This document shows positions 1 to 64,000 of a stretch of 64,000 nucleotides of DNA, piece by piece. The first letter of the stretch is position 1. Each line of letters begins with the position of its first letter. Under the pieces are notes generated by a model. That model had not been told where the DNA came from, searched no databases, and saw only the letters and a list, made by a program, of their open reading frames with translations. The position numbers and the translations under genes were made by a program. Origin of the DNA: Amphiura filiformis (Eukaryota; Echinodermata; Ophiuroidea; Amphilepidida; Amphiuridae); NCBI RefSeq assembly GCF_039555335.1, contig NC_092631.1, positions 6,832,481 to 6,896,480 of the forward strand. The letters are read 5' to 3'.

Positions 1-677
1 TAATTCTTATACTAATTCTGGAAAGTATTTCAGATTTTGTTTTGAATATGAATGATATCTTCAATCAATATATTCCCTGCCTCCACCATTAATGGGTGTG
101 GTGGGTGGGAGAACATTTTTCACCGATCTTCCTCCAATGCTTCAACGACAGAGAATGACGCTCGAGCAAGCAATACCGACACACGTGATTGGACCCCACA
201 TCGCACCAACGAATCACGCCATTGGCCAAAGCTAGTTACCCGGGAAAAACCTGACCTTTGACCCGGCCTGAAACTTTCTTTCTGCAGGTGATAAATTGAG
301 TTTCACATGATACTGAATACAAATCAATAGAATTTACTGCAACTTTCAAATCTTGGGTTACATTGATTTAAATGTACGCTGTGACGTCAATATTTAGTCA
401 ATTGCTACAAATGAGGTGTCAAAATGTGCAGAAATAAATTCTGCTTCCAGTGCATTTTACAGATTTGTAATACAATCGCCCGTGTTTGAATAATGCCCAT
501 TATTTAAGGGGGTTAGTTACTTTTTTTGAAATATTTATTTAAATGCAATACTATATTGCGAAGAAACAATTTTAACAGTGTAAGAATAAAAATGAAGCAA
601 ACGAAAATTGAAAAAAAATTGTCAGGTCATCTACCTTTTTGATGTTCCCAAACTTGAACAGAGTGATACATTCATAG
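1..677. other. No assignable gene at left edge
   Basis: No gene could be supported here. Positions 52-261 on the plus strand stay open for 69 codons rich in Ser, Thr, Asn and Arg, but there is no start context, splice partner or recognisable motif. A CRE-like TGACGTCA core lies near 383 and paired CCAAT/ATTGG boxes near 188-226. If member A has a third, basic-tail exon it should be here or beyond the left edge; none was recognised. Confidence 0.4.
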
Positions 678-767
678 CTACAGAAGGAGCCCACACGCTA
701 TACCCACGATAATAGCAACGAATATGATGAGCATGCAAACGATGAAAATCATCGCCCCGGGACTCAT
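678..767 (-). CDS. Member A exon 2 (membrane helix)
   Basis: This exon starts MSPGAM and encodes about 20 hydrophobic residues, then GLLL and a stop. Its acceptor directly abuts a microsatellite of about 480 bp. Confidence 0.55.
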   Translation of the reverse strand: MSPGAMIFIVCMLIIFVAIIVGIACGLLL

Positions 768-854
768 CTGTAAGTAAGTAAGAGTAAGTAAGTAAGTAAG
801 TAAGTGAGTGAGTGAGTGAGTGAGTGAGTGAGTGAGTGAGTGAGTGAGTGAGTG

Positions 855-886
<32 letters not shown>

Positions 887-3328
887 GGTAGGTAGGTAGG
901 TAGGTAGGTAGGTAGGCAGGCAGGCAGGCAGGCAGGCAGGTAGGTAGGTGGGTGAAGTGGGTGGGTATGGGTGAAGTGGGTGAAGTAAGTGGGTGGGTAA
1001 GTGGGTGAAGTAAGTAGGTGGGTAGGTGGTGGGTGGGTGAAGTGGGTGGGTAGGTGGGTGGGTGGGTAGGTAAGTAGGTAGGTGGGTAGGGTAAGTAGAC
1101 AGGTAAGTGGGTAAGTGGGTGGTGGGTGGGTAAGTAAGTAGGTGGGTGTAAGTAGGTAGGTAAGTGGGTAGGTGGGTGGGTAGGTAAGGTAGGTGGGTGG
1201 GTGGGTGGGTAAGTGGGTGGGGAGGTAAGTAGGTGGGTATAGGTAAGTGAATAAATAAACAAAATAAAGGATTCATTATTTTCTGTCCATTTATACATTT
1301 TGTATAATTAGACCTATAATATTATCTATACTAGTAATTTATACATTTTGCAGTAATTAGGCCTATAATATTATTTATGCTAGTAAACATTCAATGTTTA
1401 GAAAAAAAGTATGTGACCAAACTTCCCCAATAATCCTGTCAGAGACCTAAAACTAACATGTATAAAAAAGTCTATATTTTATTTTTATGGATATGAAACC
1501 AATGTTGCTTTAATAAGATACACAATCTATTGTTATCCGGCCCCTTGTTATCATATTAAATATGAGAACAGACATCTTGTGCAAATATATAGCTACAAAT
1601 ATCACGCAATATTTGAACATTGTGACGTTTTTTCTTGTTCTGTTCCCTTTCACATTGTTAAAAACATTGGGTAAAAAATACAGCATGATGCAGTCATGTC
1701 TACAGTAGAATTCATCTCGACCTTTGCAGGACTTAAACCACATTAAAAGCTATTAAACCAAGATAACACTCATTGAAACAGCTCAACTGATTAAATCGGA
1801 TCTTCTCTGGTTGTGCACATGTGTCTGTTTTAAGCTTGTTTTACATGTGCGATATCGCAATAAAGCTGGTATTATAGCTTCGGTTGGGTAACCGATTATA
1901 AAGGAAACGAAAGGATACAATGGTATGTGGACCTTTGTTCACGAAATGAGACAATGGCCTGCTTTTTGTTAACCAGCATTCTTGAAAATGAGCAACATAA
2001 TGATTGTTGACTTAACACGGTTTGGAAATAATTTCTTCATATTTTTGGTGTTATCTGTCGTTTACATATCCTTCCTAAAACACAAAAGTGCGACCCTCTC
2101 CAAACACCTAAATTAGCTAAAAATTTAGGACATGTTACAAAACTATATTTTCTAGAATTTCATAGAATAGTTTAAATGTAGCTTGTACCGTTTTTGTGGC
2201 ATCCTTCAGAACGGAGCGGTCCGTTACCAATATAGCTCAATATTTTCGGTCAAATCTCCATTCAATTAACACGGGGAGTTGGCTAGCTATGAGCTAGCTA
2301 TGCTTTGCCCTCACTCATATTCTACGAAAGTGCGACCCTTCTGAACATCTAACCTAGCTGTAATGTTAGGTCATGTTAGAGAAATATATTTGCTAGAAGT
2401 TTGGAGAATAGTTAAAATATTGGCCGGTTATTTTTCACACAGTGATGTTAACTAGGCAAATGCAATATACTTCTAACATAGACTATTTGTAAAGGTCGCG
2501 CGTCAATGGTGAGAGCACTGTGTATTGTGTATATAGGAAAACGGACAGTAACTGCAGTATGGTTTACTATAAAGGCGCGTGGGATGACAGTGTCCATATT
2601 TCTCTCGTTTTACTGACCATTAATTATAAAACTACAGTATAGGCCTACTTCTTAATATCGAGTCATTGATCTTATAGGGAATGAGTTATATTTCCATAGG
2701 TCTTGCGGTTCTTGAGTTAAGAACAATATCATAATATCAAAACGAAAGTTTTGGGTGCCCCCCCCCCGGCCCCCCCATCATTTAATGCACACCTATACCA
2801 TTCATCTTGTGTGTCAGCTTTATTTGTGACAATAATGTAAGAGCAAACACCGCTAGGTTATGCTAACCTCCGAACCCCCTTAACCTAGCAACACGATTTT
2901 TGTCGAAGTTTACCCAACTTGTTATAGACCTACAGTGACAGTGAAATGAATGTCACTGGATGTCATGGAATTATTTGGTTGATTATAGGCGTTGCCAGGC
3001 TTCTAAAACTCTTTACGCTGTATTTTTCTGTAATTTAACATAGAAATACTTTATTTACCTCTTTATTTCGACTCAAAATGAAAAGGAAACAGTGACAGTG
3101 AAAATTATATAATTTATAATTTTGTGTAAAAAAGTACAAGTCTAAATTGATCAGAAATCCTACATTATTGCTTTGACTCTGGATTCCGTTATTTGTGATA
3201 TAGGCCTCCATGTAAGGTAGAAAGCATCATGAAAAGTGAAATAATGTAACTGGAAAATTAAAAAAAACACAGCATAAGTATCGTTAAATTATACGTACCT
3301 CTCCTCCGCCTCCTTCTCCAGCTCCCAT
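678..3328 (-). CDS. Member A: tiny single-pass membrane protein (two exons, possibly incomplete)
   Basis: Exon 1 is 3328-3299 (MGAGEGGGGE) and ends GAG|GTACGT in phase 0. Exon 2 starts at 767 after a TTACAG acceptor, also phase 0, and reads through a hydrophobic helix (IVCMLIIFVAIIVGIAC) to a TAG at 680-678. The simple reading is a 39-residue protein with a Gly/Glu-rich cytoplasmic end and one membrane segment. The exon layout and helix resemble members B and C. A weaker reading splices at 682|681 (GTAGCT), which would give the phase-2 donor seen in B and C and lead to a tail exon that I did not find. A CRE-like TGACGTCA touches the start codon on its 5' side. No function is known. The canonical splice sites and the shared architecture are the main support. 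Confidence 0.55.
771..1250. repeat. Tetranucleotide microsatellite abutting the member A acceptor
   Basis: Successive blocks of GTAA, GTGA, GTAA, GTAG and GCAG are followed by a mixed GTGG/GTAG/GTAA region. On the minus strand it forms the pyrimidine-rich end of member A's intron. The plus strand has no CT dinucleotide from 770 to 1282, so the minus strand has no AG over about 513 nt upstream of the acceptor. The long Pro/Thr/Leu/Tyr-rich reading frames here are translations of the repeat, not genes. Confidence 0.97.
1686..2560 (+). repeat. Copy 1 of a ~0.85-kb inverted duplication
   Basis: This segment matches the reverse complement of 27602-28436 with small indels. It lies inside the member A intron. 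The minus strand at 1743-1686 carries the peptide FKSCKGRDEFYCRHDCIM, kept in the other copy with one substitution. No terminal inverted repeats were seen, so it may be a segmental duplication or a dispersed repeat. Confidence 0.8.
2690..2880 (+). repeat. Dispersed repeat, copy 1
   Basis: Shares blocks with 7935-8165 in direct orientation, including a CATAGGTCTTGCGGTTCTTG block and a later CTTGTGTGTCAGCTTTAT block, separated by different spacers. A C-rich run lies at 2760-2776. No coding potential was seen. Confidence 0.6.
3299..3328 (-). CDS. Member A exon 1 (start codon)
   Basis: Ten codons, ATG to GAG, followed by the strong donor GTACGT. Member B's first exon ends in the same way. Confidence 0.5.
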
Positions 3329-3628
3329 GATGACGTCAAGAAATAATGAATGATACAAACGATTTAAAAGGAAACAATGATATTATAAACACGTCTATCC
3401 ACAGTGAAATTTATATGTGGCATATTTGACTGACTGGCTGTCAATGCGAGAGTGAAACAAACATTAATCAATGTTATCTGTCTCTTTAACATTAATTAAA
3501 AACATGCTTAATTATTAATGGAGGATGTTGCGTACATGTTGCAGAAAAAAAAACCATTTAAAACTAAATTTCTATGATTGAAAATGCGAAGTAAGTTGCT
3601 GCCTTGGAAAATAAGTAAGTTTATATTT

Positions 3629-4434
3629 AAATCAAATTAGTAATTTTGCTTGTCAAAACCAGTAAGTTTTTACTTACTAATATTTCGTCCATCTCGTCGG
3701 AGGACTTCATCAGATGTGAGCATCTGATCCACTTTCCCGGGAAACTGGCTTCCGGTTTTGAGTAGTCTTACTTCCCTAGTGCTCCCTTATGTGAATGGAA
3801 TTTCTGAACGAGTTCAAAGAATTTTCAAAAAGCACAAAGTCGACACCGCTATGAAACCACATCAAACCCTCAAAAAATCCTGGTCCACCCCAAAGACAAA
3901 AGAGACAAGCTGAAAACAGGCAATTGCATTTACGAGATCGGCTGCCAAAATTGCGATCTCAGTTATGTTGGCGAGACGTCTCGTCTGTTTGGGATTAGGC
4001 TCGCGGAACACCAAGCGGAAGTCAAGAAAGCCAACGAGAAAAAGTTCACACGGTCAGAACGTAGGGCATCCGAGCAAGAGCAAACAAAGTCGGCCATATC
4101 CGACCATGTCGCAAGGGCAAATCATGTCGTCAATTGGGAGGATTCCAAGATACTTGGCAAGGAACATGTCAGAAAGTCTAGAGAAGTACGAGAAGCGATG
4201 GAGATCAGAAAGAGGGGGACAAAGACCATGAACAGAGAGGAGGGCACTTATTTCCTAAGTCACGTATTTGACCCACTTTTGAAGACTGGAAGTAAGACTA
4301 CTCAAAACCGGAAGCCAGTTTCCCGGGAAAGTGGATCAGATGCTCACATCTGATGAAGTCCTCCGACGAGATGGACGAAATATTAGTAAGTAAAAACTTA
4401 CTGGTTTTGACAAGCAAAATTACTAATTTGATTT
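3629..4434 (+). mobile_element. Penelope-like element remnant with inverted terminal repeats
   Basis: Two 147-bp arms (3629-3775 and 4288-4434) are near-perfect inverted copies. Between them lies the end of a Penelope-type protein. It reads toward a GIY-YIG endonuclease, with CIYEIGC..C and SYVGETSR..GIRLAEH motifs, in the reading frame beginning near 3883. Penelope-like retroelements carry reverse transcriptase followed by a C-terminal GIY-YIG nuclease and often have terminal repeats. No reverse transcriptase region remains, so this is a 5'-truncated, broken fossil. Confidence 0.85.
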
Positions 4435-4626
4435 GAAGTACAAACCTGATGAATCTATTCACTGAAGTTTATATTTGATTTGCAGCCCTAGGAAAAACAA
4501 TGTGAAAATAAAAATTAATTAATAAAAAAAGAGGTAGAGAAGACACGCAAGTAAATGAACAAAATTGTTCCAGGGTTCAACAATAATTGTGCAATACCCT
4601 CGATACCCGGATCGACAGTCCTTTGC

Positions 4627-5301
4627 TACCCAGCAAACACAAAAACGTTTTAAAAACATTTTAAATAAGTTATATTTTGGCTTTTGGTTTAGGTAAAAAC
4701 GTTTTAATAACATTAAAATGTCGGGTTATATTAAGGTCATGATAACGTTTTAAAACGTTTTGTATGAAAACACACTACAACAATTTTTTTTAATGTTTTC
4801 ATAAAATGTTATTGTAAACTATTTTTGCAAACATTTTTGCCAAATATTGTGTTAATACTTAAATAACATTATGTTAAAATATTTGAATCCAGCAAACACA
4901 GAAATGTTCTTAAAATGTTTTTTCAGGTCGGGTTATATAAAGGTCATGAAAACGTTTTTAAAACGTTATTGAAAATATTTTGGGCAAACATTTTTCGCAA
5001 AATATGTTTTCAACCCCAGCATAACATTCTGTTTAGAATGTTATGAATCAAGATTTTCAAGAATGTTTTTGGAATGTTATTAAAACGTTTTTATACCCTT
5101 TATATAACCCGACATTTAAACGTTTTCTGTAAAACATTTTTGTTTGCTGAGCAGTAGATTATCAAAAAATGTTTTTTAAGGTTATGAAAATGTTTTATAC
5201 TCTTAATATACCCTTTATATAACCCGACATTTAAACGTTTTCTGACAACCTTTTATAACCTTTTGCGAATGATGTCGAAAACGTTTTGTGTTTGCTGGGT
5301 A
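4627..5301 (+). mobile_element. TA-flanked MITE with CCCAGCAAACA termini
   Basis: It starts TACCCAGCAAACACAAAAAC and ends with the complement GTTTGCTGGGTA. The interior holds many AACGTTTT motifs and internal, partly inverted copies of the terminus near 4890 and 5135, which suggests a dimer or internal expansion. The flanking TA fits a mariner-type target duplication. Confidence 0.8.
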
Positions 5302-5997
5302 TCTACCGTAGATAGCATGAGTCATCTATTTATAGACCTTCCTTCAGATATTACTTTTATATGAAAATAAACATTTTCATAAAGGAATTTACGCAAGAAA
5401 TCCAACTGGCATAATAGATTCCTGCAAGATGAGCAGTTTTTGAGAAATTCATAAAATTTGATTTTACTTCCTGGAAGGCACACGCAGTGGACTAGACAGG
5501 GTGCGGTGCAGGGGGGGGTGAGGCTGCAAATTGCCAAAGGCCAAAAAAGGTCCTCTTTGCGAGTGTGGGTGAAAATAAACTAAGTTTTTTATGCTTTTTC
5601 GGTCCAGAAAGCTCCACATTTGGCCATTTGCGAACGTAGACAGACACCCCTATATACCACCCCACACACCCCCACCCCTATCACATACATACACACATAC
5701 ATACATAATTTCTTGAATGAATGAATGAATGCATGAATTATAGAATTAACTGATTCATTCAATCATTATAGTTGATTAATCTGCATTTTATTTATTCATT
5801 TTTCTATTTATTGATTAATTAATTAATTTACTAATTTATTTAAATTACAAAAAAATGCAATTTAAAACAATATAGGACAACAAACTAATAATGTATCGAT
5901 CGATGTTGTTCCTTTTCCATTTTATTAATCAAGAAATGAAATAAAAACCGTTTCGTTACTTACGCCCTGGCTTCATGTGGAATATCATTTACCAACT
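5302..5997. other. Gene-free stretch with simple repeats
   Basis: Contains short ACAT runs (about 5685-5706) and GAAT runs (about 5713-5733), followed by AT-rich TTAATTAA-like sequence. No coding feature was seen. Confidence 0.6.
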
Positions 5998-6250
5998 AAA
6001 ATCTGATTCCGTCCGCAATTTGTGGTCCAGGCTCACAATTTAGTTGCACTTCTTTACTATGGAAGTCAGTGGCCTCAGCCTTGCGGCCTTATGTTTAGGA
6101 TGTGTCTTGAGGGCTCTTATGTAATTGGAACACCATTTAGTTGCAAGTCTTCATTATGGAAGTTAACGGCCTCAGCCCTACCGGGCTTGCGGCCTTTATG
6201 TTTTAGAATGATGGTCCTGGACCACAACTTGCGGACGAAATTAGATATCT
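5998..6250. mobile_element. Foldback MITE with internal duplication
   Basis: Ends near 6003-6031 (ATTCCGTCCGCAATTTGTGG) and 6215-6247 are inverted copies. Between them a GGAAGT..GGCCTCAGCC segment occurs twice. The plus-strand open frame here is incidental. Confidence 0.6.
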
Positions 6251-6360
6251 ACCGCTTATACCAATACCAAGTGACAGATGGAAAAGCGGTTTGATGTGAT
6301 TCACAATTATGGCAATTGACATTCAAAGTCATAGTGTACGCCACACAGTGTCATCCCCCT

Positions 6361-6755
6361 TTAATATGAGACGCAGTAGCCAAGTGACCTGACTAAGGCT
6401 ACTGACAATAGCGGGGTAATTGATTTCTCGCTGTGTGAGTAAGCTTGTTTACGACATTGCGGTCAAAAGGTCATACTGCCTCCACTGTAGTGAGTGCAGC
6501 TATATACAGGACCAACGCAATATAAAATTAGAATTTTGGTCAGATTTTGAGTTCAAGACGCATGGCCTTTCTTCAAAGCGCAAACTAACGACTATCATAT
6601 CTGTTCAAAACGTATTTTCAAGTGTATGAGACCACACATTTTCGTCTGATATCAAAATCGTGCATAGCAATTCACGTGTATCGATCCCGTGTATTTATTT
6701 TAATATCTCTGCTGCATCAAATAATTATTAGCCAGGCGATGTCGGTGTGCGCCAT
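6361..6755 (+). repeat. Copy 1 of an inverted pair with 17107-17609
   Basis: The sequence returns as a reverse complement about 10 kb away. Shared markers include AGCCAGGCGATGTCGGTGTG, the AATTGATTTCTCGCTGTGTG block and TGACCTGACTAAGGCTACTG. Divergence is moderate with several indels. A SINE follows this copy only. Confidence 0.8.
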
Positions 6756-6990
6756 CGTGTTGTGCCTTTGGGTAAGGCACTTTATCTCCACTACTCCTCT
6801 CCACCTAGGTGTATAAATGGGTACCGGCATTCTTAAATGCTGGGAAAGTACTGCAGACTCGCTGTAGCGGAGGTGTAACGATCCCCCAATAGCAACATTA
6901 CATGGAGGAGTCTGGCTCAATCGCCAATGAAAGAGAGATGGGCACTCCTAATCACTGTTTATACAGGATCGTCTCCTTTACCTTTACCTT
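6756..6990 (+). mobile_element. tRNA-derived SINE (body and tail)
   Basis: Starts with GGGTAAGGCACTTTATCTCC, continues through GGTGTATAAATGGGTACC and GAGAGATGGGCACT, and ends in a CCTTTACC tail. The same tail type ends the SINE at 7655-7900. The 5' promoter half is poorly preserved. It is absent from the matching position of the inverted copy near 17.1 kb, which supports insertion. Confidence 0.7.
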
Positions 6991-7195
6991 ATTTGCAAAA
7001 CTGACAAACAATCGATGAAGATTCATGATTAAATGCAATTGTTCGAATTCTTCGAAAATGTCTTTATAGTATCTTAAATTTTCGGTGAGAATTATTCATA
7101 TAGGCCTAAATGTACTCATATTTATTACAATATTTACAATAAACATTAAAACAAAGAAACAACATTCATAAAGGTATAAATTGTGGTGTGTGAGA

Positions 7196-7470
7196 AAAAC
7201 AATGGGCTATTCCAGTTGTTATCCTTACTACCTCTGTCGAAGATTTTGGAAATAATGTTGCACAGGGGAGTAAGTTTTTCAAATGTAATTGGTCAATGTT
7301 AATCATTTTGAAATCCATACTCCTCCTATATATTATGACTTTACCGATATCTTCTACAACAGGAGTGAGTATTTCATATGAAAGTTACGGTCTCTATTCG
7401 AAACTATTATTCCCACTGTGGAAGATTTTAGCTAAATATTCCTGAGGGTTAGTGTGGACTTTAAATGCAA
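7196..7470. repeat. TTCCACAGGGG foldback family copy
   Basis: Diverged copy of a palindromic family found many times in the window: blocks of CTGTGGAAGATTT alternate with its complement and with TTTCAAATGGAA-like ends. Confidence 0.6.
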
Positions 7471-7654
7471 TATATTAGTTGGTGTTTACAGTGTTAATAG
7501 ACTAGTTTTAAAGACCAAAAAGTCCATTTTAGTCCAAAATGTGGAAAATTGAGTCTAGTTAATTAAGATTTCGCTTGGGAACTTTATAGACGAGTCCAGG
7601 TTTAGCTATATATAACTGATGAAAAACTGCAATGTACGTATGTCCACTTATACA

Positions 7655-7905
7655 TCCATGTTATAGGGGGTACTGTGGACCAAAAGGTTGTGGGTTCGAA
7701 TCCCGGCGGTGGTGCTAACGTGTTATGGCCCAAGGCTTTCAACCTCTATTGTGTCTCCACCAAGGTGTATGGGCACCAGCGTATTTAGTTGTGCGGGATC
7801 GTGAGGGAGTGAATTCAGGGGAGTCTGGTCCAAAAGAGATGGGCACTTGGGCACGTAAGCATTACTCCGGCGTGACTTCGTACCTTACCTTATAGGAAAT
7901 GAGTC
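7655..7905 (+). mobile_element. tRNA-derived SINE with clear B box
   Basis: A tRNA-like T arm and B box (GTGGGTTCGAATCCC) lies at 7689-7703, followed by a SINE body with GGTGTATGGGCACCAG and AAAGAGATGGGCAC and a tail CCTTACCTTA. Same body type as the SINE at 6756-6990. Confidence 0.75.
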
Positions 7906-7929
7906 AAAGAAGCTAATAATCGCATGTAT

Positions 7930-8165
7930 ATTTCCATAGGTCTTGCGGTTCTTGAGATAAGGCCAACAATATATCAAACGAAAGTTGTGGGCGTTTCCCC
8001 CTCACGAGATAAATCATGCACATGGGGCGAAAAGGACACGCCTTATATCAAGCCTTGGGATCTACTTTATATAAAGCTGACATAAGAAAAGGGTGTGGTT
8101 TCTATGTAGAACCCATACCATTCTTCTTGTGTGTCAGCTTTATTTGTCTCAATATTTGAGTGCAA
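7930..8165 (+). repeat. Dispersed repeat, copy 2
   Basis: Direct-orientation relative of 2690-2880. The outer blocks are conserved and the central spacer differs. Confidence 0.55.
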
Positions 8166-9059
8166 ACACATAGGCCATGTTCACCTTCGGCAAGTCTTAA
8201 CTTTTAAGGGGATGTTCAAGTTGCAACTATTAAAGCCTTATAAATACGACCACTATGGCCTCAGCACTGCTAAAATTCACAAGTTTGAGCGAGAAAAGAA
8301 TAAGAAACTCTACCATGGAATATGACTTTAAGCTCTTGCAAAATGTAAAGGTGCCTAACTCATTTCACTTTCAGCGACATTTCTTTAACACATCGTCTCT
8401 ATTACTGCATATTGCCGAATAACATCCAATCGTCCACGTCCGCCCCCTTTGTATTCTCTGTCTACAGAGGGCGTCGTTGATTTTCTTTTACAGTCAGTGG
8501 CTGTGTTTACTTGGTCGCAACATGATGATGTGCTAATCCAATGTCGACGTCAAAAATGGCGATATCGCATCCGACCTCCTGGTCCTGTCTTTTACAGTCA
8601 GTGGAAAACTGTGTTTATCTAATCGGTCGCTACTCGCGCTCGGCGAGTCGCATTTTAAAGCACTTCACACGTTAGATATAGCGACGGTTTATAGTAATTT
8701 AATTTGTTATTAGGTAATATGCCAAAGTCATGACGATATCATGATTATATTCCAGCTACTTTCAAGAGGTTTGTCGTTTTTGAGGATCTATAAGTTTCAT
8801 CTGATCACCAGTATCACCTGCAAGTGGTCAAAACAAAGAAAACATCATAACATGCATCATAGTGACACGCCATTAAAAACAGAACTGATGTAAGTTTAAA
8901 ATAAAATATGGTGAATCTTTTACCTTGATCCTTGTTCATTTAATATTGTGGAGAATTTAGTCACCAGTGTGAAAATCTTAGTTCAAATGGGAGGAGTTAA
9001 TCGGTGCCAAACACCGATTCTGATTTAAACGGCTTTTCATGGGTCTTTTTCAAAGTCTC
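8166..9059. other. Gene-free stretch with a short direct duplication
   Basis: CTTTTACAGTCAGTGG followed by a GTGTTTA..GGTCGC block occurs twice (8487-8518 and 8588-8628). The ATGGCGATATCGC sequence near 8555 has relatives near 25.4 kb. No exon could be supported. Confidence 0.5.
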
Positions 9060-9354
9060 TTACCTTGGCGACCGCACAATATCTAATAATGATAGATCGT
9101 CTGATTTCCGAATTTTCCCGCCAAAAAGAAAATCCAATGATCTTCTGCCTCGTCTTCGATCAGTTTTGCTGGTTCCCCTCCTCCGCGTAGGATTGCAGTC
9201 GGGATTCGTTCGACTACCATGTTTGCCTTTTTTGCTAGCCTCGGTTTCAGAACACGGTGTTACGGTCTTCGGTGGGGCTTGGGTGGTCACGACATGCGGC
9301 TTGATTTCTTTTCTATATAGGGTATTACCCACTTGATATATGATTTCTTTTGGC
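9060..9354 (-). CDS. Member B exon 3 (basic tail)
   Basis: 97 codons plus the stop. The acceptor is CCCAAAG|G. A second in-phase acceptor lies 90 bp upstream (AAAG|A, exon start 9444) and would add 30 residues with a second hydrophobic run (GFIITYFCLFVIIISV). The shorter form matches member C better and was chosen. Confidence 0.65.
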
Positions 9355-11160
9355 CTTTGGGAAGAAACAGAAATAATTATTACAAACAAACAAAAGTAGG
9401 TAATGATGAATCCAACGGAAGAGGGCACAAAAAACATCAAGGATCTTTAAATGATATAAGTGGGTACCTAACATATATGTGAACAACTGTAAAGAGAGCA
9501 AGGTACACCAACTTGATGTGGAGAAAAAAATAAAACATAACGGTATGCAATGGAGCCACCTTTTCAGGATATACTGGTTTTGGTAAAATATGACAAATTG
9601 TTTAAGGGTATATGTACGTCACATATACAACATAATGCATATACTGTTCAGTTCAGTTTTATTTCGCTATAGCAAGATGAATAATCCCGTGAATAATACA
9701 GCACATCAGTATATCTTTATGTATTACATAGCCTACAAAGTTATGCTACAAAAGTAGGACTAATTATAGGCCCCCTAATGACACAAAATTTTTGTAAATA
9801 ATTTAGAAACTTTTTGAAATTCATTCCGCTTAAGGTGGCCGAATCAAAAGCTATCAAACGAATCTCCACTGAAGACAATGAATGCACACGGTGATCATAA
9901 TGATTTTTGTTTGAAAATGTAGGCTAAAGGGACGTAGGCTATAGCCAAAGGGACTTTTTTGGTGGGCATATATGACATGCGATACTGGCCACAATCACAG
10001 TCATTTCAAGAAAAACACTGTATTATACTTACGGGCGTGGACATAATATATGACATGCGATACTGGCCACTATCACAGCCACTCCAAGCAAACATACTAC
10101 AAGAAGCAGACATAATCGCCATCGTAAGCCAATGTGTGACTGCAGTAAAAAGCATAATATGCATGTGCGTATATTAATGGGCTTACATGATATAGAACAA
10201 AACATAAACAAACACGTACAACATATTAACGCAACGTAATGTGACGTAATAGAGCATAACATGATAGAATATTGTATAATATTATACGTAACGTATAGCG
10301 TAACGTAACGTATAATATAACGCAGAATAGAGAGATTGCGATTTCCAAACGTATCGAAATTACGTGGTTTTGAATAGATTCCACGTACGTTCGATTATAC
10401 GTACGTTTTGAAATCGCAATCTCTCTAATATATCGTAACGTATACCGCAACTGTTACGCAACTTAACGTAACAATACATAACCATTAAAGCTAATGTAAT
10501 CTTACACTAACACAATATAATCACAACATAATACTTAATAAGCGTAAGGTAGACCAAAGACACCAGTAAGTCCCAAATGCGTTAACTTTTTCTTTGGTAT
10601 AAAACCAGGTTTTTTAGGCGCGTAATTGATTAAATTCTAAGTGCGGGTAAGTATCAACACATTTTTAAAAGCTTTTTTTTATACCGTTACTCGTTATTTT
10701 CATGATTGATTAATACGGCAGAAACGCGTAAGCAGAAATAACGAGGTATAAACGTGAAAGAAACTCACTGACTGACTCACTGTTCACTGACTTTAGCGTA
10801 ATAGTCTGAAGTTCAGTTGTCCCAATATAACCGGAACATAATATACTCGTCCCGCTAAAATTTAACACTGGTGACAACCTTGTCAGAAAGTGATTATTTT
10901 GATAGAATATATTTAAAATTAAAAAAAAAGATAAATTAAATTTTGGATTAATACGCAAGCCCAGTCATTATCTCACCACATGTAAAACGCCCTTTCAGAG
11001 GGCCTTTCACTCAGTCGCATTCGTTAACCACTTGCCAAAAATATGTTACGTGTTGCATTTATCAACATTCTTCCGATTTGCAACTAACAAGAACTCTATT
11101 GTAATATTAATATTATTATAGTAGGTTACGTACCTCCTTTTCGTTTTTATCCTTGGCCAT
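9060..11160 (-). CDS. Member B: type II membrane protein with basic, two-cysteine tail (three exons, 142 aa)
   Basis: Exon 1 (11160-11134) encodes MAKDKNEKE and ends GAG|GTACGT. Exon 2 (10139-10033) follows CTGCAG and encodes SHIGLRWR, then a helix (CLLLVVCLLGVAVIVASIAC), then HILCPR, and ends CC|GTAAGT. Exon 3 (9354-9060) opens CPR-P-PKEIIYQV and encodes a Pro/Thr linker (TTQAPPKTV), two cysteines 18 residues apart around SKKGK, and the clusters RRRG and DRRRGRR, ending SLLDIVRSPR. Phases 0 and 2 match throughout. A charged start, an early helix with flanking Arg on the inner side and a long basic C-terminus predict a type II plasma-membrane or secretory protein. GRR|SLDF could be a convertase site. 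The family is not recognised. Member C shares exon lengths, phases and motifs, which is the strongest evidence that both are real. Confidence 0.72.
9959..10008 (-). pseudogene. Partial tandem copy of member B membrane exon
   Basis: The minus strand reads TVIVASIACHIC, an almost exact repeat of the end of member B exon 2, which lies immediately upstream on that strand. It lacks the CC|GTAAGT donor and the front half of the exon. It is best read as a broken partial exon duplication. Confidence 0.7.
10033..10139 (-). CDS. Member B exon 2 (transmembrane)
   Basis: 107 bp, the same length as member C exon 2. Encodes SH..RWR, an uninterrupted hydrophobic helix of about 21 residues, then a Cys-containing juxtamembrane stretch. 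Confidence 0.75.
10328..10427. mobile_element. 100-bp foldback MITE
   Basis: Near-perfect arms start TAGAGAGATTGCGATTT and end AAATCGCAATCTCTCTA, with TACGTACG-rich centre. It sits in member B intron 1, within a CGTAACGTAACG-rich tract (10200-10480). Confidence 0.85.
11134..11160 (-). CDS. Member B exon 1 (start codon)
   Basis: Nine codons, MAKDKNEKE, then GTACGT. A TATA-like TTTATACC on the minus strand near 11271-11264, about 105 bp 5' of the ATG, could serve as a core promoter element. Confidence 0.65.
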
Positions 11161-11360
11161 GATGTTATACGTGAATCCTAAACACCCGCCTAAACACCTC
11201 CATACAGAACTCCATAAAGGCAATTCACCAAGTAGTCATGGACACAAATGCGGCTAAATAATAAGGTATAAACCGCGGGCATAAACGAACCAATGTCGAG
11301 TTCAATCTAATAAGACTGGACGAGCAAGCTTTACATCACATCTATGATATTGGCAATTTA

Positions 11361-11640
11361 ATATCATGGTTCCAGATCCAGGCTTATAACTCTATATACG
11401 CGGGCGTTTTTTGTTACAAATTCAAAAATTGCATAATTGTACATTTACGTGGCCATATTTGGAATCGGCATGAAAAATGCATCAAAATGAGTACAAACAA
11501 GCCTAGTATTGGTTCAGTGGTTCTTAAGGTAGCTCTTGATATTTTGAGAAAATATCTCAAAACTTGGGACTTTTTATGTTGAAGCCTATATACTCGCATG
11601 CAGAGCATTAATACCATGGTTCCAGATCCAGGCTTAATTG
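11361..11640. repeat. Dispersed repeat R1 between ~28-bp direct repeats
   Basis: The R1 family has core ATGCATTTTTCATGCTGATT. Here it lies between two copies of CATGGTTCCAGATCCAGGCT (11365-11384 and 11617-11636). This copy is in the reverse orientation of the 12.1-kb copy. Confidence 0.7.
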
Positions 11641-12099
11641 AGCAGACATGCAACCCATGCATTGGAATGATTTGCTTTCATAATTTACTAAAGAAGTATA
11701 CTCATTTAACAGTACGCAGTTCATTAACCCCAATATGTTGTTACGCTCATAAATTGACCTCTGGTTACATTGGGTACAAAAACTCATTCTCCAGAACTTG
11801 ATGTCAAATTTGGTTCTGATGGTTTAAATGGTAGGCCAACGAATTGTGTAATTAATATGAGATTATTTCACTCATAGTGATTTTATAATGTCACTTTTGA
11901 CTCATCATGTGAAAGTAATTGCTTTATATTTCTATTATTCATCATTGCCTCTACCACTACCAAGCAGTTATGTTTCAATGAACCGGACACGATAATTAAA
12001 TTAGTATTCCTACCCTTGAACAATCAATCCATACGTGTTTTAATATACGATAGATGGGCGGATTAGAGCGCAATGTGGGCTTAATGCTCTGCCTGCTTA
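11641..12099. other. Gene-free stretch
   Basis: No coding exon, RNA gene or sharply bounded repeat was recognised. Confidence 0.5.
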
Positions 12100-12330
12100 C
12101 CATATATACTCATAGGTTTCAACTCAACATAAAAAGTCCCAAGTTTTCTCAAAATATCACGAGCTATCTCAAGAACTACTGACCCAATACTAGGCTTGTT
12201 TGTACTCATTTTAATGCATTTTTCATGCTGATTCCAAATATGTTCATAAAAATATACAATTCTGATTTTTTTAAAAATTTTTAAGGAAAATTGGAAACTT
12301 GTCTTCCGCTTTTAACCACGGTTTAAATGA
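12100..12330. repeat. Dispersed repeat R1 copy
   Basis: Carries the R1 landmarks CAAGAACTACTGACCCAATA, AGGCTTGTTTGTACTCATTT and GCATTTTTCATGCTGATTCC. Related copies lie at 11.4, 16.3, 20.5 and 60.7 kb. Confidence 0.75.
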
Positions 12331-13671
12331 GGTACCCGCGTGATCATGGTAAATAGACTAATGCATTGGATTCATTTTTGTCCAGTTTCACCCATTATTA
12401 ATTTATGTTGATTTGACAAAACTGTGTGGTTTGTGAGCATATATTGGGTCAAATGTGTATAGCAAATTATTAATTTGAAATGTTGATTTGACAAAACAAA
12501 ATATTATATTTTAACTGCGGTTGGTGAGCATTTTGATTATAGGGTCTTTGACGCCGGGTTAAATGTTTGTGGAGAACCTTACGTTTTGCAAACGTGTAGG
12601 CCTATAGTAAATGACAACGACTTCGCAGTCAGTCCCGACAAGGATAGTTTACTCTGTCCATCATGCAGTTATTGTTAACTTCATGTATGCACACAACACA
12701 GGGGCACTCACAATAGGCAATTGACCCGTACTGGTAGCGCTGTGTTGTAGATATAGGAGATGAACTAGTTAGCGTCATATATCAAAATGTATAAAAGCTA
12801 TGATTTAGTACTTGCTTTATGTTTCAATTACTTATTCTTTTCAAAATCGGAATTTTTAACCCGGTACAAGCTTTAATAACGGGGGACCATACATTTGTAT
12901 GAGAAAGGAAATTACAATCTTATCCAAACTCCCGTGTCAATCCAATGCACATTTTGCTTCAATCAAGCATGGTTTATTCTCTACATATCAATCTTTAAAT
13001 TATTAGCATAGTCCTTATAATAACGGTGGACCGCCTTGATGAGTAAATGATAGCAAACCAGTGAAAAATACCCCAAAACTCAGTCAGTGGAGCTCCGCCC
13101 GTACATGTCAATAGCGTCATTATCGATTGGATTAGTTGACCGTAGCGGACAATTCGATAGCTCATTGGATTAATATTATCACGTGGTAAGAAATTTGCAT
13201 TGGACAATCGATTACTATAATGGATTAGTACTGCCAGAGAAGCTGGTACTGCATATCTCGGTTTAATCTTCACTAAGCGGGTTTATCATCGGCTGAAAAG
13301 GTCACGGTGAATTTGCCGTGGACAAAACTGCACTATGCATGTACATCAATGTTCTGAGAACAATGCCTGAACGTAACACCGCCTACCTTAGATGTCATCT
13401 ACATAATGTGATTTTGCTCGAGCACAGTTACAGATCCTGGTGCAGGTGCCTCTCCAGGATCATGTGACTCGACGAACATTAATATTGTCCCCGAAATGAA
13501 CAAACATTATTGTTCGGTATGGTATTCATCGGATATCACATACCGTTAAGTCATACGAGCGACTAGCGACTGATTATTGACAAATAAACTGATTCGTTAG
13601 TTTTAAAAAGGAAAAACAAACGAGCCGTCTCATTTGGTCAGATCACAATCGCTAGTTATTTCAGCTTATCT
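12331..13671. other. Gene-free stretch
   Basis: No supported exon. The repeated TTGATTTGACAAAAC motif (about 12408 and 12483) indicates a small diverged duplication. The minus-strand frame at 13273-12995 has no known motif. Confidence 0.5.
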
Positions 13672-14165
13672 AAGTCTGCACAAAAAGAAACTCAGCTGTT
13701 ATAAACACGACTACAGTTTCAGAACTAATAATTATTTTCACAATATTTCAACATAGAGAGAAGAATGAATTATTTACACGCATTTTGATACCACATTTGT
13801 CAAATGTTGTTCAATATTAACAACACAGTAGTGTTTTTAAAGAAAAATACCAGAATTTAAAAGTAGCAGTTCACAGCGATCAATGGTTATTATGCCAGCA
13901 CGGTTGCACGTAAAGCCCGCCATTATCTTCACGCTTACTTCAAATCAATACAAATAGCTGCAACTTTTAAATTCGGCTATTTTTCTTCCAAAACACTGCT
14001 GTATTGTTAATATTGAACAAAATTGGACAAATTGGGTATCAAAATGCGCGTAAATAAACCATCCTTCTTTTTATGTTGAAATAATGTGAAAACAATTATT
14101 AGTTCTGAAGCTATAGGCCTAGGCGTGTTTATAACAGCTGAGTTTCTTTTTGTGCAGACTTTATA
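13672..14165. mobile_element. Long foldback MITE
   Basis: Arms of about 200 bp are inverted copies: AGTCTGCACAAAAAGAAACT opens the left arm and its complement ends the right arm near 14158. The centre is unique. It is flanked by TA, consistent with a mariner-like MITE. Confidence 0.8.
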
Positions 14166-14588
14166 TGTGATCACATATACCACTATGCAGTCTTTCCTGC
14201 ATGTAGGCTTTCCTTACGCCGGACTTTCTACCAAAATCATTGATGTGAATCTGAAGTTACACATTAGGCCCTATTCCAAGATTTTAACTCGGGATCGGGA
14301 TTTGTAACGAGCAACACCACCCCCTCGCACATGCCACACACGCCCATACAAACGCGCACACGAATGACGCATACAATATGAGCAACCACACGCAACCACA
14401 CGCCCGGCCCCGCCCCGCGACAAAAATATGTGTTTTTAGTGATTTTCCCCAAAATGTGTGTTTTTACTTGACTAATTTCCATTCCAAAAAACTTATACGT
14501 ATCTTGCATGAATAATCAAGAAGTTAGAGCACTTTTGATGAATGCATTTCTGAAGCTCCTGAATAATGACTGAACTTATGTTGTACTA

Positions 14589-14643
14589 ATAAATTCATTG
14601 TTGTGTTATGTGAATGCTAACATAACACGATAATGAATTTATT
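14589..14643. repeat. Short perfect-type hairpin
   Basis: AATAAATTCATTGTTGTGTT pairs with its near-exact complement ending at 14643, with an 8-base loop. No poly-U tract or gene end suggests a role. Confidence 0.7.
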
Positions 14644-14865
14644 GGAAATATTATTGTGTAATATGCGGCTCATCATGTGTAGTCTGGAACATATCATGAT
14701 TTCATTTTCAATAAATAATAAACAATGCAAACACGTATGGTATTATCAATTTAAAGTATATACTATAGACAAATGTAGACAAATACGCGGTGCCAAATAT
14801 TCAGCAGAGTATCATAGGCCGCCCTACTCGTATTATTGAACGCGAAAATCAAAATCAAGTAACCG

Positions 14866-15870
14866 TAGGGACGTAGCAAGAGCCTTGGGGCCCATGGACA
14901 AGAAGCAGTAGGGCTACTGGGCCCCTTTTAACATGTCCTTCAGCCCTGTCCCTAAACCACATATATGTGTTCCAATATCTGTGCTATAACCCATACTTTT
15001 GCTCGGGCCAGGTTTCGGAAGTTGTGAATTGTTGACCCATTTATTTTTTTACTTTTTATTTTCTAAAAAGCAAAACATTTTCAACGCGTGTTTATATAAT
15101 TAAAGTACGTGTATTGCAGCGTAAACAGACAGATTGGGACAACATGTACTATTGTGCACCATCTACAAGCAATGCACACAAATTATAATCATGATAATTG
15201 AATATATGAATACAAAACCCACCCAAGTCCATACTTTGGCCAAATTGAGTTAAGCATGGGAAATTGTTGCTATACATAGGCCTGTCATGAAAGAACAACT
15301 CAAATTGTCTATTGAGCATGTGAAAAATAGCATGCATGAAAGAACCACCAAAGTCCATGATTTGAGTCTTGTAACACATTGATTGAAATCCAGTATGTAT
15401 AAAAGTCCACTTGTAACACATTCATTACTGGAGAGTGACTTGGTTTAATCAAGGAAAGTGTGTGGTTTACCGTATATTACATGGCAGAATGCTTATCAAC
15501 ATTATACATACCTGTGTGCTTTATTGTGTATTATCTTACTAGTGGTAATCTCATTCCAACATTATTGTCTTTGTATATGATTCAAAAAACCACCCAAGTC
15601 CAGCATTTAAAATGAACCCCACGAAGTCCCTGAAATGCTAATCGTCATACCTAATACAGTTTAACCTACTCTTTTGCATGTAAAACTTACCATATTGACC
15701 AGGTAAATCTAACTGAAGGAATTAAAATGATACACAAGTTTTTTCTCAAAATCACTTCCCATGGACTTGGGTGGGTTTTGAATTCATGTATTCAATTGTC
15801 TAATGTTGACCCATTTTTTTGTGGCTGCGCTGCTCGGGGCCCCTGTCCACACGCTTGCTACGCCCTTGTT
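14866..15870. mobile_element. hAT-like nonautonomous element with nested inverted repeat
   Basis: The left end AGGGACGTAGCAAG and the right end CTTGCTACGCCCTTG are complementary and of the AGGGGCGTAGC type common in hAT elements. Inside, CAAAACCCACCCAAGTCC (about 15212-15229) pairs with GGACTTGGGTGGGTTTTG (15763-15780), marking a nested or internal foldback. Confidence 0.6.
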
Positions 15871-16232
15871 CAAATACATTTTACATAAAGCGCAGGACAA
15901 ATTGCTTGATAACGATTTTATGCGGCATATAATTATTTTGAAACATACTGTAAACGGACGATTTCATCATCGTACTTTTTACCATGATTATGTTGATTTT
16001 GTCAGCCACCTGCATACAAAACGATTTTAATCATCGAACTTTGAAAGTACAATGGGACTCTCAAATCTATTACACATTATAGACGTGCTTTATTCGTATA
16101 CATCGCGCGTCGCGTGTGTTTTTCATATACCAATGTTTCTACGAAGCACAAAATTATACTGATTTAATAAAAAATAGCATATTTTTTCGGGTATAAAGTG
16201 CACTAACTTTACCCTGCACATATTGCGTATTA

Positions 16233-16470
16233 ACGCTCCACGCGGGTGTAGGCTGCAGACGACAATTTTCATTTTTTTTAAGTCGAAAAATTTCAGTGTT
16301 GTAAATCTTCATGAACAAATTTGGAATCAGCATGAAAAATGCATTAAAATGAGTACAAACAAGCCTAGTATTGGTTCAGTGGTTCTTAATATAGCTCTCG
16401 TGACTTTTTATGCTATTGCTAAGCCTAGCAGGCAAAGAATTAATGATGCACACACAGAGCTAAAGTGCAT
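16233..16470. repeat. Dispersed repeat R1 copy
   Basis: Contains GGAATCAGCATGAAAAATGC and the CCTAGTATTGGTTCAGTGG block in reverse orientation relative to the 12.1-kb copy. Its outer end CACGCGGGTGTAGGCTGCAG matches the R1 terminus near 60.85 kb. Confidence 0.7.
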
Positions 16471-17106
16471 GTAACGCATTAGGCATACACCAAAATCTAT
16501 TATCAGGTCCGCAATACATGTATAAATATAAAGATATTTTGGTGGATTAAGAATGATTCGTTACAGAAACTCGTAGCCATCCAGCGTCTTCGTATAATAC
16601 ATATCGTTGCTGAAGTTTATTCTTCTATACAACCACGGTAGGTCTCTTTTAATTAATTGAATAATTTTGAGTATGAACTTGTAAAACTTGTTGAATTCTA
16701 ACACTTAATTCTTAAGGGTCAATTATAGACGGTTTGCACGTGTACGTGTGAAGTCATATTATTCGATTCTTCTGCATGTGTGCGTGATTGGTTTCTTAAT
16801 TCTTATTGCACTTAGCTTTATTAATAAGCCTATAATGAATTAATTATAGGCCTATACTTTGATCAGCTCGTAATCGGCGGGCCTTATAACATCGTGGATT
16901 ATCAAAATATGTTATTTCTAGTGACCTCTTGCCAGAAGCATCACAAATGAAATTATTAATTCAAGTCAAGTCATATACTTTGTCTACACCCGTGTCTACA
17001 CACAAACTAGGCCAGACAGGTCAAATGACAGCATCTTACAGTTTGATCAGCTCGTAATCGGTGGGTCTTATAACACCGCGGATTGATATACTTTATTTTG
17101 AAAATT
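16471..17106. other. Gene-free stretch with a duplicated motif
   Basis: TTTGATCAGCTCGTAATCGG occurs at 16858-16877 and 17042-17061, each followed by a CTTATAACA..G.GGATT block. Relatives with GCCGATTACGTGCTCATCAA lie near 17851. No exon was supported. Confidence 0.5.
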
Positions 17107-17609
17107 ATCGGGCCTTGCACACCGACATCGCCTGGCTAATAATTATTTGGTGCAGCAGTGACATTAAAATGAATACACGGGATCGATACACGTGAATTGC
17201 TATGCACGATTTTGATATCAGACGAAAATCTTCGGATACTGGGTTATAAAATGATGAATATCTCCCGTAAATGAATTTTTCTCAAGAAACCAGATGTGGT
17301 CTCATACACTTGAAAATACGTGTTGAACAGATATGATAGTCGTTAGCGTGGACGTGCGCTTTGAAAATTGGCCGTGCGCTTTGAACTCAAAATTTGACCA
17401 AAACTCTAATTTTATATTGCGTTGGTCCTGTATCATGCATATGGACTACAGCGCGCAGCAGGCTATAGCGGCACTCACTCAAGTGGAGAGTAGTAACCAT
17501 TGACCGCAATGATGTCGTATACAAGCTTACTCACACAGCGAGAAATCAATTACACCGTCTATATCAGTAGCCTTAGTCAGGTCACTTCGCTAATTATACA
17601 TCTCATAAG
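17107..17609 (-). repeat. Copy 2 of an inverted pair with 6361-6755
   Basis: Reverse complement of the 6.4-kb copy with extra internal sequence. It lacks the SINE that follows copy 1. Confidence 0.8.
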
Positions 17610-18762
17610 GTCCGAATAAAATGGCCATGGTTGGCTGTGGATTCAACCTACCATGGCGATTTATACCATGAAGATATCGGGGCGATGTCACTGTGCCTTG
17701 TGAGATCTCGTCAGAAGCATCACAAATTATTACTTGAAGACCTATACTTTGTCTACTTTATTAACACGCACCATACAGATCAGACATGCAACTATATCAC
17801 TACACTCTTAACGTGGGTCTAATTGTCGGCACAATGGTAAACAATTCCCGCCGATTACGTGCTCATCAAAGTATAACGTGGATCTACTTTTCGGCGTAGT
17901 GGTAAAAGCCTAACTTTCCCGCCTATTTCGAGCTGATATTGGGCTCTTTATTCTAATATGGCTTTAAAACAGCGTGAGCGTAAATGACTATGAATTTGGG
18001 ACACCGAAACAAATGTTTACATTGATACCAGACCTATTATAATAGTACAATAATTAGCCCCTCTCCCCTCCAATAATGGCTTTAATTATAAACGTTTTTT
18101 GTTAAACTGAGACTTTTACTTTTTCAGAAATTAATGAATTAATCGAAAAACTTTTCAAAGAACGCTCCCTTATTGGTCCGACCCTTAAGCTCTACGCATC
18201 ATCACATTATAAACTTTAATATTGTCTTTGCATGCAGTATTTAGCCCTTTCACGGCTAGCAACATTTTTGATTTAAATTTAACATTGATTTCAACGTACA
18301 GCCCAGTTGCTGCAAGCAAGTTCAACCAAGTTAGCAGATGAACGAGGCTTTGAACGAGGCGAGCAAAAATAAAATAAATGTGTATGGTATTTGTTTAATA
18401 TTTGATTGCCTAACTGGATTCGCTGCGAATATCTAACAAAACTTTAAAAATAAGTCGGGGTCCGGTATGAAAAGTTAGGTATGAGAAGAAGGCCCGGCTC
18501 GGGGGAGTATTGTACCAATCCCGATTTTTTGGCATATGCTGCGATTTTTGACTCTACGCTGTGATTTTACCCTAAAATGCTTAGCTTTGAATTGTTATGA
18601 CAAACTTGTCACTTTTATGTCGCATGTAAAACGCCCCCAAATCTAGAAATTAGATATTGACTCTTGGTAATTTTTTCGATCATATTTTTTTTCTTCAGAT
18701 CTAACACTTGAAATATAATATAATATTTTATTTGTGTGTTAAAAGCCGTCAAAACCGTAGTA
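17610..18762. other. Upstream region of gene D
   Basis: The repeated motif GTCTAATTGTCGGCACAATGG / ATCTACTTTTCGGCGTAGTGG (17818-17905) looks like a diverged tandem pair. A TATAATATAATATTTTA stretch at 18715-18731, 32-48 bp before the gene D ATG, is a possible core promoter or AU-rich leader. No other gene was seen. Confidence 0.4.
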
Positions 18763-20281
<1,519 letters not shown>

Positions 20282-20475
20282 AGACGACGACCACACTCCA
20301 AGAAGATAGTACCTTGAGCGGAATAATTAATTTTATCAATACATAACATTGGTGATGGTTTTTGCGATTATATTCATATGGTGGTTTATCATAATGACTT
20401 TGTCACAAAAAAATTGTTTTGATTTGGACATGATGCAGAAGCAAATCACTGTGAAAAGAAGCGGTTCTCATTTGC

Positions 20476-20690
20476 TAGCCATAGGCTTCAACATAATTGT
20501 AAAGTTTTGAGAAAAATATCAACAGCTATAATATCTTAAGAACCACTGAATCAATATTAGGCTTATTTGCACTCATTTCAATGCATTTTTCATGCTGATT
20601 CCAAATATGGTCATGAAAATTTACATTTCTGAAATTTATAAATTGTCATATATAGTCGTCACCCGCGCCGTGTGGAGTGTCTAAAGGTTG
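20476..20690. repeat. Dispersed repeat R1 copy
   Basis: Starts GCTAGCCATAGGCTTCAACA, carries GCATTTTTCATGCTGATTCC, and ends in GTCGTCACCCGCGCCGTGTGG. Same orientation as the 60.7-kb copy. Confidence 0.8.
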
Positions 20691-20799
20691 AGAGACAGGG
20701 CTGCATCTCAATTATGTAACTTTGTAAGGGTACTACATGTTAAAACATGTCTAACGAACTGTGCCATCGGAATCGAGACAGAAAGCTGACTTTTTATCC

Positions 20800-21455
20800 C
20801 ATCGGTGAGTGACGAGCGATTGATTTTTAGCCAATGAGCAATGAGGTAGAGCGCTTCTGAGTAGTATACGGGGCTTTAGGGACATCTCGAACCGGAAACT
20901 ACCTTTAACCTCGGTTGACCTTTGACCCGAACCGGAAACGACCTTTGACCTCGGTTGACCTTTGACCTCATGAATATTACTGAGATGTCCCTAAAGCCCC
21001 GTATACTACTCTTCTGGTTAATTGCGTTGGGAAAAGCCAGGGCCGGATTTACCATAGGGCCAGATGGGCCCGGGCCCAGGGCCCCCAAATTTTTGGGGCC
21101 CCCAAAATTGCCATGTGCAGTGTACATCTTCCATTTAGCCGAAAAACACTGTTTTGGGCCAAAATAGTCTACAAAAGTTGCAAAATTTTGCGCGCTTCGC
21201 GCGCTCTGGCCTGCTATACAGCAAAATTAGCTTCAATTCGGGCTAAAATAGTATAAAATTTAAAAAAAATGCGCGCAAATGTCCTAGTAAAATCTAAAAT
21301 CTTGGCAACATGAGTGCACATGCCTTCCTCACGGTGCGTTTGGGGCCTCCAAAGTTTGGCCTGGCCCAGGGCCCCCAAAAAGACAAATCCGGGCCTGGGA
21401 AAAGCGCGCTACGTCATTAGTCAATTACCAATCGCTCGTCGCTCAGCGAATGAGT
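20800..21455. mobile_element. Foldback element interrupted by a hAT MITE
   Basis: Outer arms around GACGAGCGATTG (about 20811) and its complement near 21431, and inner arms GTATACGGGGCTTTAGGGAC and its complement (20980-21006), form a foldback. The core repeats GACCTTTGACC-type motifs twice. The right arm is split by the element at 21038-21397. Confidence 0.7.
21038..21397. mobile_element. hAT-type MITE with exact 8-bp target duplication
   Basis: Ends CAGGGCCGGATTTACC and AAATCCGGGCCTG are complementary and are flanked by GGAAAAGC on both sides (21030-21037 and 21398-21405). No transposase was seen. 360 bp. Confidence 0.92.
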
Positions 21456-22433
21456 ATAAATTCAGCTCTAGGGGACGAAAAAATCCCGTTCAGAAAGGAC
21501 CTTTCAAGTATATAAATAGGGTCGGTCGGTCGGGATGGATCTGTTTTCTGGAAAAGGCAAAATGACCCTTAAAATATCACAGAAAGGTTGAAAATCCGAA
21601 CAAAATCTGAGATATTTGTGCAAACATATTTTGAAATTGTTTTCAATCCACTTCAACCAAGATTTTAATTTCATTCAGGTAAAACAACAACAGTCTTCAA
21701 AACGTAAAATCTGGGTTGGTCGGGCCCCTGGTCGGGCCCGTGGAACAGGTTTGTTTTTTCGTCGCTGTTAATCTTTTTAAAACAACAATGAAAATATGTT
21801 ACGTCGATGTCTTGGGAACACTTAAATACAAAAACTTCATTTTGTTTGCTGTTTTGAAATAAACCACATTAAAACGATTCAGTAAGAAATATGCTTACAG
21901 TTTGTGTCTGTCTGTTTATTGATTTTTTAAAACCGGGATTGCTCATTCATGGGTTAATTCTCTGTTCTTCTACGAGACCCAGAGAATCTAAGAATCTATA
22001 GGGAGTCCCGACCCATCACCATGTCCTCAAGTAACCTGCCCAGCCTTCCAGTCAGCCCAGCATCCAGTCACCACTTAAGGGCGCATGCCAGACCCGTACA
22101 GGGGGGGGGGGGTACGAAAAACTCAGTTTTTAAATGCTTTTTTAGTCAAATAGGTAAACATTTTGAGAAGGGCCACTTTTCACAAAATCGCCCCTTGGAA
22201 AAAAGATCTTCTTTTTCAAAATCCGCACTCCCAAAAATAAAATCAGCCCGGGCGCACCATTATCCATCTGGAGAGCATGGAGTTTGGGTTGGGCGAAAAA
22301 ACTTGATTATTACAACAAAATATGTATTACCAAATACCTCTTTAATTGAGTAGAGGGAATTCAACATAACGTCTAACATTTAATGGTGCGCGGTGGAGGT
22401 TCCAGATCTCATCCCGTTGCCTGGTTACCTATT
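21456..22433. other. Gene-free stretch
   Basis: No supported exon. A G run lies at 22101-22110. The plus-strand frame at 22021-22353 has no recognisable motif and spans low-complexity sequence. Confidence 0.5.
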
Positions 22434-22575
22434 CGCCGTAGAAGTGATGTAATAAGAGGATTAACTACCATAGCAATAGATGAATACAATTTTTGAACGT
22501 ATCGCTCTTCTCTACAAGAAGATCGCACTCATCACATGTGTATGTCTGCAATTATTGATTGAATACAATATAATA
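22434..22575. repeat. Fragment of the TTACTTCTA foldback family
   Basis: Carries GTAGAAGTGATGTAATAAGAGG-like sequence and the ATTACCATAG..ATG block, as in the larger element at 40240-41495 and the copy at 46610-46715. Confidence 0.6.
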
Positions 22576-22629
22576 GAATTTTGTAAGTGTCAGCCAATTG
22601 TTGAAATCGTAAAAGCTCCACAACCAAAC

Positions 22630-22775
22630 TCGTCATCAGGGTTGGCTTCAAAACACCATCAGTTTCCCCGCCGGTTCCACCCGGTTTCTATTGTTCTAAA
22701 CAATGGAACACGGTTCAACCGCCGCGCCGGTCAACCGGCGTCCGACTTTTGAAGCCGTCCCTAGCTTAAATCAGT
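22630..22775. mobile_element. GC-rich foldback MITE
   Basis: GCTTCAAAA at the left and TTTTGAAGC at the right enclose CCGGTT/AACCGG-rich arms around TTGTTCTAAACAATGG. Same family as 31633-31753. Confidence 0.7.
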
Positions 22776-25120
22776 CCAGTCAGTGAACAATCAACATTGA
22801 ATTAATAAATTCGAATTTAGATATTCGTCAGGTGGTCATGGGCGCCGCCATTACAGAAAACAATCAGGAGACAGATGATAATCCATTATACACAAACAAA
22901 AGAACAGAAAAATATCAATGAATTGTAATAGAACTGATTTTAAAATGCATCGATAGCTTTTCCATTTAAAATCCACAAAATCCACACTACAGCTCAACTT
23001 ACCGTACTTTGCCTAACCAGACAGTCCATGCCAAAATTGTTACTACACCTTTACATTTCATCGAATCTCTTTTTGATGTCTGTCATTTTGAACATCACAC
23101 TTGAAAGATGTATGCTATGTAGAAACTTTATTTTGCAATTTCATAATTTGCATATAATTAGCATATTTGCAAGAAAAAACATTTAAATCAATAAATACCT
23201 ATATTTTTCACAATTTCAATATTTTATTAGAAATTAAGCATGTAGGCCTTTTGTTATGACTTGATGAATGAAGCTGTTAAAACAGATTTTGATATTTTTG
23301 CTTATTTTTCCTTTTTTGCCCCAAAATGTGTAAAAATCAACATTTTTTGGATGACCTATATTTTCTTTGAATATTTATCAAATTTCTTAATTTAGGTATA
23401 ATACAGTGCAGAAAAAGATGTCAAAAAATCTGTTAAAACAGATTTCCAATAAATTGTTCCATTTTCCATTTTGGGTTAAATACTCAATTTTCATGCGCGG
23501 GATATTTGAAACATAAAATGAAAACATGTCCATTGCACTTTTTCCTCGAGATGTACTATAATATCAAGGTTACGGATATATTATAATCCCTTCTTATCTT
23601 CACTGATCCATCAGATACCTATTGTTATGAATGATCAATGAAAAGGTTCAGAACTGGGCTACTAATGGTCTGTCAAGTATCTATAGTTGTTTTCATGACT
23701 GTGTCAACTCAAAAATCATGCAAGGTCGAATGTAGGAAAAGTATGATCAGTTGAGCTGTACCCCTGTGGAAGATTTAGCTTTTAAGCTAAAATGGAAACT
23801 TAAAGTCTTCCACAGAGGAAGTTGTGGAATATATGGGTAAAGCCATAATAGGGAGTATGGTCAAGGGGGTGACACTAAATTCACGGTTGTTCTATTAGCA
23901 ACGCAAAACCTATGAAAAATTCCGCTGGTTTACTAGCTAGAAAGTGAGGCCAGTTATCGATCCGTTATGAATAATTCATGTTCGGCCCCTTGGATAATGT
24001 TAATTGATATTGGCAAATAACAACGTTGTTAGTTTTGCGAACTTTGCCTGTTCAATGAGAGTATAGCGCGCCCCCAATACATCTGGGCACAAACCAGGCG
24101 AAAAACGATCCAGTTTAATGAAATGGCGGACGGGTATTCCCATCAGGCACCAGTGATATGTTTTTTTTCAAAGAAAGTCTATTAATTTGATATGAAATGA
24201 CATTTTGCAATAGCAAAGTCAAAATTAGGACTTGAGGTTAATAATATGAAGGAAATACGTGACAAAGGCAAGGTGTGAAACACAAGTAGTATTTGAAGCC
24301 TCAATAACCTTTGATACCCGACCTGACAGCTCCTGACCTTCCATAGCTTTCCATCATGGCGCCTTATTCGTCTTTATGTATTTCTATTTATGCTCTCAAG
24401 TAAAATAAAATACCACCAGCACTAAGCAGACAGAATGTTACTTGGCTCCCGGCATGAATTATTGATTTTATACGGAGGTAAAGAAATACACAGTTGCCTG
24501 CAAGCCGTGCAACATACTCCAAATACTTACGGTAAATCTGAATAATGGTCACATGTTGACATATCATGTGTTCGGGAAATCACGTGGTAACATTTTAAGA
24601 TTTCAGGCTTGTTGACTAGTTAATTGCCATTTGTACTCTTTATTATTTATCTTTGTTAATTAACATATATTTTAAATGCTGATAAATCGTGGTTGGCTGC
24701 CCATGATATCTGTTAAATTCAATGTTTTATGAATATAATTCTACCACGCAGAGGGGTCACGCAGAAGAATTTCACCTTACCTGACTTAGCTAGATTTCGA
24801 AGCTCTGCTCTTCAAATTCATGTAAATTTCAAAGTTTATACACTTAATATATTTAATATGATACTATTTTTTTGTTATAACCAACTGGTACACGAAATAT
24901 ACTAGCTTATTACCTATACAGATAGGTGAATATCAGCCTTCACTCAGCAATTTGACATGCCCGGCATATGCAGCCATTCTCCGTCTGGATAATATGACTG
25001 TCGCCCTCAATACGTCTGGGCACAAATTTAAATAACAATACGCTATTTACATATCAATGCGGCCTCATGCTAATTAATGCTGCCCCATCCAGGAGTTCAT
25101 CTATGGTATGGTTTCAAAAT
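22776..25120. other. Gene-free stretch with diverged repeats
   Basis: No exon was supported. It holds AAATCCACA.TCCACACTAC near 22980 and the TCTTCCACAG block near 23806, both pieces of the TTCCACAGGGG family. Two copies of a CAATAC.TCTGGGCACAAA motif lie near 24075 and 25010. Confidence 0.5.
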
Positions 25121-25123
25121 GAT

Positions 25124-25215
25124 TATAACCCTGACCAATTACATTTGAATAACATACACCTCCTGAGGAAGATATCTTCCACAGGGGCAGTGTGGATTTC
25201 AACTGGAATAGCCCA
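25124..25215. repeat. TTCCACAGGGG family fragment
   Basis: GAAGATATCTTCCACAGGGG followed by GTGTGGATTTCAACTGGAAT and AGCCC, the characteristic right end of the family. Confidence 0.7.
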
Positions 25216-26195
25216 TTTGCACTTGGTCTTCATAGTTGAGATTTTCTTTTTCAGATGGAGTTTGAAAAACGAAATTTTACAAAATATTTACTGATGGAAA
25301 GCGAAGGTATTATATATCTCCTCTTGCAATCACACACCTTTGTTTAATACCCATGGCGTACACATCATCATCATAAACGCTTCTCGTCAGGCGGTGATGG
25401 AAGCGATATCGCCAATTTTGAGGTCGCCATTGGATTAACACATAATCATGAAATCTTCATAAACAATTCTAAATTTGTTATGTGGTGTCAAAGCAAAATT
25501 ATCTTACTCTAAAAGCGTCGGGGTACGACCGTGTACCACACTGCAAGTATGTTAATTTTCTATTTGTAATTGCTAACCGTGTATTTTGAATGGAGCTGTC
25601 AGCCCTGTATCTTCGCCAGCCTCGTACGTCACGTGTTGCGCTTCCTATGCCGCCTGCTTCTCGTCAGCAGTTTGACATAGCGCCATCAAGTGTACACAGT
25701 CATGAATAGGCCATTATTTAGGCGTGAAGGCATCGGGTGAAGGTCACCTTTCCAGACTTTTTGTCTGCAAGCAGTAAATGGCAGCCATTGGTATCAATGG
25801 ATTGTTTAATACGAATTAATCAATTCGGTATCACTGACTGTTCAAGGTGCCGTGGATAAAGCATGAAGTGAAATCAGATTTTACTCCTTTAAAGATAATG
25901 AAAGAGTACCGTACCGTACCGGCGTCCATACACATTACAATAATTCCTTTAATATTTCTGCACTAAAATGCAGTGAGAGGATACATGAAATTAGCAAATG
26001 GCATGGGCAAATGGCGCCTCAAACATATTTTACACACACAAAATTATGCACAACTGCCACCAACCAGTCATGTGATGTTGTGTTCTGTGCCTCATGTACA
26101 AAATCTGTAAATGTTCCTTCGCTAAATGTGGTCAGTATAGCTTTATCAGTCGTCCACTGATTGACATAGGGCAGGCCTATGAGTTTGGGCCGGGC
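25216..26195. other. Gene-free stretch downstream of member C
   Basis: GGCGGTGATGGAAGCGATATCGCC near 25391 is a short inverted repeat related to sequence near 8555. No exon was seen. Confidence 0.4.
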
Positions 26196-26376
26196 CTATC
26201 CGCGGCGGCCTTTGCCTCCTCTAGAAGCAGTTTTCGTAGCACCACCCGAGTCCGTGGAACAGGTTTTTCGTTTTTTACTACCAGTTCCCGGAGTGCAATC
26301 AGGGTCCACGGTTTTAGGTGCAGGTGGTACGTATACAAGTTTTCCATTTGCATTCAACTCGATCCGTTTCTTCACA
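26196..26376 (-). CDS. Member C exon 3 (basic tail)
   Basis: 59 codons plus TAG, after a CTATCCAG acceptor. The tail has about 15 Lys/Arg residues and two Cys, and is shorter than member B's because the last third (GRRSLDF onward) is absent. Confidence 0.7.
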
Positions 26377-29371
26377 CTGGATAGGTTATATAGAGAGAAA
26401 TAAGTTAATTAATTAGGCTAATTAATAATCAATTAGGAAATAAATAAGTAAATCAGTACATTAATCGATAAATACAACAACAATAATTAAATCGGAGGGG
26501 GAGAATTAGCTAGCTGTGTTTGCACTAATATTGTTTGGTCATTTTCATATACTTTGAAAACTTGCTTGATTTATTGTGGTGAATGAGATATGTATGTTTT
26601 ACAAAAGTGTTGTTGATTCAGCTCTCTTTAGGCCTACAACATAACTCAAGAACCACAGGACATACGAAGGTATAGGCCTATATCTGTGATATTTGAATTT
26701 TTCTACACACTCGCTATGAAATGATTAATGCAATTTTGCCAAAGCTCACTACCATTCGCAAGATGCTGTGAACTACCAAATCGCAACAGTTATATAGTTG
26801 CTAACCATTCATCATTTAGCAGACATTATTACCAAGAGGGTACAATACTTTATCCAGGGGTTAAATAACAGGGAAACTGGGTGGGCATACACCTACCCGG
26901 TGAATTGTTTTGTACACCCATCAGTAAATTCAACCTGTCCATAATCCAAAATGCCCCCCCCCCCCCGGGTGGGTCTTCAAAAATTTTGTACGGGGATGTG
27001 CCATGCAGACTCTCGGATGCTAACTTTCTCTATTCCTACTTTTAGCTGTTTTTGCTACCCATCAGTATACCAATTTTCAACAAAAACACCCCATCGATAT
27101 ACCAAAATATACATTTAAAAGCCTCCTTTAACCCCTCCCCCAGGAAATACCAATCCAGAAATTATTACTTACGGTCGAAAACAATGTACATGGCATGTAA
27201 TGCTGGCAACAATTACGGCCAATCCCAGCAGGCAAATGGTTAACAAGAAAAACACTCTCCAACGAGCACTCACATGAGACTGTATAAAGCAATCAAGAAA
27301 TAATTGGCAAATAATTATGTTTCAAGGAATTCATTATAGGCCTACCAGAAACATACAATAATGGTTTCTATGCATATAGACCTTTCGCGTTCATATACAT
27401 CCGAAGGGGGAAAAGCACAACAAACAATATAAAAACCCCACCCGAGTCCAAAGCTATCCCCAAACCCACCCCACACAACGGCAAACGCCTAAACGATAAT
27501 TCTCCCAGATGATAGAGTCTCGTTACGCATTACTGGTCACTATAACATGTAGGCTATAATGCACACTTTCCGTACACCGGTTGACCACACCAAAATATCA
27601 TACTGCAGTTACTGTCCGTTTTCCTATACACAATACATAGTGCTCTCACCATTGACGCGTGACCTCTACAAATGATGTATGTTGGAAGAATGGGCACTTG
27701 CCTTGTTAACATCACTGTGTGAAAAATAACCAGCCAATATTTAAATTATTCTCCAAACTTCTAGCAAATATATTTCTCTAACATGACCTAAAATTACAGC
27801 TAGGTTAGATGTTCAGAAATAGTCGCACTTTTGTAAAATATGAGTGAGGGCAAGGCATAGCTAGCCAACTCCCCGTGTTAATTGAATGGAGATTTGACCG
27901 AAAATATTGGTATCGGACCGTTCACTTCTGAAGGATGCCACAAAAAAACGGTACAAGCTACATTTCAACTATTCTCTGGCAATCATCATGATGAGTTTCT
28001 TATATAGTATGCCGAAATTGGGTACTGTAGGTGATTGACAAAGGGTCGCACTTTTGTGTTTTAGGAAGGATATGTAAACGACAGATAACACCAAAAATAT
28101 GAAGAAATTATTTCCAAACCGTGTTAAGTCAACAATCATTATGTTACTCATTTTCAAGAATGCTGGTTAACAAAAAGCAGGCATTGTCTCATTTCGTGAA
28201 CAAAGCTCCACTTCCTTACGTTTCCTTTATAATCGGTTACCCAACTGAAGCTGTATTATAGCAGCTCATTGCTATATATCGCACATATAAACAGACACAT
28301 GTGCACAGCCAGAGAAGATCCGATTTAATCAGTTGAGCTGTTTCAATGAGTGTTATCTTGGTTTAATAGCTTTTAATGGGGTTTAAGTCCTGCAAAGGTC
28401 GAGGTGAATTCTACTGTAGACATGACTGCATCATGTCGTATCGTTTCAACCTTCAATTTACGATATCATTGGCAATATTAACACATACACACGAGCACCC
28501 CGTACACACAACCCTCCTGCCTACAACCCCACTACCCCTAAACACCCCCACATACAACCCCACCACCCAAACACTATACTTATGATTTCATACAAAAGTG
28601 CATGTTGAAGAACAAAATGGATCGTTGGAACTCTTTAAAATCTTAGAAATTTTGTAAGTTTTGGATTAAGAATTTTTTCTCACACGTTCAATCGGGACTT
28701 AGGCCCTACATTCCACATCCTGACCCACCCCACCCCTCTAGACACAACACCCCACACAAATACCACTACTTGTATTCACCGGCAAACGAGGATGCATGTG
28801 ATACACACACCGTCAAACGAGGACGTTGACGTACTGACATTTTCCGCATAACCGTGGACGTCTCAGACATTTAAGTATATCCAAATGAGGGCTTATAATG
28901 TAGATATGGTGTATCCTGGCAATCAACGTCCACGGTTTGCACCAACGCACACCTTCTTGTAATACCTCCAAACGAGGACCTCATTCTGCATATGATTTAA
29001 TTATACCGAGGACACGTACACCCGTTCTTAATCGACACACACCGTGGACCTCACACCCCCACACACCAAGCAACTTACTATCCAATCGTGATTCGTTCTA
29101 TACCCTCCTAAATAGTGGATCAAATGCATTTTTGCATCATTTACGTTGTCCTGGCAAAGTAAGAAACCGAGAACGTCCTCGGTTGGAGGCGTGTGCTCTG
29201 TTGTATGGTGTGTATCCATATGTACGTCCTCATTTGGAGGTATTTACAAACGTACCAACTCACCCCCACGTCATGCAAATAACACAATGCACACCGAATA
29301 CAAACCTCCTTCATATATTTAAGATCACAGTCAGGAACTTCAGGGTCACTGTCACTCCGACACTCATCCAT
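26196..29371 (-). CDS. Member C: type II membrane protein with basic, two-cysteine tail (three exons, ~117 aa)
   Basis: Exon 2 (27279-27173, 107 bp) encodes SHVSARWRV, a helix (FLLTICLLGLAVIVASITC) and HVHCFR, ending CC|GTAAGT. Exon 3 (26376-26196) joins in phase 2 to give Pro, then VKKRIELNANGKLVYV, PPAPKTVDPDC, a basic loop SKKRK, a second Cys 11 residues later, and SRGGKGRRG-stop. Exon 1 is less certain: 29371-29306 encodes an acidic start (MDECRSDSDPEVPDCDLKYM, then KE) ending GAG|GTTTGT, phase 0 like A and B, but with an unusual T at intron position 3. The paralogy with member B (same exon 2 length, phases, CLLG-AVIVASI-CH, PKTV.P.C, SKK.K) is clear. Predicted topology is cytoplasmic N-terminus and cationic outer tail. 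Function unknown. Confidence 0.7.
26625..26825. mobile_element. Partial piggyBac-like MITE
   Basis: Matches one half of the TTAA elements at 33930 and 56032, including TTTTTCTACACACTCGCTATG, ACTACCATTCGCAAGATGCT and GTGAACTACCAAATCGCAAC. It sits within member C intron 2 flank. Confidence 0.7.
27173..27279 (-). CDS. Member C exon 2 (transmembrane)
   Basis: Follows TTTATACAG, phase 0 in and phase 2 out. Strong hydrophobic helix, arginines on its inner side, two Cys/His-rich positions on its outer side. Confidence 0.78.
27602..28436 (-). repeat. Copy 2 of a ~0.85-kb inverted duplication
   Basis: Reverse complement of 1686-2560. It lies in member C intron 1, as copy 1 lies in member A intron 1, but in the opposite orientation relative to the gene. 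Encodes FKSCKGRGEFYCRHDCIM on the plus strand at its outer end. Confidence 0.8.
29306..29371 (-). CDS. Possible member C exon 1
   Basis: 22 acidic codons from ATG to AAG GAG, then GTTTGT. Chosen because the phase and the KE ending match member B; the donor is non-optimal and other first exons cannot be excluded. Confidence 0.4.
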
Positions 29372-30940
29372 TGTGTGTTATGTCATCTTCAATACACGCA
29401 TATAGTAGGTTCAGCTCAGATGAAAAGTGCGTCTTTACCTGTATTGGCCCTGTATCTACTATGATGAGCTTTATCCAAATATTGACAATTTTATATGCAT
29501 ATAGGGATGCGGAGGAAGAGTTTTTTCTGTTCTGACTAATGACTGAACATTATGACATTATGGATCCTTGGTACGTCCCATAATGCCACTGTCATCGTTC
29601 ATACTCAATTTAAATTAATTCATTAGAAGTGACACTGACTAGACGAAATACATAGGCCTATAATATCTAGGATAATTGTATTATAATACAAAAAATGTAG
29701 CACAGTGATTCTCATAATGTGCCACCAAAGTTAATAAAGGTTTGTAGAGTGCCACATATAGGCACTTATTTCTTATCCTTTTCTCTGTTTTCATTTTTCA
29801 ATGCCTCTTAAGTTACATTTTGCACTGTTGTTGGTACTTGTTTTGCCACCATCTGAGGAACCTGAATGTTAAATGACTATAATAAACGTTTTCACTGCCT
29901 GTCATGACTGTATGATCATGTGTGTTGTGAAATAGTGAAGTGGCAACATTTTTAAGTGGCAACCTATTAAAATAGGCGCCGGGATGTGTATAGGGGTATG
30001 GGGTGTGGTGGGTGGGGGCGGGGCACCAGAGACGTAACAACCGGGGCAGGGGGACAAGTTTTCCTCGGTTCGAAATACCAGGACCAAATTGACCAAGAGG
30101 TTTGGAGCGATTATTGAAAAGGGTGCAACTTTACTATAGTCTCATTACAAGACTGCCATACCCTATTACCATAAACCCTATTACCATAAACTCCGTAAAC
30201 GAGGATTGGACTCAAGTTGTACCCATCGGATTTTCGGTAATTGTATTTTAAGGTTAAAATTGCAAATTTCGCGCGCATTTGCCCGGTCAATTAATTTTAG
30301 TAGCGGATCAACGAGACAATTCGGAAATTTTGCCCAATCCCCCTGGCTTGATGGCCCGGCATGCTCCTCCTCCGGTGCATAAAAAGGGAGGTTTTTTGGG
30401 GGAGGGGGGACTCGACTAGGCCTATATAAATATTTTAAGAGTGAGCATTTTGCCCACTGATGTTGCATTATGGGATATGTACAAATGGGGGATAGACTGA
30501 ATACGGTATATGCATACGTGATGTTAGTTTAACGTTATAAAGTGAGCATGCTAATGGACGATCCATTTGCCTCAAATTATATGCTTATTTAACTCATCAA
30601 GGACCTAATTATAGCATACGAGGATACGTAATAGTCCAGGAACCACGGTCTTGTTTAAATCATAATAAGGGACTGTGCAACAATAAGACCAATTTGTTTT
30701 TTCTTGCCCTCCACCGACCTACCCAAAATTGGCCAAAATCAGGGTCGGCCTTTCAATTTTTAAAAAAATTTTTTTAGTTTTTAGTTTATAATTTTAATGG
30801 TTTTTTATTACTTTTTCTGTGTCTAAATTTCATTTATAGCTGTCAATTCCTGCATCAATGTTTCCAATAAACTTGGCGACCGACCCACCCCAAAAATCCC
30901 ACTTGAGGGCAAGTAAACATTTTTTGCGTAAGTATGAGCT
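29372..30940. other. Gene-free stretch
   Basis: No exon was supported. The sequence near 30010-30070 (GAGACGTAACAACCGGGGC) and 30290-30370 resembles hAT-MITE ends and interior seen at 34427-34645. Confidence 0.45.
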
Positions 30941-31245
30941 ATGTGGGATTTTTGACAACATAATTTCGAGATGATGAGATAAATGATGAGATACTTCGTG
31001 CCTATGAGACGACATAATTTCGAGTTAATGCGTACCAGTTCAGTTCAGTTAGGAGGAGCATGGAGGTAGTAGCTCTACCTCCATGGGAGGAGTGACACCT
31101 GTTGTGTGTGACTCCTCCTAACTGAACTGAGCTGAACTAACTCGAAATCATGTCTTCAATAATTATGTCGTCACTAAGTTATATCACCAACTCGAAATTA
31201 TGTTCTAATTTCATGGTTTCGTCATCTCGAAATTATGTCGTCATC
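30941..31245. mobile_element. Multi-arm foldback element
   Basis: GACATAATTTCGAG and its complement repeat at several places. Inside, CAGTTCAGTTAGGAGGAG pairs with CTCCTCCTAACTGAACTG and CATGGAGGTAG pairs with CTACCTCCATG, giving a strong nested hairpin. Confidence 0.75.
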
Positions 31246-31299
31246 CTACACCCAATAACTTGGTTATGTAGGCTAAACTAGCATAGATAACCCTAAAAC

Positions 31300-31490
31300 C
31301 AGTGGCGTGCTGGACTTTTTATCGGGTGGGGTGGGGTATAAGATGATTTGTCCATGCAAAAGTGCAATTTTACATAGGTGTTCACCGAATGTGTGCGTAT
31401 TTAAACAGTACTAAACAAGGAATATTTCCTTTTCGTTTTTCTTGAGTTATCAGGGAGCAATCCGCCGGCCCTCCGTCGGGCACGTCACTG
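31300..31490. mobile_element. hAT-type MITE
   Basis: Ends CAGTGGCGTGCTGGAC and GGGCACGTCACTG are complementary. The flanks are CCTAAAAC and CCTAATAC, an 8-bp target duplication with one mismatch. Confidence 0.8.
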
Positions 31491-31632
31491 CCTAATACTA
31501 ACATTATCCTTAACCCTAATCCTAACCTAAAATGCAATACACTCTAACTTTAACCTTTTTCGCACTATGATGTGTTTAGAATCATGTTCCCGATATTCCT
31601 GTATGTCACTGAAAGGCATAGAACTGGTTAAG

Positions 31633-31753
31633 GGATGAAATCAAAATTCGACCGGCGGTTGACCGCCGATTCCGCCCGGTTTATGTTGTTTTAAACAATG
31701 GATACCGGACGGAACCGGCGGTCATCCGCCGGTCGAGTTTTGATTTCATCCCT
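31633..31753. mobile_element. GC-rich foldback MITE
   Basis: GGGATGAAATCAAAA and TTTTGATTTCATCCC bracket CCGGCGG/CCGCCGG arms around TTGTTTTAAACAA. Same family as 22630-22775. Confidence 0.85.
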
Positions 31754-32496
31754 AAATAAATGAGGCACTTATGTAATAGGCCTTTGTCACTGATTTATAT
31801 ATTATGAGTTCCCTCCGCTCCGAAAGTCAATCGCGAAAAGTCTATGAGTTTGGTTGCACGCTCCAATTAACGAATCAAGCAAGCCGGGCAAGCGAGGCTC
31901 AGCTCTCTGAATGTATTATGTGGGGAGACGGAGCTAATTAAATATATTGGTGATACAGATAATTATTTCTGACATAGCTTCACTTTATTATTTTAATTGA
32001 CTGATTGTGTATTTGCAACCGATTTTATGGCCTTCAAAAACGCCAATTTGAATTACCCTGATTCTAAATGATTATAATACTGAACGTAAAATGTCACGCA
32101 CTTATGAACGCGTAATTTCTACTCTCCATTCCAGAAAAAAACCACTATTTTATTTATTAATATTAAAAAACGTTACCCTGTTTTGCCCAATGAAATATAT
32201 TAAAGCTTTAGTTAGTTCTAACTGGCAATAAAAGTGAAAGTTGAATATTTCGTAATTTTGAGGGAAAATGGGCCTAAACCATGCAATTTTGGGCCCATTT
32301 GGGCTCAACATGTGAGTATAGACTGGGTTTGCTCATAATTTTGATAATCGGTTATCAAAGATATTAATGAATTCGTTTTCCAAAAATTATAAATTTTAGA
32401 ATGCAAAACTTGAAATTAGTCTTAGTACTAATCTTTGGGCTTTGTTGCCACAGCATAAAATGTACACAACACACCCTAAACACATGCTTTTGTTCC
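31754..32496. other. Gene-free stretch
   Basis: No supported exon. The plus-strand ATG at 32401 opens a signal-peptide-like run, but the frame continues straight into the repeat at 32497. Confidence 0.5.
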
Positions 32497-32745
32497 TTAA
32501 AGGGGCATTTCGTCATCCACAGCCTCATCCCCCCCACGTTTGACAAAAAAGTTCAGATTTTTATACCACTGGAAACCTCTGGCTTACATAATGTTCATGT
32601 ATTTGTTCAAAAAATTCTTGCAAAAATATCGTCAAATTTGTATTTCGTTGTGATACACCAGAATGAAATTACAACACAGTGGCCTATATGGAGCAGTGTC
32701 ATAAACAAATCATGCATAGCTCACAAACGCAAAAGCTCTGGTACC
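32497..32745. mobile_element. TTAAAGGGGCATTTCGT repeat
   Basis: Starts TTAAAGGGGCATTTCGTCAT and contains TATACCACTGGAAACCTCTG and ATTACAACACAGTGGCCTAT. A relative lies near 62860-63080. The outer TTAA suggests a piggyBac-like MITE; the right end is lost or replaced. Confidence 0.6.
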
Positions 32746-32748
32746 CAG

Positions 32749-32917
32749 GCACGAGAGTGGCTTTGCTTGAAAAAAAAACTGAAGTAGAACGAAAAAAGCT
32801 GAAAAACAGCGTGAAATTGGCAAAAAAGACCCCAAATTGGGCTGAAAATAAATAAAAATATGCAAATTTGAATTGTCAAAAAAGCTGAATTCAGCTGAAA
32901 ATCTCATGTCTGGTACC
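32749..32917. mobile_element. hAT-like MITE, GCTGAAAA family
   Basis: CAGGCACGAGAGTGG and CTCATGTCTG are partly complementary ends, with a Lys-codon-like A-rich interior containing AAATTGGGCTGAAAATAAA. Related interiors occur at 39.9, 45.7 and 52.5 kb. GTACC flanks both ends. Confidence 0.5.
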
Positions 32918-33300
32918 TTCTGCTTGTTGACCTGGTTCAACTTCATTGAGGAAGCTTTTCATACTTTGCACTATGGATAGTGAGGATGGAAAGCCAACCA
33001 CGCCAAAAATAGACTACTATGATCCACACAATAATTTTCATTAAAAGCAATTAATTTATTCACTTAATTGACAATTCACATAATTATCAGAACAAATAAT
33101 ACAAAACACAATCACTTTCATCATATATTTGACCTACTTTTGGCTACATGTAGAAATAGTACATTTTTGGGGATGAACAGTACTGATACATTATCAAATA
33201 AATGAAAGGGTTTTCTATTTCTATTTTTTATACAAGTGATTGTTAGGCCCCTCCAGGTTTGTCTCAAGAGACATGTATGTGAAATTGGATTTGCAACATA

Positions 33301-33501
33301 CAGTGGCAGCGCCAGGAATTTTTTTCTGGTGGGGGGGGGGCATTGAGGTGGTAAAGTGAATTTAGGGGGGTCAAAATCAACAAATTTTACATAAAATTAC
33401 CATAAAAAGGTGAAATTTTCGTAATTTTGGGTTTTTACTGGGGGTGGGCAACAGGAGGTATTTCCCCTCATGTCCGCCCCCCCCTCGTGGCGCTGCCACT
33501 G
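33301..33501. mobile_element. hAT-type MITE with exact 8-bp target duplication
   Basis: CAGTGGCAGCGCCAGG and GGCGCTGCCACTG ends; GCAACATA occurs immediately outside both. G-rich and C-rich runs fill the flanks of the interior. 201 bp. Confidence 0.93.
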
Positions 33502-33509
33502 GCAACATA

Positions 33510-33929
33510 GCCCTATGCAATCGCCCTATTCTTAGTTGTCCAATAAAAAACTCTTCAATTTATAATCAAGAATGCAGGAAGGGTGACCTACTTTTTACAG
33601 CTAAAATATATCAGTGTTTTATAAAAAAATTTAGTAATTGTACAAAGGTAGGAAGGGGGGGGGGTCTAATACCTTCCAAGACATGTAAACATGAACTGAG
33701 AATATATTTCATACATATTTTCTCAGCTTATACATGTATTTTAACATTTTGGTGTACGTAGCTTTGCATATCTCGTGTCTCAATTCATGTTATTTGTACT
33801 CAAAATGTATCATAAATTTGGAGAGTCATTGATCAAAAATATAAACAACTTCCACCCTTGAGCAGAGCAGAACTCTACAACCCCATAATACTGATTGCTC
33901 ATTATTTTTTACATAATAATTCACCAAAG
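33510..33929. other. Gene-free stretch
   Basis: G-run at 33655-33663. No exon or bounded repeat was seen. Confidence 0.5.
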
Positions 33930-34312
33930 TTAAGGGTATACGATGTATTGTTGGTCGAAGCAGCAAAAAAAATGTAGTTCACAGCATCTTGCGAATGGTA
34001 GTGAGCTTTAGCAAAAATTGCATTGCTTAATTCATAGTGAGCGTGTAGAAGAATTCAAATATCACCGATATACTTTTGTAGGTCCTGTGGTTCTTGAGTT
34101 ACGTTGTAAAGAGGGCTGAAACAACAACACTTTTGTAAAATGTACATAACTCATTAACAACAATAAATTAAGCAAGTTTTCAAAGTATATGATTTGTAGA
34201 ATGAACTTTTGCAAACATCAAAGTGTTATTATTCAATAATATATTGAATCAGATAATGAAAATTGATTTTTATTTTGACTGCTTCGACCAACAATACCTC
34301 GTATAACCTTAA
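33930..34312. mobile_element. piggyBac-like MITE with TTAA duplication
   Basis: TTAA on both sides of complementary ends GGGTATACGATGTATTGTTG and CAACAATACCTCGTATAACC. About 375 bp, with no transposase. A sister copy lies at 56032-56403 in the opposite orientation and a fragment at 26625-26825. Confidence 0.9.
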
Positions 34313-34426
34313 GTAAAATAAAGCATTGAGGCTATGGACACTATGCAACTCACCAATAAAAAACAACAATAACCTTTTAGTACTGAATTGGAAGGAGTAC
34401 ATGTATATAAATGGGTAGTCTGACAG

Positions 34427-34645
34427 CAGAGGCGAACCAACCCGGGAGGACTCCCCCCCCCCCAAAAAATACTGAGACAAAACTCTTCCTTTGTCCAACA
34501 TTGTCCCAATTGTGATCCATTTCAGCATTAAAATTGCAAATATTTTCACACATTTGTCCCAGCTGGAAAAGTAATTTCAGTAGCGGGTGAGCGGGACGAT
34601 TTCAAAATTGTACCCCTTTGGCCCGGTTGCCCCGGTACGCCACTG
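34427..34645. mobile_element. hAT-type MITE
   Basis: Ends CAGAGGCGAACC and GGTACGCCACTG are complementary with mismatches. Flanks TCTGACAG and CCCGACAG form an 8-bp duplication with two differences. Confidence 0.75.
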
Positions 34646-34659
34646 CCCGACAGATTAAC

Positions 34660-35093
34660 TGATTGAGAAAGTCAGACAGAGACACAGAGACAGACAAGAC
34701 AGAATAAGTCAAGAGGGAAAGAGACAAGACACAGGAAAAGCCAGCAAAGGACACTGATCACTGTCAAACTCCTCAAACAATATCTTACAAGTACAGGTTT
34801 GGAGGGTTTTTTTTTTGCATATATTACAGGTAATATGTACTAGAATATTCAGATAAATAAAAGCTATAATTTCATAACAATAATTACTACATGTGATATT
34901 TCACAATATTACACACACTATTAGGATGATTGTATTCATTCATTTGCATTTTGCACTCACAGTGATTTAGTGATGGGACGCATTATACATTAATCAAGCC
35001 TTAATATGGAGGTAAGCTATGCACTGTGCAGGTTAAGTACATGTATACATCTGATAACCATAAAAGTAGATTTGATACTGTTACAATAACGTA
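34660..35093. other. Gene-free stretch
   Basis: A GACA/GAGACA-rich purine stretch at 34672-34735. Otherwise AT-rich, with nothing coding. Confidence 0.5.
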
Positions 35094-35139
35094 CAGTCCA
35101 GCCTCTTTTATCCAGCCTTGATGGGACCAAGCACTGACC

Positions 35140-35668
35140 GGTTAAGTGACAAATCCGGACAAGTGTCAAATCCGGACAAGTGTCAAATCCGGACAAGTGA
35201 CAAATCTGGACAGTGTCAAATCCGGACAGTGTCAAATCCGGATAAGTGACAAACCGGATAAGTGACAAACCGGACAAGTGACAAATCTGGACAGTGTCAA
35301 AGCCGGACAGTGACAAATCCGGATAAGTGACAAATCCGGATAAGTGACAAATCCGGACAAGTGTCAAATCCGGACAGTGTCAAATCCGGATAAGTGTCAA
35401 ATCCGGACAAGTGTCAAATCCGGACAAGTGACAAATCTGGACAGTGTCAAATCCGGACAGTGTCAAATCCGGATAAGTGACAAATCCGGATAAGTGACAA
35501 ATCCGGATAAGTGACAAATCCGGATAAGTGACAAATCCAGACAAGTGACAAATCTGGACAAGTGTCAAATCCGGACAGTGTCAAATCCAGACAAGTGTCA
35601 AATCCGGACAAGTGACAAATCCAGACATGTGACAAATCCGGACATGTGACAAATCCGGATAAGTGAAT
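35140..35668. repeat. ~17-18-bp minisatellite
   Basis: About 30 units of AAGTGACAAATCCGGAT with a common variant GTGTCAAATCCGGACA. The unit contains the TTATCCGG core of the host transposon's terminus. The Leu/Ser/Asp-rich frames on the minus strand are translations of the satellite. Confidence 0.95.
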
Positions 35669-35805
35669 TATGTGCAATTCTGCATTGATTGTCTGATAAG
35701 TACTAAAATTGGGGCACCAAAAAATTACGCACTATGGGGTAATAACACTGAAAGATGGTGTTTGAGTGTTGTAGGTAACATACACGTGTCATGATGAATG
35801 TGCCA

Positions 35806-35935
35806 TTCCATTTAAAATCCACACCACCTCTGTGGAAGATTTTGGAAATATCTTCCACAGGGGAGAATAAATTTCAAATGGAATTAGCACATTAACCAAC
35901 TCGGGGGGGGTGGATTTTAAGTGGAATAGCCCAAT
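35806..35935. repeat. TTCCACAGGGG foldback family copy
   Basis: CATTTAAAATCCACACCACC at the left and GTGGATTTTAAGTGGAATAG at the right, with GGAAATATCTTCCACAGGGG between. Confidence 0.85.
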
Positions 35936-36149
35936 GCTTCATAGCATGAAAATAAGCTTATTCAAAGCTTTAAAAATGTGATTTCTAGCCACTAATTCGT
36001 ATCAAAGAGATCCGGATAAACAAGGTTGGACTACATTTCTGGTATGGATGACAATGATAATAATCATTACTGTTTCCTAGCTGCTATACAAAAAAAAAGG
36101 AGTTGTTACAAAATTCCAGTTATGGATATTCTTGTCATTTTGTTATATT

Positions 36150-36430
36150 GGCCTATTAAAATTTAAAATCCACACTACCCCTGTGGAAGCTTTTGGAAAT
36201 ATCTGCCACAGGGGGAGAATGTTTTACAAATGTAACTAGCAAGGGTTAATCATTTTGAAACCCATACTCTCCTGTATTATGGTTTGACCTATATCTTCCA
36301 CAACTGGAGTGAGTATTTCAAATGGAAGTTACCCAATTGTCTATTCTATTCAAAACTTACACTCCCTCTGTGGAGGACTTCAGCTAAATCTTCCACAGGG
36401 GTAGTGTGGATTTTAAATGGAATACCCCAT
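36150..36430. repeat. TTCCACAGGGG foldback family, compound copy
   Basis: Three successive blocks alternate CTGTGGAAG.TTTTGGAAAT with the complementary form. It ends GTGTGGATTTTAAATGGAAT and ACCCC. Like the 7.2-kb copy it includes an ACAACTGGAGTGAGTATTTC segment. Confidence 0.85.
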
Positions 36431-36515
36431 TTATGACACGCTCTGATCCACCAATGGGACCAAAGTCGGCAATAATGAAAACAATAACAAACATAAGAAA
36501 TGGCATTTGATATTA

Positions 36516-37703
36516 CACTGCTCAAAGTAATTAAAGGATCAAAATATTCCATCCAGATTATCTTGACCATACTTGTACCTAAATCAAAATATCTTTTTAT
36601 ATTATGTGGCCTTGTGCATGCTCTACTAAAAACTGTAAAAAGTCTGACGTCGGCTTGTGCTGTCTCTTCCCAATTCTTCTTCTTCTTTCTTCTGGCAACC
36701 AATCAACTGCATCTAGCTCCGCAAGGGATTGACAGATTTCAACCAAACTTGACCCAAAAGACCACTGGGCTAGGCCAAACCTTCCATTTGACTTTGACCT
36801 TGCTGTGACCTTTGACCTAGCTATAATGGTCAAAAATGTGATTTCACAAAAAATGCTACTCCTTCCACAAATTTCATGTGATGAGGACATGGTTATATCA
36901 TGTGACTTGACTTTAGTCGGTGTCTATAGGGTGTGCTCAGATAAGGGGTCAAAGGTCATTAAGGGGTCATTTCCGGTCAAAGTCTAAAAAATATTCAAAA
37001 AATCACTGTCTTTACAAATTACATAGCAGAGAGTCGCCATTAGCACACATGCATCGCTACTAGCCAGGGTCTTTAGGATGCCTACAGTTTTGGGGTGAAA
37101 GGTCATTAAGGGGTTACTTCCGGTCAAAAACCAAAATTATCAAAAATGTTCAAAAATTTTTATCTCAAAATGTAAACACACCAGAATAATATAACCAACA
37201 TACATGAATTAGTGTTCCCTGATGTATGCATGGTATTTTTATTTTGGGGGTCAAAGGTCATTAAGGGGTCACTTCCTGTTTTTAGCTGAGTAACTTTAAG
37301 AATTTTATCTCGACAACTAAACATAGTAGAATTTTTAATTAAAATTGGAACAATGCATTTTGTCGGTGTACATAAGGTTTTTCTTTCATTGAGGTCAAAG
37401 GTCAATAAGGGGTCAAAAGGTCAATCAAAAATTAAAAAAAAATCAAAATCCATGTATAAGTTCCGATTAAGCTGAAATTCACCAGGAATATTTCTTATGA
37501 CATCCTAAGCACAATGCAAGAGCAGTTGACCCCATCCGTAACCCAGGGGTCAAGTTATAGGGGTCAAATTGCGGCTTGTATTCAGCGTCTGTTGACTCTA
37601 GTTATGACTGTTTCATCTGGCACTTAAAACATCTTGAAAGATTATTTTGTTTTTGAAAAACATTGAATGAAATATTTTGATCCTTCAATTACTTTGAGGT
37701 GTG
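36516..37703. mobile_element. TA-flanked Tc1/mariner-like nonautonomous element
   Basis: The ends CACTGCTCAAAGTAATTAAA and CAATTACTTTGAGGTGTG are near-complementary and are bordered by TA. The interior repeats GGTCA-containing phrases such as TCAAAGGTCATTAAGGGGTC four to five times. No transposase was found. 1188 bp. Confidence 0.8.
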
Positions 37704-37739
37704 TAATTTCAGAGCACATCAGCAGAGTAATGTCTAAAT

Positions 37740-37990
37740 GTGATGTGATCAAGCAAAATCAGTCGGAACTCGGCAATAATAAATTTTCAGTTTCTTACAG
37801 GATAGTAAAAAGCATTTACAAAGCTGGATTTTGCAGAAAATGCCATTGCAATTGAACAACCAGTTCCAAAGATATGAGCAATTAAAGAGTTTCCAAAACA
37901 AGAGGAAACAAAAAGAAATATTTCCTTTGTTTGGCTATATCTCAAAATCAATATTTCCGAGTTCCGACTGATTTTGCTTGATCGCATCAC
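37740..37990. mobile_element. 251-bp foldback MITE
   Basis: GTGATGTGATCAAGCAAAAT opens and its near-perfect complement ATTTTGCTTGATCGCATCAC closes the element. The arms extend about 35 bp. Confidence 0.9.
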
Positions 37991-38751
37991 AAATACAAAA
38001 TAACTATTGGATACATTATGTTACCACAGATAACAAATATTACTAGATGACTTCAAAATTATTTATTTTAAATTAAAATTTTAAAATTAAAATTTTAACA
38101 TTTACGTAAAACATGATTTGATTATCTGAAAGCAGTTAGAAATCACGAAGAAGTTTTTATTTTAATACAAAAATTATTTGTAAATCACTATTTCCTCCCC
38201 AAGTGAGTCAAGAATATGACAAGATATTTTAAGTAATACTGAATATTTCATTATTATTCTTATACACTACCCCTTAAAGCCATATTATAACATTCCCATA
38301 AAAATATATTCTTTTCCATAAAATGTTAGCCTTTACTGTCAGATATGTCCCCCTTTAATTTTCAGCCGCACAGCTGAGGTAAAGCAAAGAAAAATTGGAA
38401 TTTACTACCAGCGTTGATGTCGCCAATGCGTGTCACTGCATCGGTCGTGCTACGGCAGGACGGCACAGTCCTGTGATGCGTGTATGACCTTCCCGCATAC
38501 TGTGTTATGAACATTGCATACACATTTGACTAATATTTCCATCGTAATAATTCCTGGGTTTTATCTAAAATCTTGGATTTTGACAAAACTATATAGCACC
38601 TAAAGTCTTGATTTTTTGGGGGCATATTAGTTTAATACAGTACATTACAATCCTGTAAAAAACAAAATTTGAAAAATATTGAGGGCATCCTCCTCAGCAA
38701 ATGTTACAATATGACTTTAACTTGACACAGACTGTTCAAATCAGCAATACG
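37991..38751. other. Gene-free stretch
   Basis: AT-rich, with an AAATTTTAAAATTTAA-like palindromic tract near 38058-38100. No exon was recognised. Confidence 0.5.
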
Positions 38752-39254
38752 TTAAAGGAAGGTGACCTGATATATTTGGAAAATCAAATTCTTTAAAACT
38801 TATGTATAAACATAAACTGTTGTACCTTTCAAGCATTCATGCAGAAAGATCATGTAAATGTTCATTAATTGTTAATGTGACTAATTCTTCATGGAATTGC
38901 CATTTAATACAGCGTAAAACTGGTAGTCTACAGTGCTTTTTATTAATGATCATGTAATAAATTGATATCAAATGAAAGATCCTATTTTTCTCATTAACAT
39001 ACTGAAATTAGGAGTTCCAAATCGTTGTATATTTCAGATGATATCATCAAAAAACTGCTGAATTAGTCTAAAAATGTGGTATACCACATTTGAGACTAAT
39101 TCGGAAGTTTTTTGACGATTTCGTCGTTAATATGCCGATTTGGAACTCCTAATTTCAATGTGTTAATGAGAAAAATATGAGCTTTCACCTGATACCAAAA
39201 TCTGCATTTTGATAGGGTGGGGATGAGGCTGTCAATCAGGTCACCCACCTTTAA
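38752..39254. mobile_element. TTAA foldback MITE
   Basis: Begins TTAAAGGAAGGTGACCTGAT and ends CAGGTCACCCACCTTTAA. The inner arms around TTAGGAGTTCCAAATCG and its complement pair tightly around ATGTGGTATACCACAT. The TTAA ends are piggyBac-like. Confidence 0.85.
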
Positions 39255-39686
39255 GTGGGATCTAATGGTCCAAGTTTGCTTCATATACATGTACTCCAAA
39301 CCTGTTTAAAGAAAAAGTACATATTATTCAAAATAATGAAAATTTTTTGCAAAAATCAAAACTTAATACTGGTGGAAAATTGGAAAAGTATGATTCATTT
39401 CCATTAGCACATATATCTATATAAGCAACTAATCTGCATTACAACAAAGACACATAAGACTTCAAGCTATCATCTAATTTCTGAGTTGTAGAATGTCACA
39501 ACATTACAAGAAATTACAATATATTACAAATAATTTTATAAACAGAAGTTGATTTAAAATCATGAAATTTACATAATATTATAAATTGATATCATCAAAT
39601 ACAACATAAATTAGAGAAATATAATAACACTAGTAACTACAGCAGCATGATCACATATGGCATTTCTATTAAGCATTTGGAAATTG

Positions 39687-39850
39687 GGCAATTCCAGATG
39701 AAATCCATACACCATCTATGGAAGACATGACCTTAATCCACCACACAGGGAGTGTGAATTTCACATAGGATTACTTGAATGCGTGACTCCATTTGAAAAT
39801 CTACATCCATGTCCTCTATATGGAGTGTATGGATTTCAACTGGGATAGCC
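39687..39850. repeat. TTCCACAGGGG family, AAGACATGACC subtype
   Basis: TTCCAGATGAAATCCATACACC to GTATGGATTTCAACTGGGAT; a central GATTACTTGAATGCGTGACT marks the fold. Confidence 0.85.
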
Positions 39851-39918
39851 CCAATTTCTACAAACCCCATTCATAATCTGGACATTTTGTAACTTATTTT
39901 AAACTAATACTGTAATAC

Positions 39919-40105
39919 AGGGGTGTGAGTCACCACATCCAAATAGCACTGAAAAGCTAGAAACAGTGAGTAAAAGGCTGTAATTCGAAAAGATCCTACA
40001 TACTTGTACAGCACAAGTGTGTACAAAAAATGAAAATAAAAAGCTGAAAGCAGAAACTAAAAATTTTGAAATCTGCTTAAAAAGCTGAACACCCTCCCAC
40101 TGAAA
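39919..40105. mobile_element. hAT-like MITE, CAGGGGTGTGA subtype
   Basis: Opens CAGGGGTGTGAGTCACC and contains an A-rich AAAGCTGAA interior like those at 32.8, 45.7 and 52.5 kb. The right boundary is approximate. Confidence 0.5.
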
Positions 40106-40239
40106 AACAGGTAAAAACTAGATTTCCTATATTCTGCTTCATGATCATCATATAAAGCAGTCGGGTATTATCATTATCAGCTCTCAACAAATCACACATG
40201 CTATTACATCACAATGATGTATGACCTAATATATAATTT

Positions 40240-41495
40240 GCCATAGAAGTAGTGATGTAACAGGATTAATTACCATAGTGATGGGTCAAAACAAATTTTG
40301 AATGTATTGCCCTGCACTATAAGCAGTCTGCATTCATCACCTGTGTATCTGTCCACTCATAGAGTGAGTTTATAGTGAGCTAGTTTATCCGTTATTTAGT
40401 AGCGTATAAGTACTGCGAAATCAATATTATTGCATTTTTATCTTTCCATATGCATGCAGCCACTATAAACACGCTCATAGATTGAATACAATACCACTTT
40501 TTTCAAAGACACTAATCCTACAGGTGTGAGTAAATGTACATAGCCTCAGCAAAATGTGCAATTACTATCCAGGTCTTTATGCCTATTCTTTGATAAGAAT
40601 TCTTTGAGTTATAGTGTATGACTTTGTCTAGTGTAGGGCAATACATTCAAAGATAGTTTTGACCCATCACTACGGTAATTAACCCTAACTGAACCAGGTC
40701 TCACCAAATCTCACTATTAAAACCATTGCTCGTGCATGCATTGCACGTAATGCGATGACGCAATCAGCCTAAGTCATATATACCCAGGGAACCGTTGGCC
40801 GGGCCAACATCACCTGTGTGCCTACAGGTCGGTAATCTTCTGCGTGGCATGCGAGGGGTCCGAGGTTCAAATCCCGGGGGTACCAAGTGACTTCTTTGTT
40901 CATCTTCTCTCCTTTTTCGTTTCTTCTTTCCCTTCCGATAGCAATAAGTACTGCGAAATCAATATTATTGCATTTTTATCTTTCCATACCACTTTTTTCA
41001 AAGACACTAATCCTACAGGTGTGAGTAAATGTACATAGCCTCAGCAAAATGTGCAATTACTATCCAGGTCTTTATGCCTATTCTTTGATAAGAATTCTTT
41101 GAGTTATAGTGTATGACTTTGTCTAGTGTAGGGCAATACATTCAAAGATAGTTTTGACCCATCACTACGGTAATTAACCCTAACTGAACCAGGTCTCACC
41201 AAATCTCACTATTAAAACCATTGCTCGTGCATGCATTGCACGTAATGCGATGACGCAATCAGCCTAAGTCATATATATCCAGGGAACCGTTGGCCGGACC
41301 AACATCACCTGTGTGCCTACAGGTCGGTAATCTTCTGCGTGGCATGCGAGGGGTCCGAGGTTCAAATCCCGGGGGTACCAAGTGACTTCTTTGTTCATCT
41401 TCTCTCCTTTTTCGTTTCTTCTTTCCCTTCCGATAGCAATAAAACCTTATGTTCAGTTAGGGTTAATCCTGTTACATCATTACTTCTACAGCAAG
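40240..41495. mobile_element. Compound foldback element with tandem 0.5-kb duplication and tRNA-like insert
   Basis: The outer arms GAAGTAGTGATGTAACAGGA and TCCTGTTACATCATTACTTC are complementary. A segment from about 40407 to 40925 is repeated almost exactly at 40948-41442, apart from a ~54-bp gap. Each copy ends in a tRNA-like 3' half with GAGGTTCAAATCCCGGG. No intact tRNA cloverleaf was seen. Confidence 0.8.
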
Positions 41496-41928
41496 TAGTG
41501 GTAGGTGGGTAAATTTGGCAATCATTGCTACTATAAATCATGTAAGCCTTATACACTTATTTACACATTTAATATAAAAAACATGAAACCATGTATTATA
41601 TTTTACAAGTTCTAATAAAATCTGGTCTTGACACAAAAACATTTCTGTGTATGGATTATAAGGCCAAAAAAATGTTTGGTTGCCCTCAGAGACTGACCCA
41701 AAAAATTAGAAATCTTGGGTCAGGTTTTTTTAACAATCACTTTTTTTTTAAAGAAACCTTACATTTGGACAGTATCAAGGACATTTTATATTTGTTATTC
41801 ACTCATTTTATTTATCAAATGCATATTTGATTTAAAACAAGAAGTATTTTCATTTAAGGAACGACTTTACTGACCCTCCAAATTTTTGTCTAGAAAGGGC
41901 AACCAAAGAATTTTTTTTAGCCTAACTG
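41496..41928. other. Gene-free stretch
   Basis: The plus-strand frame 41591-41830 lacks motifs. Nothing supported. Confidence 0.45.
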
Positions 41929-42112
41929 CCTATTCCAATTGAAATCCATCCTATGGTAGACATGACCTTTTATACCTTCCACACAAGGGGTACAGATTTC
42001 AAAATGGAGTCACCCATACAGGTAACCCCATTTGGAATTCACACTCCTTGTGTGGAACATTAAAGTCACATCTTCCACAGGGGGTATATGGATTTCAACT
42101 GGAATGGGCCAT
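41929..42112. repeat. TTCCACAGGGG family, AAGACATGACC subtype
   Basis: CTATTCCAATTGAAATCCAT to ATGGATTTCAACTGGAATGG with the internal CATCTTCCACAGGGGGTATA block. Confidence 0.85.
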
Positions 42113-42584
42113 TACAATATTACAAACATTATGTGTGGAAAATATTGTCTGTGTGTACATTTAACTTGACGTAAAGAAATATTTTTCACTCAAAAGTTTT
42201 TCGATATATAACTGAAATGACAACTTCTTCAAACCAGTGGTTTATACTGTCTCATAAATCTCTAGCCGAGATATCAAGGTCTGCATGACATACTGTCATA
42301 TCTCAAAAGGCCATCTTGTGTGAATTACTTTTATCATTATCATCAAATAATGTAAGCAATACACTGTAAAATTAACTTGCATGAAATACAACAATGATAA
42401 TAAAAATCACACAAGGCAGTCTTTAGAGATACGACAGCATGTGATGCTGTCGACGATATGTTTTACAGAAACTTGTAATACACAAACTGAAACTTGCACC
42501 TGTTTTATTTGGCTTCTTTGCCACAGCCCATCGTGGAGCACCCTCGCCAGCCTGTCCAACCTAAGCATCAAAGACTATATGGAG

Positions 42585-42960
42585 AGTGTGGCCCAGTGGT
42601 TAGAATTCTTGCATCTAGTATAATTCTGGCTTCAGGTTCCTTGAACATCCTTGAAACAAAGTCTTAATTTAATTGGTAACATCTGTAGATTGAATTCAGA
42701 CTTCCACTCTCCCCATGCTGTATTTAGAGTTTAACCATGATGGAATCCCAACCTTTGGAGGGGATGTTAAACCATCTGTCCTGTTTACAGAAGAGCCATA
42801 TGCATATCAAATCAAATAAGATGACACTAGGATCCACAACATGCTCATCTATCTGTGGCGCAGTTCTTAAATCCCAATACATATTGTATATTCATTATTC
42901 ATTGAATGACCTTAGAAGATGTGGGTACAAAAACTCATACTCTGCAACTTGAGGTCAAAT
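42585..42960 (+). mobile_element. tRNA-derived SINE with GGGGATGTTAAACC central block
   Basis: An A box-like GTGGCCCAGTGGTTAGAATT lies at 42589-42608 and a degenerate B box about 50 bp later. The body then carries GGAGGGGATGTTAAACC and CCTGTTTACAGAAGAGCC. The tail ends near GAGGTCAAATTTTG. Confidence 0.7.
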
Positions 42961-43894
42961 TTTGCACTATGGAATTGAGGTTATTGGACTATGCAATTGG
43001 GATGAGGCTATTGTGATCCATAGTGTGAGGATCCTTGCATGCATGGAAAAGTCGATGCAAATGTCAATTCACCAACATATAATGTTCAGCCAATTAGATT
43101 TGACTTGAAATACATGTCTGGTGATCACGTATTCATGCCGTGAATGATAATAATGCATGGGAATTGCACAGCTGACCTGCTGAATTCCCAGTTATCAATA
43201 GATGCATGTAATTGATGCCCCACTTCTCGACAGACTACTTTACCAAGGAAGACAAACTGAACTCATGAATGAAACAAAGAAGAGTCCGAACTTGTCTCAT
43301 GTAGGGTAAATTAGTGTACTGGTAGATTACTTTGCTTATGTGCGCCGCTATACCATTTTTATATCCAATCCAATTTATAATCCAATAGTGAATTGGAGTT
43401 ACCCATGGAGCCATATGGAGTCTGAAACTTAAAAAGCTTAAAATGGGTTGTCACTTCAAATACCATTAATACTATTACTAAGTCACATGATGTCGGAGTC
43501 TCCTACTCACATCACATGACTTTAACCATGTGATGCTCTGCACATATCAGATGACAGATCACATTAAAAAACATTGCATTGCATTTACAAGGTCAAACAA
43601 GGTCACATGACAAAATACAACCATTAAAAATGTATTATTGTACTTCAACAAGTAAAAATTCTACTAGTCTGTACGCCTTTCTTGAGTCAGTATTTAGTAA
43701 AACCAAATTTTGTGATTTTCTCAAAAACTACTCATTTTGGCAGGAATCTACTATGCTAGCTGGATTCCTTGCATCATTTCTGTTCTGAAAATACTTTTAT
43801 ATAATTATTATCATTATTTTTTGAGATACAATGAAAAACAATATCTGAATTTCAAAGGTAGTTTTTGAAACTGGTCAACAACACTCGCGTTTTG
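42961..43894. other. Gene-free stretch
   Basis: No supported exon. Several CACATGA motifs cluster near 43485-43610. Confidence 0.45.
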
Positions 43895-44105
43895 AACACC
43901 GAAACCATTCTCCATCATCAGCGGTGTAATGCTGTTGGTAGACTGACTGCTGATTCTATAACTTTCTAGAATATATGCTTCTCTACTAGAAACACCATCA
44001 CAAAGGTAAAAAAGGGCATTGTCAACATCTAGAAACACTAGATAAGCATCAGTCAGTCTACTAACACTGCTGATGGCGGAAAATGGTTTCTCTGAAATAC
44101 TTGGC
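43895..44105. repeat. Foldback repeat overlapping a 115-codon minus-strand frame
   Basis: ACCATTCTCCATCATCAGCG and GGTAGACTGACTGC pair with CAGTCAGTCTACTA and CTGATGGCGGAAAATGGTTT. The frame at 44161-43814 spans both arms and shows no family motif, so it is treated as repeat rather than gene, with some doubt. Confidence 0.55.
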
Positions 44106-44884
44106 TCAAAAAGTGAGTGTTGATGTCTATTCCCAACACATATAAATCCCTTCATTCGCAATATCTAAATTACTACCTCAAGTATGGCATACAGACCACA
44201 ATCTACTTATTTCATAAACATGTAAATACATGTAGCATATTTCTCCGTGTATTTTCATAATTGTATAAATTGCTTCTTTATACTACAGCTTCAAAAATGT
44301 CAATACAAATATATTTTCTCAAAATAAAGGAATCATTTTTGTATAATTTTTTTCTAGCTATATACAAATTCAGTATTTTGGAATTGTGCACATTAAATTT
44401 ACAGCATTTCATTATGATTTGGTATATCAATTCATACAAAATATGGGTTTCACTAGTCCCCAAGGCTTTGTATTTACAGTAAAACATAACAGATCAATTT
44501 AAAGCCTAACAGCAAAGAATTCAAACTTTTGGTGTAACCTTGGTATGATATTCATGAGCTAGACTTTACTAGACATTGCAATTGAATAAACACAGCTTTC
44601 AACACTTGTACATGATCCAAAATGCGATCATATATCCCATATTTCAAACTACAACGCGAACACACGACCTTGGATACAATAATTAAAATACTAACCAATC
44701 ATAATGGTTGGTTTCACTTCCGTGTTATGCATGCACAGGCGCTATACGCTCATGTATATCGTCCAGTGTATGTGAAAAATTGTCACGCTGTCAGGCTGGG
44801 TTCATTCAATTGAAATTTCTAGTATAATGCAACGGCTCCATTGAGCAATTAAGCAGTTAACAGATTAAGCTATATAATCCCAAT
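44106..44884. other. Gene-free stretch
   Basis: AT-rich, with nothing coding supported. Confidence 0.45.
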
Positions 44885-44985
44885 TACCCAATAGTCTATT
44901 CTATTTAAAACCCATACTCCCTCTGTGGAAGACTTTAGTTAAATCTTCCACAGAGGGAGAGTGTATTTCAAATAGAATACCCAAT
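44885..44985. repeat. TTCCACAGGGG family, short copy
   Basis: A compact palindrome: CTCTGTGGAAGACTTTAG faces AATCTTCCACAGAGGGAGAG, closed by ATTTCAAATAGAATACCC. Confidence 0.85.
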
Positions 44986-45241
44986 GTAGCTTGCTATTCT
45001 TACGAGGGCTTAATAGGCTTCATACATTCAACTGTACCTAGCAAATTAAAATTGACAGATATTTTCTAGACCTGGCAATTTGTGCATGATTTGACACCCC
45101 TTGCCACATGTAAACGTCCACTATTATGAAACTGACATATCCAGTTTAGGCATATTTGGCATATATATATCAACATCAGCACCATTAATACTCTCAACAT
45201 GTCATTCAACAACAGTCCAATATTAACAAGGGATTTGTACA

Positions 45242-45635
45242 AGAAGGTCCTACCTGCAATAGCTGTCCTATAGACAATTTTGATATTCTATATTGTACAC
45301 ATGACACCTGGCAGCTATTACAAACAGGAGAGTGTTGCACAAAACCCTTGATATTGAGGTGTAACAAGAAGGCCTATCTACAATAGCTGCCTTATAGACA
45401 TTTGACCATTTCTGTATTCTAAACTGTACAATATGGCACCTGTCAGGGGGAGTGGCAGCTATTACAAATAGGGCAATTTTGCACAAAACCCTTGATATTG
45501 AGGTGTTAGATCAAGAAGGCCCTACCTGCAATAGCTGCCCTATAGACATCAGACAATTTCTGCATTCTATATTGTACACAATCTAAAAAACTGACACCAG
45601 GCAGCTATTGCAGACAGGGCCTTCTTGCACCAACT
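45242..45635. repeat. Three ~120-bp tandem units, each a partial hairpin
   Basis: AAGAAGG.CCTACCTGCAATAGCTG begins each unit and GGCAGCTATTACAAA..AGGG closes it; unit starts lie near 45242, 45369 and 45514. ACCCTTGATATTGAGGTGT separates the units. Confidence 0.8.
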
Positions 45636-45684
45636 CCCCGATAAAGTTTTGTCCAAGAAGGATTGCCTACACATTTATTCAAAC

Positions 45685-45860
45685 AGGGGTGTGAGAGGCC
45701 ACATAAGTATCAAAAAAGAAGAAATTTCTAAAAAAAAGCTGGAAAATAGGTGTAAAATCGGGGGTAAAAACGCCAAATATGGGCTACAGATAAAACAAAA
45801 CATGTTCATTTTGGCAACAAAAAGAGGAAATCTGCTGAAAAGAGGAACTCTCACAACCCT
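45685..45860. mobile_element. hAT-like MITE, CAGGGGTGTGA subtype
   Basis: CAGGGGTGTGAGAGGCC and GAACTCTCACAACCCTG are complementary ends; TTCAAA flanks both sides. A-rich interior. Confidence 0.65.
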
Positions 45861-46390
45861 GTTCAAATTAAAGAGGGATACGTTTTGAGAAATTATCATC
45901 AATACATATAGACACATAAAACAAGTAAGAATTTTGTTGCACTGATCATACACAGATCAAGAATAAAACAGGATTTCTGAAATAGTTCCTTGTGAGAATC
46001 ATTTAATTCTCACCCAACATTTGCCACACACACATAAAGACTTTTACGAGAATCACTTTTGGATTCATGAAAATTTGTTTACAAGATTCTTTGCGAGAAA
46101 AGATTTGCGGATTCACGCCAAAATTCTAGTCCTCGTAAAATTTAACATATTTTTTCCAGGACGTTACCATCTTCAGATTAATCAATATTTGTACTGTCAA
46201 AACAAGAATAATGCATCCACAAGATTTTGACCCACAATCATGCTCCTGGATCATAACTAGAAAAAATAACCTTAACACAGAATAAAACTTGGACATATTG
46301 ACTAGCACAGCGATTATATTGTGCAGGTCAAGCTCTCTCAGGATCGAGACAAGATAATGTTATTTACTACTTAAATCCGAAATTTAATTA

Positions 46391-46396
46391 TTTATT
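46391..46396 (-). terminator. Possible polyadenylation signal for the sialyltransferase gene
   Basis: AATAAA on the minus strand about 450 bp beyond the stop codon. It is one of several A-rich candidates in this AT-rich DNA, so support is weak. Confidence 0.25.
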
Positions 46397-46609
46397 TATC
46401 ATGGGCATACAATTGCATCATGAATATCAGAGATATTGTCAACATGTAGTGGTCCTAGAGCACAACTTGTTTGCTAACCTCCAAGTGGTGCTACAATTAG
46501 TGGCACTGATTCTGTGATTCCCCGAGCATAACATGTTGACAAGGTCTCAATTTTGAATTACGGCATGGCATGCTGACATTCCCTGTATACTATGAATGCT
46601 CAACACAAT

Positions 46610-46715
46610 TTGCCGCAGAAGTAGTCATAAATTACCATAGCGATACATTCAAAAATTGTTTTCACCTATTGCTATGGTAATTAATCCTGTTAAATCATTA
46701 CTTCTATACAGCGGG
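46610..46715. repeat. TTACTTCTA foldback family, short copy
   Basis: TTGCCGCAGAAGTAGTCATA faces CATTACTTCTATACAGCGG; the inner arms TTACCATAGCGATACATTCA and CTATTGCTATGGTAATTAA pair. Confidence 0.8.
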
Positions 46716-46807
46716 GAAAGCAGGAAATTAGACCTCATAAGCGAGTCCAAATATTGATTGATCGGCGACATCCAGGAAATAGTTTTACAGAAGCACAACT
46801 AGCATTT

Positions 46808-46849
46808 TCATAATTCACACTTAAATAACCTTATCACACCTTCGTACTC
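46808..46849 (-). repeat. In-frame 42-bp duplicate of the sialyltransferase C-terminal codons
   Basis: Directly after the TGA the same frame reads [13 protein letters not shown] and a second TGA, a diverged copy of [11 protein letters not shown]-stop. It is normally 3' UTR. Confidence 0.8.
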
Positions 46850-47064
46850 TCATAAATCACGCTTAAATAACCTGATCACGCCTTCTTCGTGCAGTTTCAT
46901 CCAAAGTTCTCTTTCGTTGTCTACATCGTGGAGGGCGGTTGATTTATTTGTATGCGACACAAATTTTGTGTCGTAGTAATGGAGTGTAAAGCGGGTATCA
47001 TAGCCGAACCCATAGATGGTGACTTCATCGCAGAGATGAACAGCAAGAAAGACTACTAAAGCAC
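46850..47064 (-). CDS. ST6GALNAC: Sialyltransferase exon with S motif, motif III and VS motif
   Basis: Terminal coding exon. It follows TTCGTTGCAG, completes the Gly of PTTG, and ends VIRLFKRDL-stop after 70 residues. Confidence 0.95.
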
Positions 47065-50000
47065 CTGCAACGAAGGAAAACCACACAAAGAAATATTGTA
47101 ATATTGTACTGTTTTTACACAAAAGGAGAACACAAGGCAGTACAGTGCACATACAGATCCCAACAGAATTAACGAAGACAGATATGTCATATTTGAAACC
47201 AGCAGCCAATAGCTGCATCTTTTAGCTCAGACTTAAGACCTCATTCGTTGAAATCGATCAAGAAGTACAGACACAGTGATCCAAAATGCCAAGGAGCATG
47301 TACCGTATTCATTCCAATAGGCGCCCATGCCCCAATAAGCACCCACCCAGGGTATTTTCAATTTGCTAAAGGGTACCATTAATGTTGAAGTGACAGATAG
47401 ATGTTGATACAGTGAAATAGCTGCAGGACTACTAAGTCCTGCATAAACTTGCAATACATTTTCTGCATCAGAAAAGCTACTCGAACGTCTCGGGACCCTT
47501 TTATAATAATACGAAAATTTGTCTCTAATAAACGCCCCTTAATTATTATAAAAATTTAGGTAAACAAGTTAAAAAATAAGTGCCCACCCAAAATGACTTT
47601 GTTAAGGGCTGGGGTATGAGCGTTTGGACAGTATTTATTTTGGGACATTAGAGCACATCAGACATATCGAATTGCATTCTGAATACGAAGAATGTCATTC
47701 TGATATCAAATAATTTTGGTTTTTGAAATTCGCAATTTAATACACATTTTATGGCAAATCATTAAAATTGATATTTTTGATATTTAACAGTACTCGAAGT
47801 AAACTTTATAAATCTGATGATTTATACTTAGCGATATGTAGGTGGGATGAAATGCCCGACGATCAATTGAAAATTTTGACCTTTCGTATTGAAGATATGG
47901 ATTTTTTCCCAAAACACAAAAAAAAATTAGGTCTTTTTGGGAAAAAAATCTATATCTTCAATATGAAAGGACAAAATTTTCAATTGACCGTCGACTTTTC
48001 CTCCCTGCTACATACACTTTAAGAATATATCATTAGATTTATATAATTTACTTCGAGGACTGTTATATATCAAAATTTGAAAAATATCAAATTTGTATAA
48101 TTTATCATAAAATTTGTATTATAATGTGATTTTCAAAAATGAAAATTATTTGATATCAGAAAGACATGCTTCAGTATTCAGAATGCAATCGATAGGTCTC
48201 AGGTGCTCTCATGTCCCACAAAAAATACTGTCGAAACGCAATAAACGCTCATTTTAGATCCCTTAAGCGCCCTGGGCGCTCATTGGAATGAATTACGGTA
48301 CATTCAATAGTTGTAGATTACTCCATTGGATGCTCTATTGATTTGTGCACAGAGTGTTCTCAAACAAGAAAACTAGAGCGTGCTTTCCATTGATTAAACT
48401 TTTGATTGGTCCTGGTAGCGCAGGTAAGTGGAGCAATCGAGGCATGTGCCCAAGGCGCCATTAATGGGAAAAAAGATTCTTCTTACCTGTTGTAGGCCCA
48501 GAGCCTTTGGCTTCCACAAGTTTTTTTTTCCTAACCAAAGTGGAGCAAGCGAGGCATGTGCCCAAGGCGCTATTCTTGCCATAGCATGGGAAAAAAGATT
48601 CTCTGTACCTGTTGTAGGCCGAGAGCCTTTGGCTTCCACAAGATGTTTTTTGCCTAACCAAAGTGGAGCAAGCGAGGCATGTGCCCAAGGCGCCATTCTT
48701 GCCATAGCATGGGAATAAAGATTCTTCTTACCTGTTGTAGGCCGAGAGCCTTTGGCTTCCACAAGTTTTTTTTACCTAACCAAAGTGGAGCAAGCGAGGC
48801 ATGTGCCCAAGGCGCTATTCTTGCCATAGCATGGGAAAAAAGATTCTCTGTACCTGTTGTAGGCCGAGAGCCTTTGGCTTCCACAAGATGTTTTTTTTGC
48901 CTAACCAAAGTGGAGCAAGCGAGGCATGTGCCCAAGGCACCATTCTTGCCATAGGATGGGCAAAAAGATTCTCTGTACCTGTTGTAGGCCGAGAGCCTTT
49001 GGCTTCCACAAGATGTTTTTTTTGCCTAACCAAAGTGGAGCAAGCGAGGCATGTGCCCAAGGCGCCATTCTTGCCATAGCATGGGAAAAAAGATTCTTCT
49101 TACCTGTTGTAGGCCGAGAGCCTTTGGCTTCCACAAGTTATTTTTACCTAACCAAAGTGGAGCAAGCGAGGCATGTGCCACAGGCGCCATTCTTGGCATA
49201 GGATGGGGAAAAAGATTCTTCTTACTTGTTGCAGGCCGAGAGCCTTTGGCTTCCACAAGGTTTTTTTTGCCTAACCTAAGTGGAGCAAGCGAGACAAGTG
49301 CCCAAGGCGCCATTCTTGCCATAGGATGGGAAAAAGATTCTCCTTACCTGTCGTCGGCCGAGCGCCTTTGCCTTCCAAATAATGAGTGAAAACATAGCGG
49401 AAGAAATCTGGATGGACCATCTTTAACCTGCCTGGATCTATACCTGGAGTTGCTAATTTACTGCAAACGAGAAAATGACAGAGAAAGAAGTGTTAAATCA
49501 CATAAATATTTTTTTTTTGAGTGAAGAACATCTTTACATGAAATAGAGTTGAATAGCTGCCTTATATAAAATAAGCCCATTGTAAGATGTTGATTTTCTT
49601 ACTTGAATTCCTATTGACCAATAACTTATTCCAAGTTGGAGCAGTGTAGCATGAGTCATTTGATGGGAAGGGGGCAGAGCCCAATTGAGGGGGAACCTTC
49701 TTCTGTTTTTGGCAATTATCAAATTTCAATGGGATATTTCAAAATTTACACTTTGATTTGGAGTCCCTGTACCCTATGATACTACGTCACTGCCATGTTA
49801 TTCTTCAACATTTAGACCTAATATGTGACCCGCTTTGACAAAACCCATGAACAAGTCGCATTTTTGACATTTCATTCATGATTTGAATGAAAAGGTAAGC
49901 ACAAGACAGTAAGCTTTAAAATGATACCAACATTATATATAAAATAGCATCAATACTTTTCAAGATATGGCTAATTTTGTAAATGATACAGTTGATAGTA

Positions 50001-53000
50001 TTGCCAAATTGCTATTCATGGGCCAATTAGTTTCATGCCTTACACAGGATTGAATAGGGATTATCATAGTTCAACTGTTATTTATTGATTAAATAAACCT
50101 CTTTTTAATAAGATTTGAAATGCCACTTAGTCCCACAGTCAAATACCATGAAATTAATAATTCCAAAATTTGATTTTTTTTATGGGAATGTCATTTTTAG
50201 AGGCCTATAACTCAAAAAACATGTCTGGCAACGTTTCAGGTTTTGTTGGACCTGATCACATATGCAAATGGCAGCTATTACACATGTCTACACACATAAG
50301 ATGTCCTTGTACTCACATTATGATTTATCTTTGATATATCAAAGTAACCTCAGTGGTCAACTTTATTTTAATACTACCATATTACCACCTTGACTGCACT
50401 ATATAATCACACGACCTAGTCCATCAAAGCTGAACAATGACTACAAGAAATGTGTATCTACAGCAAAGAAATAAACTCAGACACATGAAGATATCACTGC
50501 AATTATCTCAAACTGCTGAATCTCAGCTAACTATTCACTGCATAGCACCAAATGTAGAGGGCGATATTCACAAATTTGTTTCAGTGCGATGCAGTTTTTG
50601 TCATAGTTGCTTACAGCGCACAGTGTCAACACCCTGTATTATAAATATTTTTTTCCATACAGCTCAATACTCCGTTGAAATCAATATTCTATTATTGACA
50701 CAGATAAAGAAAGTTTACATATGCATTGTGTTATAGGACGTGCACCTGGAACTTAACTGAATGGGCTAAATGCGTTCCTTGATACCTATAAAGTATAATT
50801 GTCATTCTCAAAATTAAATATATCTCAATTTTTACTTTGGATTTCAAATTTTTTACTTTAAAAATTCAGTAAAAGATATATACAGCAAGCTGCAAGGCCC
50901 CGCTAATTAGTGTACTGCTTTTCGAGTGAGTGTACTGGAAACAAAACCCTGGTTTTACCTGAAAACAAATTTTTTTCTTGTAATAGAAACATCATATGGG
51001 GTACTAGAGCATGCACAAATCGTAGTAATGTGTAGAATATAGAAATGCTGTGGTATCTCATATGATAGTCATGATATGCTTAGCCTGAGTCGCTCGGCCT
51101 ATCTCGAACAAAATCACAATGCGTAGCTGTTAAAAAACGAGAGGATTCGCTGTACTATCACGGCAATTTTTAACACGAAGATATAGGGATGATGACGATG
51201 TGCAGCGTTAGGCAAATCATGTATACACTTTACAAACTAGGGGAATAGGCTGTTTGTTCAAGGGTCATTAGTCCAAAAAGTTAAGGTTTAGGACATTTTA
51301 GGTTCGGATTAGGGATAAGGTTTTTAACATGGAAAACTGAGGTCCTGGGTTCGATTCCCAGGCAGGATCACTTTTTCTACTTGTGTGAATTTCAAATGGG
51401 GCTACCTGAATGGGTGACTCCACTTGAAATCTACACTCCCTGTGTGGGAGATTAAAGTCATGTCTTCCATAGTTGTATGGATTTCAACTGGAAGAACCCA
51501 TTCTGTTAAGTTGAACCAAGTTCAGCTTTGATTATGATCTGACCAACTGAGTTTGGGCCCTCTCCTGTTGAAGATATTACATGCATAGTTCATAGTGGGC
51601 CATCATAGATATACATGTATGTTCCCTCTCCTGTTGAAAATATCACATGCATCAATAATACCCTGTGCTACTCCAATCCACACCTCGTTGACATCAAAGT
51701 TTAATACTAGAGACATTTTTAATAAAGAAGTAAATGTTACAACTGCACTACTACTGATAACCATGCTAATTTAAGCAGTGCAAGACATATGCATTCAAAA
51801 CTCACAGTAACGTATAACGTACAATACATGCAACCAAAGAAAAAATGTTAAACGCTCTTACAAGAGCAGTGTAACCTCCTAGTACAGATATGCAGAGAGA
51901 TATTCTGCACAAAATAGTCTGTGCAACTGTACAAGAATTCACCATAGAAGAAAAAATATTTGGCCGACTGGCTGACCCTTCCTGCCAGAATACATGTCAC
52001 CAGAAACAGGTTTAGCTTAAACATGGTTTCAGAATTTATTCATACCAACTTTCATTCTTCACCATGCAATGGTTCAATCAAACTCAGACATAACTCTACC
52101 AAATCTTACACATGCTCTTGTAACAGTATTTGAGATCCTGTTCAAGCGTGACATATTCTACATACAGCATACAAGTATTAGCTAGAAAGCCTTGATTCTA
52201 ATTAAGATTGCATGCCCCCATGCATGATGCAATTACTTCCCTATCAATGTCAAAGTATCATTTCATGGAAAACAAACCCACACTCGATAGATGTTTCAAT
52301 AGCTTTGAGGTATCAGTTTCTAACCGCTAAGATAACTTCAAACTTCTGGCATCTGATTGGAAGCATTTTTCACCTTGATGTGGCAGTGACATCAGTATGC
52401 ATTGCATTCGGCACAGCATTAAATCGATAACATTCTCTCAAAATGCTGACATACACACGCACATGCAGAAAGATGCCGTATACAGGGATGTAAGTAAGCC
52501 TGAAGAAAAAACCCTGAAAATTGGGGAAAAGGCGCGTAAATTCAGGCTAAAAAGCCCCAAAATGGGCTGAAAATAAAAGAAATTGCGTAAATCTGGACTA
52601 CAAAAAAACCTGAATTCTGTAAAAATCCTGAAAACTTACATCCCTGGCCGTATATATGCGCACGCTAAACAATGCTCTGCCTCAATGTGTTGACGTCACT
52701 GCCACATCAAGGTGAAAAATTGTATCATTACAATCCCAAAGTGTTAGCTATGAGAGATTTTTGGTGCACAAAATTTAAGGTGAATTAGAAATTGATATAA
52801 TTTTATCCAACCCTGGTTTTGTAATCAAAAATTTCACAGGAAGAAAACAAATCCACCCTCTGTGACAGTTGGGTGTATGTATGGAGGGTGGGTAGGTACG
52901 GGGTGTGTTTGTGTACTTGTGCTTTACATGTAATTATACACAAAGTTAGAGTTAGAATTAGCTTTAAAACACAAAATAATGAAGGAACAACCAAACTTGG

Positions 53001-56000
53001 CAAATGAGGACACACACACAGAACTGTGTGACCATGGACATAAAGGAGCTGCGGACATGTTTCTAGATCAAAAACGGCATAAACAACGTCAGAGTGAGTC
53101 AGCTATGGTCCTACAAACTATGTAGAAAGCAAAGGATCTCAGGTGAGCAACAAATTTGAATTAGTTTAAACTTCATTAATTGAACAGCATAAACAATAAT
53201 TGCAGTTTGCGGTGTACACTAGCACTGTAGAGTCTGCACTTGGATAGTGAAAACAAACTATATAAAAAGATTCCATATTAAGGGGAAACTGTTCCAGATT
53301 TTGCATTTTGGGCAAATTTGTTTTAATTTTCCTGTAAAATCAGCCATTTTTGGCCAAAATTGATTGGTTTTTGATCAAGTTTTTGCTATATTTTTCAACC
53401 TTTCTGTGATAATTTAGGGTAATTTTAAACTTCAGAAAAAAAAAAACCAAAAAACCGACCAACTGACCCTATTTGAAAAGTCTGACTGGTTTTATTTTAG
53501 GTCCCCAAAGGGGAATAAATATGTGCCCACACTTGGGTACAGGCTCCTCAGCCACCATTTTGAATCTATTCACTCTTCACACACACCGTATGCTAAAATA
53601 ATTGTAATAACACCTTTTTTGAATCGCTATAACATCTTAGAGAACCAGATAAATCCGGGAACTGACGTCTGAGATTGACTCCATGCGACTATGATCACAA
53701 CTCATGAATATTAAGTAGGCATTTAACAGTCATTAACCTATTGACAGCTTTGTGGGAAAGATTTTAGTCTATTTGCCAGCGAAGTGTTACGTGTAATCCG
53801 ATTATCACTATGTCAACTGGATCACGCTTTTGAGTTCTGCACCATGATTGAAATGATCGCACCACAAAGTCTATGGCATGTACAATGTCAAAAGGTGTGT
53901 GATCCTGTTACCAGGGAGTTATGTAACCACTTCGCTGGCGAATAGCAAAAAGGAAATGTTATCATTAATTGGTAGGTGGATTGTGTGGAGTGAGCGGAAC
54001 TGGCGGTGGTGGACACAAAGTTGGTAGTGAAAACTGTCCATGTTTGCCAGTGGTTACTTGTATGGTGTGGGGTGTGTATGGGGGTTCTTATCCAAGGTAC
54101 ATTGTGGGGTGATTTATACATACAAACCGACATAACAGGGTTTTTGCACAAGTCAAATGGCCGTATATGGCATCTAGAGGGGGTAGATATCATCGCAAAA
54201 CGTTTACATACATACACGTCCTTATGGGGTGTCCTTATGTCAAAACCCCATAATGTTGGTTCCTACATACAGATCAACCCATAATGTCGGTTGTTACTTA
54301 CATACATGTATAACCCCACAACGTTTGTATGTAAAAACCCCACAACGTTTGTATGTAAAAACCCCACAACGTTTGTATGTAAAAACCCCACTACCTAATG
54401 CGGGTAGGGGTGTGTGTGTATGTGTATCTGTCCCCTGTGCAAGTGCAAATGCAAAGCAAATCATACCAGTGCATGCCATGCAATACCTTTGAATGGAAGT
54501 ACATGTAGTATTAGGTTATACAGCAGATGGGTATACTATGGGTTTACTGTGGATTACAATATAATATAAAAAACAACAATAATGCAATGTTAACAAATGA
54601 GTGAATGCACACAATAATATGATTAGAATAAAAAACAGTAATATGCAAATATATAAATAATGCTCAGGCCATTATTTGATTTTTCAAAAATTAAATATTT
54701 TTTTGATTGAGTACCTGATGGTTTGAAAACACTGTAATACAAATATTTCCTCGAATAGTTGCCCCCTCACTTTTTTCAACCAAGATGTTTCAAAAATGCC
54801 GATATTTCCATGCTATCTTGTGTAGTAAGCTTACCAAGTTGCTCACATGGTCGATAATAGCGTTAATGATCGTCGAAAATCTGGTCGGAAACCCGCAAGT
54901 GAACCAGAAATCAGTGTTTCTAAATCTAGTTCATACTTCGTAATTTTAGTGTCAGTTTTAAGCTTACCTAATGATTTTAATGGGAAATTACCATTCTAAA
55001 AATGACCTGTAATAAATGTTTTTTTCAATTGCAACTTCAAGTTTTCTGCATAAAAATAATTATAGCAAATTTTGATTGTGTAAATTATGAAAATATGCAC
55101 TTTAACAGTAAATCATGACAATTTTACTAGTAGGTTATTCTAATAAAACAGGAAATATTAAGGAATGGGATGGGGATTGGTAGGGTATCTACGGGTACGT
55201 ACTACTAGTGCAATGTGCTGTGGGCATCATCATCATAATCTTCCTGCTTAGTCTTTATCTTCCTGTTGTGCCCTAAATCGCGTAACTGCTCGCACTGCAA
55301 AATTCATAAAAACTAAGCACTAAAATAACTGGCTACATTTTTGCATTCCTCTTCTTATTAGACGAGGTTCCAACCACTAGAGCACTGTGCACCACTTCTT
55401 TATACTGAGTGCTGGCTTTTCCAGTTGAAATCCATACACCCCATATGGAAGACATGACCTTCATCTTCCCCACAGGGATTGTGAATTTCAAATGGGGTTA
55501 CCTGAGTGGGTGACTCCATTTGAAATCTACACCCCTGTGTGGGATATTAAGGTCATGTCTTCCATCTAGGGGGTGTATGGATTTCAACTAGAATAGACCA
55601 ATTTGTGTCCAATCAATACCTGCATAAACTAAAAGGTTGCATGATGTCATTTTTTTTGTAGTCGAATATGTTGACTATGGTGACTATTTACAGGTCAAGT
55701 TGATGTCAATTATTTCTCTCATTTATGATGCGTTTTGAAGATATAAATAGTTGGCCAGCTAACACCAGGTTAGTGTCCAAACTTATAACTATAGCAGCGA
55801 CTATGACCATAGTCAATTTAGTCACTCAACCCAAGTAAACTACCTGCTAATTTCACAATGTACTTACTATTTTTTGCCTTTACTAATATATACAGGTGGA
55901 GGTCGACCCTTTAGCATGTGTAATGCATACTCCAGGTCATACTTCTTGAAGGCAGTGTATAGGTAAACGGCATTCTAGTACAGGGGAAAAAAGAAAAGAA

Positions 56001-59000
56001 GATTGTTAGGAAACATTGTTTGAAAGCTGCCTTAAGGGTAGACGAGGTATTGTTGGTCGAATCAACCAAAAAAATCGATTTTCATTATCTAGCTCAATAT
56101 ATTATTGAAAATTAACACCTTGATGTTTTGCAAAAGTTCATTCTACAAATCGTATATTTTGCAAACTTGCTTAATTTATTGTTGTTAATGAGTTATGTGC
56201 GTTTTACAAAAGTGTTGTTGTTTCAGCCTTCTTTACAACGTAACTCAAGAATATCATCACCGATAAAAGTATCTCTGTGATATTTTAATTCTTCTACACC
56301 CTCGCTTTGAATTGAGCAATGCATTTTTGCCAAAGCATACTACCATTCGTAAGATGCTGTGAACTACCAAATCACAACAGTTTAAAATAATTAATAACCT
56401 TAAGGAGAGTGGAATGGCAAGAGCCCACAGCAGCTGAAAGGAGTATCCCATCATGCATTGCAGTATATCAGCTTGCTCAGCAGCAAATGTATACAAAATA
56501 TAAACAAGAGCCGCTTTATTGAGAGCTATTGATAGATTCACAATACTTTAGGGGTCTTTAAATATAAGCTTCCCTGATTTAAGAGAGTAATTGAAAGTTG
56601 AAGTGTGGGATTTTGTGTACATTTTCTATGGCACAATCAGTTCTATAATGGTACCACAAAGCATAATGGCAGGTGGTGGATGACATGCATTCCCTAAATT
56701 CAGTAAATTTTCATCGTCAACCGTGTAATTGAATGGGATTATTTTGAAATTTTAAAAGCGCTTGAAATATCACAAACAAATAGGCCTATGTTGATAAATA
56801 ATATAAATACAAGCTAAAACCGTTGGGGTTTGATAATGAACCCCACAAAACTAACCGAGTATATGGAAAATGCCATACGGCCGGGCGGTTTTACGAGTTG
56901 CCGGCTCGATCATGTCATCCGCCGCCTGCATAATGGGATACTCCCTTCAGCTGCTGTGGCAGGAACCATATTTCAAGAGTACTTCTTAATATTTTGATAT
57001 TAAGATTAAGGGATGGCGTATGAGCGTTTGGACAGTATTTTTTGTGGGACGTGAGAGCACGTCAGACATATTGAATTGCATTCTGAATACAAAGAATGTC
57101 CTTCTAATATCAAATAATTGTTATTTTTTTGAAATTTGCAATGTAATACACTTTTTATGGCGAATGATTACAAATTGATATTTAGCAGTCCTCAAAGTTA
57201 ACTTGAAAAAATTTGTTGATATGACTTAAAGTGTATGTAGCTGGGATGGAAAGCCGAAGATCAATTAAAATTTTTGACCTTTCGTATTGAAGATATGGAT
57301 TTTTTTCCCAAAACACCAAGAAAAAAATAGGTCTTTTGGGGGGGAAAATGTATATCTTCAATATATGTAAGGTCAAAATTTTCAATTGATCATCAGCTTT
57401 TCCTCCCAGCTACATACACTTTAAGTCATATCATTAGATTTATAAAATTTACCTTGAGGACTGTTATATATCAAAAATGTAAAAAATACCAAATGTAGGA
57501 TTGTAGTGGGGGAAGTTTTTTTAATTTTTTCAAAAAAACTCCCCACACCTGGAAGACAAATGGTGGATCCCCTTAAGCCAAACAGGTTGTTTGGCTGTCG
57601 TCAACTGACCGATCGTAATCTTGAAAATCTGGAAAAAGAATTCGCTGCGCACAAGAATACCGATCCTAATTTTGGAAAGAAATAATTTTCCTTTCACAAA
57701 CTGTTTGAAAACATGAATGAAGTCTACATAAGTAAAAGATGACAATTTAGTCTTTATTTATTAAGTTAAGTTTGGCTATGCGACCTTCTGTTTTTTGTAA
57801 CCACTGAAACAAATCAATTTGCACTAATATGTGAAAGATTGTATTGCATGAACCATTTTTAATTTTGTGATTACAGTGTGTGCTTTTGGAGTTGTAATGA
57901 AATAAAATGCATCCAGTAATTTTTATTGGGACATACAGTACACTTATGCAAACTTAATTAGGGCTTCAAATTGCATGTAAATTAAAAGAATTATAATTAA
58001 ATGTGAAACATCACAGTAAATTTACCAAACAGAAGTATTATTAAATCTGAAACATCAGAATGAAGATGTTTAACAAATTATATAACATTAATTTGAAACT
58101 AAACAAACACTGAATGTAATTAGTGGTAGTTGTATATACAGATTTTGAAAAAACAGAAATCTGAAACCAACCAAACAATGGTGGTAATTATATTCAGATT
58201 GCAAGTATTGATCCATGGAGGATGAAATCAATATTTGCTTCTCAAAACATTCCGCAGCCTGGATTTAATAATCAGTGCTGATAAAGAAAAAAAATAAACA
58301 AGTGTTGATCATAAATATTCATGAGCAACAGAATCAGTACATGTACTTCAAAAGCAAAATGGAAATGTTTCTGTTTATATACAGATGTGGGCTTTGAAGT
58401 AATTCTTACATTATTACTGTTGTTTTAAAGGGGCATGGTCCTGTTTTCTTACTTACATTAAGGACTACCATTAAAACACTGATTCCAAATTTTGAGTTGT
58501 ATTGCTCATTTTGATATGAGAAGCAAAAACATGTACATTAACAATGCCCCACAGGATACACTTGACAGTTCATTGCTAAATTTTAAGAACTATTTTTTTT
58601 TGTATTTCACCCATGTACATTTTGTATATGGCCAGCTTATATAGAATTTTTTTTTTTTTGTAAATTTGTTTGCAATTTTATTGTTTTTGTTCTTTACATG
58701 TATGTTTGCTGGTGTTGGGCTATTGCAGCTGAAATCAATAAGACATTTAATCTTCACCAGGAGGAGTGTAAATTTCAAATGGAGACACCCATTCAGGTAA
58801 CCCCATTTGATATTCACACCCCCTGTGTGGAAGATTAATGTCATGTCTTCCACAGGGGGTGTATTGATGTCAACTGGAATACCCCATTGCATCCCATGTG
58901 ACTCATCACTTACAGGGTCTACCACATCTCTGATGTGCATGGACTCCGGGAAGAAAGTGTAAAAAGAAGTCTTTGTGCCGACATCTTGTGCGTGTCGTCC

Positions 59001-61088
59001 TTTGGATATAGCTCTGTTTAATCTGTTGATATAAAAGCAGTGGAAAGCAGAAAGTGAAAATGGCTATCAACTGAAAACATTTATTTTATTACATGTGACA
59101 TGATCTGGTCCATGGGAGCCACAGGCGGCAAATTTGAAACTGAGATAATGGTAAAAATATGGAGTAAAAACAATAAAATAAATAAGAAAATAGACATCAA
59201 AAATCTTCATAACTTTAGAACTAAGTATGCTAGGCCTTTAGTGTTTTCAGTAAATGATATCTTATTGTAGGTATTATGTAGTAATTATTAAAGTAACTCA
59301 ATTTTCAAAAATGCCTCCTTTGGCCCCCATGGACCAGATCGTGTCACATATATTCTTGACCTCGTTTTAACATATTATTGGCAACGCTATAATAATTTAA
59401 AACTTTTATTTAAAACAAAATCTCAATTGCAGAAGCCCAGCATAGTGCATATTTTGCAACTGTTTAATCGTTTCAAATAAATATGTCAGAAACTAATTAA
59501 ACTGCATTACGTTTTCAAATAAGTAAAATTATGTTCAGGCCTACAAACCTATGACAGTGGATGGGAATCCATTTGGATTATTGCAGGACAATTTGGGAGA
59601 ATCCTTGATTCTAGCAAATGTTGAGATATAGCAGGGCTGTCAACTCTCACACATTAGCTGTGAGTCTCACGCATTCGGTCATTTTCTCATAGTCTCAGAC
59701 CAAGGTAGCATAATCTCACGCCTAGGTAGTAAATCATGCAAAGAGCTGTCAAATGAGTAAAATCTCACACATCGTAAAAATTTTTTTTATCCCTACCCCT
59801 CCCCAACTTTTTAGATTCTTGTGCGCCGTGGCTCAAATAATCATGGGTCAAAATAAACATTGAAGTCGTCAAAAAATAATTCCGCCCGGTACACCTCTGT
59901 TCAACAGTGTCTCACACCAAGCAATTCCAAAAAGTTGACAGCCCTGGATATAGACTGACTAAACATGGGTCGATATAGTCAAGATATAAACATATATTTC
60001 TAGCTATGTGCTCTGTTCATTGAGGTACTTTTTGATGCTCTTGACCCATGTTGTGCTATATAGCAAATCAGTACAGAAAATTGAAATGGAAGAAATGCAT
60101 TGTGGAAAGTGTATGATATTTTCTCTGGATTTTGCCCAATTTGCTTGGAATTCAAAAATATTGCCCACATTCTCTGTTTTTGGATAAAAATATTTAGATC
60201 TGGAATAGATTTTACTATTGAATTTGCTTGGAATTCCAAAATCATCCTTAACCCTAGCATCCCCGATGCATTTTGGCAAAGGGAAAGGAAAGAAGAAAGA
60301 AAGATGAAAAGAAAAGTTTGTTTTCTCTGCCCCAGATTTGAACTACTGACCCCTCGGGTGAGGAGGACAAGACTGGGGATAGCAAGCCACATGTGAGAAC
60401 ATTGCCTGGCTAATGATTTTGTACATATCGTTGTTGCGCAGGAAAAAACTTCTTTATGTGTTTGTGGCCCCTGAACATGTTTAAAACAAAACTGTCAACC
60501 GGTTACATAGGAGGTTTTGCTTTAAACATGTTCAGTGGCCAATGACACATTTCCTGCAGACGACATGTGATTTTGTGTGATTACCCAATTAGATCATGTG
60601 GGATGCTTGATCTTGCAGTTGTAGAGTAGTATTTTGAAGCACCAAGCATGGCTAATGCTCTGTGTGCTAGCCATAGGCTTCAACAAAAAAAGCTTTGAAA
60701 TATTTTCTCAAAATACAATACCGACCTAACAACTGCTGAACCAATAGTAGGCTTGTTTGTACTCATTTTTATGCATTTTTCATGCTGATTCCAAATATGG
60801 TCATGAAAATTTTGCAATTTAAAAAAAAATTAAACTTGTCGTCTGCAGTCGACACCCGAGTGGAGAGGGGTAATGATGAGGTTTTAGGTTGTTTTCAAAT
60901 AGAAAAGCCTATAGACTAAAAAGAGAATACATACCTAAATACATAATCATGACTATCGATTTCTTCTCCTGCATTGGATCCATTTAGGATCCCTCCGCAT
61001 CCCACCACAGCACAGCGTACACACTTGCCGCTGGGTCGGTTGACAGGCCCATTGGTGAAGTTGACATGGTTGATGATTTCCCCTAATA
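46850..61088 (-). CDS. ST6GALNAC: ST6GalNAc-type sialyltransferase (GT29), C-terminal five exons
   Basis: The enzyme class transfers sialic acid from CMP-sialic acid in alpha-2,6 linkage to GalNAc on O-glycans, in the Golgi lumen. Exons: 61088-60935, 59022-58914, 55974-55868, 49460-49348, 47064-46850. All have GT..AG ends and matching phases, and together give about 232 residues. The L motif ([14 protein letters not shown], then [11 protein letters not shown]), a DVGTKTSFY block, HPDFFRYV, the S motif ([19 protein letters not shown] and YGFG), motif III (HYYD) and the VS motif ([10 protein letters not shown], His and Glu kept) occur in order. The L and S cysteines that form the conserved disulfide are present. 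Closest in pattern to vertebrate ST6GALNAC1/2. The upstream exons, with the signal anchor and stem, are outside the window. It is intact where visible. Confidence 0.93.
47622..48266. mobile_element. piggyBac-like TTAA foldback MITE
   Basis: TTAA at both ends; the arms share GAGCGTTT..GACAGTATTT, GGGACAT.AGAGCAC and TTGCATTCTGAATAC. The central fold pairs AAGATATGGATTTTTTCCC with its complement. It lies in sialyltransferase intron 4. A truncated sister lies at 57006-57510. Confidence 0.88.
48431..49345 (-). repeat. Seven ~122-bp tandem copies of the exon 4 end plus splice donor
   Basis: Each unit, read on the minus strand, holds a diverged copy of the last ~35 coding bases of exon 4 ([11 protein letters not shown] against [11 protein letters not shown]), then the 5' splice site and ~85 bp of intron. 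The genuine exon 4 end is the eighth unit. Donor forms alternate between CAG|GTAAGA and CAG|GTACAG. The long frames on both strands here are artefacts of the array. Confidence 0.95.
49348..49460 (-). CDS. ST6GALNAC: Sialyltransferase exon with HPDFFRYV block
   Basis: Follows GTTTGCAG, completes a Tyr codon from the previous exon, encodes [20 protein letters not shown] and onward to GARPTT, and ends G|GTAAGG. Confidence 0.94.
49461..51339. other. Intron 3 sequence, no internal gene
   Basis: Within the sialyltransferase intron. No exon or bounded element was recognised. The plus frame at 50437-50736 has no motif. Confidence 0.5.
51330..51375 (+). repeat. tRNA-like T-arm fragment
   Basis: GTCCTGGGTTCGATTCCCAGG forms a full T arm with B box, followed by CAGGATCAC. 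The D-arm half is not recognisable. It is probably a SINE or tRNA pseudogene fragment and not a working tRNA. Confidence 0.55.
51385..51505. repeat. TTCCACAGGGG family, AAGACATGACC subtype fragment
   Basis: GTGTGAATTTCAAATGGGGC to GTATGGATTTCAACTGGAAG; the left third is missing. Confidence 0.75.
51506..52359. other. Intron 3 sequence
   Basis: Two CCCTCTCCTGTTGAA phrases (about 51558 and 51624) mark a small duplication. No gene was seen. Confidence 0.45.
52360..52720. mobile_element. Foldback element interrupted by a hAT MITE
   Basis: TTTTTCACCTTGATGTGGCA and TGCCACATCAAGGTGAAAAA are perfect complements about 0.33 kb apart. The element at 52483-52646 sits between them. Confidence 0.85.
52483..52646. 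mobile_element. hAT-type MITE with exact 8-bp target duplication
   Basis: CAGGGATGTAAGTAAGCC and AACTTACATCCCTG ends, with GCCGTATA immediately outside both. The interior is CTGAAAA/A-rich. 164 bp. Confidence 0.93.
52721..54308. other. Intron 3 sequence
   Basis: No exon was supported. The paired CTTTGTGGGAAAGATTTTAG / TATTTGCCAGCGAAGTG and CACTTCGCTGGCGAATAGC (53749-53946) form a ~200-bp foldback. Confidence 0.5.
54309..54392. repeat. 25-bp tandem repeat, about three units
   Basis: AACCCCACAACGTTTGTATG plus TAAAA repeats three times, preceded by degenerate units with CCCATAATGT. Confidence 0.9.
54393..55414. other. Intron 3 sequence
   Basis: AT-rich. No exon or bounded repeat was recognised. 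Confidence 0.45.
55415..55605. repeat. TTCCACAGGGG family, near-complete AAGACATGACC subtype
   Basis: Opens TTTTCCAGTTGAAATCCATA, folds around TTACCTGAGTGGGTGACTCC, and closes GTATGGATTTCAACTAGAAT. The best-preserved copy of this subtype. Confidence 0.9.
55868..55974 (-). CDS. ST6GALNAC: Sialyltransferase exon with [11 protein letters not shown] block
   Basis: Follows GTACTAG, phase 0, and encodes [20 protein letters not shown] onward through [13 protein letters not shown]. The GTAAGT donor at 55867 splits a Tyr codon completed by the next exon. Confidence 0.85.
56032..56403. mobile_element. piggyBac-like MITE with TTAA duplication
   Basis: Reverse-oriented sister of 33930-34312. TTAAGGGTAGACGAGGTATTG opens it; the right TTAA follows AATAACC. 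Confidence 0.88.
57006..57510. mobile_element. Truncated TTAA foldback MITE
   Basis: TTAAGGGATGGCGTATGAGCG start and the same body as 47622-48266, including the AAGATATGGATTTTTTTCCC fold. The right outer arm is missing. Confidence 0.85.
57511..58725. other. Intron 2 sequence
   Basis: No exon was supported between the 59.0- and 56.0-kb exons. Confidence 0.5.
58726..58888. repeat. TTCCACAGGGG family, AAGACATGACC subtype
   Basis: TATTGCAGCTGAAATCAATA to GATGTCAACTGGAATACCCC; the central CATTCAGGTAACCCCATTTG segment is typical. It lies 26 bp from the exon ending at 58914. Confidence 0.85.
58914..59022 (-). CDS. ST6GALNAC: Sialyltransferase exon with DVGTKTSFY block
   Basis: Follows TATCAACAG and restores the Arg of YVFR. 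Encodes [20 protein letters not shown] onward to RDVVDP, then GTAAGT. 109 bp. Confidence 0.94.
59632..59946. mobile_element. hAT-type MITE
   Basis: CAGGGCTGTCAACTCTCAC and AAAGTTGACAGCCCTG are complementary. GATATAG flanks both sides (7 bp identical). The interior repeats TCTCAC several times. 315 bp. Confidence 0.85.
60240..60400 (-). mobile_element. tRNA-derived SINE fragment
   Basis: On the minus strand CATGTGGCTTGCTATCCCC is followed by GTCAGTAGTTCAAATCTGGG, an A/B-box-like pair at roughly tRNA spacing. The overlapping minus frames are not genes. Confidence 0.55.
60668..60870. repeat. Dispersed repeat R1 copy
   Basis: GCTAGCCATAGGCTTCAACA start, GCATTTTTCATGCTGATTCC core, CTGCAGTCGACACCCGAGTGG end. 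It lies in sialyltransferase intron 1. Confidence 0.8.
60935..61088 (-). CDS. ST6GALNAC: Sialyltransferase exon with L motif
   Basis: Follows TTTTCAACAG. Encodes [20 protein letters not shown], then the L motif with Cys at VGCGG where vertebrate ST6GalNAc1/2 have Asn, and ends TTT AG|GTATGT. The in-frame Met-rich stretch before the acceptor is intron. Confidence 0.95.
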
Positions 61089-62316
61089 CTGTTGAAAAGA
61101 AACAGAATAGCAACAGAGAGCATAACAAATGGTTATATTTGTATGATTAATTGTTCATGCTTTGTCACTTGCATATCGTTTCATTTATTTTTAACTTTTA
61201 AATATCATGCTTCCTTACACTGACCTATTACTTATATTCTCATGTAGTTATTTTTGCAGTAGCAGCAGGGAATACCAAAGTGCAAAAATAAATGTGCAAA
61301 ATTTCCATTTTACAGCATGGCAACAAATACAGCCTAACACAAGGAAAATGGAACTCCTGGTTTTGTTGTGGTAAAATCACAATAAAGGCCATTTTTCAAG
61401 CGTTTTTTCAAGCGTTTTTTTTCGAGCGTTTTTCAAGCATGACTCATGACTACCCACAAGCTCCTCATTCATTTACTTGATTAATGATTGACCTCTATAT
61501 ATTGACTGACTGTTAGTATTGCCCTATACCTGTTGTTCATGCCCTGAAACTTTGAACAGAGTTTAAAATACTAGTATCCACAAGATGACCACTGTGACAC
61601 TGACAGCCTCTACAAGGACCTGCCACACTCCAGTTGAAATCCATACAATACAAGTATGGATGACATGACCTTAACTTTTACCTGATTGACAAGAAAATTG
61701 AGGTCATGTCTTTCATAGAGAGTGTAAGAATTTCAACTGCAATAGACCAATAGACAATAATAATTGGATGCTGAACTAAAATATAAATAAATTTTTCCTG
61801 TACAGGTTCCAAAAACCAATGAGTACAATAAAAAAAAAAAAAAAAAAGTACAAGTATAAAAAAATATAAGTCCCAATGCGTTAAAAAAGAAGAACCAAAA
61901 TGCAATGCAAAAGCAAAATAGAACAATGGAAACAGAAACTGAAACTACAGTAAAAAGAAGATCCTATAAAATGCATGAGAAATGATCAATAACACGGTTA
62001 AAATAGATGGGTTTTAAAACATTTGAACTGTTCAAAATGGTTTTAAATTCTCTGACAGATTCTGGTAGATTTGTTTCAGCTGTAGAGAACATGAAAGCAC
62101 AACGTCCATAATAAGATACAGTTGATACTGTGAGAAGCGGTTTGACATTTATTTTGATATCAGGATTTAGGTTTAATGTGATGAAAACTACAAGGAAAGC
62201 AGTGATATTGACAGATTTTCAATACCGGTACCTGTTATTAATTTTATCATTGGACTAATGTTGCTTTATGTTGGATGGCCTACATGCTCATGTATCACAA
62301 CACTATAATTTGGTTC
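61089..62316. other. Intron or upstream region of the sialyltransferase gene
   Basis: No further exon was recognised up to the right edge, so the stem and anchor exons lie outside. A-run at 61831-61847; TTTTTCAAGCG-type triplets at 61391-61438. Confidence 0.5.
61624..61753. repeat. TTCCACAGGGG family, AAGACATGACC subtype, diverged
   Basis: CACTCCAGTTGAAATCCATA to GTAAGAATTTCAACTGCAAT with the GACATGACCTTAA block. Confidence 0.75.
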
Positions 62317-62482
62317 ACCTCAAGTTCGGTAGTGACGTCAATGCTTTTTTGCGGTTGCACCACAAGCGTGCCAACAAACCGCCTCTGTACGCATGTGTCC
62401 ACATTCAGCGCTTTAAACTTTACGCGTGCGATACAATACTGCGGCAAGCAAAACACGCACATATGTCACTACCAAACTTGAA
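62317..62482. mobile_element. Foldback MITE
   Basis: TCAAGTTCGGTAGTGACGTC and GACATATGTGC-type ends: the right arm ATGTCACTACCAAACTTGA is the near complement of the left. A poly-T tract follows. Confidence 0.75.
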
Positions 62483-62643
62483 AAAAATTTTTTTTTTTTT
62501 TTTTAATTTTTTTTTTTTTTTTGGTTTTGGAGTGTCCCTGGACCTAGACCTAGATGCTAGGATCATTCATGGTTGACCTAAAAAAAAAAAAATAAATAAA
62601 AAAAAAAAAATTTCAAGATATTTTGTATTTTTAATATGAAAAT

Positions 62644-62748
62644 TGATATTTTGTATTCATGTCATACTCTATTAATGATATCAAGATGCATTCAAATTCA
62701 ATGCATTTTGATATCATTAATAGAGTATGACATGAATATAAAATATCA
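62644..62748. repeat. 105-bp near-perfect hairpin
   Basis: The arms of about 49 bp differ at only a few positions, with a 7-base loop (CAAATTC). A TGATATCATTAA-type core repeats in both arms. Confidence 0.93.
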
Positions 62749-62859
62749 CCCCCCCAATTGTGAAAATTTTTCACCTAAAAAATGGGTGGGACTATACTCG
62801 GACCAATACGGTATATATTTAGTTTAAAATTAGCAAAATGATTTGTCTGTTTGTAATTT

Positions 62860-63130
62860 TGATTGGTGTTTTTCATAAAATTCCTTTAAAAGGGTCTATA
62901 CATTTCCCTTGGCTACCTCTGGGTACATATTTATGCACACGAAATTTCTTGCAGATTCATTCGCTTGGCAAAAATATTGTTCTGTTATTTAAGAAATTAC
63001 AACAGTGGCCTATAGAGCCTACACATAATCATGTATAACTCCAAAATGCAAAATCAACTGAAATTTGGGAATAAGCTTTTTCATGGTTATCTACTGAAAC
63101 ATACTGTCATAAAAAGATGAAGCTAGAATC
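62860..63130. repeat. Relative of the 32.5-kb TTAAAGGGGCATTTCGT repeat
   Basis: AAATTACAACAGTGGCCTAT, TCATGTATAACTCCAAAATG and GGGAATAAGCTTTTTCATGG match the interior of that family. The plus frame 62838-63038 derives from it. Confidence 0.65.
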
Positions 63131-63584
63131 ACAAAATACTCCTTTAAATTAAGGAATAGCATATTGTGCACATGCTACTTCATCGTATCAAATAATGTAT
63201 TCTCAAAATTGAGACAAGCATTCCTACATAAATCTTGATCTCATTGAAATATTGATTACATTGTGGCACTGAAACGTTAGGATGTGTGCTTCAGTATCAT
63301 ATTCAGTTTCCAGGATCTCCAGGCAGGTGAAAATGAGAGTCAGAAAATGAAGTTTCTAAAGTCTCTATGGTCATGAAAGATTGATAGGGTTTATTTAAGT
63401 TGGTTTTTGAAATAAAGAGCATGTAGTAAACCTACATGTTTTTTTGTAGCATATCGCAAATGCTTCATATTTCAGGCTAAGCAATGTTTTTGTATATTAT
63501 ATATTCTGAATACAACATTGTCTCTGTGCTATACAAATATCATAAATTTTTTTTTAATGAAATATTGATAGGATTTACTTAGAC

Positions 63585-63935
63585 ACCCATTCAGTGATCC
63601 CAGCAAAAGTGTAAAAATTGCTTAAAAGTGAAGTGTAAGTCATTCACATTGTCATTTGATATTTTTGAAATGAAATATTTGGCAAAAAAATGAAGAAAAC
63701 AGCAGAATTGATGAAGTTGAAGCCCCATTCAAATACATGTAGCTGATTTATATACTGACAGTATTACAGATGCCAAGTAATGCCTTATTTTGTCTCAAAT
63801 ACACGGCTTTCAGTTGATCCACTAGGTAGGCAATGTTAGCACATGTATCTATAGACAATGACAAAGGTACCAAAATCTGAATTTTGATTACTTTTACGAT
63901 TGTCCAGTTGGACAAATCACTGAATGGGCCTTTAA
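63585..63935. mobile_element. Probable foldback MITE at right edge
   Basis: CACCCATTCAGTGAT near 63586 faces ATCACTGAATGGGCC near 63917. The interior is unique and AT-rich. Boundaries are approximate. Confidence 0.5.
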
Positions 63936-64000
63936 TTTAAATAATTTAGAAATATTAAACATGAATTAACATAGCTTATGATGTTACATAGAAAATTGCT

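Follow-up and report, generated by a model that had tools for sequence, protein, structure and literature searches.

Two minus-strand loci, here called B and C, are predicted to be old, duplicated and functional genes, each encoding a small single-pass membrane protein. We place the probability that they are a genuine pair of functional genes at roughly 0.88. Both lie in the stretch of DNA analyzed here (the window; 64000 bases, 36.9% GC), and each was modeled with three exons. B exon 1 (11134..11160, MAKDKNEKE) ends in phase 0 at the donor GAG/GTACGT. Exon 2 (10033..10139, 107 bp) encodes SHIGLRWR, a transmembrane (TM) segment and CHILCPRP, and ends at the phase-2 donor CCC/GTAAGT. Exon 3 (9060..9354) encodes a cationic tail with PPKTVTPC, SKKGK and RRRGRR, with a TAA stop at 9060-9062. 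C exon 1 (29306..29371, MDECRSDSDPEVPDCDLKYMKE) ends in phase 0 at GAG/GTTTGT, a weak donor with a score of 4.6. Its exon 2 (27173..27279, 107 bp) encodes SHVSARWR, a TM segment and CHVHCFRP before the phase-2 donor ACC/GTAAGT, and its exon 3 (26196..26376) encodes VKKRIELNANGKLVYVPPAPKTVDPDC, followed further on by SKKRKTC and KGRRG, and then a stop.

The four splice junctions of the initial annotation (11134/10139, 10033/9354, 29306/27279 and 27173/26376) all have a GT donor and an AG acceptor, and the frames are open when spliced. With exons taken at these junctions, B is a protein of 142 aa and C of 117 aa, with 0 internal stops. In all cases the acceptor AG is preceded by a T- or C-rich tract, and the GC content of exons 2 and 3 is 0.45-0.50 versus 0.37 for the whole window. 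Shared features listed earlier were also borne out: both first exons end in KE at phase 0, the TM exon of each gene is 107 bp long with a phase 0 start and a phase 2 end, and the third exons have PKTV.P and a basic SKK.K stretch in common. The N-termini have diverged, as had been described. Each protein has a single hydrophobic segment and a cationic tail, and basic clusters occur in both tails. Because the smallest exon has 27 bp and none exceeds 295 bp, automatic annotation may overlook the pair.

Sequence comparison argues that the likeness of B and C is not chance. A blastp alignment of the two proteins covers 102 aa at 43%, with E 4.7e-21. When the window was scanned in six frames, a TM-exon profile recovered the C exon (E 9.6e-27) and the B exon (1.5e-23), and a PKTV profile recovered C (8.6e-15) and B (1e-13); these top E-values are partly by construction because the profiles were made from B and C themselves. 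The third match to the TM-exon profile (E 3.2e-6) was a duplicated fragment of the B exon itself. Beyond these matches, the best remaining E-value in the window was 0.16 for the TM-exon profile and 0.62 for the PKTV profile. The duplicated fragment, 47 bp on the minus strand (9968..10014), copies the 3' half of B exon 2 with 42 of 47 bases matching and 5 mismatches. It sits in B intron 2, 18 bases in, and looks like a non-functional remnant. When the two loci were compared as DNA at E 0.01, the sole intragenic match was 70 bp at the TM exon, and the introns could not be aligned. With intragenic similarity confined to the TM exon, B and C as copies of a mobile repeat were ruled out. A second match (52 bp, 88%, opposite orientation, ~8521-8572 versus ~25399-25450) lies below both genes and was taken as a dispersed repeat.

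Codon positions in the TM exon are unequally conserved. Across its 35 full codons, 19, 30 and 11 bases are identical at positions 1, 2 and 3, respectively (chi-square 2.5e-5), with position 2 better kept than position 3 (30 versus 11 of 35; Fisher 7e-6). Residues are kept at 22 of 35 sites versus a neutral mean of 10.6 and maximum of 18, and 0 of 20000 simulations reached the observed value when the same 45 differences were scattered randomly, a simplified model that takes no account of multiple hits or of rate bias. The NG86 method gave a dN of 0.32 and a dS that was not computable. The YN00 method of Biopython gave 0.64/0.83 = 0.77 over 35 codons, a ratio that alone does not reject neutrality. 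The initial annotation had named a dN/dS near 1 as grounds for giving up the family, and at the TM exon the results divide: the codon-position pattern speaks against neutrality, whereas the YN00 ratio leans the opposite way. We weighed the pattern above the ratio because saturation is nearly complete at third positions. Between the third exons alone the likeness is modest: 26 of 2000 shuffles attained their score of 47, and 16, 16 and 8 of 33 bases are identical at the three codon positions. The pattern at the TM exon thus points to B and C as old duplicates maintained by purifying selection.

The tails also contain aligned elements. Cysteines from the TM end onward occupy positions 38, 42, 79 and 98 of B and 51, 55, 85 and 97 of C. 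Three of the four align but the second distal cysteine does not, and the two-cysteine tail proposed earlier was therefore not confirmed. Near the C-terminal end, GRR aligns in both tails as R-G-R-R in B, which presumably fits a furin-type site, and as K-G-R-R in C, which fits less well. No N-glycosylation sequon was found in B or C. The assignment of B exon 3 as a last exon was not upheld. Its TAA falls within the donor AAG/GTAAGA, the strongest in the three models, whose score of 10.8 was matched or beaten by 16 of the 7195 GT sites of the window (itself counted, both strands) under the donor scoring matrix used. A phase-2 GTAAG donor always displays such a stop, so B exon 3 may well be internal, in which case its last base would be 9064. 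A further exon is likely on this sequence evidence. Within the 1200 bases that follow, three acceptors (8884, 8817 and 8076) satisfy a simple pyrimidine criterion; by reading, joining to 8817 brings an immediate stop and leaves the protein unchanged, and joining to 8884 adds a few residues.

The initial annotation had grouped B and C with a third locus, A, in a single family, a proposal that we now regard as possible but short of even odds. Putative A exon 1 (3299..3328, minus strand, MGAGEGGGGE) is tiny, ends in E and has a donor identical to that of B exon 1 (GAG/GTACGT), and a VC..(V)..IAC pattern in A resembles the B TM segment. Putative exon 2 (678..767, minus strand) encodes a hydrophobic stretch and then a stop, with its acceptor within a microsatellite. 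Against the grouping, that stop comes after 87 coding bases and truncates the TM exon, hence A lacks the 107-bp exon it had been said to share. Moreover, blastp of A versus B and C gave no match at E 10, and the A TM alignment score was reached by 45 of 3000 shuffles versus B and 1174 of 3000 versus C. The three-member family is accordingly not supported for A, which has a premature stop and no shared sequence detectable by blastp or shuffling, and the TM likeness of A to B and C would be largely due to composition. Copies of an 895-bp repeat, 86% alike, lie in the first introns of A (1678-2561) and C (27599-28441). They are inverted relative to each other, which indicates a dispersed repeat and not common gene ancestry. 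A may encode a membrane micropeptide of 39 residues, or nothing at all. A frame at 3619-4445 contains a GIY-YIG-like stretch (E 7e-4; 20.3 bits, under the 22.6 cut-off) and lies between inverted repeats of ~158 bp with 98% identity; it resembles a young Penelope-type fragment.

Known families did not account for the pair. None of A, B and C reached the cut-off of any Pfam family, and NCBIfam gave no match at E 1 for B or C, a weak result since NCBIfam covers prokaryotes. A search for relatives in viral contigs yielded 53 pattern matches, 0 of them confirmed, and Rfam had no match over the whole window. Nothing in the analysis spoke for or against the antimicrobial, signaling or matrix-binding roles suggested in the initial annotation. 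In relatives, members of the family may be listed under the name 'uncharacterized protein', and a taxonomically restricted gene pair is plausible.

Elsewhere in the window, exons of a family-29 sialyltransferase occupy ~46853-61089 of the minus strand. Intron-split genes such as this one mark the DNA as animal, and an echinoderm or hemichordate source would be plausible. Of the four pieces scanned, three exceed the Pfam cut-off, and the one at 49271-49492 falls short; for the pieces when joined, the best match is ST6GalNAc2 (E 7e-36), followed closely by ST3Gal1 (3e-34). Since this enzyme is type II and on the same strand, B and C were considered as its N-terminal exons. The idea was rejected because, on the minus strand, the sialyltransferase pieces (~61.1 to 46.85 kb) are upstream of C. 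By reading, none of the listed open frames of at least 70 aa below C or B resembled the sialyltransferase catalytic parts. A tandem array at 48464-49377 (122-bp unit, 7.4 copies) reiterates the terminal part of a sialyltransferase exon together with the splice donor of that exon. In addition to the exon's own site, six copies retain CAACAG/GTA (three of them GTAAG) and so form a row of decoy donors in the intron. Between B and C on the plus strand, a two-exon frame of 79 aa (18763-18838 plus 20118-20281) begins like a signal peptide and ends in an Arg/Gly-rich stretch. It showed a weak match solely to the C tail (blastp E 0.30) and no Pfam family above cut-off. A direct duplication of 457 bp (40491-40947 and 40986-41442; 99.6% identity, ~495 bp apart) is either a recent event or assembly doubling. 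Long foldback (self-inverted) sequences at 13672-14161, 47620-48239, 38962-39198, 31628-31756 and 62644-62748 are probably non-autonomous mobile elements.

With no signal peptide ahead of it, the hydrophobic segment of B and C would act as a signal anchor. The RWR preceding the segment slightly favors an N-terminus inside, which would place the basic tail and its cysteines on the lumenal or outer side. We lean slightly toward this type II orientation from the residues around the segment. Counts of K+R on the N versus C side of the TM segment are 5 versus 2 in B and 4 versus 4 in C within 15 residues, and 5 versus 5 in B and 5 versus 6 in C within 30 residues. The tie in C weighs against the type II step, as does the acidic N-terminus of C (8 acidic among the 30 residues preceding the TM segment), which would suit the opposite orientation. 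A protease could trim or release the tail at the aligned GRR, although release by cleavage is doubtful. Whether membrane-held or shed, the polybasic peptides would bind acidic surfaces. We give even odds to this signal-anchored, polybasic-tail explanation as a whole. An extended form of it, in which an undescribed, lineage-restricted family of membrane-anchored polybasic peptides is encoded in a cluster next to the sialyltransferase gene, undergoes furin-type release at GRR and has the acidic sugars made by that enzyme as candidate targets, is quite improbable. Furin-processed type II ligands (TNF-family, BRICHOS) have a signal anchor, an extracellular stalk and a basic cleavage-like site, as proposed for B and C. 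Unlike those ligands, the B and C open frames have no folded C-terminal domain, and their tails have no Pfam match.

Somewhat unlikely is the opposite orientation, with the N-terminus outside and the basic tail cytosolic, as in TMIE. In this reading the tail would work through palmitoylated edge cysteines (CHILC/CHVHC) and a basic stretch that holds acidic lipids, a partner channel or a receptor. Such a tail is consistent with the C-side K+R of C, which equals or exceeds that of its N side, with its acidic N-terminus, and with the cysteines and R-P-x-K retained in B and C just after the TM segment; B, however, is more basic on its N side. TMIE, a part of the TMC channel complex, provides the closest likeness. 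Like B and C, TMIE (PF16038; C. elegans chain 7usw_D) is small and single-pass, with a tryptophan at the TM start, cysteines at the TM end, Arg/Lys with proline next, and a flexible basic tail. It has a palmitoylated cysteine at the cytosolic TM edge, and the first two cysteines of B (38, 42) and C (51, 55) lie at the C-terminal TM edge.

Profile searches speak on both sides of a cytosolic tail. C weakly matches Pfam TMIE (13.5 bits, E 0.065 for the whole protein; 14.7 bits, E 0.027 for residues 1-70), far under the 27-bit gathering score of PF16038, on which human TMIE scores 112.4. B has no match, either as the whole protein or as two fragments, and Pfam TMIE also matches 2 of 6 versions of C that were scrambled by hand (E 0.047 and 0.083). 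With a two-sequence TMIE profile, C scored 4.3 bits, as high as 6 of 500 flank shuffles, and B 2.5 bits (21 of 500), counts that lend this orientation some support; one shuffled B reached 19.7 bits. The C TM segment with its cysteines matches TMEM125 about equally well (E 0.089) and FAM176 (EVA1) weakly (0.26), far under the cut-offs of 27 and 31.5 bits, and B matches neither. Searched against solved structures, a B+C profile gave 4 matches up to E 10, no TMIE chain among them, and B alone gave 2 at chance level.

B and C as TMIE itself were rejected on the cut-off, tryptophan spacing, elbow arginines, signal peptide, intron and scrambled controls. PMC9605866 places the elbow arginines of TMIE, R-x-x-R, 24 residues past W (worm R49/R52 and W25; human R81/R84 and W57) and describes an N-terminal signal peptide that is cleaved off ahead of the TM segment. 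In B (W16-R44..K47) and C (W29-R57..K60) the spacing is 28, not 24, the second Arg is Lys, and the motif is R-P-x-K versus R-x-P-R. By inspection, B and C have no recognizable signal peptide, their 17 and 30 pre-TM residues, respectively, being hydrophilic. The human TMIE intron lies inside the TM segment at c.211/212, according to PMC8256367, whereas the B and C segments fall entirely within one 107-bp exon. B and C may still work in a TMIE-like manner.

It is improbable that the hydrophobic segment of B and C is instead a signal sequence that has an unusually long N-region and is cleaved off, so that the tail becomes a soluble secreted cationic peptide. By eye, small residues by the segment end (ASIAC/ASITC) could suit signal peptidase, but the 21-residue hydrophobic core follows 17 to 30 hydrophilic residues in B and C, and a hydrophobic core after a long hydrophilic lead is typical of an anchor, not of a cleaved signal. 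Least probable of all is that B and C are open frames arisen by chance or dead copies of genes. Short exons, the YN00 ratio and the stray exon-2 fragment in B intron 2 might be cited for this, but against it stand B-C homology, the codon-position pattern and canonical GT/AG at every junction.

The predicted B and C pair is one among many uncharacterized small membrane proteins. If their tails are exported, the proteins would be candidate surface or defense peptides; if the tails are cytosolic, they would be candidate small partners of a channel or receptor.
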